This document shows positions 1 through 64,000 of a stretch of DNA of 64,000 bases, piece by piece (within the stretch, counting starts at the first letter, position 1; every line of letters begins with the position of its first letter). Position numbers and translations under genes: made by a program. The notes beneath the pieces are model-generated. The model was not told the origin of the DNA, ran no database searches, and was given only the letters and a program-made list of their open reading frames with translations. Origin of the DNA: Utricularia gibba (Eukaryota > Streptophyta > Magnoliopsida > Lamiales > Lentibulariaceae); NCBI GenBank assembly GCA_002189035.1, contig CM007989.1, positions 2,418,001 to 2,482,000 on the forward strand. Direction: 5' to 3'.

Positions 1-1431
1 AATGGCATCTTCTTGAGTTTGTGTCGAAGATAACCTATCAATCTGCTTCTGCATTTGCTAGTTGGTTTCCACAACTGATTATGGGTGATCCAGGAATGAC
101 AGCATAATAACAGCCAGCAGGCCTGCAGCTCAATGCTACGTGGGTTTGGCCATTTGACCCAGCTTTCATCACCGATACCTCCCATGGAAATTCAGCATCC
201 TGGAGCCGTAAGATTACCAGAATAAAGGGCAATATTACTCCCCGAAGTTTTTTCTCCATATTCATAGCAGTTTAGCATGCAGTATCCAGGTATGATTTAC
301 GTTGACAAACTGTTTCTGAGTTGTTACTTCCCCTGCGATGTTAACATGTTGATCTAATTTATCCTGTCATCAGATTAGAAGTACTTGAATTGAACTTCAT
401 GCTTACTCATGATATTATAGGTTCAGTTTGTTGATTGTAAATCATAGATCCATCAAAATATCACATTTTCCATGTATTTTGATGAACTTCGATGAACATA
501 TCATATGAAAACTGACTTGCAGAACAACTATTAGTAGGTCAAGTACAACAACTACCTGATGCCTATGCAATCACTCCTCACGTGGAAGTCCCAACATTCG
601 ACATCATAACCTCACTCCTCAGTCTTCAAGTGCAACTGCCTTCCTTGTACTGTTTATCCCGCTTGGCAGCCCTATTTGTCTCAGATTTGAGGCTGAGGGG
701 CGTTTCTCTATCAGCATCTGCATATCTCTTATAGAACCTGCTCCTTGCAACTCGGAGGAGCTTCTGTCATTAAGGCGTGCCGTGCATTTTGCACCGAACC
801 AATCATCAGGATCACCTCGGCAACACCAAATGGGATCCTACATCATGTATTCCCGGATGTTACGTTCAGATTTTGAAAATCAATGTACTTGTGTCGTGGG
901 AGCAGCCATTCCTTCGCTTACCAGACCCTTTATCGACCCAAGTACAGAGGGCACTTATTACCAGTACCTGCGCAGCTAGAAGAAAGGAAAAGGAGATCAC
1001 CCTGAGGAATGTTGACACCTCTGAGGTGTAAGAACAATAGTTCTCAGTTCCATCAATTCACCTTGGGGATGTTCAAAATGTTGCAGAATTGACATGTACT
1101 GTAGATCAGAAGCATGAACTCACACCAGATCTTTTCTCTTTCTGCAATGAAAGCAGGGTCCAGGGATTCCAAATCCAACGCAAAAACACTCAACAGGGGA
1201 TTGGAGTTAAAGAAGTTAAAGTCTGCGTGAATCAGGATTGAGCATTTGGTTTTTTTAATAAACTGTATCCATCTACCATTGCTTACCGATCATCAAATAA
1301 TTTAGTCAAAATATTCAACTGGCAAGAGACTTTTTAAAAATTGATTCTAAATCCAAGACATTCTAAGCCTACAATGCTTCATACTACAGATTGGGAAAAC
1401 AGTATATCTTTTTTTATTATTATAAGCATAC
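1..1431. other. Gene-poor left end; no confident gene
   Basis: I recognise no gene here. Two stretches on the minus strand are open enough to mention. One runs from an ATG at 265 to a stop at 38 (75 residues, hydrophobic start, no family recognised). The other is an open stretch of about 65 codons from roughly 815 down to a TGA at 619-621, preceded by a possible acceptor, which could be a terminal exon of a gene. Neither has a conserved motif I can name. The last 200 bases are probably the 3' UTR of the PPR gene. Confidence 0.3.
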
Positions 1432-3456
1432 TTATGGTAGCTGAATCAAACTGTTTGCAGGAGCTTTTACAAGTCCAATGCCATCCATCAGGAGCCTGAC
1501 TTTCTCTGCATCATCAAACCTTCCAACTGCAGAATAAATATTTCCCAGAAGCACATAGTTTCCTGTATTTGTTGGTTCCAACTTAAACAGCTTCCTGGCT
1601 GCCAATTCGCCAAGCTCGAGGTTTTCATGTACCACACAGGAGCCAAGCAGTGCACCCCAAACAGCAGGGCAAGAATCATAAGGCATGTTCTTGATCACCG
1701 TGTATGCCTCATCGAGCCGATTAGCGCGTCCAAGGAGATCAACGATGCAGGTATAGTGTTCACTTTGTAGACATTTTTTATGATTCTTCTGCATGAAGTT
1801 AAACAAGTCAAATCCCTCGTCCACTAGACCTGCATGCCCACAAGCATGCAGTACGGAAGTAAGGGTTACTTCATTTGGTTTAACTCCGGACTGAACCATC
1901 TCCTTGAAAAGAGACATAGCAACCTCGCCATGGCCATGCTTCCCATAACCAGCGATTATCACACTCCATGATACAATGTCTCTGTACCTCCCTGAGAGTG
2001 TATCAAACAGCTTGTGAGCATACGGCATATTTCCACTTTTTGAATATATATCCATCAAACCAGTAATGATATCAGGTTTCCTGATAAATCCTGATCTGAT
2101 CACATAACAATGGATATTCATAGCATGATGCAGATCTGCCATAATGGCATATGCAGGAAGTAGGCTTTTCCAAGTTGCGTCGTTGAGTTTCACTCCCATA
2201 AGAAGCATTTGCTTGAACAATTCTACTGCTTCTGTGACCAAATTATTTACCAGGCACCCCGAAAGAACTGCATTCCAGGGCACTGTCCTCTTCCGGCAAG
2301 TCTTTGAGAACAACCTAAAGCTTAAATGAACAGAGTTGCATTTGGCGTAGAGGTCAATTAAAGAGGTTTCAACGTTAACATCACACTCGATGAAATGGCG
2401 AATAGCCCAGCTGTGCAAGCATTTCCCAAGCCTCAAATTGTATGAATTACCACACACTGTTAAAAGCAAAGCCAGCGTAATCTCATTAGGCTTCACGCCC
2501 TTGGAAATCATCAATCTGCACAGTTCAAACGCACCTCCAGCATCTGCACTTAAAACATAGCCATTAATCATGGAAGTCCAGGAGACCACATCCTTCTCCA
2601 TCATACCATCAAAAACACAACGAGCTTTGTCCATTCTTCCACATTTCAAATACATATCGATTAAAGCGTTTTCAACAGCGAGGCTTCTTACAGCAATGTT
2701 CTCCTCAACTATTTTCTGTACTTCATTACCTGATTTCAAGTCCTTCAAATACCCACAAGCAGGTAAAATGGAGAGAACTGTCGCCGAGTCAATCCCCACC
2801 CCACTTCCCACCATTCTCCTAAATATCCTCAAAGCATCTGCAGCGCTCCCATTCCTGAAGTTTCCACTAATCATTGTATTCCATGAGACAACGGTTTTCT
2901 CCTCCATACCAGAAAAAACTGCTTCAGCACCTCGTCTGTCGCCACAATTCATGTACATTGCAAGCAACGAGTTCCCTAAAAAACAATTCATTCCAACCCC
3001 ACTCCTAACAATTAGTCCATGAACCATCATTCCTAAATCAAGTAAACCCAACTCTCCACATGCTCGAACAACAAACGGATATGTGTAGTGATCTGCCACA
3101 CAGGAACCCGACTCATGCATTTCCTCAAACAGTTCCAGCGCCATCCTAGGGAACCCATTTGAGGCATACATTTGTATCATCCCATTATACGCCACTACCG
3201 TTCGTTTAGGCAATTCATCGAACACCCTGCAAGCGTCCAGAACTTGGCCGCACAGAGCGTAAGCAGACGTCAATAAAGACAGGAAATGATTCGAGAGAAG
3301 TTCGGAGGTAATGCAACGCGCGTGAAGCTTCTTGGTCGTCCCAAGGGACTTGGTCGTGGTGGCGCAACGAAACAGCAGCGACTCGCACTGCGAAGCGGCA
3401 GTTGAGAAGAGGTGATTCAGCGCGCGAGACAACGGTAACGGCGAACATTGGCCCAT
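1432..3456 (-). CDS. PLS-class pentatricopeptide repeat protein, E subgroup
   Basis: A single uninterrupted exon encodes 674 residues. PPR proteins bind organellar RNA one base per repeat, and PLS-class members usually specify C-to-U editing sites or other processing in plastids or mitochondria. The chain is almost entirely tandem repeats of about 31-36 residues with typical marks (N-LIDMY-KCG, A--VFD-M--KD-VSW, LFKEM---GVKPNEVT). It ends in the E region (YTCIVDLLGR then GNYVLLGNIYS) and has no DYW deaminase domain. The first 25 residues are poor in acidic residues and fit an organellar targeting peptide. Length and layout resemble Arabidopsis At5g39350 (PCMP-E16); that orthology is from memory. 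The ATG at 3454-3456 is the first in frame. A 150-codon antisense ORF inside it is a shadow. Confidence 0.92.
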   Translation of the reverse strand: MGQCSPLPLSRALNHLFSTAASQCESLLFRCATTTKSLGTTKKLHARCITSELLSNHFLSLLTSAYALCGQVLDACRVFDELPKRTVVAYNGMIQMYASNGFPRMALELFEEMHESGSCVADHYTYPFVVRACGELGLLDLGMMVHGLIVRSGVGMNCFLGNSLLAMYMNCGDRRGAEAVFSGMEEKTVVSWNTMISGNFRNGSAADALRIFRRMVGSGVGIDSATVLSILPACGYLKDLKSGNEVQKIVEENIAVRSLAVENALIDMYLKCGRMDKARCVFDGMMEKDVVSWTSMINGYVLSADAGGAFELCRLMISKGVKPNEITLALLLTVCGNSYNLRLGKCLHSWAIRHFIECDVNVETSLIDLYAKCNSVHLSFRLFSKTCRKRTVPWNAVLSGCLVNNLVTEAVELFKQMLLMGVKLNDATWKSLLPAYAIMADLHHAMNIHCYVIRSGFIRKPDIITGLMDIYSKSGNMPYAHKLFDTLSGRYRDIVSWSVIIAGYGKHGHGEVAMSLFKEMVQSGVKPNEVTLTSVLHACGHAGLVDEGFDLFNFMQKNHKKCLQSEHYTCIVDLLGRANRLDEAYTVIKNMPYDSCPAVWGALLGSCVVHENLELGELAARKLFKLEPTNTGNYVLLGNIYSAVGRFDDAEKVRLLMDGIGLVKAPANSLIQLP

Positions 3457-5081
3457 TCATCCCTCACCGGAACTCTTTGCCAAAGCCTCGACTCTCGCCA
3501 GAGGCACCGGCGACAACCTTCAACAGACCGGGGCCGCCGGAGCGTGAAGCCCATACACATTCCATTAGCCGTTTTGTTATTTTAAAAGTGGCCCCAGGCC
3601 CATATGTCTCTTTATCTGGGCCCATAACATTATGGGCGTCCGTACGTTTCCGCTACATGGCCCAGGATCATTTATCCCATTTCTTATGATAAATAGAAAG
3701 TATTTACACATTGACCCCATTAGTTTAATAAAATTAAAATTCATTCATTTTCTTTATGAATTTTTCCCATGTCCCACAGTACACAAATTTAGTTGTGTTT
3801 ATGCATGACGTGATTGGAACCCCTGACCTAATTAATTAAAATAATGACAAATTAAATATTCTACTTTCTAATTTAGCAATAGATTTTCCTTATTTAACCT
3901 ATGACAGCGTATTTAAAACAGCGTTGACTTTTGAACATGCAGCTAGAACTAGAATGTGATTACGTAAGGGATACCATTTCCTTTCAAAATTAATACCAAT
4001 TTAATTTTAATGAATACCCACTTGATACTATTGAATTTTTTTCCACCAATAATCCGTAAAAATGCATTTTTTACAAAAAAAAAATACCAATTACATGTTC
4101 CGAAGAAATTCTATTAATGATTGGGACGTCGTATTAATCCATCCGACAAATGGATCAAGTTTAGGATATTGTCCAAACCGAACTCAACTCATAATCTATC
4201 TAGTTTTGAATTCGATTTAATTCATTATTAAGGGCATGTTATGTTTTTATAATTTTTTGAATTTGTTCTGTTTAATTTTTGAAAATTTTAATTTTTAAAC
4301 GCTCTATAATAAAACCATCAATTTAGATTCTGTAATTAATTTTAAAAATTATTGAACTTATTTAATCTATGTTTCAATGATTAAATAAAAGATTATTAAT
4401 AAAATTTATATTATTTTTTATCTATTATAAAAATATATTTATATTAAACTTAACAATATTTATTTTATAATCTTAAAATTGATTTTATTGTGCACATCTT
4501 CAAATTACATAACATGTCCTAAATCAAATCTAAAAATTTATGAATTCAAGTTGAATCGAATCTAACAAACACTTAGGATAGAGTTTGTTTATGATGATAA
4601 GATGCTTGTTTTTATTTTAATGTGCTTTATTGGGGAGTATTATTAAGGAAAAAGAAAACAAAAACTGTATTAGATATAGTTTTGGGGTAAAAATGATATC
4701 TTGATTTTGGTAATGTTGGAAGAGTTAATTGACCTATGCAGCTCGGCAAGGAGGGAAAATAAAGCAATTAAATGAAGAAATCTCAAGGTTCCATTGAGTG
4801 ATTCAGAATGCTGAATAGCAGTAAATGGCGCTGCTACTAGGAGCTTCAGAAAGTCAACAACGGAGGTCTGTAGATTGCTGTGGAACTGTGTTGCCAGTGG
4901 GGATCAGCAAGCTTCGTTTTCGATCAAGTTTAAGAGACCGAAGTTTTGAATGATTTCTTTTCACCACACGGTTCTTTTTATGATGCAATTGCGATTGACG
5001 TCAAAAGTATCGACTTGCTTTTTGATGGGACCTTCTTTTGGATTTCAAAGCTGCAATCTTTGATCCTTATCTGCGAAGAGT
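3457..5081. other. Divergent intergenic region between the PPR and CDPK genes
   Basis: This 1.6-kb spacer separates two divergently transcribed genes and is strongly AT-rich. It contains a Tourist-like MITE, annotated separately. The last 200-250 bases before 5082 probably hold the kinase promoter and 5' leader; an upstream ATG at 4946-4948 starts a 67-codon frame that overlaps the kinase start out of frame. No other gene is supported. Confidence 0.6.
4232..4519. mobile_element. Tourist-like (PIF/Harbinger) MITE, 288 bp
   Basis: The element begins GGGCATGTTATGT at 4232 and ends ACATAACATGTCC at 4519, terminal inverted repeats that match at 12 of 13 positions. It is flanked by the direct repeat TAA at 4229-4231 and 4520-4522, the three-base target duplication expected for PIF/Harbinger-type insertions. 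The interior is AT-rich and has no coding capacity, as in MITEs. A diverged relative appears to lie at about 47650-47985. Family assignment rests on the TIR and target site only. Confidence 0.75.
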
Positions 5082-7301
<2,220 letters not shown>

Positions 7302-8014
7302 AGATGAATGTTCTAGAGGATGATCCAGCAAGGTATGTGTTGAGAAGAAGCCTGTATTTTGTAGATGAGTCCTGGAGAAATGCATCCTGCAAAAACGAAA
7401 CATGCACCATGCAAACTATGGCCCACAATGGTGTGTGGCGGACTGACGGGTTTCTAGAATAAATTCTACTACAATTAAATTATAAATTAATTTTGGATTT
7501 AGTCCAAAAATTTCTATTTAAATTTTAGAAATATTAGCTCATGATATTTTGAAATTTAAAATTCATAACATTGGTTCAATAAATACAAAAAAAACATATA
7601 TTGAAAGTGGGAATAAACCCAAAATTAAAAACCATGTCATAAATATTAATTTGATATACCCAAATATTGTAATGTTTATTTTTAATATTATAAATGTTTT
7701 ATAAAATTAAAAATAAATTATATGTTATTTAATAAATAACTACATAGTTTAGTCAAATTTCAATTGTATACTTCCTACTATATAGAGACATAATAAGATT
7801 TTGAATATATTAAAATCTATTTAACGCACAAAAAATATAGAAATATCGTGGAGCCAATATCTCGGCCGAGAGCCCGCCAGTTTCCTCTTTTTTCCCGCCT
7901 TGGTTCCCCGTTTTAAAACCCTAATCACCGACCGCTCTTACTCCAGTCCAGATTCAGTCTTCTCCTGGTCACTAGGGTTCCCCGTTTGTGTCTTCCGTTG
8001 CTTTATTCTTTACC
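7302..8014. other. AT-rich spacer with downstream promoter
   Basis: The region covers the kinase 3' UTR, about 400 bases of AT-rich sequence, and from about 7860 a GC-richer leader for the small gene at 8015. No other gene is evident. Confidence 0.5.
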
Positions 8015-8332
8015 ATGAAATCGAGATCTGGGAGCAGCAGGTACTCTAGATCCAGATCCTTCTCCGCGAACGCTGCGTTCTACACGTACCTGAAGCCTGG
8101 GGATCTAGCCCGGCTCAGGGACTCCAAAATCACCGCTAGATCTAGACAAACAGCTGCGCAAGCCGCTCTTGTTTTGATTCAGCTTAATCAGACTTCAGAT
8201 TCGGCGCCGAATTCCCCTGATTTGGCCATGGATGGAGTCCTCTGTTTCAGATCAAGATCCGCCGCGAAGTTTCCTGTATGTATCCAGCGGAAGAAGCTTG
8301 TCGCTGTGGCACCCTTTTTCTCGCAGAGTTAG
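8015..8332 (+). CDS. Small Ser/Arg-rich plant protein of unknown function
   Basis: A single exon encodes 105 residues beginning MKSRSGSSRYSRSRSFS. The N terminus is rich in Ser and Arg, followed by a segment AAFYTYLKPGDLARLRDSKI that reads like a conserved plant-specific block, then a helical Ala/Gln-rich stretch and a basic tail. I believe related short proteins exist in other angiosperms, but I cannot name a characterised family. There is no signal peptide or membrane segment. The ATG at 8015 is preferred because the frame upstream has no other ATG; the leader contains the typical AAACCCTA and CTAGGGTT boxes of plant housekeeping promoters. Coding status is supported by GC and codon composition against the AT-rich surroundings. 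Confidence 0.65.
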   Translation: MKSRSGSSRYSRSRSFSANAAFYTYLKPGDLARLRDSKITARSRQTAAQAALVLIQLNQTSDSAPNSPDLAMDGVLCFRSRSAAKFPVCIQRKKLVAVAPFFSQS

Positions 8333-9353
8333 TTGCCGTAGAAGAAAAATTGTTTTATTGAATCGAGAATAAACATGCGTTCAGCAGTTCATTGATGATG
8401 CTGATCTTCCTCTTCGTTTACCGTTAGCTCTACTCTTCAGTTCGTTCTTTCTCTCTTTTGTAATTTTAACCGCTCGAAGAATTCATGGGGAGGTTTTGAC
8501 AAATCAATAAATGTTTCGTTCTTTCACTCTCTTATCTATATACGATCTGCTACGGTTCATCTTGAAATTGAACAGCATACATTGACCGCAGTCGATTGAA
8601 TTATCCTAATCCACGGCCGCCTGTTAACGGCCCGGCGCGTGGTGACGGTTTTTGTCGAAGGTCGAAGTCGTTACCTAGGGGTTGACGATTGCTGCCGGGC
8701 AGGAGTTGGCGCGCGGCGATGGGCGCTGTTGATGGGAGCGCCAGGAGAAAGGCGGTGAATGAATGTAAGTACAATCGGAAGGCCTGAATTTTGGAGTCGA
8801 TGATCCCAATGATTCTATAACAATGAGCCTAAAAAAAAAACCAACAAATTTTGGCGAATGTGTTTTGAGTTTAAATTTAATGGTAAAAATCAATTTATTT
8901 TGAGTGTAGACCTACATGGACATATTTTCTCTTGGATTAATAAATTACAGAATTAAATAATGTATTTGGATTTCAGATAACTATTTACAAATTTTGATTA
9001 TTTAAATGCAAAACTCAACTTTTTTAAAGAGTCAATACGGGTTGACCGTCAATAACCCGTTTTTCGCATTTTTTGTTTTTTATTTATGTGAATCAAATGT
9101 GCCTCATCCAACGATTTTCTTCGGGATAGGTGATCCCATGCTATTTCATTTTCCTTGTTTTCAACGATTCCGCTGCTGCTGCTGCGTATGCGACACTTTT
9201 TTTCCCAAACATTTCCGTATCTGAAATTGGATTTTCGAGATGCATCGGTAATTAGCTGTGTTTGCTGTTTTTTTTGTTCAAAACCCAGTTCCAAAAATGG
9301 ATTATTTCAGTATTCGGTGCCAAAATTTGCTTCCTTGCGTCTCCTCAGATAAA
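8333..9353. other. Intergenic region and ADT leader
   Basis: The first 150 bases are the likely 3' UTR of the small gene. A short GC-rich patch lies near 8600-8770 without a recognisable product. From 8880 on the sequence is AT-rich and then grades into the 5' leader of the arogenate dehydratase gene. No gene is supported. Confidence 0.45.
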
Positions 9354-11407
9354 ATGGCTGTAAAGGCTGCTCCAGTTTTGGCTTATGGTGGAAGTGGGAG
9401 AGGGATTAAGTCATGCCCTGAATTTTCAGTTCCCGGGTTAATCTATTGCCGATCAAGTTTCTTAAAATTGAGAAATGAGGTGGTAGAATGGAGGTGTGTG
9501 TCTCACAATGCAAACTCCGAATTGAAAGATTTGCAAACCTCCGCGCCTGCTGCTGCTTCCGAGGAGAAGCCGCAGAATGCTTTAGCTGGGACTTTTCGTA
9601 GGGACTTGAATGCTCTCCCAAGTAAGCATCTTTATTATTATGTTGAACCTCCAAGCCGGGTGCCATTCTTTGTTCATGTAGGGAATGATGCTAAGTTAAC
9701 TCTAATCAAATGCAGAACCTTTAACTGCCTCTGATCTTTCCCTTCTTTGAATAATGACAAAAATGCTCGTATCGCATATAAGGTACTTGACATATCCTTC
9801 CACGAAAGTTGGAGACCTTCTTGTGCCAAATACTCATGTTTCACATTTTACAGGGGAATCCAGGAGCATATAGCGAGGATGCTGCTCTGAAAGCATTCCC
9901 AGGGTGCCAGACTGTACCATGTGACCAGTTTGAGTCTACGTTCAAGGTTTTGTTGGTCTCCAAAATGTGGTTGCATTCTTCTCCAGTTTCTTCTTTTTCT
10001 AACTCTGAACTTTATAGGCGGTTGAGTTGTGGCTGGTGGAAAAAGCTGTACTTCCTATCGAGAATTCGGTGGGTGGGAGCATCCACAGAAACTATGACTT
10101 GCTTCTTCGTCATAGACTGCATATCGTAGGGGAAGTAAAATTGAAAATCAATCACTGCCTACTTGGATTGCCTGGAGTTCGAACCAACGAGCTTAAACGT
10201 GTTCTGAGTCATCCAATGGTGATCATTCTTACTAGAACTCATGTTTTCCTGTTGTGTTTTACAAGTCCTGTATAGTAAGCTTAATTTAGATCAACTGCTT
10301 TGTGTAGTTCGAGTTGTATGATCTTATAAGAGGATAGAAAGTTGGAACGTCGAAAGCCGGGTTCTTTAGAACATCTGCATTCTATGCATAGTTGTTCAAT
10401 TTCATGTAGTCTACATATCACAACTCTCTTCTGCCAGGCACTTGATCAGTGTGGGATTGCTCTGATGAAACTTGACGTCGTCAGACTCAATGTGGAAGAT
10501 ACTGCCGGTGCTGCACAGGTAATGTGTTGAAAACCTTGAATCTCTTTGTGTTTCCAGCTCACATAATCTCCTAGGGCAGAGAGTTGCAACAGGAAATGCA
10601 AGAGAAAATGGATGCATAGCAAGTGCTCGTGCTGCTCAACTCTATGGCCTTGATGTTCTTGATGAAGGAATACAGGTTAGCCGAGCCTCTTACCCCTCTA
10701 TCCCTCATCAATCATCTTGGGCGCACGCTTCTTCGTTTGATGATGAACTTATCAGGATGATCCAGGCAACATTACCAGGTTTCTGATACTTGCAAGAGAA
10801 CCAGTGATCCCTGGAACAGACAGACCTTACAAGGTACTGGGTGATCTTCGTTTGATGATGAACTTATCGCATGCAAATGATCATCCTTTGTTCCAGACAA
10901 GCATTGTCTTCAGTCTGGAAGAGGGGCCTGGAGTCCTGTTCAAGGCATTGGCAGTTTTCGCAGTGAGAGACATCAACTTGCTGAAGGTAAACAAACCAAT
11001 ACCAGAACTCATTTTCCTTTCCTTTTTGCTGTTCACATAACGAAGCTGCAGATCGAAAGCCGGCCCTTGAAAATGCGCCCTCTGCGGGTTGTCGATGATA
11101 AAAACCGGGGAAGCGCAACGTAACTGCCATCCCTCTAGCTCTCTCCTTTCCCTTTCTCGGAAAAAAAAACAGAGGCGTTGATGAGATGGCTCTTGCGCAG
11201 ATACTTTGACTACCTTTTCTTCATCGATTTTGAGGCTTCGATGGCGAATCCCTTCGCGCAATCCGCCCTCGGACATCTCCAGGTGAATGAAAGCTTCGTC
11301 ATCTTCACATCTTTCACTGGCACAGCCGATAACCTCTCGTTGATCCACAGGAATTCGCCAGGTTCCTTCGTGTTCTGGGCTCCTATCCAATGGATACTTC
11401 TGCCTAA
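9354..11407 (+). CDS. ADT1: Arogenate/prephenate dehydratase, plastidic (apparent one-base frameshift in exon 2)
   Basis: The enzyme converts arogenate (and prephenate) to phenylalanine (phenylpyruvate) in plastids. Exons are 9354-9621, 9716-9782, 9854-9946, 10018-10218, 10438-10518, 10580-10675, 10756-10833, 10897-10986, 11052-11119, 11201-11282 and 11351-11407. The product would be about 393 residues: transit peptide, dehydratase domain ([26 protein letters not shown], catalytic NITRF) and a C-terminal ACT regulatory domain with GPGVLF and the ESRP phenylalanine-binding motif. Resemblance is closest to Arabidopsis ADT1. Exon 2 enters in the frame reading [10 protein letters not shown] and meets TGA at 9748-9750; the correct continuation (NARIAYK) lies one frame over. 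A single missing T near 9746-9748 restores the whole gene. All other exons are intact. An in-frame ATG at 9297 would add 19 residues. Confidence 0.88.
10730..10868 (+). repeat. 24-bp direct repeat in adjacent ADT introns
   Basis: A 24-base sequence at 10730-10753 recurs exactly at 10845-10868, 115 bases apart. The first copy lies at the 3' end of the sixth intron, ending just before its AG acceptor; the second sits in the next intron, 28 bases before the acceptor of exon 8. Exon 7 lies between them. The copies could be a short segmental duplication. Confidence 0.8.
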
Positions 11408-12356
11408 GATGTATTTATTCCAATGGTGTATTCTTCATTATTCTAAAAAGATTTTTGCATTATATTCAAGATTTTTAATTTAAAAAAATTAAAAAGAAAA
11501 TAAGTCCCCAAATAACTATTTACATAATTTTTTATTATTAAATACGAATTATTCTTATTTTAAAAAAATCATTTTTTATTTTTTTAAACTATAGAATATT
11601 AATTTTTTCTTTTTCAAAATTCTTCTTAAAAAGTGATTTTGAAAAATTATACCAAATAAAGTCGACCATTTGTAAAAGGGGCATAGAATTGTTCTTGTGA
11701 TATTCATTTTGGATTAGGTATATTCATTTTTTCTGATAAGTATTCTGCATCTAATTCCATAAAGATTTATTCTTATGATATTTATGATAATCATTTTTAT
11801 CTCTATTTATTTATTTATATTTATGATATAATCAGCCTACTTTACGAAATGTCTCATCCGTCATTTGCACAATAATTGTATCATTTAAAAAATGATTATT
11901 TATCATTCCAATTATTCATATTAATGACAGTTGCAAAGCAAGTACGGAACGCTAATATGGAAATTACACTCTTGACCAGTCTCAAATAGTTAATGACAAC
12001 ACTGTAAAATTTTCTGGCTTACGGTGAGAGAGGCTATTTTGGGAAACGGAGTTTTGGAAATGACCATGGCAATGGCAGCTGCCATCCGCCTGCGCCTCGC
12101 AAAGGTTTGCAATGGTTCATTAAAGGAGTAAGAAAGGAAGAGGAAGGAATAAAGTTTGCGCCTTTTCGTGAAGGGGGTAACAAATAAGTTGCATGAATTC
12201 TAGGGAATAAAACAAGGAGAATATTGGTATATTCTGTTGTGCTGTTAGCACGTCCACAATATATGTTGTGGACGGGCGCGGATCGATCGGATTAGGGGAA
12301 GAAGATACGAGTGAAGAGGGTGAAGAATACAGCTGAAGTTCACAGGGGAGAAGAGA
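11408..12356. other. Intergenic, AT-rich
   Basis: This spacer holds the ADT 3' UTR, then AT-rich sequence to about 12000. A mixed-composition stretch of about 300 bases before 12357 is the probable promoter and leader of the phosphatase gene. I see no gene or clear repeat boundary. Confidence 0.5.
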
Positions 12357-14277
12357 ATGTCGGAAAAAGGCAAGGAATTCAGTGAGCCCATCAAAGTTTT
12401 TCATGATAAATCAATGCGCATTCATGAATTGATTGTAATTTTAAGATGATTGTTGGCTTGGATTTTAGGGTCAGTGAGGGATTTCCTGTCTTCAGCTGTG
12501 GAAGTTGCTAAAATGGCTGGGGAGGTACCCATCCAATCAAATTCCTCCGCCTTTTATTCTCTTTGGTTTCATCATGTGTTCTGGCTGTTCCTCTCAGATT
12601 ATCCGCTCTGCGTTCTATGAAACAAAGACCGTGGAGCACAAGGGCCTGGTAACTTCTCGGCTCATCAATCTTTTTTTTTTTGTATCAATCATGATGCTTC
12701 GACTTTTCAAATTGATTCTCTCATTCTGGGCCTCTTCGTTGTGATGTTTATGAAATGTTTTTGATTGTTGTCGCGGTGGATTACTCTTTATTGTCTCGAA
12801 ACGGTAACTCTCACCATCAAGACTTTCAAAAGTAATAGTTGTGTGGTTTTTTGTTATAATGGCTTGGAGCTGATTTACTATCACAGCAAGAACAAACATA
12901 TTTGCATTTACTATTGTAGGTGGATTTGGTGACAGAGACTGATAAAAGATGTGAAAAGGTCATCTTCGAATTTCTGAAAAGAGAGTATCCTGATCATAAG
13001 GTCAGTTCCGATGTTTACAGTGTGAGCTTGGGCCGAATCAGAATTGACTCCATTATGAAAATGTTTCAGACACCATGTTTTGTATTTTCAATGTAATTGT
13101 TCGTGTGCTTGGCATACGTGTTGCTGATTTTAGTTCATTGGGGAAGAAACCACTGCTGCTTATGGTGCTACTGAGTTGACAAATGAACCAACTTGGCTTG
13201 TCGATCCTGTCGATGGAACGACTAACTTTGTACATGGGCACGTATTCTAAATGTTTTCAGTTGTTGATGAGCAAACCTCCATGCTGTCTATTTGAAAGGA
13301 AACAAAAAAATGCAGGTTTCCATTTGTTTGTGTATCCATCGGCTTCACCATTGACCGAATACCAACAGTCGGTGTTGTCTATAACCCAATCATCGATGAG
13401 GTAGGATGATTGTGCTTGTTTTGTTCCTCAACATGATTTTGGATCAAAACTTTCATGGTCTTTCTTCTGCACATAGCTCTTCACTGCAGTTCGGGGAGAA
13501 GGTGCTTTTCTCAATGGGAAACCAATCAAAGGTGCTTTGTTTGTATACATCTGAAATATTGGAGTCTGTTTCTATACTTGTTTAAAACTTGGAATTCCTC
13601 AGCATCATTGCAGAAGGAGCTTGTAAAATCCCTACTTGTCACAGAGGTGAGTACTACGTTACTGCAGAATGAATGCATCTGCAGGAGGCTAATACAGCTT
13701 TCATCTTCCCAAGGTGGGGACGAACCGTGAAAAAGCCACTGTGGATGCCACAACGAACAGGATCAACAGCCTACTCTACAAGGTGAATCTTCTAATGACT
13801 CCCACTTGTGTTTTTGCATTGTGGTCTGAAAAAAGATCATCATCTTGGGCAGGTGAGGTCGATACGAATGTGCGGCTCGTGCGCATTAGACTTATGTAGC
13901 GTTGCTTGTGGACGCATCGACTTGTTCTACGAACTCGGTTTCGGTGGCCCCTGGTAAGTGTTCTCCCAGCCTGCACCCACACCAGGAACCTTCTCCATCA
14001 ATCCATAAACAAGGTTCATGCCTTCAGGGACGTGGCTGCTGGTGCACTTATTGTTACTGAAGCAGGAGGCCTTGTATTCGACCCGTGAGTAACACGATCA
14101 CAACACCTTACTTTCTGATTGATGAAGCTATTACCAAGCTAAGCTCATTGTTTCGACATTTGTTTCCTTTCCGACAACAGCTCCGGTAAGGATTTCGACA
14201 TCACCTCTCAGAGGGTTGCAGCCAGCAACGGTGAGTTGAAAGACAAGTTCCTTGAGGCTTTGAGAGACGCAGAATGA
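12357..14277 (+). CDS. VTC4: Inositol monophosphatase / L-galactose-1-phosphate phosphatase (VTC4 type)
   Basis: Twelve exons: 12357-12381, 12469-12524, 12598-12648, 12920-13000, 13134-13237, 13316-13400, 13477-13531, 13603-13646, 13714-13782, 13853-13953, 14028-14084, 14181-14277. They give 274 residues, normal for the family. Members are Mg2+-dependent phosphatases acting on myo-inositol phosphate and, in plants, on L-galactose-1-phosphate in ascorbate synthesis. Diagnostic motifs are [20 protein letters not shown] (metal-binding aspartates), and GGPWDVAAG with EAGG near the C terminus. The intron after exon 5 begins GC (13238-13239), not GT; no GT donor keeps the phase, so a GC-AG intron is inferred. 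The 25-base first exon is inferred from an ATG with a well-placed donor and is the least certain part. The exact substrate preference cannot be read from sequence. Confidence 0.92.
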
Positions 14278-14888
14278 GTGACGGCTGCCCCCAGATATCA
14301 ACACGCCAAGGGTGCTGAGTACTGATAAAAACAGTCCACACTTTCCAGTGAATTTCAGACAAGCATTCATGAAATTGATACAATTTATCATGATTTTATC
14401 ATAAAAAATGTATTGATTCAACTTCCATGTCCGGTTCAACCGGCGAAGCCATAGTATCATTTACAAAAGTGATCATCGAGTTGAAATAGATTTCCATCAT
14501 GTTCAACTCGAATTCAGAATTTTTTGAATTCGGGTTCAATAACCATTGTAAAAAATTTAAAAAATCTAAAAAAATGAAAATAATTCAACCCAAAACCACG
14601 GATAATCTATAGCATGAATTCAATCCGATTTTAAAACATTGGTTTACAATGTACATCTCCTCATTCATCATGTTATAATATTAAATTAAATAAATTGCAT
14701 CTGTATAGTAAACATGAAATTATTTTATATAACATTCAAAGTACTTTTATACATATATCCACATAATTAAACATAGATTAATACCCTATGCTCCAACCAA
14801 TAGGGGAGGTGTGGATAGGCTGCTTAGGTTTAAATGCTCCATTTATTTAGTATCCATATACACCAAACAAAGGTGACAGGGATGAGCA
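14278..14888. other. Spacer between VTC4 and the small-gene array
   Basis: It contains the phosphatase 3' UTR and AT-rich sequence; the last 50 bases match the 3' flank shared by all three array units. No gene is seen. Confidence 0.5.
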
Positions 14889-15092
14889 TCATGTGATTCT
14901 ACAGGAGTTGGCATTCTCAGGACTGAAAAAATCCTCGATCTTTGAGAGCGCATCGTTTCTCTCCTCCAGTAGCGTTGCTTCTATCTGGCGCGGCTGCGGC
15001 GCCGGGGCCGGGGCCGGTGCCGGCGAAGGCGGCGGTGCTGCCGGCTCTGCCTCCGCAGGCTTCTCCTTCTCAGATGGTTTGTCTTCGGACAT
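14889..15092 (-). CDS. Small Pro/Ala-rich protein, array copy 1
   Basis: This 67-residue single-exon protein starts MSEDKPSEKEKPAEAEPAA, continues with a PAPAPAPAP run, then a helix-like EERNDALSKIEDFF, and ends NSCRIT. It has no signal peptide or membrane segment. The last four residues (CRIT) have the shape of a CaaX prenylation box, though Thr at X is unusual. It shares start (MSE), Lys/Pro/Ala/Glu-rich middle, SKIE core and Cys-x-Ile-Thr end with the next two genes. Function unknown; I do not recognise a named family. A TATA box lies 47 bases upstream of the ATG. Confidence 0.7.
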   Translation of the reverse strand: MSEDKPSEKEKPAEAEPAAPPPSPAPAPAPAPQPRQIEATLLEERNDALSKIEDFFSPENANSCRIT

Positions 15093-16110
15093 GTCTTGGT
15101 TGTGTTAGGGGCGTAATTGGCGTCCGGAAGCCCCCGAATTTATAATAATACGAAGGGGAAAAGGTGCATGTAATATGATGTGGTAAACATGAAAGGTATA
15201 TTATGAGGATGCAACATCTAGAAATAAATAATGGGGATTTTGTATCCCTAATTTTATTTATTAATTTGTCTTTTTATAACTTTTTTTTGGATTCTTTTCA
15301 GTTTTACTACTGCATTATCGAAAAATTAAAAAAAAGGTTATAAATATGTAATTTTATTTAATTTAATAAATCAAGTGGAAATTATCCTCTTAGAATCTGG
15401 GATCCATATCTAAATTCTACCCATTATTACATTTTCACCCGTTTCTTCTTTTGAGATCTCATGGAGCATCAATTCTATAGTTTTTGTTTTCTGTTCGATT
15501 TCATAAATAAAAGGATTCTTTTAATCTCATACAAAAGAAACATGTGTACTAACATTTGATATTAAAATAAAACTTGAGCACAAAACAATGGTGGGAAAAA
15601 GTGCAAATGAGGATATTGAATAATTAAATGAAAAAGAATATTATATAACATATTTTTCAGAAATTAAAAGGCATAAAATCGTAAAAATTGGATGTGTAAA
15701 ACGAATAAAATCATATAATAGTAATATTAATATATTTTTTTTCTTATTTGTTTGGTGTGTAGTTCTTCTTGAAACATCAATTTAGACTGAGGTTTTTATT
15801 TCTTTGTTTGCTTTTTTTTTTATTGGCACAAGATTATCTAAAATAACTTATTTCATATCAATAAGGTTGCAGATACTTTATTTAAAAAGTTTGATGTTCA
15901 CCATGAATTGTTTAACAAGACGGCAAGCAAATTATCTAAAAATCCCTAAATCCACATTTATTTCAATTCATGTATCAAATGTATCATATTTTAAATCTAA
16001 ATAAATTACGTCAATATAATAAATACAAATTACTTTTCAAATACTCAACCTATTTTATATATTCCATTTATATATGATCCATATACACACAAAGGTGACG
16101 GGAACGAGCA
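15093..16110. other. Spacer between array copies 1 and 2
   Basis: Starts with the copy 1 promoter and leader, then AT-rich sequence homologous to the spacer following copy 2. No other gene. Confidence 0.6.
15139..15144 (-). promoter_or_regulatory. TATA box of array copy 1
   Basis: TATAAA on the minus strand within a block (CGTATTATTATAAATT) conserved in all three copies, 47 bases upstream of the ATG. This implies a leader of only about 15-25 bases. Confidence 0.6.
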
Positions 16111-16329
16111 TCATGTGATCGTACAGCAGTTGGGATTTTCAGGATGCAACTTGTTCTCAATCTTTGATAACATATCGTCTCCATCCTCCCACATTGATGG
16201 CGGATACCGGCTCCGCTGCACTTCCGCCGCAGGCGCAGGCGCCGGCGCCGGCGCTGGCTTGTCCTCCTCCGCAGGCTTGTCCTCCTCCGCAGGCTTCTCG
16301 TTCTTAGGAGATGTTTTGGTTTCCGACAT
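16111..16329 (-). CDS. Small Pro/Lys-rich protein, array copy 2
   Basis: This 72-residue protein begins MSETKTSPKNEKPAEEDKP. The six-residue unit KPAEED occurs twice in tandem, followed by KPAPAPAPAP, then a Trp-containing acidic segment MWEDGDDMLSKIENKL and the tail NPNCCTIT. The double Cys before TIT could be one prenylated (CTIT) and one palmitoylated site, but that is inference. The internal hexapeptide duplication shows how the middle of these proteins changes length. Single exon, conserved TATA promoter 48 bases upstream. Function unknown. Confidence 0.7.
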   Translation of the reverse strand: MSETKTSPKNEKPAEEDKPAEEDKPAPAPAPAPAAEVQRSRYPPSMWEDGDDMLSKIENKLHPENPNCCTIT

Positions 16330-17705
16330 ATCTTGGTACTGTTAGAAGTGCAATTGGCGTCCCTGAAGCCCCCCAATTTATAATAATACGAAAGGGAAAA
16401 GGTGCATGCAATATGATGCGGTAAACATGATATTATATTATGAGGATTTCATATTTTGCTAAAATTCCTAGCACTAAATAATGGGGATTTTGTATCCCAA
16501 ATTTTATTTATTAATCTGTCTTTTTATAATTTTTTCGATTCCTTTCAATTTTATTACTGCATTGTAGAAAAACAAAAAAAATTATAAATGTCTAATATTA
16601 TTTAATTTAATAAGCCAAGTGGAAATTATCCTTTTCGAATTCAGGATCCATGTATCTAAATTTTACCAGTTATTATATTTTTAACCGTATCATTTTCATT
16701 CTCGTTGAGATCTCAGGAAACATTAATTCTATGATTTTTTTTGTTAGATTTCGTAAATAAAAAGATCCTCTTAATCTTATATTATGTATTTTCATCAAGA
16801 GGAAGAAATATAAAATCATGATTGAATATTCAAAATGGTATCATACTAGAGTGTCGGACACGTACCAAACAAATAGTACATAACAGTATGTGTAAATTTA
16901 ATAAATTAATATTAAAACTATACAATTTATTAATATGTAACTTTTTTCTATATCCAAAAATACTTAATTAATCCTAATCGACTTTATCTCATCCTATAAA
17001 TAATATAATTTTGGAAAATTTTATTATATAATAATAATATTTATTATTATTATTAAAAATATGATATATATATATATATATATCCTATAATAGAATAATT
17101 TATACTTCGATGTATACCATATCCATATATTAATGTGTCTACATATAATATATTCATCAACTTACATATTATACAAAAGTCGATGGGACGTAACATTTAA
17201 TATTAAAACAAAACTCGAGCTCATGACAACAATGGAAGAAAGGCCACTTAGTGAGGATATTGAATAACATAAAACTGTAAAAAATGGATTTGTAAAACGG
17301 AAAATATCATATAATTATTACGTTAATCTTAATATTTTTCTTGTTATCTGTTCAATGTGTAGTCTTTCTTGAAACATCAATTTTAAAAACGTAGATTGAG
17401 GTTTTTATTTCTTTGTTCGCTTTTTTTTTTATTGGCACAAGATTGTCTAAAATAACTTATTTCATATCAATAAGGTCACAAATGCTTTATTGAAAAAGTT
17501 TGATGTTAGCCATGAATTGCTTCATAAGATGGCAATTAAATTATATAAAAATTCCTAAATCCACATTTATTGCAATTCATATATCAAATGTATCATATTT
17601 ATAATCTAAATAAATTACATCCATATAATAATTACAAATTACTTTTCAAATACTCAACATATTTATATATGATCCATGTACACCCAAAGGTGACAGGGAC
17701 GCGCA
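16330..17705. other. Spacer between array copies 2 and 3
   Basis: Holds the copy 2 promoter, about 1 kb of AT-rich sequence including a (TA)n microsatellite near 17064-17083, and the block homologous to the previous spacer. No other gene. Confidence 0.6.
16377..16382 (-). promoter_or_regulatory. TATA box of array copy 2
   Basis: Same conserved block as in copy 1, 48 bases upstream of the ATG. Confidence 0.6.
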
Positions 17706-17876
17706 TCATGTGATCGTACAGCAGTGGGCTTTCTCAAACTTGTTATCAATCTTTGATACCATTTCATCTTCATCCCCCCACGGTGGTGGCGCGGGCTGGC
17801 GCGGCTCCTCAGCCGGCGCTGGCTTGTCCTTCTTCGCAGGCTTCTCCTTCTTTCGAGATGTTTTGGCTTCGGACAT
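17706..17876 (-). CDS. Small Lys/Pro-rich protein, array copy 3
   Basis: This frame encodes 56 residues starting MSEAKTSRKKEKPAKKDKP, more basic than its siblings. It has a shortened Pro-rich part (PAPAEEPRQPAPPPW), an acidic GDEDEMVSKIDNKFE segment and the tail KAHCCTIT. The last four residues, CTIT, are identical to copy 2. It is shorter than most automated thresholds. The open frame, conserved start, conserved end and conserved TATA spacing argue that it is a real gene and not a relic. Function unknown. Confidence 0.68.
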   Translation of the reverse strand: MSEAKTSRKKEKPAKKDKPAPAEEPRQPAPPPWGDEDEMVSKIDNKFEKAHCCTIT

Positions 17877-18306
17877 ATCTTGGTACTTTTAGGGGTGCAA
17901 TTGGCGTCCCTGAAGCCCCGCCAAATTTATAATAATACGAAAGGGAAAAGTGTATGCGATATGATGTGGTAAACATGAAATTATATTATGAGGTTTCCCT
18001 ATTTTGCTACAATTTCTGGCACTAAATAATGGGGATTTTGTATCCCTAATTTTATTATTTAAATAATAAATCACTATATATTATTAATTTACCATTTATT
18101 TGCTCCTACATGGGCCTCATGCTGTCTTAACTGACGGAAAGCAGGCCCGTGAGGAAAATCTATCAGGCCCAGGTTGGAGAGAATGTTGGACGGCGCCGTT
18201 TTGATGACATATATATCTCCTTGGATCATGGGGATTAGGGTTAGGGTTTCAACATCAAATCAGTTTTGGGCAATTACTGGCGTCGGAGTCTTCCCATTTT
18301 ACTCAC
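17877..18306. other. Array copy 3 promoter and OB-fold gene leader
   Basis: Holds the copy 3 promoter to about 18056, where array homology stops, then a divergent promoter for the plus-strand OB-fold gene with AGGGTTAGGGTTT boxes near 18236-18250. No other gene. Confidence 0.5.
17926..17931 (-). promoter_or_regulatory. TATA box of array copy 3
   Basis: Same conserved block as copies 1 and 2, 50 bases upstream of the ATG. Confidence 0.6.
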
Positions 18307-19113
18307 ATGGAATCCAAAGCACCGACGGCGACGACGTCTCAGCGAAACGGTGAGCCCGCCCCCACCAACAAGCGCAGCCTGCGGAAACCGGTTTTTGTGA
18401 AAGTCGAGAGCCTGAAACCAGGGACGAACGGGCATACGCTGGTGGTAATGGTGTTACAATCAAACGCAGTTTCGAGCAAGAAGCCTAGGTCCCAGAATTT
18501 CCGTGGATCTCAAAATCAAAACGCTAAAATTGCGGAGTGCCTCGTCGGTGATGAAACTGGAACCATCCTCTTCACCGCTCGAAACGAACAAGGTTTGAAA
18601 TTTTCATGCCCTATTTTTTAAATGTTTGTATGTTGGATTTATTTCTCACTTCGAATCAACTAATTGTCCATGCCTGGAAGGATTCCGAGGGAAAGTGGCT
18701 CTTTTGGATCCTTCCTTTTACTTTGCCCGAGGAAAAGAGTTTTTCATTTTAGTTTACCCTCGTAGCGTAGTGCTACAGCCTTTTTGTTCTTCAAACAAGT
18801 GTTCAATTCGCCCCTTGCACCCTGCTCCAACCCAAGTAGCAAAGAGATGCGTAGATGAGTATATCTATCTTGCCGATCATAAATCCCCTGGTTTGATGCT
18901 TAGAAGTACTCCATGTTTGCAGTTGACCTGATGAAGCCCGGAAGCACGGTGATACTCCGAAATGCAAAGATCGACATGTTCAAGGGGTCGATGAGGCTGG
19001 CTGTGGACAAATGGGGTCGCGTTGAGGTTGCAGAACCAGCGACCTTTGTTGTCAAGGAGGACAACAATCTATCATTGGTGGAGTATGAGTTAGTGAACGT
19101 TGAAGACTCTTGA
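18307..19113 (+). CDS. OB-fold nucleic-acid-binding protein (At4g28440-like, SOSS-B-like)
   Basis: Two exons, 18307-18592 and 18923-19113, join in phase (exon 1 ends phase 1) to 158 residues. After a low-complexity N terminus with a basic patch (TNKRSLRKP), the protein has a single OB-fold: KPVFVKVESLKPG, AECLVGDETGTILF, then LMKPGSTVILRNAKIDMFKG and MRLAVDKWGRVE. This pattern matches the plant family of Arabidopsis At4g28440 and resembles the single-stranded-DNA-binding SOSS-B/hSSB proteins. The likely role is RNA or ssDNA binding; the in vivo substrate is not evident. The intron is GT-AG, 330 bases. Confidence 0.92.
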
Positions 19114-19882
19114 AGAGAGAAAGGAAGTTCATGGTATTGGGGTTTCAGTTGTGTTGTCTTTAGGGTTTTAACATGGTATACCACAAACTTTGTTCGGGTA
19201 TACATGTTTAAGATTGGCTGCTCGGTTGATGTATCGAATATCACTTTCAAGCATGCGTATTATTATGTTTATGGGGCACAGGCTCTTACAAACTCCTGAA
19301 TCCTAGCAGAAAACTGAGGCCCTGTTTGCAAGGCACTCCTCTACTGAAACCCAAGACAGGGGCATGTGATAAAGACAACAGGCAGAAACAACTGCTGATG
19401 CATTATAAGATACAATGAAATGACAAGATGAAGCCAGATTGTCACAATGATTATCCCAAGCATTAAATTGCTTGTGCTCGCAGAAAGAATGGGAAGTGAC
19501 TCTGAGACACAAAAGAACTCTGCTGGAACCACCCAAGAGTCTTCATAGATCATCAAGGGCATCTGATGAATACCAAACATTAGCGTGATGTTTGTCAAAG
19601 GTTATCCATCGCCAACTGTTGCTGAAAACAATGGAAAGGAAAATCTTCCACAAATTCCATCCCACAGAAGCTTGAAAAACAAACACCAAGGAAAGCCACA
19701 CGTTGAATTACTTGAACTACTGCATAAACCTCTCTAGTAGCATATTTGGCCTACAATGTCTATAGGGAACTATAACTTCTTCTACATGATGGTGCATCTC
19801 AATTATCCAGACACAAGAGAATTCGTCTTAAAGTAAGCCCCTTTCAGGTTAGATTTTAAATCAGCGAGAGAAAGAGGTTTAC
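19114..19882. other. Convergent 3' region
   Basis: This region lies between the converging OB-fold (+) and NFD6-like (-) genes and should hold both 3' UTRs. A short C-terminal exon of the NFD6-like gene may lie here but I could not fix it. No independent gene. Confidence 0.4.
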
Positions 19883-20247
19883 CTTGGATATGCCAAACAT
19901 GGCCACTAGGGGCGCGTGAGAGCAAAGAGGTAAGCACGGCGGAGGCGGCAGCACTGTGGTATGGCAATAGAGAGACGGCGCAGACTCTACTCATCTCCAC
20001 TGGTGACCTAATTTGAGGCAGCGCCACAATACGATGAAATGTAAAGAAATCAGCCGTATTATTTATCACTAGTATCGAATTCTCAGCACTAAAACCTGGA
20101 AATGCGCGTCCGCAGCGGATTTCGAGAGGCGATGCCAAGTGGAGAGGGAGCGGCTCTCGGCTTTAAGCCAGACGAAATCGTTGTTGCGGCGCCGCGACAA
20201 GAAGATCCAGCAGAGCGAATGAGCGTTCTCGCGGCGACGGCGGCCAT
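19883..20247 (-). CDS. NFD6: NUCLEAR FUSION DEFECTIVE 6-like organellar protein
   Basis: Exon 1 is 20096-20247 (ATG giving MAAVAARTLIRSAG); an upstream in-frame ATG at 20277 would add ten residues. Exon 2 is 19883-20007. The splice gives ISR|SPVEMSRVCAVSLLP followed by YHSAAASAVLTSLLS, the signature of small plant NFD6 proteins. These are imported into mitochondria or plastids; the Arabidopsis member is needed for polar nuclear fusion in the female gametophyte. The N terminus is Arg/Ser/Ala-rich with no acidic residues, as expected for a transit peptide. Exon 2 ends in phase 1 before a good donor (GTAAAC); the short last exon is not resolved. Reading through that donor would give 26 more residues before a stop at 19803, possibly a retained-intron isoform. 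Confidence 0.78.
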
Positions 20248-20277
20248 GACGGGCGACCGGCAATCGGCTACAGACAA

Positions 20278-20849
20278 AAGGGCTTTGCGTGGGTTTGGAT
20301 GCTCTCATGCTCCACTGCAGTTCCCTTATTCCAGGTTTGACGTAGAGGCGAGTGCGAGCTGGCCCAGCTCCCATAGAAACAGGCCAAGACCGAAGGGAGC
20401 GGCTCAGCCCAGACAGGCGCCGTAGACAAGATAGAGCCTTTTTTTTTTGTGATTTAAGATAAGTTTGGTATAATTTCAAAAAAAAATTCTAAAAAAACAA
20501 TTCAATTTTTATTAAAGTTGAAAGATGCAATTGGGTTCTGTCGAAATTACCAAAAGCCCACTCCAGTTCTAGTCGAGCATGCGAAATTATTCTGTGATAA
20601 ATGTAATTTCACAAAGACTCTTAACAGACAAACACTTGGGAGTCCTTGCGATGTCCAGAACAAGAGCAGCATGATAGCAGCCATGGTCAAAAATCACATT
20701 GTAAAAAGAACCAGATGAGAGCATCATTACATTGTAAAAGGCTCTCTTTTTGTCTGACATACATACATGCACGTATAGTATATATATATGATGATGAAGA
20801 TGATGATGATGACACAATGAAGGCAGATGATGATGCATTCTCCCACTTG
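20278..20849. other. NFD6-like promoter and translocator 3' UTR
   Basis: About 200 bases of NFD6-like leader and promoter, then the probable translocator 3' UTR, which contains a (GAT)n microsatellite near 20788-20813. No other gene. Confidence 0.5.
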
Positions 20850-23002
20850 TTATGCGGATTTCAGTTTCTGCAAAGGAGAATCTCAATACTGTTAGAGCCT
20901 CCATCAGGGCTGAGGAAAGCTGGAAGGGTCAATGGAGAAGAGAGCTTACCCGTTTCTCTTCCTCTATCTTGGCCTTGATCACTGAGTACATCGCCACTCC
21001 TGCTATGGCAATGCATGTCCCGATTCCAGTTTGCAGAGAAATCTTGTTACCGAAGACGATGATGGAGAATCCTATGACAAACACACGCTTCAGCACGTTC
21101 CCAACAGCGTGAGTTAGTGGAGCTACCCTCTCCAGTGTGTTGGTGGCGAGCTGAGGCAGAGATGTTTTTCAGAATGAGTGAAGTTGCAGGTATGGGATGT
21201 GGCTTGTCAGGCCATGGTGTACTGACCTGGTTGTAGAGATGGTAAAACAGACCAACCCACAGGAGATCAGTGACGAACTTGGTCAAGCCAACCTTGGCAA
21301 TCGCATCACTGAAGCCGTGTTTCAAGAGTTGAGGCCCTTCAACCTGTATCGTAGTGTTCAGATATCATCAAGCAACGAAACCAGGTAATGTAAACCAGAA
21401 GGATTATGTTTGCTGGAAAGAGACTCACAATAACGGCTGGAGGAATGCAGACAATAAGGGCAATAATTGAAATGTATGCATACAAGTTAGTGCTATCCAA
21501 GTCAGTCTGCAAGAATAAGCAGATGATGAGCGAAATGATTTGAAAAAAAAAGGATCCAGTAAATAAGATAGGAACAAACCATGGCTTTCTTGGAGTATAT
21601 GCTCCTGTAAGTGAAGGAGATATTGGAAATCATGGCACTGATGAAGCCAGTCCAGTTAAACGACAGTTCAGTCAATGAAGCCATCGAAACACCTGCAATT
21701 ATCTCAAAGCTTCAAAAAATGAAAAAGGGTCTGACGCTACTTCAAGATCATTACACACACTGAGCTGAGTTACTCAAGTTTCTACAGTTGTTGTGGAACA
21801 CAAAAATGTATGCTTGAGAGAACTTTCCTTCGAAATTTAAACAGAAAACAACATATTCTTGCTAGCATCTATCTTGCCTTCAGTAGATATGATTCAGTGG
21901 GTATTAGAGAAAGGCTTACCGATAACGACAGGGGCGAGTGAAAGCCATAACGTGAATGGAATCTGCTGCCCAAGGACAAACTGAGAAGCCGCAGCATTGA
22001 AGAAAGGCTCCAACGCTGAATCCACAAAAAGAAGTCAGATGTTAAACAACTACCCCTAAAGAAAACGAGAAAAATCCTGAGATCCTGAACCTTTGATGGT
22101 GTGAGTGAAAGAAACAGCAACTGCAGCAAAAGAGACATTGCTGGTTATATGGCCGATAGCATGACAAACAGCAACTGGGATCAAAAGCTTTAACAGGTTT
22201 GAATCGATTGGCTGCAGTTAAAAATCAGAGAACAAAAATTCAAATAAACACTTGATCCACAAAAAAAAAAAACGCTTAAATAAAGAGAACACTCACAGCT
22301 CGTTTTGGGAGGCCAACTGCCCAAGAAATCAGACAGTACACAACTCCCACAAACAAGTGAATAGCAGACACAAAGCTGCAAACATCAGTAGCAAAATTAA
22401 TCAATCGCAAAAGCAAACCATTTTTGTATTAAATGATAAGCGGGCTCTTACTAAGGATAAGGGAAGTAATTGTAGATCTTCTTGTTGATAATGTTGAAGA
22501 TGACGTTAAGAAAATACCTGGAAGCAGTAAGAAAGTAAATTTTTCATTCCAAAAAAAAAAGCCATTTGGAGTAAAAGAGCAACGAAACATACCACATGAA
22601 GAAGAAGAATCCGGTTACAAGAGCCGGGTATTTCTCCAAAAACCCAACTTTCGCGCTGCAAAGAAACAACTCCGCCTTAGGTAAAAACCGAAAAGCTCGA
22701 AACGGATCGGGGCGTAAGAAACGGACCTCACCCGGAAGAATCGCTGCCTTCGGCAGGGGAGGAAGCCGCGGCGAAGCAAGTGGTAATCTTTCTGTTGCTA
22801 ACATCTGAGGGAGCGACGGCGATAGACTTGGGAGCCCCCAGCAGGACTGCCGGTGGTTTCAGCTGGCACCGCATTGCCAAATGCCCATTACCCTCGACTT
22901 CCGCATTGCGCGATAACGCGGCTAATCTGAAGACCCCGCCGCCGGCTTGGGAGGAAGCGCGATGCCGCGGGTGGTGGCGCCGGAGAGCATGCGTGACTCC
23001 AT
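20850..23002 (-). CDS. TPT: Triose-phosphate/phosphate translocator, chloroplast envelope (apparent one-base frameshift in transit peptide)
   Basis: Exons in order: 22732-23002, 22593-22655, 22452-22517, 22297-22375, 22091-22211, 21920-22015, 21580-21692, 21429-21506, 21227-21343, 20950-21150, 20850-20867. The carrier exchanges stromal triose phosphate for cytosolic phosphate across the inner envelope. The mature part is complete: [47 protein letters not shown]-like segment, [24 protein letters not shown], and an 18-base last exon encoding KLKSA. The product would be about 407 residues. In exon 1 the ATG frame ([13 protein letters not shown]) hits TAG after 26 codons, while the frame carrying the rest of the transit peptide ([13 protein letters not shown]) and splicing correctly lies one base over. 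One extra G in the run at 22934-22937 (CCCC on plus) restores it. Confidence 0.9.
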
Positions 23003-24139
23003 TTCGACGAGTAGAGAGTTGGGGCTGTGGATGGAGCAGAGAATAGTGAAACCCCCGAGACGTTATCCTCAGGATCCACTCCGCATCCTTAATCCTAATC
23101 CATTTCCTATCCCCAGAAGAAATGAGAGGCTGGTATTCGCCATAGCTGGATTTGGGCGCTATCTTCTCCCACTAAAGAGGTCACCATTTTCCATACAACA
23201 AATTTTATTTTTAGAATTAATCAATTTGCTTTTATTAATTTATATATTGATTTTCAACATAAAAATAATATATTTTTATTTCATCAAAAAATTTAAAATG
23301 GATAGTAATTCCAAAAATAGCGTATCATAGATTACTTTATTAGGAGTGAGCCCACCATACATAATTAGGGGGCTTCTAATTACCCTATAATTGCATGCTT
23401 AAAATAGAATGTTAATATGAATATGGCATGACGCAACACTGAGGCCATTTGATATTTTTTAATGTAATTTATGTAGGCACACATCATATGATTAAAATTA
23501 AAAATATATTTTATATATACATTCTATAAATATGTATTTAAAATAATACTATATTTAGTACACGTATTTAAATAAATGAGAAAAATAAACCAATAGGAGT
23601 ATTTCATAAATCAAAATAACACATTTAGCTTTTATGGAAACATGTACTTAGAGACATAAACAAGACTAATTACTTAACAAAATAAAATATGGGCAAGCAA
23701 TATTGGATTCTACTTATAATACTTTCTCCTAGAAAATGGGATGCATGCCATCATTGATTTTACACATATTTTGGTAAAAAAAATAGCATGGATTGTACGG
23801 AAAAAGGGAGACATGGAAGAGCAAACTCAATTGTGCGTTAGTGGCATCATGTCTTGCCTAATAACATATTTAATGATTTTTTGAAATGATGACATATATT
23901 TTTTTATTGAGTTTATATGAGAAAACAGAATTTTACGAAAGTAATTTTCGTAATATAGAGTTTACTCAAATTAATTATTTATATAAAAATAAAAGTGATT
24001 TTTAGAAAATCATGTCATTATTTATGTAAATGACTAAAGATGATCTAATACAAATATACTCTAACACAAAGATGAAAATAAAATTACACGGAGTCAAACT
24101 TCATACAACGCATCTTCAGATCAAGGGGTAGCCATAACG
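23003..24139. other. AT-rich intergenic region
   Basis: The first 150 bases are translocator promoter and leader. From 23170 the sequence is AT-rich with no convincing ORF, conserved motif or repeat boundary. Confidence 0.5.
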
Positions 24140-24625
24140 TCACAGCCACAAAGCTCTGGCTTTCCTCAAACTGGACACCAACTCACCGGAGATGTGTGCA
24201 CGCACGAGATCCTCCAACCCTCCGAACAGTTCGCCGCCGACGAACAGCACCGGTAGGAGTGACGCCGCCACCGGCCTCTCACCCACGATCCTCGTCAGCT
24301 CCGATTCCACATCGCCCTCATTCTTGTCGTCCACGTCGAACAAGGCCGGGTTGACGCCGTGGCAATTGAGAAGCAGCTTCACCACGTAGCACAAGCAGCA
24401 GCCCCGCCTCGCGAACACGACGACGGCATTGTCCGCCACCGCCGTCTCCACGGTGGACTTGGCCGGAAAGGGATCACCCAGAAGCGCTTGATGATGCATG
24501 GAAACAAATTGTGATGATGATGTAGCGGTGAGGAGATGGGGAACCCTCCCTCCTTGTTCGTTAAAAAGGATGGTGTCGTCAGCGGCGTGGGGTAATACGT
24601 CACCGGCTGCTGCCGGCAATGGCAT
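24140..24625 (-). CDS. CC-type glutaredoxin (ROXY family)
   Basis: A single exon encodes 161 residues. Land-plant CC-type glutaredoxins interact with TGA transcription factors and act in development, defence and nutrient signalling. The active site reads GCCLCYVVKLLL with C76-C77-L78-C79. The thioredoxin-fold markers follow (LPVLFVGGELFGGLEDL, containing the glutathione-contact Pro and GG). The chain ends in ALWL, the C-terminal motif required for TGA interaction and TOPLESS recruitment in ROXY proteins. The N-terminal 55 residues are a variable low-complexity extension. The frame is intact and intronless, normal for this class. The number within the ROXY family is not assignable. Confidence 0.93.
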   Translation of the reverse strand: MPLPAAAGDVLPHAADDTILFNEQGGRVPHLLTATSSSQFVSMHHQALLGDPFPAKSTVETAVADNAVVVFARRGCCLCYVVKLLLNCHGVNPALFDVDDKNEGDVESELTRIVGERPVAASLLPVLFVGGELFGGLEDLVRAHISGELVSSLRKARALWL

Positions 24626-26176
24626 TTATTGTAATAATAAAATATGGGTGGATGATTGAAGAAGATACCAAATTGCAAATTGCAATTGTCACGTGGGTGC
24701 CCCCCAGCACGTGGCTCTGGGTAAATACAACATTGGCCCCATAATTTATATTTTATTATATTTCGTCACTGTCGAAAATATGAAATGTTTTTAAATTCAT
24801 GTGGGACAAGTTTACCCCTGGTGAAAAGTGAAAACACTGAGTAGGAGTAGGGGCAGCAGTGACTTCAAATTTTGATTGGGCTGAACCGGTGGACCGGTGT
24901 GACTGGTCCGAATACCTGCCACGTAACTAAGTTTTTTTTTAAATATTATTAAAATGGAATCTTGTAATTGTTAATAAAATAAATCGGTAATTCATTATTT
25001 TTTTAAAAAAATATTTTATTATAAAAAATCATATTTATTAAATTATAATATAATTATAATAAAAATATGATTAAATCCCGATATTTAAAACAAAAACGAG
25101 ATGAGGCACAGTGAATGAAAGGGCACGCAGGAACGTTGTCAAACACCTGGCGTGCATAAGTATGAAGGAGAAGATGGGTTCTTGGGCTGGGAAGCTCATG
25201 TTGGTTCTGTTTGAAATTAAAGCACTGACGGAAGGGCAACCCAGAAACATTATGACTTGAATGAGGTTGATGATGATATTCGGGTCACCTCTGTTGGCCA
25301 GCGGTATCCCAAATCTGGGCTTTGATTACCTTGTCGTCGACTTCGATGGAACGCTCGCGAGGTCAACCCCGATGATGGATTTGGAATTGGAGCTGAACTC
25401 GTTCTTGGTGAACCGCGACAAGGGATTTGATTCCCTCACCCCGGAGTCGCCGATTCAATAGAGATAATCGTAATCCTCATCCGCCCTGTAAACTCCCATG
25501 AGATGATCAGGATGCTTCTCACTCTACCAACCTCTTGCATCAGTTTGAGTTTTTTGGTGGTGCCAGTCTCGCTGGACGCAACCCCACTACATGTAATACC
25601 ACATGTGGATTGGTAATTTGAGTGTACGATGATACATCATCACTGCTGGCGATGAAGTACATGAAACATGTCTCGGTGGAGCTTGGTGGTGGTGGGGCTG
25701 AGGAAGACCTCACTTTTCAAGAAGTCATTAGAAATAGAAGCTATCTTGGGTCCGGTTTACTATTAAAATTTACCTATAGTTCGATGTTTACTTCATGATT
25801 TTACAGTTGAGTCTGCCAATCATCTGTTGAATTGCCCACCTGTTTATGGCTTGATCAGGTTTCATGATGGGATATTATTAGCCGTAGTGGTGGATAGAAT
25901 TATGTGTGTTTATTTGATGATGGGTGGTTGATATTTACAGTTTGCTGGTGATTTCAGGTGTTGAAGAACAGAGCACAGCTGCATTTGTATGCAAACTACA
26001 GCCTCAGGATCCGCGCCATTATGGGCAGCGAGGAACACAGAGAGCTCGGTAATAACGTCTCGTTTTGAATGGCAATTGTGATTTCATACAACAAAGAAAG
26101 AAATCATGGAGAGTGTGATCCAGATAGCTTTTTACTCATTGCTCTGTACATACATCAACATCTCTGTAGCTTTTAT
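24626..26176. other. Intergenic region with one uncertain short ORF
   Basis: AT-rich upstream sequence of the glutaredoxin gene to about 25080. A GC-richer patch at 25261-25461 is listed separately. From about 25980 sequence composition again looks exon-like but no long frame or motif is present. The last part is the bHLH 3' UTR. Confidence 0.4.
25261..25461 (+). CDS. Hypothetical 66-residue ORF
   Basis: The frame from the ATG at 25261 to TAG at 25459 has GC and codon composition above its surroundings. It encodes [20 protein letters not shown] followed by [20 protein letters not shown] recognise no family. The DFDGT string resembles a HAD-phosphatase motif but nothing else of that fold is present, so no function is claimed. 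It may be a short gene, an exon of a larger one, or a gene relic. Confidence 0.25.
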
Positions 26177-27538
26177 TCATGAAGATAAGCATGAGGAATC
26201 CATGGAGGAAAAACGCCTTCTCTTCTGAGTATAAAGGAGCTGCTGATCAAATTCTGCAGATGCAGATATGCTATTGAGGATGCCATTGAATGCGCTACGG
26301 ACAGAAAACTTCATAGCTTCCCAAGACTCAGCATTGTCGCACTGATCCCTAAACAACAGCACGCTCTTCACCCTGCCTCCCAATGTGGATACCTCACACT
26401 TGAGAACCATCAAACCGAGTTCATGCACTGCTTTCCGAATATGCGACATCAGATCATGCCGGTAGTCGCAGCAAAGGGAAGCCTTCATCAGCAGTGTCCC
26501 TTCATCTTCCACAATGTCTACTTTCACCTCATCAGAGTCCAGTGGAATGTGCGTGTCTTTGCAGGCTTGTGTTGCACTTGTCTTTAGGTGCTTTACTTGA
26601 TTGATCACTTCAGCCAACAAAGTTGCCTTGTCCATCTGTTAACCCATAAACCACAAAGTTGAAGAAGCTTGAGCTAGAAGAGAACAAGTCAAACCATCAA
26701 ATAAACACGCAGATAAACTTGCAACTTTGCTTTCATGGGGAAGGTTGCACTTAATGAAGGACAAGTAGCAGTTAAAGAAAGGGATATTTGGTAATAAACT
26801 ACGAACACACCGAGCTAGAGTCTATTCAAGTTGACAATCAGCCTATAGAACACATAGAAATTACACAGAAGTTGACTTTGAAAAACAAGATAATATAGTT
26901 TAAATCCTTGTCTTCTCTTGCATTAGTTGATCAACATTTAGAAGTTATGTACCAGGATACCATCAAGATTCAAGCTTGTTTTCATTTCTTTTGATCCCAA
27001 TGCTCCCCTATCTTACACATGCATTAGTTGATACCAATTCCAAGGAAGAAGAGTGCCCTATAAATTATCAAGTGCATGTTGGAAACCCCACCTCCATCAG
27101 AGACCAGCAACCAGTTGAAGTGCATAAAAAAGGATAAAGCATGCTGTTTTGATTAAAAATTTTAATGTGATTTGTTTGCTTTTGCGATATTGGATGGTTT
27201 TCGACTCATTGTACGCCTCAAAAACAATGTCATAAGCAAGATTGAACTCACCTTTTCATCGTGTGGAACGAGATCTCTGAGAGTAGCTAGATGGGCATTG
27301 ATCCTTTCTCTTCTTCTTCTCTCCGCCTCACTATGGCTTTTCAAAGCAGCTCTACTCTTGGACTCCAAAGAAGCACCCCCATCTTCTTTTCGTTTGTAGC
27401 TCCAGACCCCATAACCAGATCCTCTTTCTCGTCATCCAACACTAATGATTCATCAGCGGCTAAACCACTTCCCCAGTTTTCGCTAAACTTTCCAAAACTC
27501 AAGTCACAAGCAGCAGCAGCGTCCCCGCAATACATCAT
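26177..27538 (-). CDS. bHLH transcription factor, bHLH30/AIG1-like (apparent one-base frameshift)
   Basis: Exon 1 is 27252-27538 and exon 2 is 26177-26635, separated by a 616-base GT-AG intron in the helix-loop-helix. The bHLH reads SHSEAERRRRERINAHL, then LRDLVPHDEK joined to MDKATLLAEVINQVKHLK, with the basic-region H-E-R residues for E-box binding. The C-terminal part has an ACT-like fold (CDYRHDLMSHIRKAVHELGL, STLGGRVKSVLLF). The start frame (MMYCGDAAAACDLSFGKF to TNEKKMG) and the bHLH frame (GASLESKSRAALKSHSE) are offset by one base at a run of five C at 27376-27380; one extra base joins them with no stop. Restored length is about 248 residues. Start and intron phase agree only with the restored frame. 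Confidence 0.85.
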
Positions 27539-28954
27539 GCTAAGTATGATTTCGTGATGATAAACGAAAGCTTAAGAAACCCTTTTCAATCTAGACACAT
27601 AGCTCACACACTCCAGGAGGCCACGTAGCAAGGGAAAGCCAGAAAGAAAGCCTCTCTGGTCGAGTTGCAACACGAGGGAACTTGGAAACGATGAACGAGA
27701 TCATGATACCAAAAACACAGACGCGATTCTTAGAGGAACGAGTCATCAAAATGAAAGGAACAGCTTGAACTTCAACCGCATCACTTTCCTACTTGAACCA
27801 GAAGCGTTGATGGGTTTCAAGTGGATGCAACGCGTGCCTTCCCTTCCTCTTTATAGAACGGAAAACTCCCCCCCATCTTATGTCAAAACCTGGTAAAACT
27901 CAAACCCAATTGCAGTGAGAAGGTAAGTTCCCAGAAATTACCGCCTGATAAGCTCATGACCGTGAGTTCCTGGCTGGGAGAGGTACCGACAAGATATCCT
28001 TTTCAGCTCATAATGCACGAAATAATTGATTCTCCTTTCTTTAATGCAAGATTGTTTGACTTGTGAGATTATTGGGTAGCCTTGTCCTGGTTCATTTTAT
28101 CTTGTCTGGAACAACCCAGGAAGCTTCCTTGCATGCCAAAACCTTTATATTTTATTGCAATATGATTTTTTTTTCTTATAGAGAAAGTGATGTTGATGAG
28201 CACAACTTTGTAAATTGTGGTTGAACATAGTTATGATTAGATTATATAGTTTTTATCCATTAAAAAATAAGGAAAAAATAAGAAAATTGAGAATTTTGTT
28301 TTCAATAGTAAATTAAAATTAATAAATAATAAAAATTCTTTGATGATAAGAATTGATCACTTGAATTAAATGTTGATTTCAAAATTAATTTGAGATTTAA
28401 ATGCAGAACATGATAAGTATATAGATGAGTGTGTACCAATTTTTATAAATCGATTAAATTCCACTCATTAGTTTATTAATGGATTTTGATTAAATCATTT
28501 TGAAAAATGAGAAATATAAATAGTAAATTATTTTTTATAATTCAATTTAGTAAATGAAAAAATATAAATATGTATACACATTTTAAAAACTATTATAACT
28601 CAAAATTATATAGAAATATTCAAATATTATTATAAAATATATTTAAAATTTATGTAATATTTAAAAACATAAAAAAAAAACACAAAAAATAAGTTTCTCT
28701 GAGCTTGCGCTCCAAATCGTCGTCGAGAAACTCCAGCAAGAAATGGACATATTGCCGGCGAAAGCTGGGTCGGGATCGTCTCCGCGTTGGTGGGCGGAGC
28801 TCGAAATCCTGTTCGTCGGGGCTGCCTGATTCAAACCGGGGCGGTGACCCGCCCTTCATTTCTGTATTCTGGTTATGGATTTCTTGTCACAGACTGACAG
28901 TTGCGTCGTAACGACGCTCTCCCGGAGAAGAAAGACACTACTACAGTTCAAGAT
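27539..28954. other. bHLH promoter, AT-rich spacer and receptor-kinase 3' region
   Basis: About 450 bases upstream of the bHLH start are of mixed composition and include a TATA box. The region 28140-28690 is very AT-rich. A GC-rich stretch at 28700-28930 contains open frames on both strands (about 68 codons) with no family match; it may be 3' UTR of the receptor kinase or a decayed exon. Confidence 0.4.
27850..27855 (-). promoter_or_regulatory. Candidate TATA box of the bHLH gene
   Basis: The minus strand reads TTCTATAAAGAGG, a good TATA context, 312 bases upstream of the ATG. Confidence 0.45.
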
Positions 28955-31900
28955 TCAAGCTCCCAATCTCATCTCCTGCAAGGAGTACTTGAGGACTCTC
29001 TTCAGCGTAGCAACGACGTCTTTGATCTCGATTCTTTCACGAGGGTTTGCCATGGAACAGCGCAACGCCAAGTTCATCACTGAAGACAAGCAGTCCATTC
29101 TGACGGCCACGTTCGGACAGTTGCGCTTCAGCAGCCTTCCATCCACTGCCTCCATTGCTCCGTCAGCAACGGAATGCCTCACCCAATCCCTCAGGGTTAA
29201 CTCCTCTGAAAACTCCTCGGCCGTGGGTCTTTTCCCGGTGAACACTTCCATCAACAAAATGCCAAAGCTGTAGATGTCGCACTTGGTTGACACCAGGCCT
29301 TCACAGCCGTATTCTGTGCAACAAAAAGTCATGAAAGTCCTGAACTTTCCACAGGGGAAGGTTCAAAGGAGAAGAAATTACCTGGTGCGATGTAGCCCAA
29401 TGTAGCCATGGTAGCCGTTTGGGAGCAATCCATCCCTTCCAGTAGCTTAGCAATCCCAAAGTCACTCAGATGTGCAGTCATATCCTCATCCAAAAGTATG
29501 TTGCTTGGTTTGATATCACAATGGACGATCGGAGTTATGCAGTGCTCATGAAGATACTCGAGTGCACAAGCAATGTCGGTTACGATCGATAATCTCTGAA
29601 GGAGGTTCAAGAAATGATCTTCCCTGTGAAGCCATGTCTCCAGACTGCCCTTGGGCATGTACTCCATGACAATTGCTTTGATATCAGCATTAGAACAAAC
29701 GCTGATTACTCTGCAGAGGTTTCTATGGCGCAGGCTGCAGAACATTTGGCATTCTACATGGAAGCTTCTCAAGGCTCTTTCAGTTTGTACGTTGAATACC
29801 TTAACTGCAGCTATTTGTCCATCCATGAGAAGTGCTTTATAGACAGAACCATATGCTCCCCTGCCAATCAGGAGACCATTGTGGAGATTTGCAGTTGCCC
29901 GAATAAGCTCATAGTGTGATATGCGAGTCGGGCTTGCGACTAGAGGGAGCTCTTGCTCGACAATGTTCCTTGTGCGCCGCGAAGTCCATCTGTAGGCCAG
30001 GAACAGGACACATAACACACAAATAGCTGATACCAAAACAGAGACGGAAATGGCTATTCTTGGGATGTGGTTCCGGGGGTTTCTTGGTCTTTCCGTTGCA
30101 TAAGGAAGACAAGGAGGAAGCATTTGCCCCCCACAAAGACCCGGGTTACCAAGAAAACTATATGCTGTAAAAGTAGAGAACTGGCCCCCAACAGGGATAG
30201 GCCCTGAGAGAAAATTGTGTGCAACGTTGAACGTCGACAAGAAACTGAGTTCAGCCAAAGAAGATGGGATGCTTCCAGTCAAATTATTGAAAGACAAATC
30301 CAAACTTTCCAGGCTCTTCATTTCGGACAATGTGTCTGGAATAGGACCAGATAGGCTATTATGCGTTAAATCGAGAACATGCAACTCCTTCAGATTTCCA
30401 AACTCGGACCAGATGGATCCGTTAAGATGATTGTATGCAAGTGCCAGTGTTGGAGGAAACATTAAAAATCGTCTATAATAAAGAGCAGTTGTGTTCCGTC
30501 TCTTAAAAATAGGGAAGCCTGAGGAAACATCTTCACGCCTGATTACATTACCATTTATGAGGCTCTCCATTTCGGTAAGTTCAACAGGGATCTCTCCGGA
30601 CAACCTGTTAAAAGACATGTCTAAGTAAAAGAGTGATGACATGTTGCCAAACCAAGTTGGAATTGAACCAGTTAACTTGTTCACTGACAAATCTAACAGC
30701 TGCAAGTTCCTACACCTATTCAACCACTCAGGAATATGACCATGTAGATCACAGTCTGCAAGTACAAGTATCCTGAGTTCAGGGAACTGCAAACTGTTAC
30801 TACTTGGCATTTTCTCATCCCTGAAGTTCAGAGTAAGGAGTAAGGTAGTCAGATTTCGACAGTGCTGGAAGATCTCCAAGGCTCCAGTAATGTTAGTTAC
30901 ACTAGAATTCGAGAGAGAGATGGAAGAAAGGCTAGAAAAATTCTTGAAACTCTCAGGGATTTGCCCAGAAAAATTGATCCTTGCAAAGTTTATACTTCTT
31001 AGCAGTGGACAATTAGAAAGAGTTTCAGGAATCGGCCCATGAAAGCGATTAGTAGCCAAATTAAGCGAAACAAGTTTAACCATAGCTGAACAGTTAATAC
31101 TGATAGTACCATTCAGGGTATTGTTTCTCAGTGTAAGAGATGTAATTGTCTTAGAGTTGGCCAATGAACCCGGTATTCCACCTGTTAAACGGTTGGACTG
31201 AGCCGCAAAGTTTTCCAACTGCTCAAATCTGTGAAACACATCTGGAAGATGTCCAGAGAAGCGATTCAGAGACAAATCAAGGTTCACAAGCTTAGACAGA
31301 TTCCCAATACCAAAACTCAGCTGCCCTGAAAATTGATTCTCATGCAAATACAAGTCCTCTAACCAATGCAGCAGAAACAGATTTTCAGGCAGTTCACTGG
31401 TGAGAGAATTTGAGCCGATATAAAGTCTTTTTAATGAAGTGCAATTCCCAACTTCAGGAAAAAGTATCCCACTGAAATAATTGTCAGTCAAATCCAAAAC
31501 AGAAATACTGGATGAATTGATGCAGATACCAGCAGGAATTTGGCCGACGATTCGGTTCCCAGAAATATTGAAAATCTTGATAGATTGCAGGTTCATGGCC
31601 CTGGGTAACGGCCCGACTATGGAATTTGCGCTCAAATCCAAAATCTGCAACTTGGGCAAATGCAAAACCGAGACAGGAATCGACCCATTGAACATGTTTC
31701 TGGAGAGATTGAGAACTATAAGCTGATCCAGCATCCCCAACGATTCAGAGATGTTACCGGAAAGCCCTCTATTTCCAAGCTCCAGTCTTGCCACCCTACT
31801 GGAGTTGTCGCAATTGATACCCGGCCAAGAGCAGCAGTCGCCCAAATCAAAATCCCATTCAGAAAAACGACTCCTCGAATCAAGTCGCTCATTGAAACGC

Positions 31901-32049
31901 CTCAGGGAACTTAAGTCGGTGGCATGACATGCTGAGTTCGGGGCTTGTGAGGCAGAAGAAACCCAGAAGCCCATGAAAACCACGCACAGAACCAGCACAC
32001 TCATATTGCACCTCTCTACAATCAAAAAATGGGATACAATCATTACCAA
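28955..32049 (-). CDS. Chimeric LRR receptor kinase: PSKR1-type ectodomain with LRR-XII-type non-RD kinase
   Basis: Exon 1 (29382-32049) and exon 2 (28955-29313) encode 1008 residues; M16 is a likelier start because a clean signal peptide (MSVLVLCVVFMGFWVSSAS) follows. The ectodomain has the N-cap Cys pair (72-73), about 21 LRRs, and near residues 510-530 a PSK-receptor island (FPIFKRRNTTALYY before FPPTLALAYNHLNGSI). Segments such as ESFKNFSSLSSISLSNSS and FQHCRNLTTLLLTLNF follow Arabidopsis PSKR1 closely, as recalled. A membrane segment lies near 662-687. The kinase is instead of the FLS2/EFR/XA21 class: IGRGAYGSVYK, AAVKVFN, HCDIKPSNILLDEDM (843 on; Cys replaces Arg, so non-RD), DFGIAKLL, TLGYIAP. 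Its intron sits at GYIAP|EYG, as is typical for class XII; PSKR1 is intronless. Plasma membrane. Ligand and output are inferred only. Confidence 0.92.
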
Positions 32050-35000
32050 AATGAAGTTCTCTCATTGTTCTTTCACTGGAGTTCAGAAGTCTTGTCAACC
32101 AATCTGACCAGCTGACGGCACGGCGATAATGAATGTTTCAAATTGTGGAGACGTACGCTTTCAAATCCCGTTAATGCGTAGAATCGGTCGAAGTCCGGTT
32201 CGGCTGGGAACCGGAGTCAACACACATAATACCATTCTTTTAAAAAACAAAATCAAATATTTTTATTCTTAAATTGAAATGTAATAAATCATTATTTTTA
32301 TGTTCCTTCATATCATTAAACAACTAAATCACCAAATAACAGACATAAAAAAACCATATTAGCACTAAATAAATATTAAGTATTCATATAAGTGTATAAG
32401 CATCCGGTAAGTGATTTAAGATTTTAAATATATGATGTAAGATAAAATATATTTTATAATTTTAGATTTAAAATATATTTGATAGATGAATGTATATGTC
32501 TTATATTTTATAATGAAAAAATATTTGACTTATGTTTTTAAATGATTGGTTTTATATTTATTTTGAAATGAAATTGGGGGAAGGATAAATTATGAATTTT
32601 AATATATTTTAAATCAATTTTAAATTAAAATGACGTAATATCTTTAAAACCATTACATATAAATGTAGAATAAAATTCGTTCTAAACTTATCCGTGGAGC
32701 CATAAACGGCCTTATCAAACACACATTTAAATGAAAGACACTTCAAAAATACTATTAAATCACCCTAGGGCTTTAGGATTTCGAGCCAAGTTGAGTTTTA
32801 GCATTTTAAAGCTTAGATTCTACGAATTTTCATATACTCCTTTGAATTGAATTGTCGATTGATCTATGCGCATAAAAGCATGTATTTGAGTCGTGTTTAC
32901 GACACAAGTAGACCTTATTGTAAAAAACTTGCAGAAGTGAATCATTAGCTGCTCTTTTAATATTGTCATCTCAATTATTTGTTTGTGATTTTTTAGCTGG
33001 GGATAGATTACGTTGTTCTAACAGGATTTAGTGTTGGTCCCCATTGTTTCCCTTTGTCGGAAAGCAAAACACAGGTGCAGCTTATCTTATTCTGCTCACG
33101 GGTTGCAAGGAGTTGCGCACCGATGCCCCCACAGCGTCGAGAACTGGCGGAAGATGGAAGCCATGTGTTCTGCGTTGTCACAGGTTGATGAAGGGGCTGG
33201 TGAAATCCTTCAATTCTTGAGTTGCTCTTCCAAAATCTGTGGGGTTTTCGAAATGGAATGTCTGAATGATTGAGAGACAGTTAGTTGTCTGAGCTGATGT
33301 TTTCAAACCTCGACTGAAAACCAGTCACTCGATCATGGAGGCGCAACAGGGTTGTAGACATGGACACAGCAATGCTCGTGAATTGTGATACAACCAACAA
33401 GAGCAACGTCTGTCCCCACAAGAACATGCTCCTCGTTCTTTCCAGTCAATTGAGGCGTTGGAGAGAGCCCCATGGAAATCATTCATAGGGATTGTGGTGT
33501 ATGCAAGCAATCCTCTTTCATGTGATGCGTTTCCCATATTGAAAACATGTAAACTTTCCACTATCATAATAGCTTTTCCTGATAAAGCTCACACCTTTTG
33601 GTGCTACGGTCGAGATCTTTAGGGTTTTCGATTGACCCACCCAATTTCCATTGACCCGAAAACCAGTATACCATTTGGGTGACCCGATATCCCATCACCT
33701 TCACCTTTTTGTAGATCGACAATCCGGATTTTTGTCTTAACCAGCACACGTGTTTTTGTCTTAACCAGATTGCCTTGTCTGCTTTCGATACTTCAAAAGC
33801 ACTTGTGCATGCTGGCATTTTCTTTCTTCAATAGTCCCTTGTTCGGAGAAGAAGGTGGGGTTTTGGAGTAGCAGGGTCCCATCTGTAATTAGAGACAAAT
33901 GCGGGGGGTGATTTGCAATAAAACAAAATAATTCAATAATTAAATGGAGCACCGAATCAGCCAATCATTGTGTCGTTCTCATTAATTTAAGGCACGCATA
34001 TTCTTCACTAGTTGGGAGCCACGTGCCCAACAACACAACATAAAGTGCCCTAAATCACCCTGTCAGCACCACCCTTCAGCCCTAATTGCCCTTTCACATG
34101 CCAATAAAACACGTCTCAAAAGCATCACGCGCAATATCATTAATCAACGATTAATACAAAAAGTGATTAAATAAATCATAGGGTGTACGTTGCATGACAC
34201 CTGGCGCTCTACGATTGGTGCTCTAGTACATCACGCTTAGTTCTCTAGGGGCGGGCCCTACCACGAGATTCGAGAGGCACCCATCCCGGTTCACGTCTTC
34301 CTCATCTCGTGTTGTTGCACCTAGCTTTCTTTATGCACAAAATTAATGGTGATTAATATAAATAATTATAAATTATATCTACATTAAATATTGCGCTCCT
34401 GGTTTTTAATCTGGAAAATTCCAAATTTAGAAAAACGCGATAAGCAATAAAAAAATAATCAAAATCATTGATGACTCATTCATATCCTCAACGTCAACTG
34501 TTCGCTAATTACAGGTCATTTTTTAATTAAGTATGCTCACTTTTTTTCACACAGTCAAAAAAGGATCACTAGATATGTAACAAATTCAAAATGATAATGG
34601 TGGGATTAGGCGTATACAGTTAAATCATTCTCATTATAATAATCTAATTCTTCTAAATTAATTTTTATAATGATTAACGAACAAAAACCTATATATTAAA
34701 GATGATTTTAATGTAAATTGTATGATCTGTATGTTATAATTCAAATATATTATTAATTAAATCACGATACTTTAATCTCTGGACTTAGTAGAAGAATATT
34801 GTTGAAATCTATGCTTTCAAGCAACGGTTGATGTTGTGATGGGTGGATTTTGATTCATAAACTTAAGCCCCAATTCACCTTTGGAATATGAATAGACCTT
34901 CGAAATTCGATAACTCAAAATCATTAATTGTCATTAAAACAACATAAATTGACCAAATAATTTCTTTATTTATTTGGGAATGTATTTTATAAATGTTGCA

Positions 35001-36451
35001 ATCATGCATTAAAAAACACATTGAAAAAAATATATTTTTTAAAGACATGGATTCTGACTGTTCGGGTGAACCGGCCCCAGATACCCTCGGATTCAACCCG
35101 GGAACCACCGATTTGTGGACGGCTTAATATTTTTCTTGTAGGTTTGACTATTATTAATTAAATTATTCTAATGTTTTATGTATTAAATAGCTATTAAATA
35201 TAAAGTATTTCAATAATTACATATATAAAAACAACTGGATAATTGGCCATTGCGTAGGTTTGAACGCCTTATAATTTGTTTTTTAACTAATATTTAAAAA
35301 AATGGGGTAGGCGCATGCGAAAAAAGGTCGTTAATTTCATGAAATTATGGCTAGTTTTATAAATTAGAAAAATATTGGGACCGAATCGGAATTATTCATT
35401 CTATAAAGCGTTGTATTTTTATAAAATAGCGCGGCTAGTGTTCTTAATTCGTACGCCCTTTAGTGATCTGGGCGGCGCCACCGCAACCGTGCCGCTTCCT
35501 CGCTTCTCTCTCAAGTCTCCGTAATCCAACCACGGAGACTTTCCTGGAAGTTTTTTCTTTCTTTCTGTCTGGTTCCCGTTGAATTTCATACATTGTAACA
35601 CGTTTTTTTTCCTGAAAAAATGTACATACTTTTCGCGTAAAATTTTGTGGACAGTTGACAAATACGGCTGCCAGTTCGTTCCCGAGGGGCTTAAGGGTGA
35701 TCTCTTCGTTATTGATCTTTGATTAAGTATTTGAAGATTATTCGGAGATCTGTTGAAGTCGCGTTTGCTATTTCCAAATCGTTGCCATTTTGTTTTTCTT
35801 TCTTTCAAATGGGGATTTTCTTGGATTTTTGCGAGCACGGGAACAGAATCTGTGGAAGGGAAAGATTATTTACCGCCTTGATCATTCTGGTGATTGGTAA
35901 ATCCTTTATGCTGTACGGTGAAGCTAACTCTACCATGGGAGCTGTGTGTAAAAACTAGCTCTTTACGTTTATCAAGGAAATATTTTGGTTATGATCAAGT
36001 GCTTTTAGACGAAGGACGGCGCGGTAACTGCACCTTCCCGATTTGGGGAGAGGTTCACGTTTCAGCATCTCTTTTCTAGTGATGCTCTCCCAGTCTTCAG
36101 GTTTTTCTAGTTTCTGTTGTTCTTTCTTGTGTTTTTATAGTTTCAGACTTTGGATTTAGCATATCAGTATTGGGGAAAATAATTTCAGCTGCTTGGTCTA
36201 TTTTCAAATTCATTTTGATGTCCTGTTTGCCTCTAGTTTCCTTTTTGTAGGTTTCTAATTTTATGGCTGTACACTTGCTAATTCTCTTACTTTTCTTCTT
36301 GAATTTGTTTGGCAGATTTCAGTGACGAACCTCTCGTTGCATGAGAAGGTAGAGTAGTTGGGTTTTGTGAGAGCCTGTTGAGAGCAAGGTTTGGGACTGC
36401 TATTGCAATGTTGAAAGGCGACATCAATGTGGTCTAATTCGCACAGTTCAG
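32050..36451. other. 4.4-kb intergenic region and AUG8 5' leader
   Basis: This is the largest gene-free stretch. 32100-33000 is AT-rich. Around 33020-33290 and 33560-33970 composition is exon-like but no frame carries a recognisable domain; a 15-16-base direct repeat (TTTTGTCTTAACCAG, twice within 45 bases) sits at about 33730-33770. 34000-35390 is again AT-rich. From about 35430 to 36451 the sequence looks like the 5' leader, with one or more introns, of the AUG8 gene. Confidence 0.4.
35402..35407 (+). promoter_or_regulatory. Candidate TATA box of AUG8
   Basis: TATAAA in the context TTCTATAAAGCG. GC content rises about 50 bases downstream, consistent with a transcribed leader. The roughly 1-kb distance to the ATG requires a leader intron, so the assignment is tentative. 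Confidence 0.35.
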
Positions 36452-38762
36452 ATGGATGTATGCGAGCCAAAGCAAGTATTGCACAAGCAGTCTACATCTG
36501 CTGCAGCAAGAAAACCATTAATTTCTGCTGAAAACAAAAATGGATTTGCGCATGACTCTCGAACCACAGAAGCCACTTCAAGGCATTGGTCACCTACATC
36601 ATCTGTGGGCTCTAGTCAAAAGCGATATCCTTCACCAAATACAAGTAATATGTCATTTCCTTCTACTACATCAACACCATGTAGGGCGGCATCAGTTGAA
36701 AGAAAGCGCACTGTGAGGCAATCTTCGTCTACCCCAGTTCAGGATGCAACTGAAGGTGAGTTGTTTGTAAGGAAGCAATCCAGCAGTAAGTTACCAGAAT
36801 CCTTGTGGCCATCCACTATGCGGAGTCTGACAGTTTCATTCCAATCGGATGCGTACACTCTTCCAATTGGCAAGAAAGAGAAGCCTATTTCTCATGCGTC
36901 TTATGATCGTATGACGAGACAGCCATCAAATGTGACACATAAACAGGCAGAGACTACCAAGAAGTCCACTGCAGAGAGGAAGATGAGTCCACTCAAGGGA
37001 AAAGATTTTATGGATCAGCTGGAGAATTCAAAACCTGTTGATAACTTGCCACCTCATCTGGCAGATCAACAACTGTGGCGAAGCAGAACAAGTGGGAAAC
37101 TGTTAAATGCTCTAAATGGAAATTTTGAACTCATTGAGAAAACTTCAAAAATTCCATCATTATCATCATCAGTGGTTGGCTCCTCTTCACGGAGGAGATT
37201 CTCTTTGGATGGAACAACTAAGCCGCTATTTAAATCCTCCCGTGATTCGTTAATGCAGCTCCCTACTGATGACAATCCACACCCAAGCAAGAAGCTTGGC
37301 TCTTCAATGTCATCTGATAGGTTACGCTTGGGCAATGCTGCTGCTAGAGCTCTATATTCCCACACTTCTAGAACGCGCTCTCCTTCACCCTCTATATCTA
37401 GAGGTGATAATCCATCTCAATTTTGGGCTGCCGCACCACACAAGGGATCCCATACTACTAGGCTGAGGCAACCCAGCCCATTTCGGCAGTTTCAGCTTTC
37501 TAATTCTGTGTTAAGTTTTATTGTTGATATGAAAAAAGGAAAGAAAACTGCAAATCACATTGATGATGCTCATCAATTGCGGATGCTGTACAACAGATAT
37601 CTGCAATGGCGGTATGTAAATGGTCAAGCTGACGCTGTATTGCAATCCCATAAAGTGAAAGCAGAGGTTTGATCTCAATTTTTTTTTTTTTTTTCTGAGG
37701 CGTTCATTACTGTGAAATAATTTCACCTTTTGTTAGCATGAATTCAATGTGTCCTTGATTTCCATGTAATTTCATCTTTTAAATCTACAGAAGATGCTCT
37801 GCTCTGTCAGATGGCTAATTGCTCTTCTCTCAGACACGATACTACAGAAAACAATGCTTCTTCAGCAAGTGCATCTAAAATCGAAGCTTTACTCAATTCT
37901 GAATAATGAAGTAATATCCCTTTAGTTCATTCCAATTCTCTTGGTTCGAACATCCTGTTTTTTTTTTTTCATCTGCCTTTGTTGGTTACATTCTGCATTT
38001 TCAAACTTATATTGTGACACTTGTAGAGAATTCGTTTTTGTCTTTTCATATCTGTAATTTTATTTTATTGTCCATATCTCAAGAATCTGAAGCTAATCCT
38101 AGTGTTAACATGTTCAGCTAACATCTCTTGATGAATGGGCTTCATTTGAAAAGGATCACATCAGCAATGTATCCTGCATCATACAAGATCTTCAGGCTTG
38201 CACAATTCGCATTCCAGTCATGGCTAGTGCGAGGGTAGCCCTCATTTACTCACATTTGTTTATGTGAGAGGCATTTAAATCAACTAATTAATATTTTCAG
38301 GGAGAAGCCAAAGCCCTCCTGGAAGCTCTTTCCTCCGCCGTTGACATCATGCAGGCAATTGTCACCTCTTTGTGTCCCACACAGCAGAGGGTAACTTTAT
38401 GTGCAAGAATTTTCGCCATGTGTTTAGCTTCTTTAGTTCACCCTGCTGATTCCAAACAACTCAAAACTCTTTTGATTTTCCATTCGATGATTCTGGCCTT
38501 TAAGGTGGAGGAGATGAGCTGCCTTTTGTCTGAGCTTGCGGTTATGGCAGCACATGAAAGAACTTTTCTAAGTGACTGTGAATCGGCTTTGTGCAGCATA
38601 GACACGCTACAGGCAAGACATCATCGAAATTTTTTTCCCATTTTCGCACTGTCCTGCCTTCCCACTGTTTGTTCCATAATCATCTTTAATCTGTGTGCTT
38701 GGCAACAGATAGAAGAGTATAGCCTTACGACTCAGCTTCTACAGCTGAAATCTATCCCCTAA
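36452..38762 (+). CDS. AUG8: AUGMIN subunit 8 (QWRF-motif microtubule protein)
   Basis: Six exons, 36452-37666, 37791-37910, 38118-38234, 38301-38390, 38505-38612 and 38709-38762, give 567 residues. AUG8 is the microtubule-binding subunit of the plant augmin complex, which recruits gamma-tubulin for branching nucleation. The N-terminal 350 residues are Ser/Pro/Arg-rich and basic (RLPESLWPSTMRSL-like block KLPESLWPSTMRSLTVSFQS; ERKMSPLKGK), fitting a disordered microtubule-binding region. The conserved C-terminal DUF566 part starts near KKGKKTANHIDDAHQLRMLY with NRYLQWRYVNGQAD. The family motif QWRF here reads QWRY. MDVCE at the start also fits AUG8. The intron after exon 5 begins GC (CAG|GCAAGA at 38613), the standard consensus for GC-AG introns. 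Confidence 0.92.
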
Positions 38763-39148
38763 GGTGATCGGTCCCAGAATTTTTCTCTTTTGGAGCTGGG
38801 AACCAATGAGTCCTGCTAATGAGCTGTTTTTTTCTTTCTAAAATTGTCATTTCTTTCATATAGTTTTATCTACACGTATAGAAATTCTGTGGGAAAAAAC
38901 ATACTCCATGATTGACAATACATTTGTAACATATATGCAATTAAGGCAGGAATAAGAAGCATCATCATCATTGACGCAAATATGCTAAATTTATCTCAAC
39001 AGTGAAGCCAAATTTATCACTTGTTCCTGTTAACTTAAGCCTTTGCTGCTACCAATCAGAAACCCCATTGCATCTGACGCATGTCCTTAATGTGTGTTTC
39101 CAAGTCTGGAAAACACCGTTTGTTCCTGTATACAACAATCCTGACCAT
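38763..39148. other. Convergent 3' region of AUG8 and the atypical bHLH gene
   Basis: Expected to hold both 3' UTRs. No gene is seen. Confidence 0.5.
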
Positions 39149-40393
39149 CTACCTGAAGCTCCTCTCAAAGGTAGGAGTCCTGAAACCACTGGTTGCCTCG
39201 GCGGCCGCCGGGTAGCTGACAGAAATCGGCATCAGGCATAGGCCTCGAGCTCTTAGTGCTTGTTCTGCTGCTTCATGAGTGCTCTGCATATCTTTGCAAG
39301 GTTGAGGGTTCGATGGCAAAGATGGCAATAGCTTATAAGATTAGAAGCTGATGAGTTCTTGCACCTGGTGGTGCTGATCTGAAGATGCTTCGCTTCTGAA
39401 GTAGGGTGCACTCAGTGCCTGAAATTCGAGCAACCATGGAGCATTTCATATGAATTTGGAAGTAAATCAGTACGTACTTTTACTTGGGCGTGGAGGAACT
39501 TGATGTACTCGATTGCTTCATGGAGGACTGAAGCGGTGTCTGTCTGGAAGAGACCAAATTTTTGGAGTAGATGCAATGAAGTAGAAGCGATCGAAATCAG
39601 AGAAACCGAACCTTTCCAAAAGGTGAAACGAGCTGCTGTAGTGCGGTTACTCGATCACCAAGCTTCGCTTTTCTAACCTGCTTGAACCCAATATGAAGCA
39701 TATGTTACTTTACTCCTTGCAAGAAAATGAGCCCTTCCATGTTTCTGACCTTAAAAGTTGGTAATGGTGAGGGTGTTTCGATTCTTGGGCGCTTCGCCGG
39801 AGCTTCGTTGCCGGAGTTCTTATTGGGTGGCGGAGCTGCTTCACCATGCGTCTGATATGTACAAGGATTTGTATTAGGTCAAGGTAAGAAAACCTAAAAT
39901 CTGGCCGGGAAGAAATATATAAAAGAACACAGAAGTTGAGAAAATCTGCCTGTGAATTGAACTTGGTGTTGATAGATCTTCTGGTGCATTCGTGAAGGAA
40001 CTGGGGTTGCTCTGAAGAGACTAACATGGCCGGGAAATCGACGAACCGCAGAGGATTTTCCGGTAGGCCGGTAGAATGGATGAAACCCAAGTTCCCCAAA
40101 GACGCATCTTGATTCATCATGTAACTTGGATCTCCATCGAGCAAGTTTCCCAACAAGGCATATGGAGATGAGCTGTGTGTGCAAGGGAATTTAGGATTGG
40201 TTTGTTCTAATCCTGAATAATCTGGGCAGGCAGTTTTGGTAGTCGGATCCGCATAGACAGTCGCCATTGTTGTTGACAAGACTATCTCCGATTTCATGGC
40301 GGAATCTTCCATGGTTGCAGCAGTAGAGGTTCCACCTCCATGGCTGCTCTTGCATGATGAACGACTGAATAGAGAAGAAGGTGGGGAAAACAT
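39149..40393 (-). CDS. Atypical bHLH transcription factor (bHLH68/112/123 group)
   Basis: Exons: about 39950-40393, 39750-39851, 39612-39677, 39478-39543, 39365-39418, 39149-39283. The group signature is KRPRIETPSPLPTFKVRKAK, then LGDRVTALQQLVSPFGKTDT and ASVLHEAIEYIKFLHAQVK, ending LRARGLCLMPISVSYP. The basic region lacks the H-E-R residues of true E-box binders; members bind variant sites and act in stress and root responses. The N-terminal exon is low-complexity. The exon 1 end is uncertain: in-phase choices are a GC donor at 39949-39948 (CAG|GCAGAT) or a weak GT at 39930-39929. The last exon needs the acceptor before 39283; the nearer AG at 39292 gives the wrong frame. Length is about 155 residues N-terminal to the domain plus 110 after. 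Confidence 0.85.
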
Positions 40394-43089
40394 AGTTTTC
40401 AAGATGGTTCCTTTTGCACATGATTACAAAGGAACACACCCAAAAAGAAACCCATTTTTTCTGAAAAGTCATTTGAACCATTAGGGACACGATCATCAAG
40501 TGGGGTCAAGAGTTTGCAACACAACACCAAGAAACAAACAAGACCAAGAAAAGATAACTCACACCAAATCTTGATCCCAACGCGTATCACAAAATGGTCT
40601 GGACGACGGCTTGTCGCCGAAAGAACACGGCGATGGGCGGCCGGAGAAAAAGAGTGCCCTACCAGCTTCGAGTTCTTCAGCCATGAATGACCTTGAGGCT
40701 CGTATTTGTGCTCTTCTCAGTTTCTCTTCCTTTGAGTCTTGTTCCGAACTCTTCTCAGATGGCCCCGAAGGGAGATTTTTCCATGGATGACTGTGTTCTG
40801 TACACGTATATAAAATCAAACAAGACACACAAAAGCATTAGCTTCGGATCCCTTTCTCTCTCAAAAATTTCAGCAGCGACCATTCTGCTACTTGCATTTT
40901 AAAAGTATGCACAAATCCAGAACAGCTTTTTTGGCATCTTTCGACGAATTCACATCCATTACATGCATTGCAGAATAAAAAGTATTAACAGAGAATCTCT
41001 GGGCTTCTTCCCTCCGGTTTCCGGAGCACATTCTTGCTGTCCTCCAGGTCTCTAAGACAGTAGAACGCAACGCTTCTCTGTAAAGAATTAGTTATGGTAA
41101 GAATTTCTCGTTAGGGTTGCCCTGGACAGCAGCAAGCAAATTATGACAACTTCAGCAAGAATCACTTGAAGCCGGTCAATGTCTTCCAATAAAGCCATCC
41201 AAGAACAGCCAAGGAATGATAATATTTCATATTGGTTGATTAATTTTTTTAATTATATATGATATCTTTTTATAAAAAAACATAAAATCATGAATATTAA
41301 ATATTAATACATTTTTTCAACATGTGGCTTACGAACAAATCTTTTTATCGACTTTTTTCCGTCCATAATTTCTAGAAATTCTCGTATTCTCAAAATCTAT
41401 ATCATATCTAATATGCTTCATTTGCATTATCTCGTATCAATAGTTTTTTTTTCATCGAAAACTTCGAATATCATCTTATCTGCTAACAAAATAATAATGG
41501 TAACAAAAACCCTGTAAGAATTTTTGTAACCTGGACGAATGGAGCTCGCCAAAATAAAGCATGCTGCAAGTTAGTTGGATATATTCAACAAGTAAGATTA
41601 TTAGACACACAACGAGGAGGAGGCACGCCGGGAACGACTTGGACAACTCGGTCGGAATTTTTGTCCTTTTAAATAATAATATCATAGTGGCTGTTTTTTG
41701 TTCTCATTTTGTACGAGTTTTTTTTTTTGAAAAGAAAACATAAAATCGTAATAATATTCTAATCGTGTTGATTGGAGAAGCAGAACTGACTATTTTACCC
41801 TTTTGCAGTAATGCAGGCTCGTGACCATATAAAGCCCAAAATAGATATTTCACGACCCACGTACAATTAGAAGCCTATGACCTGAAGCCCAAAAGAGCTT
41901 TTTTTGTTTCTCGAACGTTATTATTACAACCTCTTTAAGCATCGAAATTGTGTTTTTGGTTTCAGGAGACACGTAATCGAATGAAGAAGCCTCAAACATG
42001 AGAAAAAACCAAACAAGAGGCTGGAGAGATTGTTTTGCAAAGAAAAATAAAAAAAAAGTAGCTCACTTGTACTTTCATCACCGTATAGGAAGTATTACAG
42101 ATGGCAGTGGATGAAGAACGAGTTGCGAATCGAAGACCGGACGAGCTGCTGCGCTGCTCATCTTAGTGTGTGATAGCAGAGCAGCTGCTGACAAATCAAA
42201 CAACAGCAGGGAATGAAAATGGATTAGCTGTACTAACAACTGCTTTCGTATGATGGTTCTGCAGAGATACGGCCATGAACACCAGGAAGTGTGTGAGTGG
42301 GGTTTGGAATTCGATGACTGCATCTCCAACATAGTTCTCTCGTACACGCCTGTAGTTCCATAGCATCTCATGCCAAAAGGTAATTGGAGAAGAGCACGGG
42401 ACACGCGCAAAGAGAACCATGATCTTCTTTTTAACTGTAAATAGGAACAATCAAGATTCTACGCAAGGAGCCCACATGGAAAACAACTGACCCATGAAGA
42501 AATTTCAAATCTTTTCGACGCTGGGTGAATGAAGATCTAGAAAGAACCCAGCTTCGCTATACGGGTGTTGGAGGAGACGAGAGGAGAGCAGAAGGTAGAG
42601 AGCGTACCTCAAGTTGGAGCAGACATTAAGGAGGGAGGGAGGAGAACTCCAAGCCCAGAAAATTTAATGACAAACGGAGCTGATTTATTTATTTGTCTTC
42701 TGAAGAAACGCGGCTTTGAACAACGGGGAGGGATCGGGAAGAGCGTCTCGCAGAGGCGCAGGCCTGAACCTGAGCTTGCGTGTGGGGAGGCGCCAATACA
42801 CCCCATCGCATGGCATGGCATGCTCCACTTTTCCTCCTTAAAAAGCAATTTTGTGTCATTTTTCTGAAAATAGGAGATGGCTTTTTCCCTTTTTCTTCTG
42901 TGATTTTCTACGTGACAACAAGGATTCAGCTAACACCAACCAAATTGGTTCAACTTCCAACTGTTTTCAAATTTTGGGATGCCAATCTTTCTAAATGATG
43001 CCTGGGGCTATGTATTCCATTCCCTCAAGCTGTCACTGTGTACAATCCAACAGTTTTTCTACATTTTTTTTGGAGCCGAAAGGGACAGA
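40394..43089. other. Intergenic region, 2.7 kb, no confident gene
   Basis: 40400-40830 is probably 5' leader and promoter of the bHLH gene; a minus-strand frame here contains MAEELEAGRALFFSGRPSP and could be an upstream exon. 41200-42000 is AT-rich. 42060-42870 is GC-richer with frames of 80-110 codons on both strands, none with a motif I know; a non-coding RNA or decayed gene is possible. The final part is the PUS6 3' UTR. Confidence 0.35.
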
Positions 43090-45675
43090 TCATCTCCACC
43101 AGGGGGATCCGGCCTCATAACTGTGTTCTCCGTCCTCGTCGTGCCACGAAATGTGGCAAGCTTGGAGGCCAATGCCGGCCGTGGGTTCCTTTCCATGATG
43201 CTTGATCCATTCTTCTATAGCGGCGGTCTTTGCTGCGTCATCGTTGTCGTAGTCTTTCTTGTTCCTCCCGAATGGGTTCAGACCGGGGTTCTCCGATTCG
43301 GCCATTGCTGCCGGCATGTATGTTGAGTCACCGACAAGAGGGGCGCCACAGGCAGCAAGCTGTGCTCGGATCTGCGTGCATCACATGTTGAAAGTGGTTC
43401 ATCTGTGGTTATCATGATGGTGCTAGTTCCGTATGTGATTGAGTACCTGATGGGTGCGGCCGGTTAAGAGGCTGATCCTGCACTCATAAGCATAATCCTT
43501 TGTAGGCCATCCGCAGTCCTGGATGCCATGCGCTTCTTCGGCGAGTGTAGAAGGCCAGTGAACCTTTCTGCATTCGATGACTTCAAGTTGGCAGAGAAGC
43601 CATCCTTTCACGAAATCTGCTAACCATATAGGTTTGGTTGGAACTACTCCCTTACTCAAGTGAACTCACCAGATTATTTGTATGAATCTTGAGGGGAAAC
43701 AAGATATCGAACTAATCAAGTGCCACCAAGATGAAACCGTTCTGGAAACTACGACTTGCTTACCAGGTGAAATGAGCCGTGGTGCAAGGTTAACAGGGCG
43801 CATGTAGTGTGTCATTAACCCCAAGGGTGGGGGTGCAGCAGCAAGGGCAAGATAAAGCTTTTTAACCTGCTTTTCCTGTGCATTAAAAGTCGTTTGTTAG
43901 ATAACGCATTTGAACTATACATCATCACATGCATGTACAGTCCATGCTTACCCGTATTTTTTCATGAAAGATTGAGCAATATTCCTTGTTTCTAGCTAAT
44001 ATGACACTGCAAATCGATAAAAGAAAGTTTGTGAAACTTTATGATTGATGCGTGTCTCACACAAAAACTTGACTCACCAGCCTTCCGTACAGTTATCAAT
44101 CTGGTGTGTCGTCTTCAGAGGGGCATCCAATTCCAGTGCACGAGAAGCAAAAGTAGCACAGGTTTCCTCAATATTGTCGGTGGTTCCTCCAACCTTAACA
44201 AAGTAAACACAAAAAAAAGCTCGTCAGAAAACGAAGTTAAGAAAATTTTGGTGGATACAAGGGTTGATTCAGCGCACAGAATACTTATAAAGCTTCCAAA
44301 AAATCCGAATAACAATCTAAGGCTTCCAAAAAATCTCAAGTATGCATATAAAATGACAAAAAGTTACTACCGTGTACCTTAACAAATAAAAATAAGAACT
44401 CATTACCATATCCAAAGTATTTAGTAAGCTACAGTATGATAGTTATAAATGTTGAGTATGAGTGACATACAGATGTGCCCGCAGGCTTATCTAAGACAAC
44501 ATAATTTGCAGTCACTGCAACAATTCTCGATTTCCAATCAATCTCATAGCATCTGAAGAAAAGATGATAATACCACTGATTTGAAATACAAAACTGAAAT
44601 GAGTCATGAAAAATATTCAAAAAAAGAAAACCTTGGAAAGCGTTTCGGGTGAACATGCACCCTTAAGTAAGTTCCAGCTTCAACGAAATCATCAGGAGAA
44701 GTCACGCGAAATGTTTTTTGTGCTTCTCGTATAGTTTTTCCTTTAAGAGATGATCTTTTTGTTAGAAGAGATGGATTAGTATATTTCTTGAAAGCTTCCA
44801 TTTGCTCAGGTGTGGCCGTTGGAGGAGGCTCTGGGCATACAAGTGCATAGAATACAGCTCCAAAGTGAATGAGGTCTGCAACAAAGCTTTGAAGAGAGGA
44901 AAGTATCAAGTTGGTACTCTCCCAATTCCGCATTTGAAAAGCTACAAAGACTTTAGAATGTATAATGAAACATACAACTTACAGAGGGGAGATGTTCAAT
45001 GTTTGACTGATAAAATCAAGAACAGTCCCTCCTTCTGAGACAACTAAATGTTCTACTCTCGGTGGACCATTCTCGGGCGGGCAAGGAAGCAACCGGCCAT
45101 ATGGAGGATAACTTTCGATATGAAAACATGAGCATTTCGATAGATATTGAAAAAAAAAAAGATAAAAGCTTCCATGCACAGAAATCATAACCCTGAGCTG
45201 GGCTGGTGTCAATGAAAGCTATGTGAAACGCAATATCTTGAAAGGAACATGAGCTAAATTTTCACTTGGTGAGTAAAGCCTTGCTACTAGCCATCATTTC
45301 GATCAAAGCATGATTTACAATTAACAGAGCATAAGTTAGTCCAGATAATTATGAATTTCATCCCACAACAAAAGTCATACCTAAACAAGCAAAATCCACA
45401 ATACAAGGAAGAAAATGTTGATACCTGTTAACAGAACAAGAAACTAATCCTATATCGGAAGACAAAGTGGATAGGCAACAAGCGCCTCTGTTCAAGACAT
45501 TGAATTTAGAGCGCCGACGAGCACTCGTGTACCATGTGCCCGTGGAGCATAATGCGCCGGAGCGGTTGATAGGAGGTGAGAAGCTACGGCAGCAATTCGA
45601 GGCGAAGCAAATCAACGATACAATGCGTCCGGAAGGCAATGTAACGACCGGCGCGGTCATCTCCGCCGGTGGCAT
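43090..45675 (-). CDS. RNA pseudouridine synthase 6, chloroplastic
   Basis: Nine exons: 45425-45675, 44983-45111, 44632-44886, 44471-44552, 44078-44193, 43952-44006, 43764-43875, 43447-43616, 43090-43371. The 483-residue product belongs to the RluA-type family, which isomerises uridine to pseudouridine in structured RNA. It matches the plant PUS6 form (Arabidopsis At4g21770, from memory). The N terminus is Ser/Arg/Cys-rich, fitting an organellar transit peptide. After an S4-like segment (LRVHVHPKR), the catalytic core shows VVLDKPAGTSV-like YVVLDKPAGTS, the catalytic Asp in HQIDNCTEG, then RISLLTGRTHQIRAQLAACG and PLVGDSTY. The C terminus carries a plant-specific extension ending SPWWR. All introns are GT-AG and every phase closes. 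Confidence 0.93.
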
Positions 45676-46061
45676 CTAAAGAGAGCGGTGTTTGCAGTAT
45701 CTCCCAGTCAGATAACCAAGAGAGGAGCCCATTGGACTCTCCAGAACGATCAAGCAGCCCGACCCAAAGGCGTGGGCCTTTTGTGGTTTCCAACTTTAGT
45801 GGGTCATTTTGTAGTTTCCAACTTTTTAGAGGGCATAAATGCAAATATTCATGTACTTTTTATTTCAAACGGAAGCGCTTCCCTTGAACTTCTGTACATT
45901 TCCTTGTTGAAATGCAGATGTGAAGTTTGCAGAAGAACAAAAGTGAGATCTCTATATTATACATCCTATAGAACCTGATCTACCAGTTAAAAAAGTATAG
46001 AGAATCTCTAGGATTGTGCAAAAAATTAGCATCTTCAAGTTGAAACCTGGCTTCCCCATGT
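45676..46061. other. PUS6 promoter and RLCK 3' UTR
   Basis: About 390 bases separate the PUS6 start from the upstream kinase stop on the same strand. No gene is seen. Confidence 0.5.
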
Positions 46062-47510
46062 CTATTGATCTGTTGTTTCTGGTTCAGACAAGTCCTCATC
46101 TGTCATGATGGTTAGAAATTCAAGCGCCGTCACAATGTCTGCAATAAGAGGGCGGGTACTCGGCTCATCCTGTAGGCATGTTGCTGCTATGCCAAGAGCT
46201 TGATGAAGGCTTTTCACTGGATAACTTCCTTGCAGCAATGGATCCACCATTGATGTGAAGTTCCTCCTGTCCTTGAAAAGCGGTTGTGCCTGCAAAAGTT
46301 TTGGACTTTCATCATCTATGCGAAAATACAAAATCAGGCAGGGGTTGAACTGCTTTGCTGAATAAGATCATTGAGATGCATTTACCCAAGAAACGAGATT
46401 CTCCTCTTCAAGAGGCTTGGTGTTGTCGACCACTCTTCTTCCGGTGATAATCTGTAGGAGCACGACTCCGAAGCTGTAGACATCAGAGCTTGCTGTCAGT
46501 TGGCCGGTCTGAGCATACTCCGGTGCACAATAGCCATACATTCCCATCAACCTAGTTTCCTCATGGCCTACAAGTCCCGTCTTGGTTTGTCCGAATCCGC
46601 ACAGCTTAGGATTGAATTCATCGTCCAACAAAATGTTTGCTAGTTTCAAGTCCTGGAAAATGACTTGAGGGTTGACAGAATCGTGCAAGTACTCGAGCCC
46701 TTTAGCTGCCCCGGATGCTATTTTCATCCTGGTTTGCCAATCCAGGGGCGTTTTCTCTGGGGACAAGTCTTGAACACACGAAAAACCCGAGCTTCAATAT
46801 GAAGATATTTACATATATGTAAACTACATTGATAAACACTTACCAACTAAGTGATCCTCCAAGGATCCATTGCACATGTATTCAAACACAAGGATTCTCT
46901 GTTGGCCATCCGTGCAGTATCCAACCAAATTGACAAGATTCGGATGATGAATCGAACTCAATGTAACAATCTCAGAAAGGAAATCTTTGTTTCCCGCTGC
47001 CCCATTTCTGTCAAGCTGCTTCACAGCCACTGTCTGAATCCAAAACGAATGAAATGAGCAATTTACACCATGAAATGCTAACCAATTCATCGATCACCAA
47101 GAAAAAGAATTCACTTGATTTGTTCTCCGGATGATTCCCTTGTAAACTTTCGCAAATCCCCCCTCTCCCACAAAAAGTTCAGAACTGAAATTATCCGTCG
47201 CAACCGCCAACTCCCGAAAGGTAAAAACTTGCGCAGAAGGTGTCAAGGATCTATGCCTTAGCACATTTTCCGCAATTAACCGCTGCTTCCCCCGCCTAAA
47301 TAACATCAGCACATCCTCAAATTGACCCACAAACAAACGAACCCCAAAATCAGAACAAGAATGACGATTCTTACAAGTGTTCAACGAAATGCTTCTAGCG
47401 ATAGTCGATGATGCATCGGAATGATCATATTTGTTTGCGGGGGTGGTTCCAAAGATAGAACTCCGGGAAGATTTCAGCATTGTCTTTTTCATTGTCCCCG
47501 TTCTCCTCAT
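46062..47510 (-). CDS. RLCK-VII (PBS1-like) receptor-like cytoplasmic pseudokinase
   Basis: Exons 47115-47510, 46844-47033, 46386-46768 and 46062-46289 give 398 residues. The layout is that of PBL kinases, which relay signals from surface receptors: [34 protein letters not shown], then [16 protein letters not shown] and [11 protein letters not shown]. Key residues are changed. The third glycine of the P-loop is Ala, HRD is FQD (46650-46658, Asp kept), and DFG is GFG (46590-46598), losing the Mg2+-binding Asp; a pseudokinase is predicted. Exon 1 may itself contain a 79-base intron (GTAAGA donor at about 47374, TTATTTAG acceptor at 47296) that would be in phase only if the five-C run at 47289-47293 had one more base. 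The ATG at 47510 is the first in frame. Confidence 0.85.
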
Positions 47511-48401
47511 CCTGCAACACGTCACCGGAGCTTGCAATGCCTGTTTGAGGATTGACAAAGATCATCAACCTCCTGATTTCCATAGAAAAAAAACAAGAGG
47601 AAGAATGGATGGTCTGATTTGGGGAACAAGCAATGACCGTTAATATTATTAATATAAAGTTTCTTGTTTTATTAATTTTTTGAATTGATTCTGTGTAATA
47701 TTAAAAATTATAATATTTTATATTTTATATTAAAATTAGAAATTTAGATTTTATAGTTAATTTTAAAAATTATTGAATTTATGTTTTAAAAATTAAATAA
47801 TAAATTGATTAGAGAAATTATATTATTTATTTTTTATATATTCTAAAAATACGATTATATTATAATATTAAATTACATAATAATTTATATATTAATATTT
47901 ATAATATATATTTTATTTTATAAATTTTTAATCTAATTTAATGTTATCTCATAAAACAGCTTTACGATCTAAAACTTATTTTATTCACATAATTTCAAAA
48001 TTATTCTATCTTACATGATCTAAAGAACAACTTCAAATTGCAAAATAAATATTATATATTCGTTGCTAATTAATTAATTTATTTTTTATTGTGGAATTTT
48101 CATCCTCTGTATTTTGGGTCTTCTTAGTCCCGTCCGGCTGGCTTATGAAGCAACCACGTTGTTGCTAGGCACTCGTTCCGGTCATGGAGCAGATCCGGTG
48201 TCCGTCTCTAGGGACAGGGGCCAACTAATCAAAGCTCACACAATCCCGATCCCACACGTCACTCTCTCTATCGAGTTTCTTCAATTGGCGATCTCTTGGG
48301 ATTTGGGAATCCAGGATCCTATTGGGTTTCTTCTGTTCACCATCAGCTAATCAATTTTGACTTGGATTGTTCTGTGGTTGTGGAGGGCGTTCAGCAGAAA
48401 A
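47511..48401. other. Divergent promoter region with a degenerate MITE
   Basis: Lies between the pseudokinase (-) and TOM1-type (+) genes. 47650-47985 is AT-rich and resembles the interior of the MITE at 4232. 48110-48401 is the TOM1-type leader. Confidence 0.45.
47655..47985. mobile_element. Diverged relative of the Tourist-like MITE
   Basis: The stretches TTTTTTGAATT, AATTTAGATTTTATAGTTAA and TTTTAAAAATTATTGAA occur in the same order as in the element at 4232-4519. The ends are decayed (left TTTCTTGTTTTAT, right TTACATGATC before TAA), so the boundaries are approximate. Confidence 0.45.
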
Positions 48402-50665
48402 ATGCCAAGGACGCAATTTATCTTTCTTCCGGCGGCCACCGGAGTCGCTGGGCTGTGGGACGAGATCAATGATTCCGTTGAGTGGCAAGACGGCATATTT
48501 TTCACTCTCTGCGGTGTTTATGCTCTGGTTTCCGCCGTTGCTCTGGTGGGTATTGATTCTCTTGGTTTGGTGACGGTCTACTGGATTTGGTTTCTTTTTT
48601 TATCAGAATTCTTCTAGCTAGGGCTGGGTTTGTGGTTTGGTGTCCTTGAATCTTTTCAAAGAATTTTATTTTTTTTTGTCGTTAGCTGATGAGCATAGGT
48701 TCGCTCATAATGTTGTAACTCTGATTTTTTTTTTTTTTTTTGTAATGTTTGATAGCTGAAAGAGAACGATTTGCTTTTGGGTTCATGACATGATTGTGTT
48801 TTGCCGCTTTTTATCTTAAAAAAACGCTCACTTTTTGCATTTTTTCGAAAATGAAGCTCGTTTGGTGCTCTTACTAGATCAATCTCCTTCTTTGTGCATT
48901 ATGCTCATGATGCGTTTGCTTGCAGTTTCAATACATACGGATTGAGCTCAGGGTCCCTGAATATGGTTGGACCACTCAAAAGGTTTTCCATATTATGAAT
49001 TTCATTGTGAATGGATGTAAGAGAATGTCTCTGAATCTTTTCATCATGTTTTGCGTACTTGCATCGTCTTTATGAAAATTTATTGAATTGCAGTGCGGGC
49101 AGTTGTATTTGGATTTCACAAGCAAGTGTTTCTTTTTCATCCCAAGGTTAGGCTTCCTTAACCTTGTTTCACTTTGCAATGCTTTTAAGTTTAGCTCCAA
49201 TTTTGAACCATGCTTTTCGAAATAACACTACCTTCTCCATTTGGTGCGATATGGGATCCTGTTTTGACATTCTGCCAATTTACCGTACGTTTCAATATTA
49301 CTTTATTTTTCTAATAACAGGTCCTTGCTTTTGTACTGTTGGAACTTCCTGGATTGCTGTTCTTTTCTACATACACGCTTCTTGTACTTTTCTGGGCGGA
49401 GATATATCATCAGGTAAGTGGGCGGTTACAAATTTGAATTGAAAATGCTGGTGTTATCATGTAACTGGTATCCTCCTTTTCCAACAGGCTAGAAGTTTAC
49501 CAACAGATAAACTAAGGCTCTCTTATGTTTCTATCAATGCAGTGATTTACGTCATACAGGTTGGATATGATTTTACATTTATTAAAATAGTCATTGTGTC
49601 TACCTATAACTTTTATAATTATAATAATGTTGTCGCATCAGGTGTGTATCTGGATATACCTTTGGATAGATGATAACCCTGTTGCAGAATTCATTGGAAA
49701 GATATTCATTGCCGGTTAGTTGAGTTCTTTGTTGGTTTCTTTTTTCCTTTATGCTAAGGGAAAGGAAGGCTTCTAATCATTTTCAAAATAATATTCAGTG
49801 GTATCCTTCATAGCCGCACTTGGGTTTTTGCTTTATGGTGGAAGGTAAACCAATAGTTGTTCATTAATTTCTCCTATTCCCTTCTATTCCTTCTTCTCCT
49901 CGTCCATTTAAACGTCTGTTTCATTGTAGATTATTTTTCATGCTAAGAAGATTCCCTATAGAGTCCAAAGGGAGAAGAAAGAAGCTGCACGAGGTTTTTT
50001 TTCCCCCTTATGATGTCTGATAATATTCAGCACTCTTCAGTAATGATTTCAACTGTCTGGCTATAAGTTTCCCTTTTGGATGAAGTTATCACTTTCCACA
50101 ACGTGGTGCAATTATCTTAAGTCTTGAGTAGTTCATGCATGGATTCCTATTGACACCATTTTTTCAGTAGCTTTTTGGGTATCTCTTGAGATAATCTTAC
50201 CTTTTTTTGCAGGTCGGATCTGTAACAGCGATATGCTTCACTTGTTTTCTCATAAGATGCTTTGTGGTAAGTCAGATGTTCCATCTGCTCTACATATATT
50301 GTATTGCTTCCCAGTAATGATAACAGCACCAGACTGATAAAGACGAAGGGGCAGTTTTGCACCCATTTTTCTCCTCATGCTGACTTCCAGAGGTGTTTTG
50401 GGTGCAGGTTGTGCTCTCAGCATTCGATTTAGATGCATCTCTCGACGTTCTTGACCACCCCGTCTTGAACTTGATCTACTACACGGTATGTATGCATTCT
50501 TTCTTCCACCCCCTCCCCAGTATTCTCTGCTACACAGTTTGCTCAAGCTACTGATCTCATTTCGTGACACAGCTGGTTGAGGTTCTTCCGTCGGCCCTCG
50601 TCTTGTTCATCTTACGGAAGCTGCCGGCGAAAAGGGTCTCCGCCCAGTACCACCCCATCCGATAA
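48402..50665 (+). CDS. TOM1: TOM1/TOM3-type multipass membrane protein
   Basis: Eleven exons: 48402-48545, 48926-49016, 49094-49146, 49321-49413, 49488-49559, 49642-49714, 49799-49844, 49930-49993, 50213-50266, 50408-50485, 50573-50665. They give 286 residues with seven hydrophobic segments. TOM1 is a tonoplast host protein named because tobamoviruses need it for replication; its normal role is not well defined. Conserved blocks include [72 protein letters not shown], and ending [17 protein letters not shown]. Phases close throughout with GT-AG introns. The start at 48402 gives a normal length; an earlier in-frame ATG at 48357 would add 15 residues. This is a cellular gene with no viral sequence. 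Confidence 0.94.
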
Positions 50666-51095
50666 TCGACGCCGGAGGGAGGGCCGTGGCTTCTTGTTGA
50701 GTAGCAGAACTTGGAAGAGCAAGCCTGATAAATGATGTATTAAGAAGTTATCAGGCTTGTGTTGTTTGCCTGGTTGGTTTCTTTTGCGTGGTAGCCTTCT
50801 GTGATGCTGATGCTTGTTACTGCAAGGGTATACCGGAAGTGGTGCCTTCAGTCTCTTTAAATATTTTGTTGATGATTATTCAAGTATAAGATGTGAAAAA
50901 TTGGTAACCAAAGTACCAAAAACTAGGTGATAAATCACATGTAAACCGAAATGGTGAATTATTTATCATGTAAACCTGAGGTGTAACCATGGACAGCTCT
51001 CATCTGTCGCCTCCACGGTGTGGCGTTGGACACTTTCCGGGGGGCCGGCGGCGGCCATGCACCAACCATGCTGCAGTGGAGAGAACTCCTCTGCG
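50666..51095. other. Convergent 3' region
   Basis: Holds the 3' UTRs of the TOM1-type and RETICULATA-related genes. No gene is seen. Confidence 0.5.
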
Positions 51096-52828
51096 CTACT
51101 GAACGCCGCTCCATCTGGCCCAGTCTACAAACTGCATTCCGCCGTAGATGCTGTTGGCGTATCGAATAGCATATGTGAACGCCTTGGCGACGTCTGGGGT
51201 GCGCCTGACAACCGCCGAGGCGCTCACCAGTCCTTCCAAACCATTTATGATCTGGTAGCGGGTGTTTGAGGACACAGCAAGAAAAGCACCTGAAGACAGT
51301 TGCAAGCTTAGGCAAGTGTGGTCTGAGGTTGATGTATGCAGTCAAATTTGAATCAGTAAAGAGAAGATACCCCAGAGCAATGCGCTTTTGAACAAGGGAG
51401 GTACAGGAACATCGTCTTCTGACTTTCTGGAGCCCCTTCAAGAGAGAGGGAACAATGTTAGATACGCGAGACTGGGCTCTCTTGAATGCAGGGTAAGAAG
51501 AGTTTGCCCTGAAAGAAAAAGAAAGACTAAATTCCATGAACACGATTGCTAACCGTTTGGCATTCATGATCATGTTTGCAATGCTTTGGCCGATAATACC
51601 AAAGCCAAATCCCACAGCGCCGTATAATGTGCCCTGGGGATCAAGATCAGGTGTCAACAGTTATGAAAAATGAAGGACGATATGAACATATTGGTACTCG
51701 TACCATGTAGAAATAAGAGGCTATTCTCTGCTGCAATGAAAATGAAATTCCTGGTTTGTCAGCTTCAAAAACACTGCATCCTCGCGTGGTTAAAATATAA
51801 AGCTACATGTCAGAATAGGAGATCATAGAGCATGCATTTACACATTGAAAAGAGCTGATAGAGAGTGTAAATGGAAGCTTGACCTGCTCGGAAGAGAACC
51901 GCAGGTATGGAGTAGTTGACCGATAAAACCACTAGGGGGTGATTGCTTCCCTATACGAGCATAAGGAGCCAGCAGGGCAACCAAAGCAGCATCGACAACA
52001 ATGCCTACCAAGAGGTCTGCTGCATACAAATCAAACTCAGCCCAAAAATCCTTCCCTCTTTTCTGAACTTCGGCAACTGTCGCACAGAATATACCAGCGG
52101 TCACCTGCAGCATGATGGAACAGCAAATCTGACGACCCATTCACTAGATAAATCAATCATTAAAGAAAATAATTCTTCTCTCTGAAAAACAAACTGCACC
52201 TCTGTCCTAAGTTTGAACAAGAACGAAGCATCTTCAAGCATCCGGTCTCGAACCATTGAGCAATGTCTCATAAGAAATCTTACTAGCCATCCTGAACCCT
52301 GCAATATCAATGAAAAAGATGAATACCACCGGCGCAAAATCATGCATATACCTCAGAGTCATTCAACGAGTTGAAATTTTGGCCTAAAAGTCCCACCTCC
52401 AAATTCAAATAGTTCTCGAATATCGACCGCGGAAGCCCCGAGACTTTTGCTGCATCAAGCATGTCAGCTGGCAGAACCGCACCTCTAGCCTTCAACTCGC
52501 GGAATACCTCGTCGACCTTCATTATGGACGCCGCTTTCGCTTTGCCGCCGTCGCCGTCATGGTCACCCCCACCATCGCCACCCCCTCCATGAAATGGCCG
52601 GTCATTGCCTCCTCCATCTCCTCCGGCACCTTTTTCCTTCAAATGAAACTCAACCGTTTCACTGATGCATTGCAGCCGAATATCACCCCGCGGCCGTTGA
52701 TCAGTCTGTCGGTTCAACTGCGAACACATGAAATGGATACCATTCCCCAGACCACAGCTCCTGCTCGTCGACAGGTGCAAAAGCTCCGTCTTCATAGGTA
52801 CCGCACCGCCGAATACAAAAGACGACAT
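51096..52828 (-). CDS. RETICULATA-related chloroplast membrane protein (DUF3411)
   Basis: Exons: 52397-52828, 52200-52298, 51884-52104, 51704-51773, 51554-51633, 51371-51426, 51096-51289, 383 residues. The family locates to the plastid envelope and influences mesophyll and leaf vein patterning, perhaps through metabolite supply. Evidence is the DUF3411 blocks: LPADMLDAAKVSGLPRSIFE, LYAADLLVGIVVDAALVALL, QQRIASYFYMGTLYGAVGFG, IGQSIANMIMNAKR, LAVSSNTRYQIINGLEGL and YGGMQFVDWARWSG. The N terminus is a transit peptide followed by a Gly/Asp-rich linker (GGGGDGGGDHDGDGG) that is longer than I would expect. At least three hydrophobic segments are visible. The small exon at 51371-51426 is fixed by phase and by the block KSEDDVPVPPLF. 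All introns are GT-AG. Confidence 0.92.
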
Positions 52829-53127
52829 TTTCCCCAAACGCAGACGTGGACGGCGACGCCAGATATAATGGCGTCACAAGAAAAGAAAACCCTGGAAATA
52901 CGATGTTCTTTCTCAGAGTTTACGTGAATGACATTTTAGTAGGTCACCAGACCGTCAATAACCATCAGTTATTCAGCTCGGGCCAGCCAAGCTTATTGGG
53001 CTTTGCTCACTGACGTAACTATTTTAGAATGGTATCCGTACCATGCTGACAAGCACTGCCAGAAAATTTGTCACCTGATAGAGAGAGAGAGAGGCCCACG
53101 GCGCACATTCGCAATCTAAGAGTCAAC

Positions 53128-54829
53128 TCAACACTCCCCTTCAATTTCCTTTTCCACCTCCAGTTGCAGTTCGGAAATCTCGTCCATCTCCAATTCCACC
53201 TTGGGTTGCTGCAGTTTAGTGTCCTCCTCTTTTTCCAATTCCAATGGCAAAATGTCTGGTAGTGGTTGCTGCAAAATTGGCCGTTGACTAAGAGCGTCTT
53301 GTCCAAGCATGGACGACACACGGACCTCATTTAAAGCCTTCTCTGCATCCTCGCGAAGACTCTTGAGGGTGCTTAGGGTTCTATGTTTGAGTTCTGCTGC
53401 AAGATTAAGATCACCTCCTAGCTCTGCCTTCGTGATCTCCAGAGTTACCCTGTCAATCTGTCAACATTTTCATTATGTCGGACCCATGGGGTGGCTACTT
53501 AAGACAAGATTCTGAGGGTGCCTCATCTTGTATAGTTGATAACCTGGACATGATGTATTTTCCCTCCTCACTCAATTCGTCAAACCACTTCTTCAATGAA
53601 GACAGCTCTCTTTCAATGTCAGGATCGTTGTTCTGATCATATCCAAGAATTTTATCAACCTGCTTAATCCTCGAAGCAATCTCCATATTCAACCTTTCAG
53701 CCGCTGCAACAATGTCAATAGCTGCATCGAAGAAGAAAGAAGAGCAATTGCCAGTAGCTTTTACTTCTTTCTAATCCAAGAATTGTTGAATGACAAGGCA
53801 TGAACTTCCTACCCTCCTGGAAAGCGTCGGTTTCAGTTCCCATCATAATCCGCAATAGTTTGAGCAGCTTCTTTCCTCGAACAAGCCCATGAATCACCAA
53901 AGGCATTAGTAAATCTACGGTGTATGTATAATCTGTCCCAATTCCCCATATGAGCTCCAATATCATAGTTAGCAAACAATTGAGGAAAAACTTACGTCTG
54001 GGAGCACCGACCCTTGAGATTGCAGTCTCAACTGCAAGCCGTAGGCGTTCAAAGGACAGATAGACAGATTGGAAGAGCTCCTTTTCGATGTGATGATTAT
54101 GAGTATAAGCAAAGAGAAGATGCCAGGATGTGGTTGATGAGCTACCATACTTATCTCGGTACATTCTTGCATGGTGTATCAAAGATTCCAAGTGAGTTCC
54201 CAAGTGGGGATCATGCAAATCATGAAGAATCTGCAAAGGTTGATACACAGTAACTTGGATCATTAATGTGATCGAACCTCATGTATCATCATGGATACTC
54301 AATTCCGAGAATGCAAAGACAATCCAAGAAAACCGAAGGGCATAAATGAAACCTGAAGATATCAGTATATACAAATTACACGAGCAACTTAGAAAAAAAA
54401 AATTGAATGAACCTTTGGATTCCTCTGAATGTATATCTCAGTAGCATCGAGAACCAAGTCAGGATATACCCAAGCCTCCATAAATACGTGACGAGCTCGT
54501 CCATCCTCTTGCATTAGAAGAGCTTTCAACAAATGCTCAGGCTCAACTGCAATATTCTTGTTCACTCGTGCTACTTCACGCGATAACAGGATTGCTTGCC
54601 ATGCCTCTTCGCTGAAATCCTGCTCCCTTAACTGGATGACGCATGCACCAAAACACTTCGTGTTACAAAAATCAGAGAACCAGACAGTATGACAAATTGA
54701 GGTATCACTTACGCTGCTCCAACTCCAAGATGCATCACAACGGATAGCGAAGGATCGGTTAACCACGCGGTTGCGCGATTTTGTAGCAAACCTTGATGAA
54801 TCGTTTCTCCCGCGAGATCCACAGGACAT
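53128..54829 (-). CDS. ClpB-derived protein lacking both AAA+ ATPase modules
   Basis: Exons: 54713-54829, 54413-54631, 53996-54230, 53813-53914, 53522-53721, 53128-53457, 400 residues. ClpB/Hsp100 proteins are hexameric disaggregases built as N domain, AAA1, coiled-coil middle domain, AAA2. Here a transit-like N terminus (Ser/Arg-rich) is followed by a ClpB N domain (DFSEEAWQAILLSREVARVN, EPEHLLKALLMQ, ESLIHHARMYRDKYG). A short unrelated segment (exon 4) comes next, then the ClpB sequence that begins the middle domain (AIDIVAAAERLNMEIAS) and its continuation IDRVTLEITKAELGGDLNLA with AAELKHRTLSTLK. Walker A, Walker B and all of AAA1 and AAA2 are absent. A new acidic Leu/Glu-rich tail ends EIEGEC. 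The intron before 53457 starts GC (53521-53520), inferred because IQDE|IDRVTLE reproduces the ClpB order. It could alternatively be a decaying gene. Confidence 0.82.
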
Positions 54830-55705
54830 TTTCGGAGTCGCTAAAATCTGAAGGCTGATCGGTGACTGAGAAGAAGCCGGAATCGGCGGCTCTAATTGGA
54901 GAAAGCATAGTGAAGGTTAAGGAGAGCGCCATTGGAGTGACGAAGGAGATGCCGTCTGTGAAAGATAAAACCTGCCGCCATACACGAGGTGTCAAGAATA
55001 AGTGTTGCTTTCAAACGCAAGTCTTGCGTTCCATGCGTTTGGAAACTGTTTCACACATTAGAAAATAGTTTGACTCTCTCTCCTCTATCAACCAACTTGG
55101 TCTCGGCGGCCGTACTACATTCCGTACTTTAATTTTTGGAACTTATAAAAAATTATATTAAATAATATACATTATATTTAATTTTCCGATAACACTATAA
55201 ATTAATCTTCAAATAAATTTTCTTATTATATTATTTTTTGAAATATTTCATAAAAAAATTAATTCTAAAATATAAATAAGATTTTAAAATAAAAATATTA
55301 TTCTTTATATTCCTATAAATATAATTATGATGTAGAATGGGCCACGTACTCATCCATCATTTCAGGTACCGGGTTCGGTGCCCTAGAGTTGAATTAGATC
55401 AGAATAAATGCCCAATATCGAGGTGAAGGCACAGGGTCCAGGCCTTGCTCTTCATTCTTCCCAACAACACAACTTCAAAGGGAATGATCTCATCGTCTCT
55501 AAAAGGAAAGAAAAGCGCCCCCATGAGGAAGTCAGCGTATTCAGCTACAGGATATCTGCCTTCGCTTCACAATGTTGGCCAGGTTTTGGGACACCAAAGA
55601 GGTGAGATTTGGATCCTCGAAGCTAAGCTCGGCTCCCAGTCTGCAGCAACACAGAGTTTCAAAATGATGAATTTGTGGGGGGCAGTTAAGAGGTGTTTTA
55701 GAGGG
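54830..55705. other. ClpB-like promoter, AT-rich spacer and JMJ24 3' region
   Basis: 54830-55080 is upstream of the ClpB-like gene. 55130-55330 is AT-rich. 55380-55705 is mixed and probably JMJ24 3' UTR; no gene is supported. Confidence 0.45.
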
Positions 55706-58700
55706 TTACTTGGGATCAAGAACCAGTTTCTGAACTTCCTTGATGGAGGAGCTTGCAGCATATAGTGAGATTTTGCGCACCTGAAACATAGAAGGTTTAG
55801 CAGCAGCTTTTATACCTGAGAGAAGAGCATCATCATGTCTAACTGACTGACCTCTAGCACATGAAGCTTCGCATCGTGGTCGTTTGGAAGTCCCCGGATG
55901 TCTTCGGATAATCGCAGAGCTTCTGCGAGGCTTTCTGGAGAAAGGAAGTCTAGTCCCAATTGAACAGAGGACTGAGAGGTAGAAAGAAGAGTGAAATGCA
56001 ATGAGTCACTTTACATGGGCAGCTCCAAAGTGCAGTTGCTCAGGCACGAGCAACTAGAAGTGCTCACCTGAATATGCCGGACTTGAAACGGACATCCGGC
56101 AGGGATGAATATAGCATCACCAAGACGCTGCCCAAATGACCAGGGCTCCACTCCTGAGGAAGAATGTGCATGAACATCTAGCTTTAGATGTACGTGAAAA
56201 GAGTTTCTGTGGGCAATTGAGCAGCAAAACAATGGAACTGAAATTAAAAAAAAAAAAACTTGGCATACCAAATTCTTCCTTCAGCTTGCTTTTGTGATGC
56301 TCATTCATGTATACTACACCATCATAGAGAGGACGAGGTACCTGCAGGGAGACAAGTCTTGAGCTAAACCTGAGAGTATTCCATTTCAAGAATATTTCAT
56401 ACTGAGACTTGTGGCTCACATGGTTATCTATGATCCTGTCCGACATTTGCATCTCCTCCTTGTGAATGCTTATGTAGTTCATAAGCTTTGGTACATCTTC
56501 ACGTCGGAAAACGTCCCAAAATGTTCCGACTGGAACCATTTCCATCCCTTCCTGAGAAGCAGATCTCTTTTGAGAATAATGATCAGTATTGTTCTCTGCA
56601 TCACCATTTTCTTCTGTTACTGGATCACCCTTCTCGTCATCCTCACTTGCTTGGATATCAGCATTACCACCTTCATCCGGTGAGGAGCCTGATGATTTGA
56701 CAGAGTTTAAGAGCATTTCAGGAAGTTCACATTCTTCCATGGTTGCAGATTCTGCCGAGATATTCTGTGTCTCCATTGGTGCACTGTTTACAGCCTTTGG
56801 CTTCGGATCATGCACATGTAGCAAAAGAAACACCTGAGGAAAGGCAGATAAAATGAGATGGAGACATGAAAAGTGAAAATAAAGAGACAGAACACTTTGG
56901 AAGGAAAGGATCTTCGCTCACCATATCTCGCATGTTAAGATGAAGATTGTCCAAGGAATCACTCTGACCAGTGCCTTTTCCATAAGAGATCAATATTTTA
57001 GGACCCACATCATTTTGCAAGGAATAATGGGGAAGTTTAGCGGCAACATTCAGAAGTCCCCACTTGGAGTGGATGAACTCAAGCAAAGGCAGCTTAGATA
57101 TGAAGTCAGGTCTTTGATAGAGTAAAAACTCTTCAGATGAACTTGGTGTAGGCCAATCCTTCAATTTCAATATTTGATGCTCACCATTTTCATCAACTCT
57201 ACCTTCAAAATATCCATTTATGAAATCCTCAAGTTCAATATTGATCTGCAATCAGATTTTGCCAAGAAACACAAACTGCTTGACGTTAAATCAAATGCAA
57301 ATGACTAAGGAAAAACATAATCGAAGATGGGTCTGGAAGAAGGCAAGAAAAGCCAGATCTAACATGAAACAGTGATAGCTGTACCTCAGTCAAGGAGCTA
57401 CGGTTGAAAGCCTTAACTTTTCGGTTTGGGTCTTTCATTTTCTCCTCAGTTGTCTCTTTAATTCCTGACCATATACTCAAAGGATCCCATGCTATGGAAG
57501 AAGAAGTGTCAACGACTTCCTTAACTATAACCGGTCTCCCTCTGGACCAGTGCATTCTGAAGTCCTTGATTCCTTCTTTCTTCAGATCATCTAAAGATAG
57601 TTGAAATAGGAGGTTGCCATCATTTTCACCATCTTTTTCACTGCCCAATTCACCAGAACTCCTCACCTTACAGCCACTAACCATTTCATCCACATTCTTC
57701 ACTAGTTTGGCAACCCAATTGATTTTGAATATCCTCTTCAAAGCAAGAGAGGAAGATCCACAGCCTCCATACACCTTTGGAGGACATGGAATACTTCCAT
57801 CTTCATTGGCTTCCCAGCCAGTAAGTTTTTCAAATGTTTTCAGCTGAACATCTGACAGTTCAGTATGAGAAAACATCATTCCATTGCTCTTACCATCAGC
57901 TACATGGGGAACATCAATTGTTTCATCCTTGATTGCAAGCTTGGATGCTTTCCTGATATCATTGCAGCAACTTAGGCACAGATCATACGAGCAATTTGCA
58001 CAGTGCCGATGATAATCAATGATTGGAACCCTGCAAAAATCACTGCAGAAAAACCACCAGTTAAATAAGAACAATATGATAGCATCCGAAATCCCATCCC
58101 CGGCCCACACCAGGAGAACGGAACAACATATTGGGTTTGGAGCAAGAAACAGATACAAAAAACAAGTCTACTCACCAGCACATCTGCTCATCAGCATTTA
58201 ATTTTGTCCGAGAAAGATCTATATCACTTCCTAAAGGATAAAAGATCAATGTTCTGGTTCAAAGAACCAATTAAATACATACTTTTAAATGACCATGGTT
58301 ATAGCACCTCACCTTGAAGTTTCTTTTCTAGTTCCACCTCGGAGGTCTGTTCAAGATGAACTCGTTTTACAATAGGAAGCACTGCAGACAAGAGACAGTA
58401 GAGGAACTCCAGCTTTTCTTTTGCAGATATTTCACGAATCCTTGCCTTTTCAAGAAAAATTACCCTGTGAGTGATCCAATGGAAAAAAAAAAAACCTTCG
58501 TACTAAAAAGTTAACTGAAATATACCTTCAACAGATTGTCTCCTCGCATACACATCCGACAACTACATGTACCACGACATGCAGGACAAATCCTTTCGAT
58601 TTCATCCACACTGGTGCCTGGGTAGCTGAGGGAAGGAAGCCTAAACTATGAGACCCTTGATGAAAGAAAATCCATCGTAAAAAAAAAAGTATATTTTCCT

Positions 58701-59759
58701 CACCAAGTTGAAATGCAGTTCTCACAATACCCTCTTCTATCACATTTAAGGCACCAAATCACTCTACCCTGACTATTGCTCCGACATTGGTGGCACGGTT
58801 GCCCCCCGGTATCATCAGAGGACTCAGAGGTTCCATTCGAAGTCTCCTGCAAAAAAATGGAAAAAAGCAGCATTTTGGGCAATTAACCAAATATTGAAAG
58901 AAGTCCAATGCATATAAACTGACAGGAACACCATACTCCGTGGCAGGTGACCTTAAAGATAACGCACTCTCTTTTTCACAGAGCAATGGCCTTTTGCAGA
59001 CCTACACCAATTTTTCAATCACTAAACTAAGTACAAAACAGGGATGTTTTAGGACAGCTTATTTGAATGAGCTTCACTATACTAAAACAGAACAGGCATG
59101 CTTTGTATATTGAATGTGCTTTATCAGAACCAGGATTTTGATGTTTCAAGAATCAATCAGCATGAAGGATCTAGAGTAGGCTGCAATGTGCTTTAAATGT
59201 CCCAAGAGAATTTTTAAACAGGAAAATTATTGTTACTCACCGTTACAGGACTAATTTCAAGCGTCTGCTTGTCTGAGTCAACAGCAGACGGAGGCGGTGT
59301 TCTATAAGACCTTCTACTGACTTCATGGTCAGACTCATCTCTATCCATATCATCAGTAGATCGTAAAGAACTTCGACCAGAAAAACTCCTAACTGGAGGC
59401 ACTTCTGGTGAATAAACCGTATGATCTTTGCCTTCTTTGTCCTTCTTTTTCTTCCCAGAAAACCCACTCACCTCCCCGAATTGTGAGCTGAGTGTTATGT
59501 CCATGTCATCACTCTTGCTTTCCAAGTATATTTCAGTATCTCCATCACACTTCCTCTTTGCTTTCTTTATACTTGCACGCATTGCAGAATTCGCAGCCCT
59601 TTTCTTTGCTTGAATGTAATGCTTTTCACATACTGTTTTGTCAGGCATAGACATGGCTGTGCATCTCCACTGCTTTCCATCAGACCTCTTGCACCGCAAA
59701 TCGTCAGGAATCTCAACATTGTCATCAACGCCTCCAGATATTGTTCTTGAATGATCCAT
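55706..59759 (-). CDS. JMJ24: JMJ24-type JmjC protein with WRC and RING-like domains
   Basis: Thirteen exons: 59241-59759, 58924-59001, 58704-58846, 58526-58625, 58313-58445, 58176-58230, 57385-58042, 56922-57245, 56420-56833, 56269-56341, 56068-56153, 55852-55971, 55706-55780; 925 residues. In Arabidopsis JMJ24 is a nuclear ubiquitin ligase that lowers the DNA methyltransferase CMT3 and affects silencing. Seen here: a WRC domain (DDLRCKRSDGKQWRCTAMSM), a Cys-rich RING-like pair (CHQCRSNSQGRVIWCLKC, ICPACRGTCSCRMC), a second zinc cluster (CANCSYDLCLSCC) and the JmjC domain. Iron ligands are degenerate: HxD is HLN (56934-56942) and the distal His in GCPxQ is Phe (56086-56088). Demethylation is therefore unlikely. 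It ends at LVLDPK; other JMJ24 proteins, from memory, run somewhat longer. Confidence 0.92.
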
Positions 59760-60869
59760 ACAGAAAAAAAGAATACCACCAAACTACAACGCTACCAAAA
59801 CATCAAAGATATCACATTTTTAACCTGCGAACACAAGAGGCGAACAAGAAACAGTTAAGCAACGTAAAAATCAAACTTTGCACATTCAGTAATCAAGGCA
59901 CGGTACAAAAAAAAAATCAAATCTTGCTTCCTAGTTGAATACCCAGTTGCGAAAACTTGCAAATTAAGAGAACCTACAGTTCAAGATCACCAATTCAACA
60001 ACCTTGAGAGGAATATAAATACAAATTAATACAAACAAAAATTATTGAATGCATTAACGAACCGTGTGCCGTCACGCGGCACGGCGATTCAGAATCTAAC
60101 AAATTATAAAAAGACAAGTCCTCAGAGCCTCTTGCCAATTTTTTATCCCTAGTTCAATGCTGAAGATCTTTCAGTTCGGTGTGAGAAGAAGAGCAGCAGG
60201 GGGTGAAGCATGAAACGACGACGCTTTGCCCCCATAAATTTTCTTGGCTTACTTTTTTAAATACATGTATCATGCATAATAAATTTGTAAAAATATACTT
60301 TTTTCACTTCCCAAAATATATTATTATTTTAAAAATATTATAAGTTACATGTATTTGCGCAATAACACCCAAAAATGTTATTCTTTTTTAGTAGTTACTA
60401 ATGTTGAATACTTGACTTGACGTATTGGATGATGTTATTTAATATTAATTTGTACATTTTAATTAATAATGTTTTTCAATCACCAATATATTCAAAAGTC
60501 ATTTATACAGAATAATGCCGTTTAGAAATATTGGTGACGAAAATTTTTAATATATGTTATTTTAATTTATTGTTAAAATAAAAGATAATTAAATAAAGAA
60601 ACTTGTTAAATACATTTAAAAATAATTAAACCGCATTTCAAAAAATACAATAAAAAGTAATAAATATACAATAGTTAAGATATGCAAATTGTATTTTACA
60701 AAATTCGATAAAAAGAACCAAGAATTTGTAATTGCCAATTTTTTATTTTTTAATTAAATGGATTTTTCCAGAAACTTGGAATTTTTTTATATTTTATATA
60801 TAAAAAAGCGTTAGAATTCTGTAATCAACATTTAACATGCATTAATCAAAAGAGAAGAAATGAGCATCA
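59760..60869. other. JMJ24 leader/promoter and AT-rich spacer
   Basis: 59760-60220 is the probable JMJ24 5' leader, perhaps with an intron. 60240-60830 is AT-rich with no recognisable element. Confidence 0.45.
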
Positions 60870-61859
60870 TCACTTCCAGAGCTCCTCCATCGGAATCCCA
60901 CGCTCCTCCGCGACTTGCTCGAATTGCCTCATTTTCTGCACCGCAATAACCGTCGCCCTCGCGTTGTTCAGAGCATTGTTGCTACCGAGCTGCTTCCCCA
61001 GAGCATTCTCCACTCCGGCCATTTCCAGAACTATTCGTACAGCCCCTCCGGCAATCACTCCGGTACCGGGGGCAGCTGGTCGGAGCATCACCTTCGCGGC
61101 GCCGTAGTCCGCCTCCGATCTGCTCCAGGCCAGTGCAAAATGAATACTGTATCCTACGGTATAAAACTTATAATGGCGCTTCTAATTCGCTTATATTAAT
61201 GGTACTCACCGATGAGGAAAGGTCTTGTATTTGGTCATCGGCACGGAGATGATGTTTCTGCGGGCATTGACGGCCGATTTTTGCACGGCGGAGACGACTT
61301 CTTTCGCTTTACCAACACCAACTCCGACATTCCCCTGCCTATCGCCAACGACCACAATTGCCCTAAAATGAAGCTGTTTCCCTCCTTTGACAACCTTGGT
61401 AACCCTCCTCACCTGAACGACTCTCTCATCAAAACCATCCTTCACCTTCTCCTTCTTCGCCGTTCCCAAACCAGAAGATTTCTTAATCTTCGAATTCATC
61501 ACATACACGTCGTTTCCCAGGAAACTCTCGCCACTATATGCAGGACCGTACAGTTCCTCATACGCCAGAGCGATTTCATCCTCCGTTTCCACCGGGCCAT
61601 CATCGATCGACGGAGTCCGTACATATATTTCCGGCGATTCTTCGGAATCTACGCCCTCGACTTGGTCTGGGGCATCGATCCCAGAGCCAGATCTCGGCGG
61701 AGGCAATTTCTGAGGTCGCGCGGTGTGTACGACCAGGGGAAACTTTGATGCCGTAATGGAAATACCGCAAGGCGAGAATAAAGGTGAACTCCGGCGGCGA
61801 TTGTCGACTGAGAGAGCCGATAGGGCGGCCGTGAGGAAACCAGCGGCGGTGGCAGCCAT
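60870..61859 (-). CDS. RPS5: Plastid ribosomal protein uS5c (S5)
   Basis: Exons 61210-61859 and 60870-61119 join in phase 2 to 299 residues. uS5 sits near the mRNA entry and decoding region of the small subunit and affects translational accuracy. The first 90 or so residues are transit peptide and an acidic plastid-specific extension ([20 protein letters not shown]). The S5 N-terminal domain follows ([40 protein letters not shown]) and the C-terminal domain ([34 protein letters not shown]). The 90-base intron is GT-AG. Both domains are complete and intact. This is the nuclear-encoded plastid form. Confidence 0.95.
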
Positions 61860-62797
61860 AGGAAGTCGACGACGGAAGCGATAAGAATGAGAGAGACTCG
61901 ATGGATCTCCGGTATATGGACCTTATTTTGGGCCTTATATCCATATTGGGCCCATCATATTTACCTTATTGGGCTGCCCTTTCAATTGGACCCAGACAGA
62001 CACAGTGACTCCGTGTGTCATGATAAACATTTTGTTCCATTGCACGGTATGTTAAGTTTGTTTATGATGGAAAAATTGATCAATATAAATAATACCTCAG
62101 CGTGAAAAATGCAATAAATAAAAAATAATAATAACTATCATTTATGATATTATATTTTTAGTCATAAATATGTCAATCGAAATAACAATATTTTAAATCA
62201 TAAACTATTTATATAAACGATTTATAATTTAATTATAAATCAAAGTATGATTGAACTACTAGTTTTTTTAAAATAAATCTCTAAAAAAATATTAAATTAT
62301 GATTAAATATTAATGTAAAAAGATTTAAAGATTTGAATTTAATTAATTGTTATTATTTATGATTCAAAACGATTTAATCTTATTTTAATGATTACTTTTT
62401 TACTTCCTATGAAATAAAATGTTCGCAATGTCCAAACAAGATAATATTGTGTATGTTTCTTGGTTTTATTCCTGATTTTACTCACAAAATCGGGAGAGAT
62501 GATGTGCATTTTGACAAGGAATTCTAAGAACGTTTTGAGTGGTAAAAATTCATTAATTTTTCATATAAAATAAGAAAAAGCAGATTTTGTCTGGTTTCTT
62601 ACTTTTTGCGTGTTCTCCGATGATTTTCAGCTGATCATCGTAATCCCAACTCCACAATCTGGATTCTCTGCGTATATCCACTCTTGATTTTCTTTCAAGT
62701 TATCACAAAATGCGTTTAAAGCTTACAGACTCAATTCTCTTTTTTCTTCATTTTCTCGGCTATAAATAAGGTGATGAATTCTTCAGAGAAAGTGGCC
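61860..62797. other. Divergent region between uS5c and the Dof gene
   Basis: The first 200 bases hold the uS5c promoter. 62100-62560 is AT-rich. The end holds the Dof promoter. No gene is seen. Confidence 0.5.
62761..62766 (+). promoter_or_regulatory. Possible TATA box of the Dof gene
   Basis: CTATAAATAAGG lies 7 bases before the ATG at 62774 and 31 bases before the ATG at 62798. If functional, transcription would start near or past the first ATG, favouring the second. Confidence 0.4.
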
Positions 62798-63505
62798 ATG
62801 GATTCAGGGAAAGGTGTTGGGTCCTTTACGACGGCGGAGAGGAATCGGCCGGTTAGGTCGTCACCTGGGAATTTCCGGGAGGATCGCTTGAACTGCCAGC
62901 CGCCGCTGCCGCAAAGTTGCCCGAGGTGTAATTCAGGGGACACTAAATTTTGTTACTACAACAATTACAGCCTCGCCCAGCCGCGCTACTACTGCAAGGC
63001 TTGCCGGCGGTACTGGACTCACGGAGGAAGTCTACGGAACGTCCCGATCGGCGGGGGGAGTAGGAAGAACAAGCGAGGGAAACCTACCGCCGAATGTGAG
63101 GTTCCGCCGACTTCGTCGCAGAGTCTGATGGGGTTGCTACCTGGGGTGCCGTCGATAAGGCGGTTGCCTGCGGCGGTGCCCCCGGTCGGGAACTCTTTCT
63201 TCGCCGGTGGAACGCACATGTCGTTCCCCGCCGTGCCCTCGTTAATGAACCAATCGGTGAAGCTTCTGTACGGCCAGAATATGGGCTTTTTGCAGAGCAC
63301 GAACCTCTGTTTTCGAAATACACCGGCAACGCAGTTTCAAACTCCGGCACCGGATCAGTATACCCCATGGGCACACGAAGGGTATATGGCCTCCGCCGGA
63401 GCCGCCGCTTCGGCAGGTTGCAATTCCGACGCCGGTGGGAATCATGCAAGCTCTTCGTTCATTGCAAATCAGTGGCCTGATTGCGATCATGGGTTCAATC
63501 CTTGA
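62774..63505 (+). CDS. Dof zinc-finger transcription factor
   Basis: A single exon encodes 243 residues from 62774, or 235 from the ATG at 62798 ([10 protein letters not shown]). Dof factors are plant-only C2C2 proteins that bind AAAG cores. The Dof domain is complete: [20 protein letters not shown], then [20 protein letters not shown], then [15 protein letters not shown], with four zinc-ligand cysteines. The rest is Pro/Ser/Ala/Gly-rich with a C-terminal end DCDHGFNP. The second ATG is a real alternative because a TATA-like sequence lies just before the first. The particular Dof subfamily is not identified. Confidence 0.93.
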
Positions 63506-64000
63506 TAATATTTTTCATTTTATTTTCCCTATTTCCGTTTATTTTAATTTAGGGTTTTTTTCCCCTTTGCTGCTTAATAAATTGTAGATGCTACATTAGT
63601 ATATAATTACTTTATTTTCCATATTGTATTTTAAGTATTAAATTTTGGATATTTTATTATCAAAAATATATTGTGTACGGAAATCATAAGAAATGGCTTC
63701 GTTAATTATCTCAAGTCAGGAGATTAACTACAAATTATTATGAATTAAAAGAAATTTAGTAAATAATTATGGAAAAGCATCATTCCGTTTTATGGTGCAG
63801 AGTGCAAACGCGAAGCGCTGGGAATGCCGGAAGGATTGGATAGGGTTATGGGATCCAAGAAAACTGCATCCCTTCTTTATTGTGTTGCTTTTGTGAGAAT
63901 AAGAAAATGCATCCAATCCAATGCAGCCATTCGTTGATCGTCCATTGTTCGTTTGAGTTTCCCAATACGGGTGTTCATGGCGGCTGTTGCATCCATCGCC
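63506..64000. other. Dof 3' region and possible start of a further gene
   Basis: AT-rich to 63780. At 63977 an ATG opens MAAVASIA, reading off the window end. Its Ala-rich start and the preceding leader-like composition suggest the first codons of an organelle-targeted protein, but only eight codons are present. Confidence 0.3.

Follow-up and report, generated by a model that had tools for sequence, protein, structure and literature searches.

In the phytosulfokine (PSK) receptor PSKR1, a member of subfamily LRR-Xb, PSK stabilises the island domain of the ectodomain, which binds the co-receptor SERK1 with participation of the last leucine-rich repeats (LRRs), as described in PMC6749341 and PMC10834447. 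In Arabidopsis, some flg22 responses are reported to be lowered by PSK in a PSKR-dependent manner (PMC11658183). EFR belongs to subfamily LRR-XII, and its non-RD kinase can, once phosphorylated, activate BAK1 allosterically according to PMC8463890 and PMC11259431. Man et al. (2020) report that maize has gene fusions and a converted kinase inside clade XI_XIIb, which means that exchange of a kinase half is a kind of event already known (PMC7318236).

Here, we describe a locus of Utricularia gibba in which an LRR-X and an LRR-XII receptor appear to meet in one gene. It lies in a stretch of 64,000 nucleotides (the window, C1:2418001-2482000), for which an original prediction, made from the letters alone, had proposed a PSKR1-type ectodomain on an immune-type kinase. 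In the open-access papers searched, judged mostly by title and the start of the abstract, we found no natural X/XII fusion.

Results

The fusion gene is encoded on the minus strand in two exons, with the ATG at 32004, the stop codon at 28955 and a product of 993 amino acids. A second in-frame ATG is present at 32043; the start at 32004 is the one that aligns with PSKR1 starts. Exon 1 (29382..32004), defined by the open reading frame and the gene model, encodes the signal peptide, the ectodomain, the membrane segment and the kinase as far as GYIAP and the first base of a Glu codon; none of 200 mononucleotide shuffles of this exon stayed open. The 68-bp phase-1 intron (29314..29381; GTAATT...TTGCACAG) runs GT..AG from 29381 to 29314 inside the Glu codon of GYIAP-E-YG. 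It occupies the LRR-XII position, as its position and phase match most LRR-XII places of the same genome. Exon 2 (28955..29313) supplies, by the gene model, the remaining kinase C-lobe, the C-tail and the stop. The region (28955..32049) and the HCD motif had been predicted correctly, and the predicted class XII intron at GYIAP|EYG could be placed precisely, in phase 1 within the Glu codon, as in 11 of the 13 LRR-XII places of the plant.

All further features lie on the same strand. A putative signal peptide covers about residues 1-22 (31939..32004), judged by position and by eye from the hydrophobic start; the structural model has a low-confidence helix at 2-16. It is followed by the LRR ectodomain (residues 23-632; 30109..31938), assigned to the PSKR1 type by searches, structure matches, trees and DNA comparison. 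Alignment and model place the island domain at about residues 484-520 (30445..30555), with hairpin strands at 499-503 and 507-511 of low pLDDT. The membrane segment spans about residues 650-670 (29995..30057), with a hydropathy peak of 2.89 at 650-668. Searches, motifs and trees define residues 694-993 (28955..29925, spanning the intron) as an LRR-XII non-RD kinase, in which HCD replaces HRD at residues 828-830 (29515..29523; translation and motif comparison). Scanning the window for Rfam families and tRNA genes gave no matches, and the repeats near the gene, which were examined, held nothing that accounts for the fusion.

When residues 1-645 were searched against a protein database, 7,984 of the 8,000 proteins scored were returned. 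The best 120 listed showed 33-65% identity (median 53%, local BLAST), and the top identities among them, 60-65%, belonged to PSKR1 of Lamiales. By E-value, the leading rows were long proteins with summed repeats. Among these 120 proteins, a motif script recorded HRD in 99 and HCD in none; the other 21, in which it found no motif, were kinase-less, truncated or missed by the pattern. PSKR1 also ranked first among solved structures (632 bits). An AlphaFold model of residues 1-640, based on a 44-row alignment (mean pLDDT 90, pTM 0.84; low confidence for the island strands around 499-511), had PSKR1 crystal chains as its first seven PDB matches, with TM scores by query length of 0.87-0.91; the remaining 43 listed matches reached 0.41-0.69. 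The island domain is followed by four LRRs, as in PSKR1 (counted visually beyond residue 520, on the strands of the model), and in comparison with LRR-XII ectodomains this island-bearing ectodomain falls outside the XII type.

An ectodomain tree was built from 31 PSKR1-type rows, 6 PSKR-like rows without a kinase and 24 rows of XII; the XII side split off at 100 and the query fell within Lamiales PSKR1. Its sister is the PSKR1 of the same plant (100/100), with Genlisea PSKR1 next (100/99). The two U. gibba ectodomains share 75.2% amino-acid identity over residues 23-608, and over 585 codons we obtained a dS of 0.53 and a dN/dS of 0.29, both pairwise values being averages over the two lineages. 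Polarised with an outgroup, 42 changes fell on the fusion and 29 on its PSKR1 sister (binomial p 0.15), which indicates that the ectodomain copy in the fusion is not evolving freely.

An origin of the ectodomain from a receptor-like protein (RLP), with a kinase-less PSKR copy as intermediate, was considered and found no support: six RLP rows, one of them (P0074) with only 10% of columns filled, scatter in the PSKR1 tree, and the query groups with the plant's PSKR1; a kinase-less intermediate may have existed. The complete kinase places the gene outside the PSKR-clade LRR-RLPs, and the stretch before the membrane is basic, not acidic, and lacks GxxxG, unlike the RLPs characterised in PMC10834447.

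The PSK contacts were taken from the list given in PMC11994915, from which 16 positions were mapped; a 17th, At F514, was left out because it mismatched A. lyrata under the best numbering offset (16/17 matched). In the fusion, 12 of the 16 residues are as in the PSKR1 of U. gibba and 11 as in Arabidopsis lyrata. Relative to the former, the contacts (12/16) are no better kept than the ectodomain overall (75%). The four differences from this PSKR1 are D417 (S there), K501 (V), L389 (I) and A507 (G). By contact mapping, D417 (30754..30756) is located at the PSK sulfotyrosine contact and corresponds to At N434 in the numbering of the paper; none of 96 PSKR1 proteins has D here, all having N or S. 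K501 (30502..30504) lies at a PSK backbone contact in an island strand and corresponds to At M517, where 2 of the 96 have K. The two residues carry opposite charges, both at the peptide site. Judged from the sequence, these charges may weaken or alter PSK binding, and in a sulfopeptide pocket they may also permit sensing of a mimic instead of PSK. The contact Trp At W458 is V441 in the fusion, V in the PSKR1 of U. gibba and M in Genlisea; the idea that this change marks an inability to bind PSK was withdrawn, as both of these PSKR1 proteins lack the Trp too. In the last LRRs, QFST fits the QxxT/S loop described in PMC10834447.

The kinase half was searched with residues 600-993; of 7,999 proteins scored, 4,530 were returned and the best 120 listed. 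Residues 691-993 are 35-56% identical to these (median 54%, local BLAST), and the motif is HCD in 113 and HRD in 3 of the 120. Across the halves, identity was lower: the fusion kinase reached 30-43% against the kinases of the ectodomain matches (106/120 giving a kinase match), and the fusion ectodomain 28-36% against the ectodomains of the kinase matches (119/120 giving a match). The Gly loop, VAIK Lys, alpha-C Glu, HCD, DFG, APE and the subdomain VIa Tyr are all present. In a comparison set of 100 of the best 120 kinase matches, those of 780-1260 residues, C829 of the non-RD catalytic loop is shared with 96 and the subdomain VIa Tyr, Y817 in the fusion, with all 100.

A kinase tree of 23 PSKR1 and 53 XII rows separated PSKR1 from XII at 100 and put the query on the XII side. 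A second tree (28 flowering-plant XII, 3 PSKR1 and 3 gymnosperm or fern XII rows; two of five of the last kind, being without the motif, were dropped) nested it within flowering-plant XII (100/99), in a clade of Lamiales XII kinases (96/98). A forced grouping with PSKR1 kinases was rejected on this second tree (p-AU 0.0008), where, as a caution, the long branches of fern and PSKR meet; without the gymnosperm and fern rows the AU test gave p 0.45, the query being attachable anywhere on the long branch between the sides. The fusion kinase itself sits on a long branch (0.57-0.89).

We then compared both halves with the plant's own genome (100,091,633 bases in 516 contigs). Its canonical PSKR1, at C142 (L002), has 1006 residues from the ATG in one open frame, with HRD and GYIPPEY; this gene is RD and intronless, whereas the fusion is non-RD and has an intron. 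Thirteen LRR-XII-like kinase places are 54-67% identical to the fusion kinase, and 11 of them have a phase-1 intron at its position; of the other two, L018 has none by the pattern used and the match at L022 is incomplete. In a tree without L022 the fusion kinase joined 10 of 12 of these places at 83/100, a support not starred in the tree, with L018 and L019 outside; no single sister was resolved among the 12. Against six of these XII genes, dS was 1.4-1.8, near saturation, and dN/dS 0.11-0.17, which is near the 0.11-0.13 of three pairs among the ordinary XII genes; the direct donor of the kinase may be gone. Among the best candidates scored, only two ectodomains exceed 70% identity, and the next-best PSKR1-type kinase (63%) is that of a PSY1R-like gene on C505.

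DNA comparison located the join. Likeness to the plant's PSKR1 sets in 17 bases ahead of the ATG and extends to 30108 (79.6% over 1914 columns), and likeness to its XII genes begins at 29932, which puts the switch around the membrane segment. An 82-column DNA match to PSKR1 reappears in the conserved kinase core. The junction (residues 633-691; 29932..30108), defined by profile and DNA comparison, matches neither family by DNA and comprises the outer juxtamembrane, the membrane segment and the inner juxtamembrane; the profile comparison alone gave residues 608-689. A DNA search with 29900-30240 matched only the locus itself and the PSKR1 end, and in about 1.5 kb upstream no likeness to the PSKR1 locus was seen beyond the 17 bases.

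Taken together, the separate trees, the DNA likeness to both parental families within one genome and an intron specific to the subfamily support, at the level of sequence, the reading of the gene as a PSKR1 (LRR-Xb) ectodomain on an LRR-XII non-RD kinase. The predicted PSKR1-type ectodomain with its island is thus borne out by the sister relationship and by the PSKR1 structures that matched first. The halves fall into different subfamilies (LRR-Xb and LRR-XII), not one, when trees are built separately, and the foreseen switch at 29990-30100 lies inside 30108-29932. The expectation that canonical PSKR1 is RD and intronless agrees with the HRD and single open frame of L002. The label FLS2/XA21-class kinase stood as to the LRR-XII clade and the non-RD type; as to its FLS2 part, the named proteins among the best 120 kinase matches are mostly At3g47570, Xa21, At3g47110 or EFR-like, and the kinase trees contained no FLS2 orthologue.

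These comparisons show that the PSKR1 ectodomain was copied after the split from the Genlisea lineage and that the copy is now joined, at the membrane-proximal segment, to an LRR-XII kinase half that has its nearest kin in the same genome and carries the LRR-XII intron. The fusion looks lineage-specific: among 346 relatives listed by three protein searches (best 120 of each), 114 have a PSKR-type ectodomain only, 207 an XII kinase only and 25 neither by the cut-offs used, and none has both. The third search, with the junction, was dominated by summed LRR repeats, and a remote counterpart could be missed in this survey.

In-place replacement of the kinase within a genome-duplicate block was also tried as an origin and rejected, as the comparison of neighbours supported no synteny. 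Open reading frames of the window have PSKR1, kinase pieces and one further neighbour, presumably a TOM1/3-like gene, in common with 70 kb around the PSKR1 of C142. The TOM-like exon of the window is closer to C409 (77%) than to C142 (62%). A duplicate block on C321 aligns by DNA at 28719-28837, 33935-34018, 35361-35480 and 35637-36099, and at the protein level at QWRF; between the aligned parts, its kinase similarity to PSKR1 or the fusion is no more than remote (26-28%). A stretch of C413 compared with the open reading frames of the window gave no match, and a search with the glutaredoxin neighbour revealed no block.

Both halves are well kept, slightly less so than in ordinary members. The ectodomain retains 178 of 188 invariant columns (94.7%), the lowest of the 96 PSKR1 proteins that define the set (those of the best 120 with 940-1080 residues and HRD) having 95.8%. 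For the kinase, the XII set has 71 columns with 95% invariance, and the fusion keeps 66 of them (93%); the XII median is 98%, and six of the 100 XII proteins are clearly lower. The frame contains no stop, compared with 14-29 expected under neutrality at an assumed 0.15-0.3 changes per site.

Discussion

Our main reading, to which we give a probability of roughly 0.55, is that the fusion is a working receptor that connects a PSK-like ligand via SERK to an immune-type output. The ectodomain would bind a sulfated PSK-like peptide between the LRR face and the island domain, and the ordered island together with the last LRRs and their QxxT/S loop would bind a SERK co-receptor as in PSKR1. The non-RD kinase would act like that of EFR, as a phosphorylated partner and allosteric activator of the SERK kinase, and the activated SERK would feed BIK1-class and MAP-kinase outputs. 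As both parental types use SERKs, the halves would be compatible without a new partner. The net effect would be that a peptide which normally promotes growth and damps some defence responses, or its look-alike, raises an immune-type response. Since PSK lowers some flg22 responses, as stated in PMC11658183, an immune kinase on a PSKR1 ectodomain would give the signal the opposite sign; a growth signal, or a look-alike, may thus be wired to a defence response. More tentatively, and with the odds somewhat against it, the fusion could be an evolved rewiring, in which PSK has become an immune trigger via the LRR-XII kinase or the altered pocket protects PSK signalling from mimics. The gene would then be a natural counterpart of laboratory swaps, selected in a lineage that has few immune receptors.

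The residues D417 and K501 in the sulfopeptide pocket also suit a different idea, that of a decoy or mimic trap which answers a foreign PSK look-alike, or interference with PSKR1, and not the plant's PSK. Kinase-less proteins with PSKR1-like ectodomains are listed in other plants (P0071, P0093, P0095, P0098, P0109). XA21 is reported to respond to RaxX and not to PSY (PMC8872720), and for RFO2, which has a PSY1R-like ectodomain, such a role beside PSY1R has been proposed (PMC3662643). We regard this idea as plausible but less likely than the main reading, because the majority of contact residues is kept and the polarised changes of the ectodomain amount to at most a mild acceleration. Furthermore, we know of no PSK mimic from microbes of U. 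gibba, which also counts against it.

Still less probable is that the fusion merely dampens PSK signalling, binding PSK and SERK with little kinase output and competing with PSKR1 for ligand and co-receptor. Such a competitor would be in keeping with a non-RD kinase on a long branch, with invariant columns somewhat below the XII median, and with an ectodomain and QxxT/S loop that are largely kept. A pure sink would not need the catalytic residues, the VIa Tyr and the low, XII-like kinase dN/dS that the gene has retained, and this constraint on the kinase makes a pure competitor less likely. Fusions of LRR-RLKs to other domains are described as typically restricted to a single taxon and probably soon lost (PMC7318236), which would agree with a decaying, functionless by-product of recombination; this is very improbable here, as the gene has reached a dS of 0.53 to PSKR1 with no stop or frameshift and both halves bear signs of constraint. 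An assembly artefact fusing two different genes is hardly credible: the 177 bp at the junction without a DNA match to either family would suit it, but the frame is open across the join with domain borders in register, the ectodomain differs by 25% from the plant's PSKR1, the window contains no N bases and lies inside an 8.5-Mb contig, and a misjoin should have left the kinase of a second PSKR1 copy elsewhere at high identity, whereas among the best candidates scored in the 100-Mb assembly no leftover PSKR1-type kinase was found and the close one lies only at C142.

The contributions of ectodomain and kinase in plant LRR receptors have been learned largely from man-made swaps. A natural and constrained swap across subfamilies raises directly the question whether the kinase half alone decides between growth and immunity. 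The system is unusually testable, as the plant's PSKR1 (C142) and LRR-XII genes (C1, C4 and others) are present in the same genome as controls.

Comparison with known systems

Among described receptors, PSKR1 (LRR-Xb) resembles the fusion in its ectodomain, island domain, most PSK contacts and predicted fold, and the PSKR1 of U. gibba is its sister; the fusion differs by its non-RD LRR-XII kinase, the intron and a partly absent inner juxtamembrane stretch. With LRR-XII receptors of the At3g47570/XA21/EFR class it shares the kinase, HCD, the phase-1 intron and a juxtamembrane motif, but not the ectodomain, which is non-XII and has an island domain. XA21 likewise couples an LRR-XII kinase to the perception of a tyrosine-sulfated peptide, RaxX; according to PMC8872720, it does so with its native ectodomain and without a response to the host hormone PSY, whereas the fusion uses the ectodomain of a hormone receptor.

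RFO2/RLP2 beside PSY1R and the engineered nPcR also combine a sulfopeptide-receptor-type ectodomain with an immune-type output, and an engineered PSY1R-RFO2 chimera is reported to cause constitutive resistance (PMC3662643). RFO2 and RLP2 are kinase-less RLPs and nPcR is man-made in that account (PMC3662643), whereas the fusion is a natural receptor kinase derived from the PSKR1 side. In maize, Zm00001d023611 likewise had its kinase half exchanged for that of another LRR-RLK; as described in PMC7318236, this exchange took place inside clade XI_XIIb, and the LRR part is truncated and partly pseudogenised, whereas the fusion combines two subfamilies and has a full ectodomain. The laboratory chimeras EFR-Cf-9 (PMC6637901) and RLP23-BRI1 (PMC10834447) also pair one receptor's ectodomain with the signalling part of a second; these were engineered, whereas the fusion of U. 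gibba is natural.

Genomic surroundings of the fusion gene

The DNA immediately past the stop of the fusion gene (window 28719-28837) is 82% identical to C321:682757-682875, on another contig of the same genome, and is part of a block shared with C321 that reaches as far as the QWRF gene. Because the C321 counterpart of this stretch comes after kinase-like pieces, the fusion gene may lie on, or adjoin, the remains of another gene.

A Pfam scan covered 20 of the 42 listed window ORFs of at least 110 aa, together with the fusion. As neighbours of the fusion it identified a PPR protein with E motif (1432-3456), a protein kinase that is CDPK-like by eye (5082-5861), a glutaredoxin (24140-24625), a bHLH ACT-like protein (26177-26635), the QWRF gene (36452-37672), Clp_N (54389-54829), WRC (59214-59759), ribosomal S5 (61206-61859) and Dof (62771-63505). 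Translation revealed several pieces of a receptor-like cytoplasmic kinase on the minus strand (46300-47600), presumably class VII/PBS1-like, with a Pfam kinase match for one piece. Since FQD replaces HRD and GFG replaces DFG in the translation, it looks like a pseudokinase.

Related receptors in the U. gibba genome

LRR-XII copies (L010, L012-L017 and L020) are clustered at C4:1.70-1.89 Mb and C1:3.31-3.32 Mb of the U. gibba assembly (G000). Several of them closely resemble one another, and L015 contains an internal stop. The plant family of this genome has been reported to have few immune receptors. In addition, the genome encodes L007 (C3:2154498-2156078), a receptor protein that is PSKR-like but lacks a kinase and is roughly 760 residues long.

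TOM1/TOM3-like genes

Two genes, which we take to be TOM1/TOM3-like, are found at window 48911-50551, 17 kb from the fusion, and at 4203-5744 of locus L047, adjoining the canonical PSKR1 on C142. The window copy is more similar in sequence to a copy on C409 than to the C142 copy, so their proximity to both the fusion and PSKR1 may be a coincidence. In Arabidopsis, PSKR1 and TOM3 are located close together.
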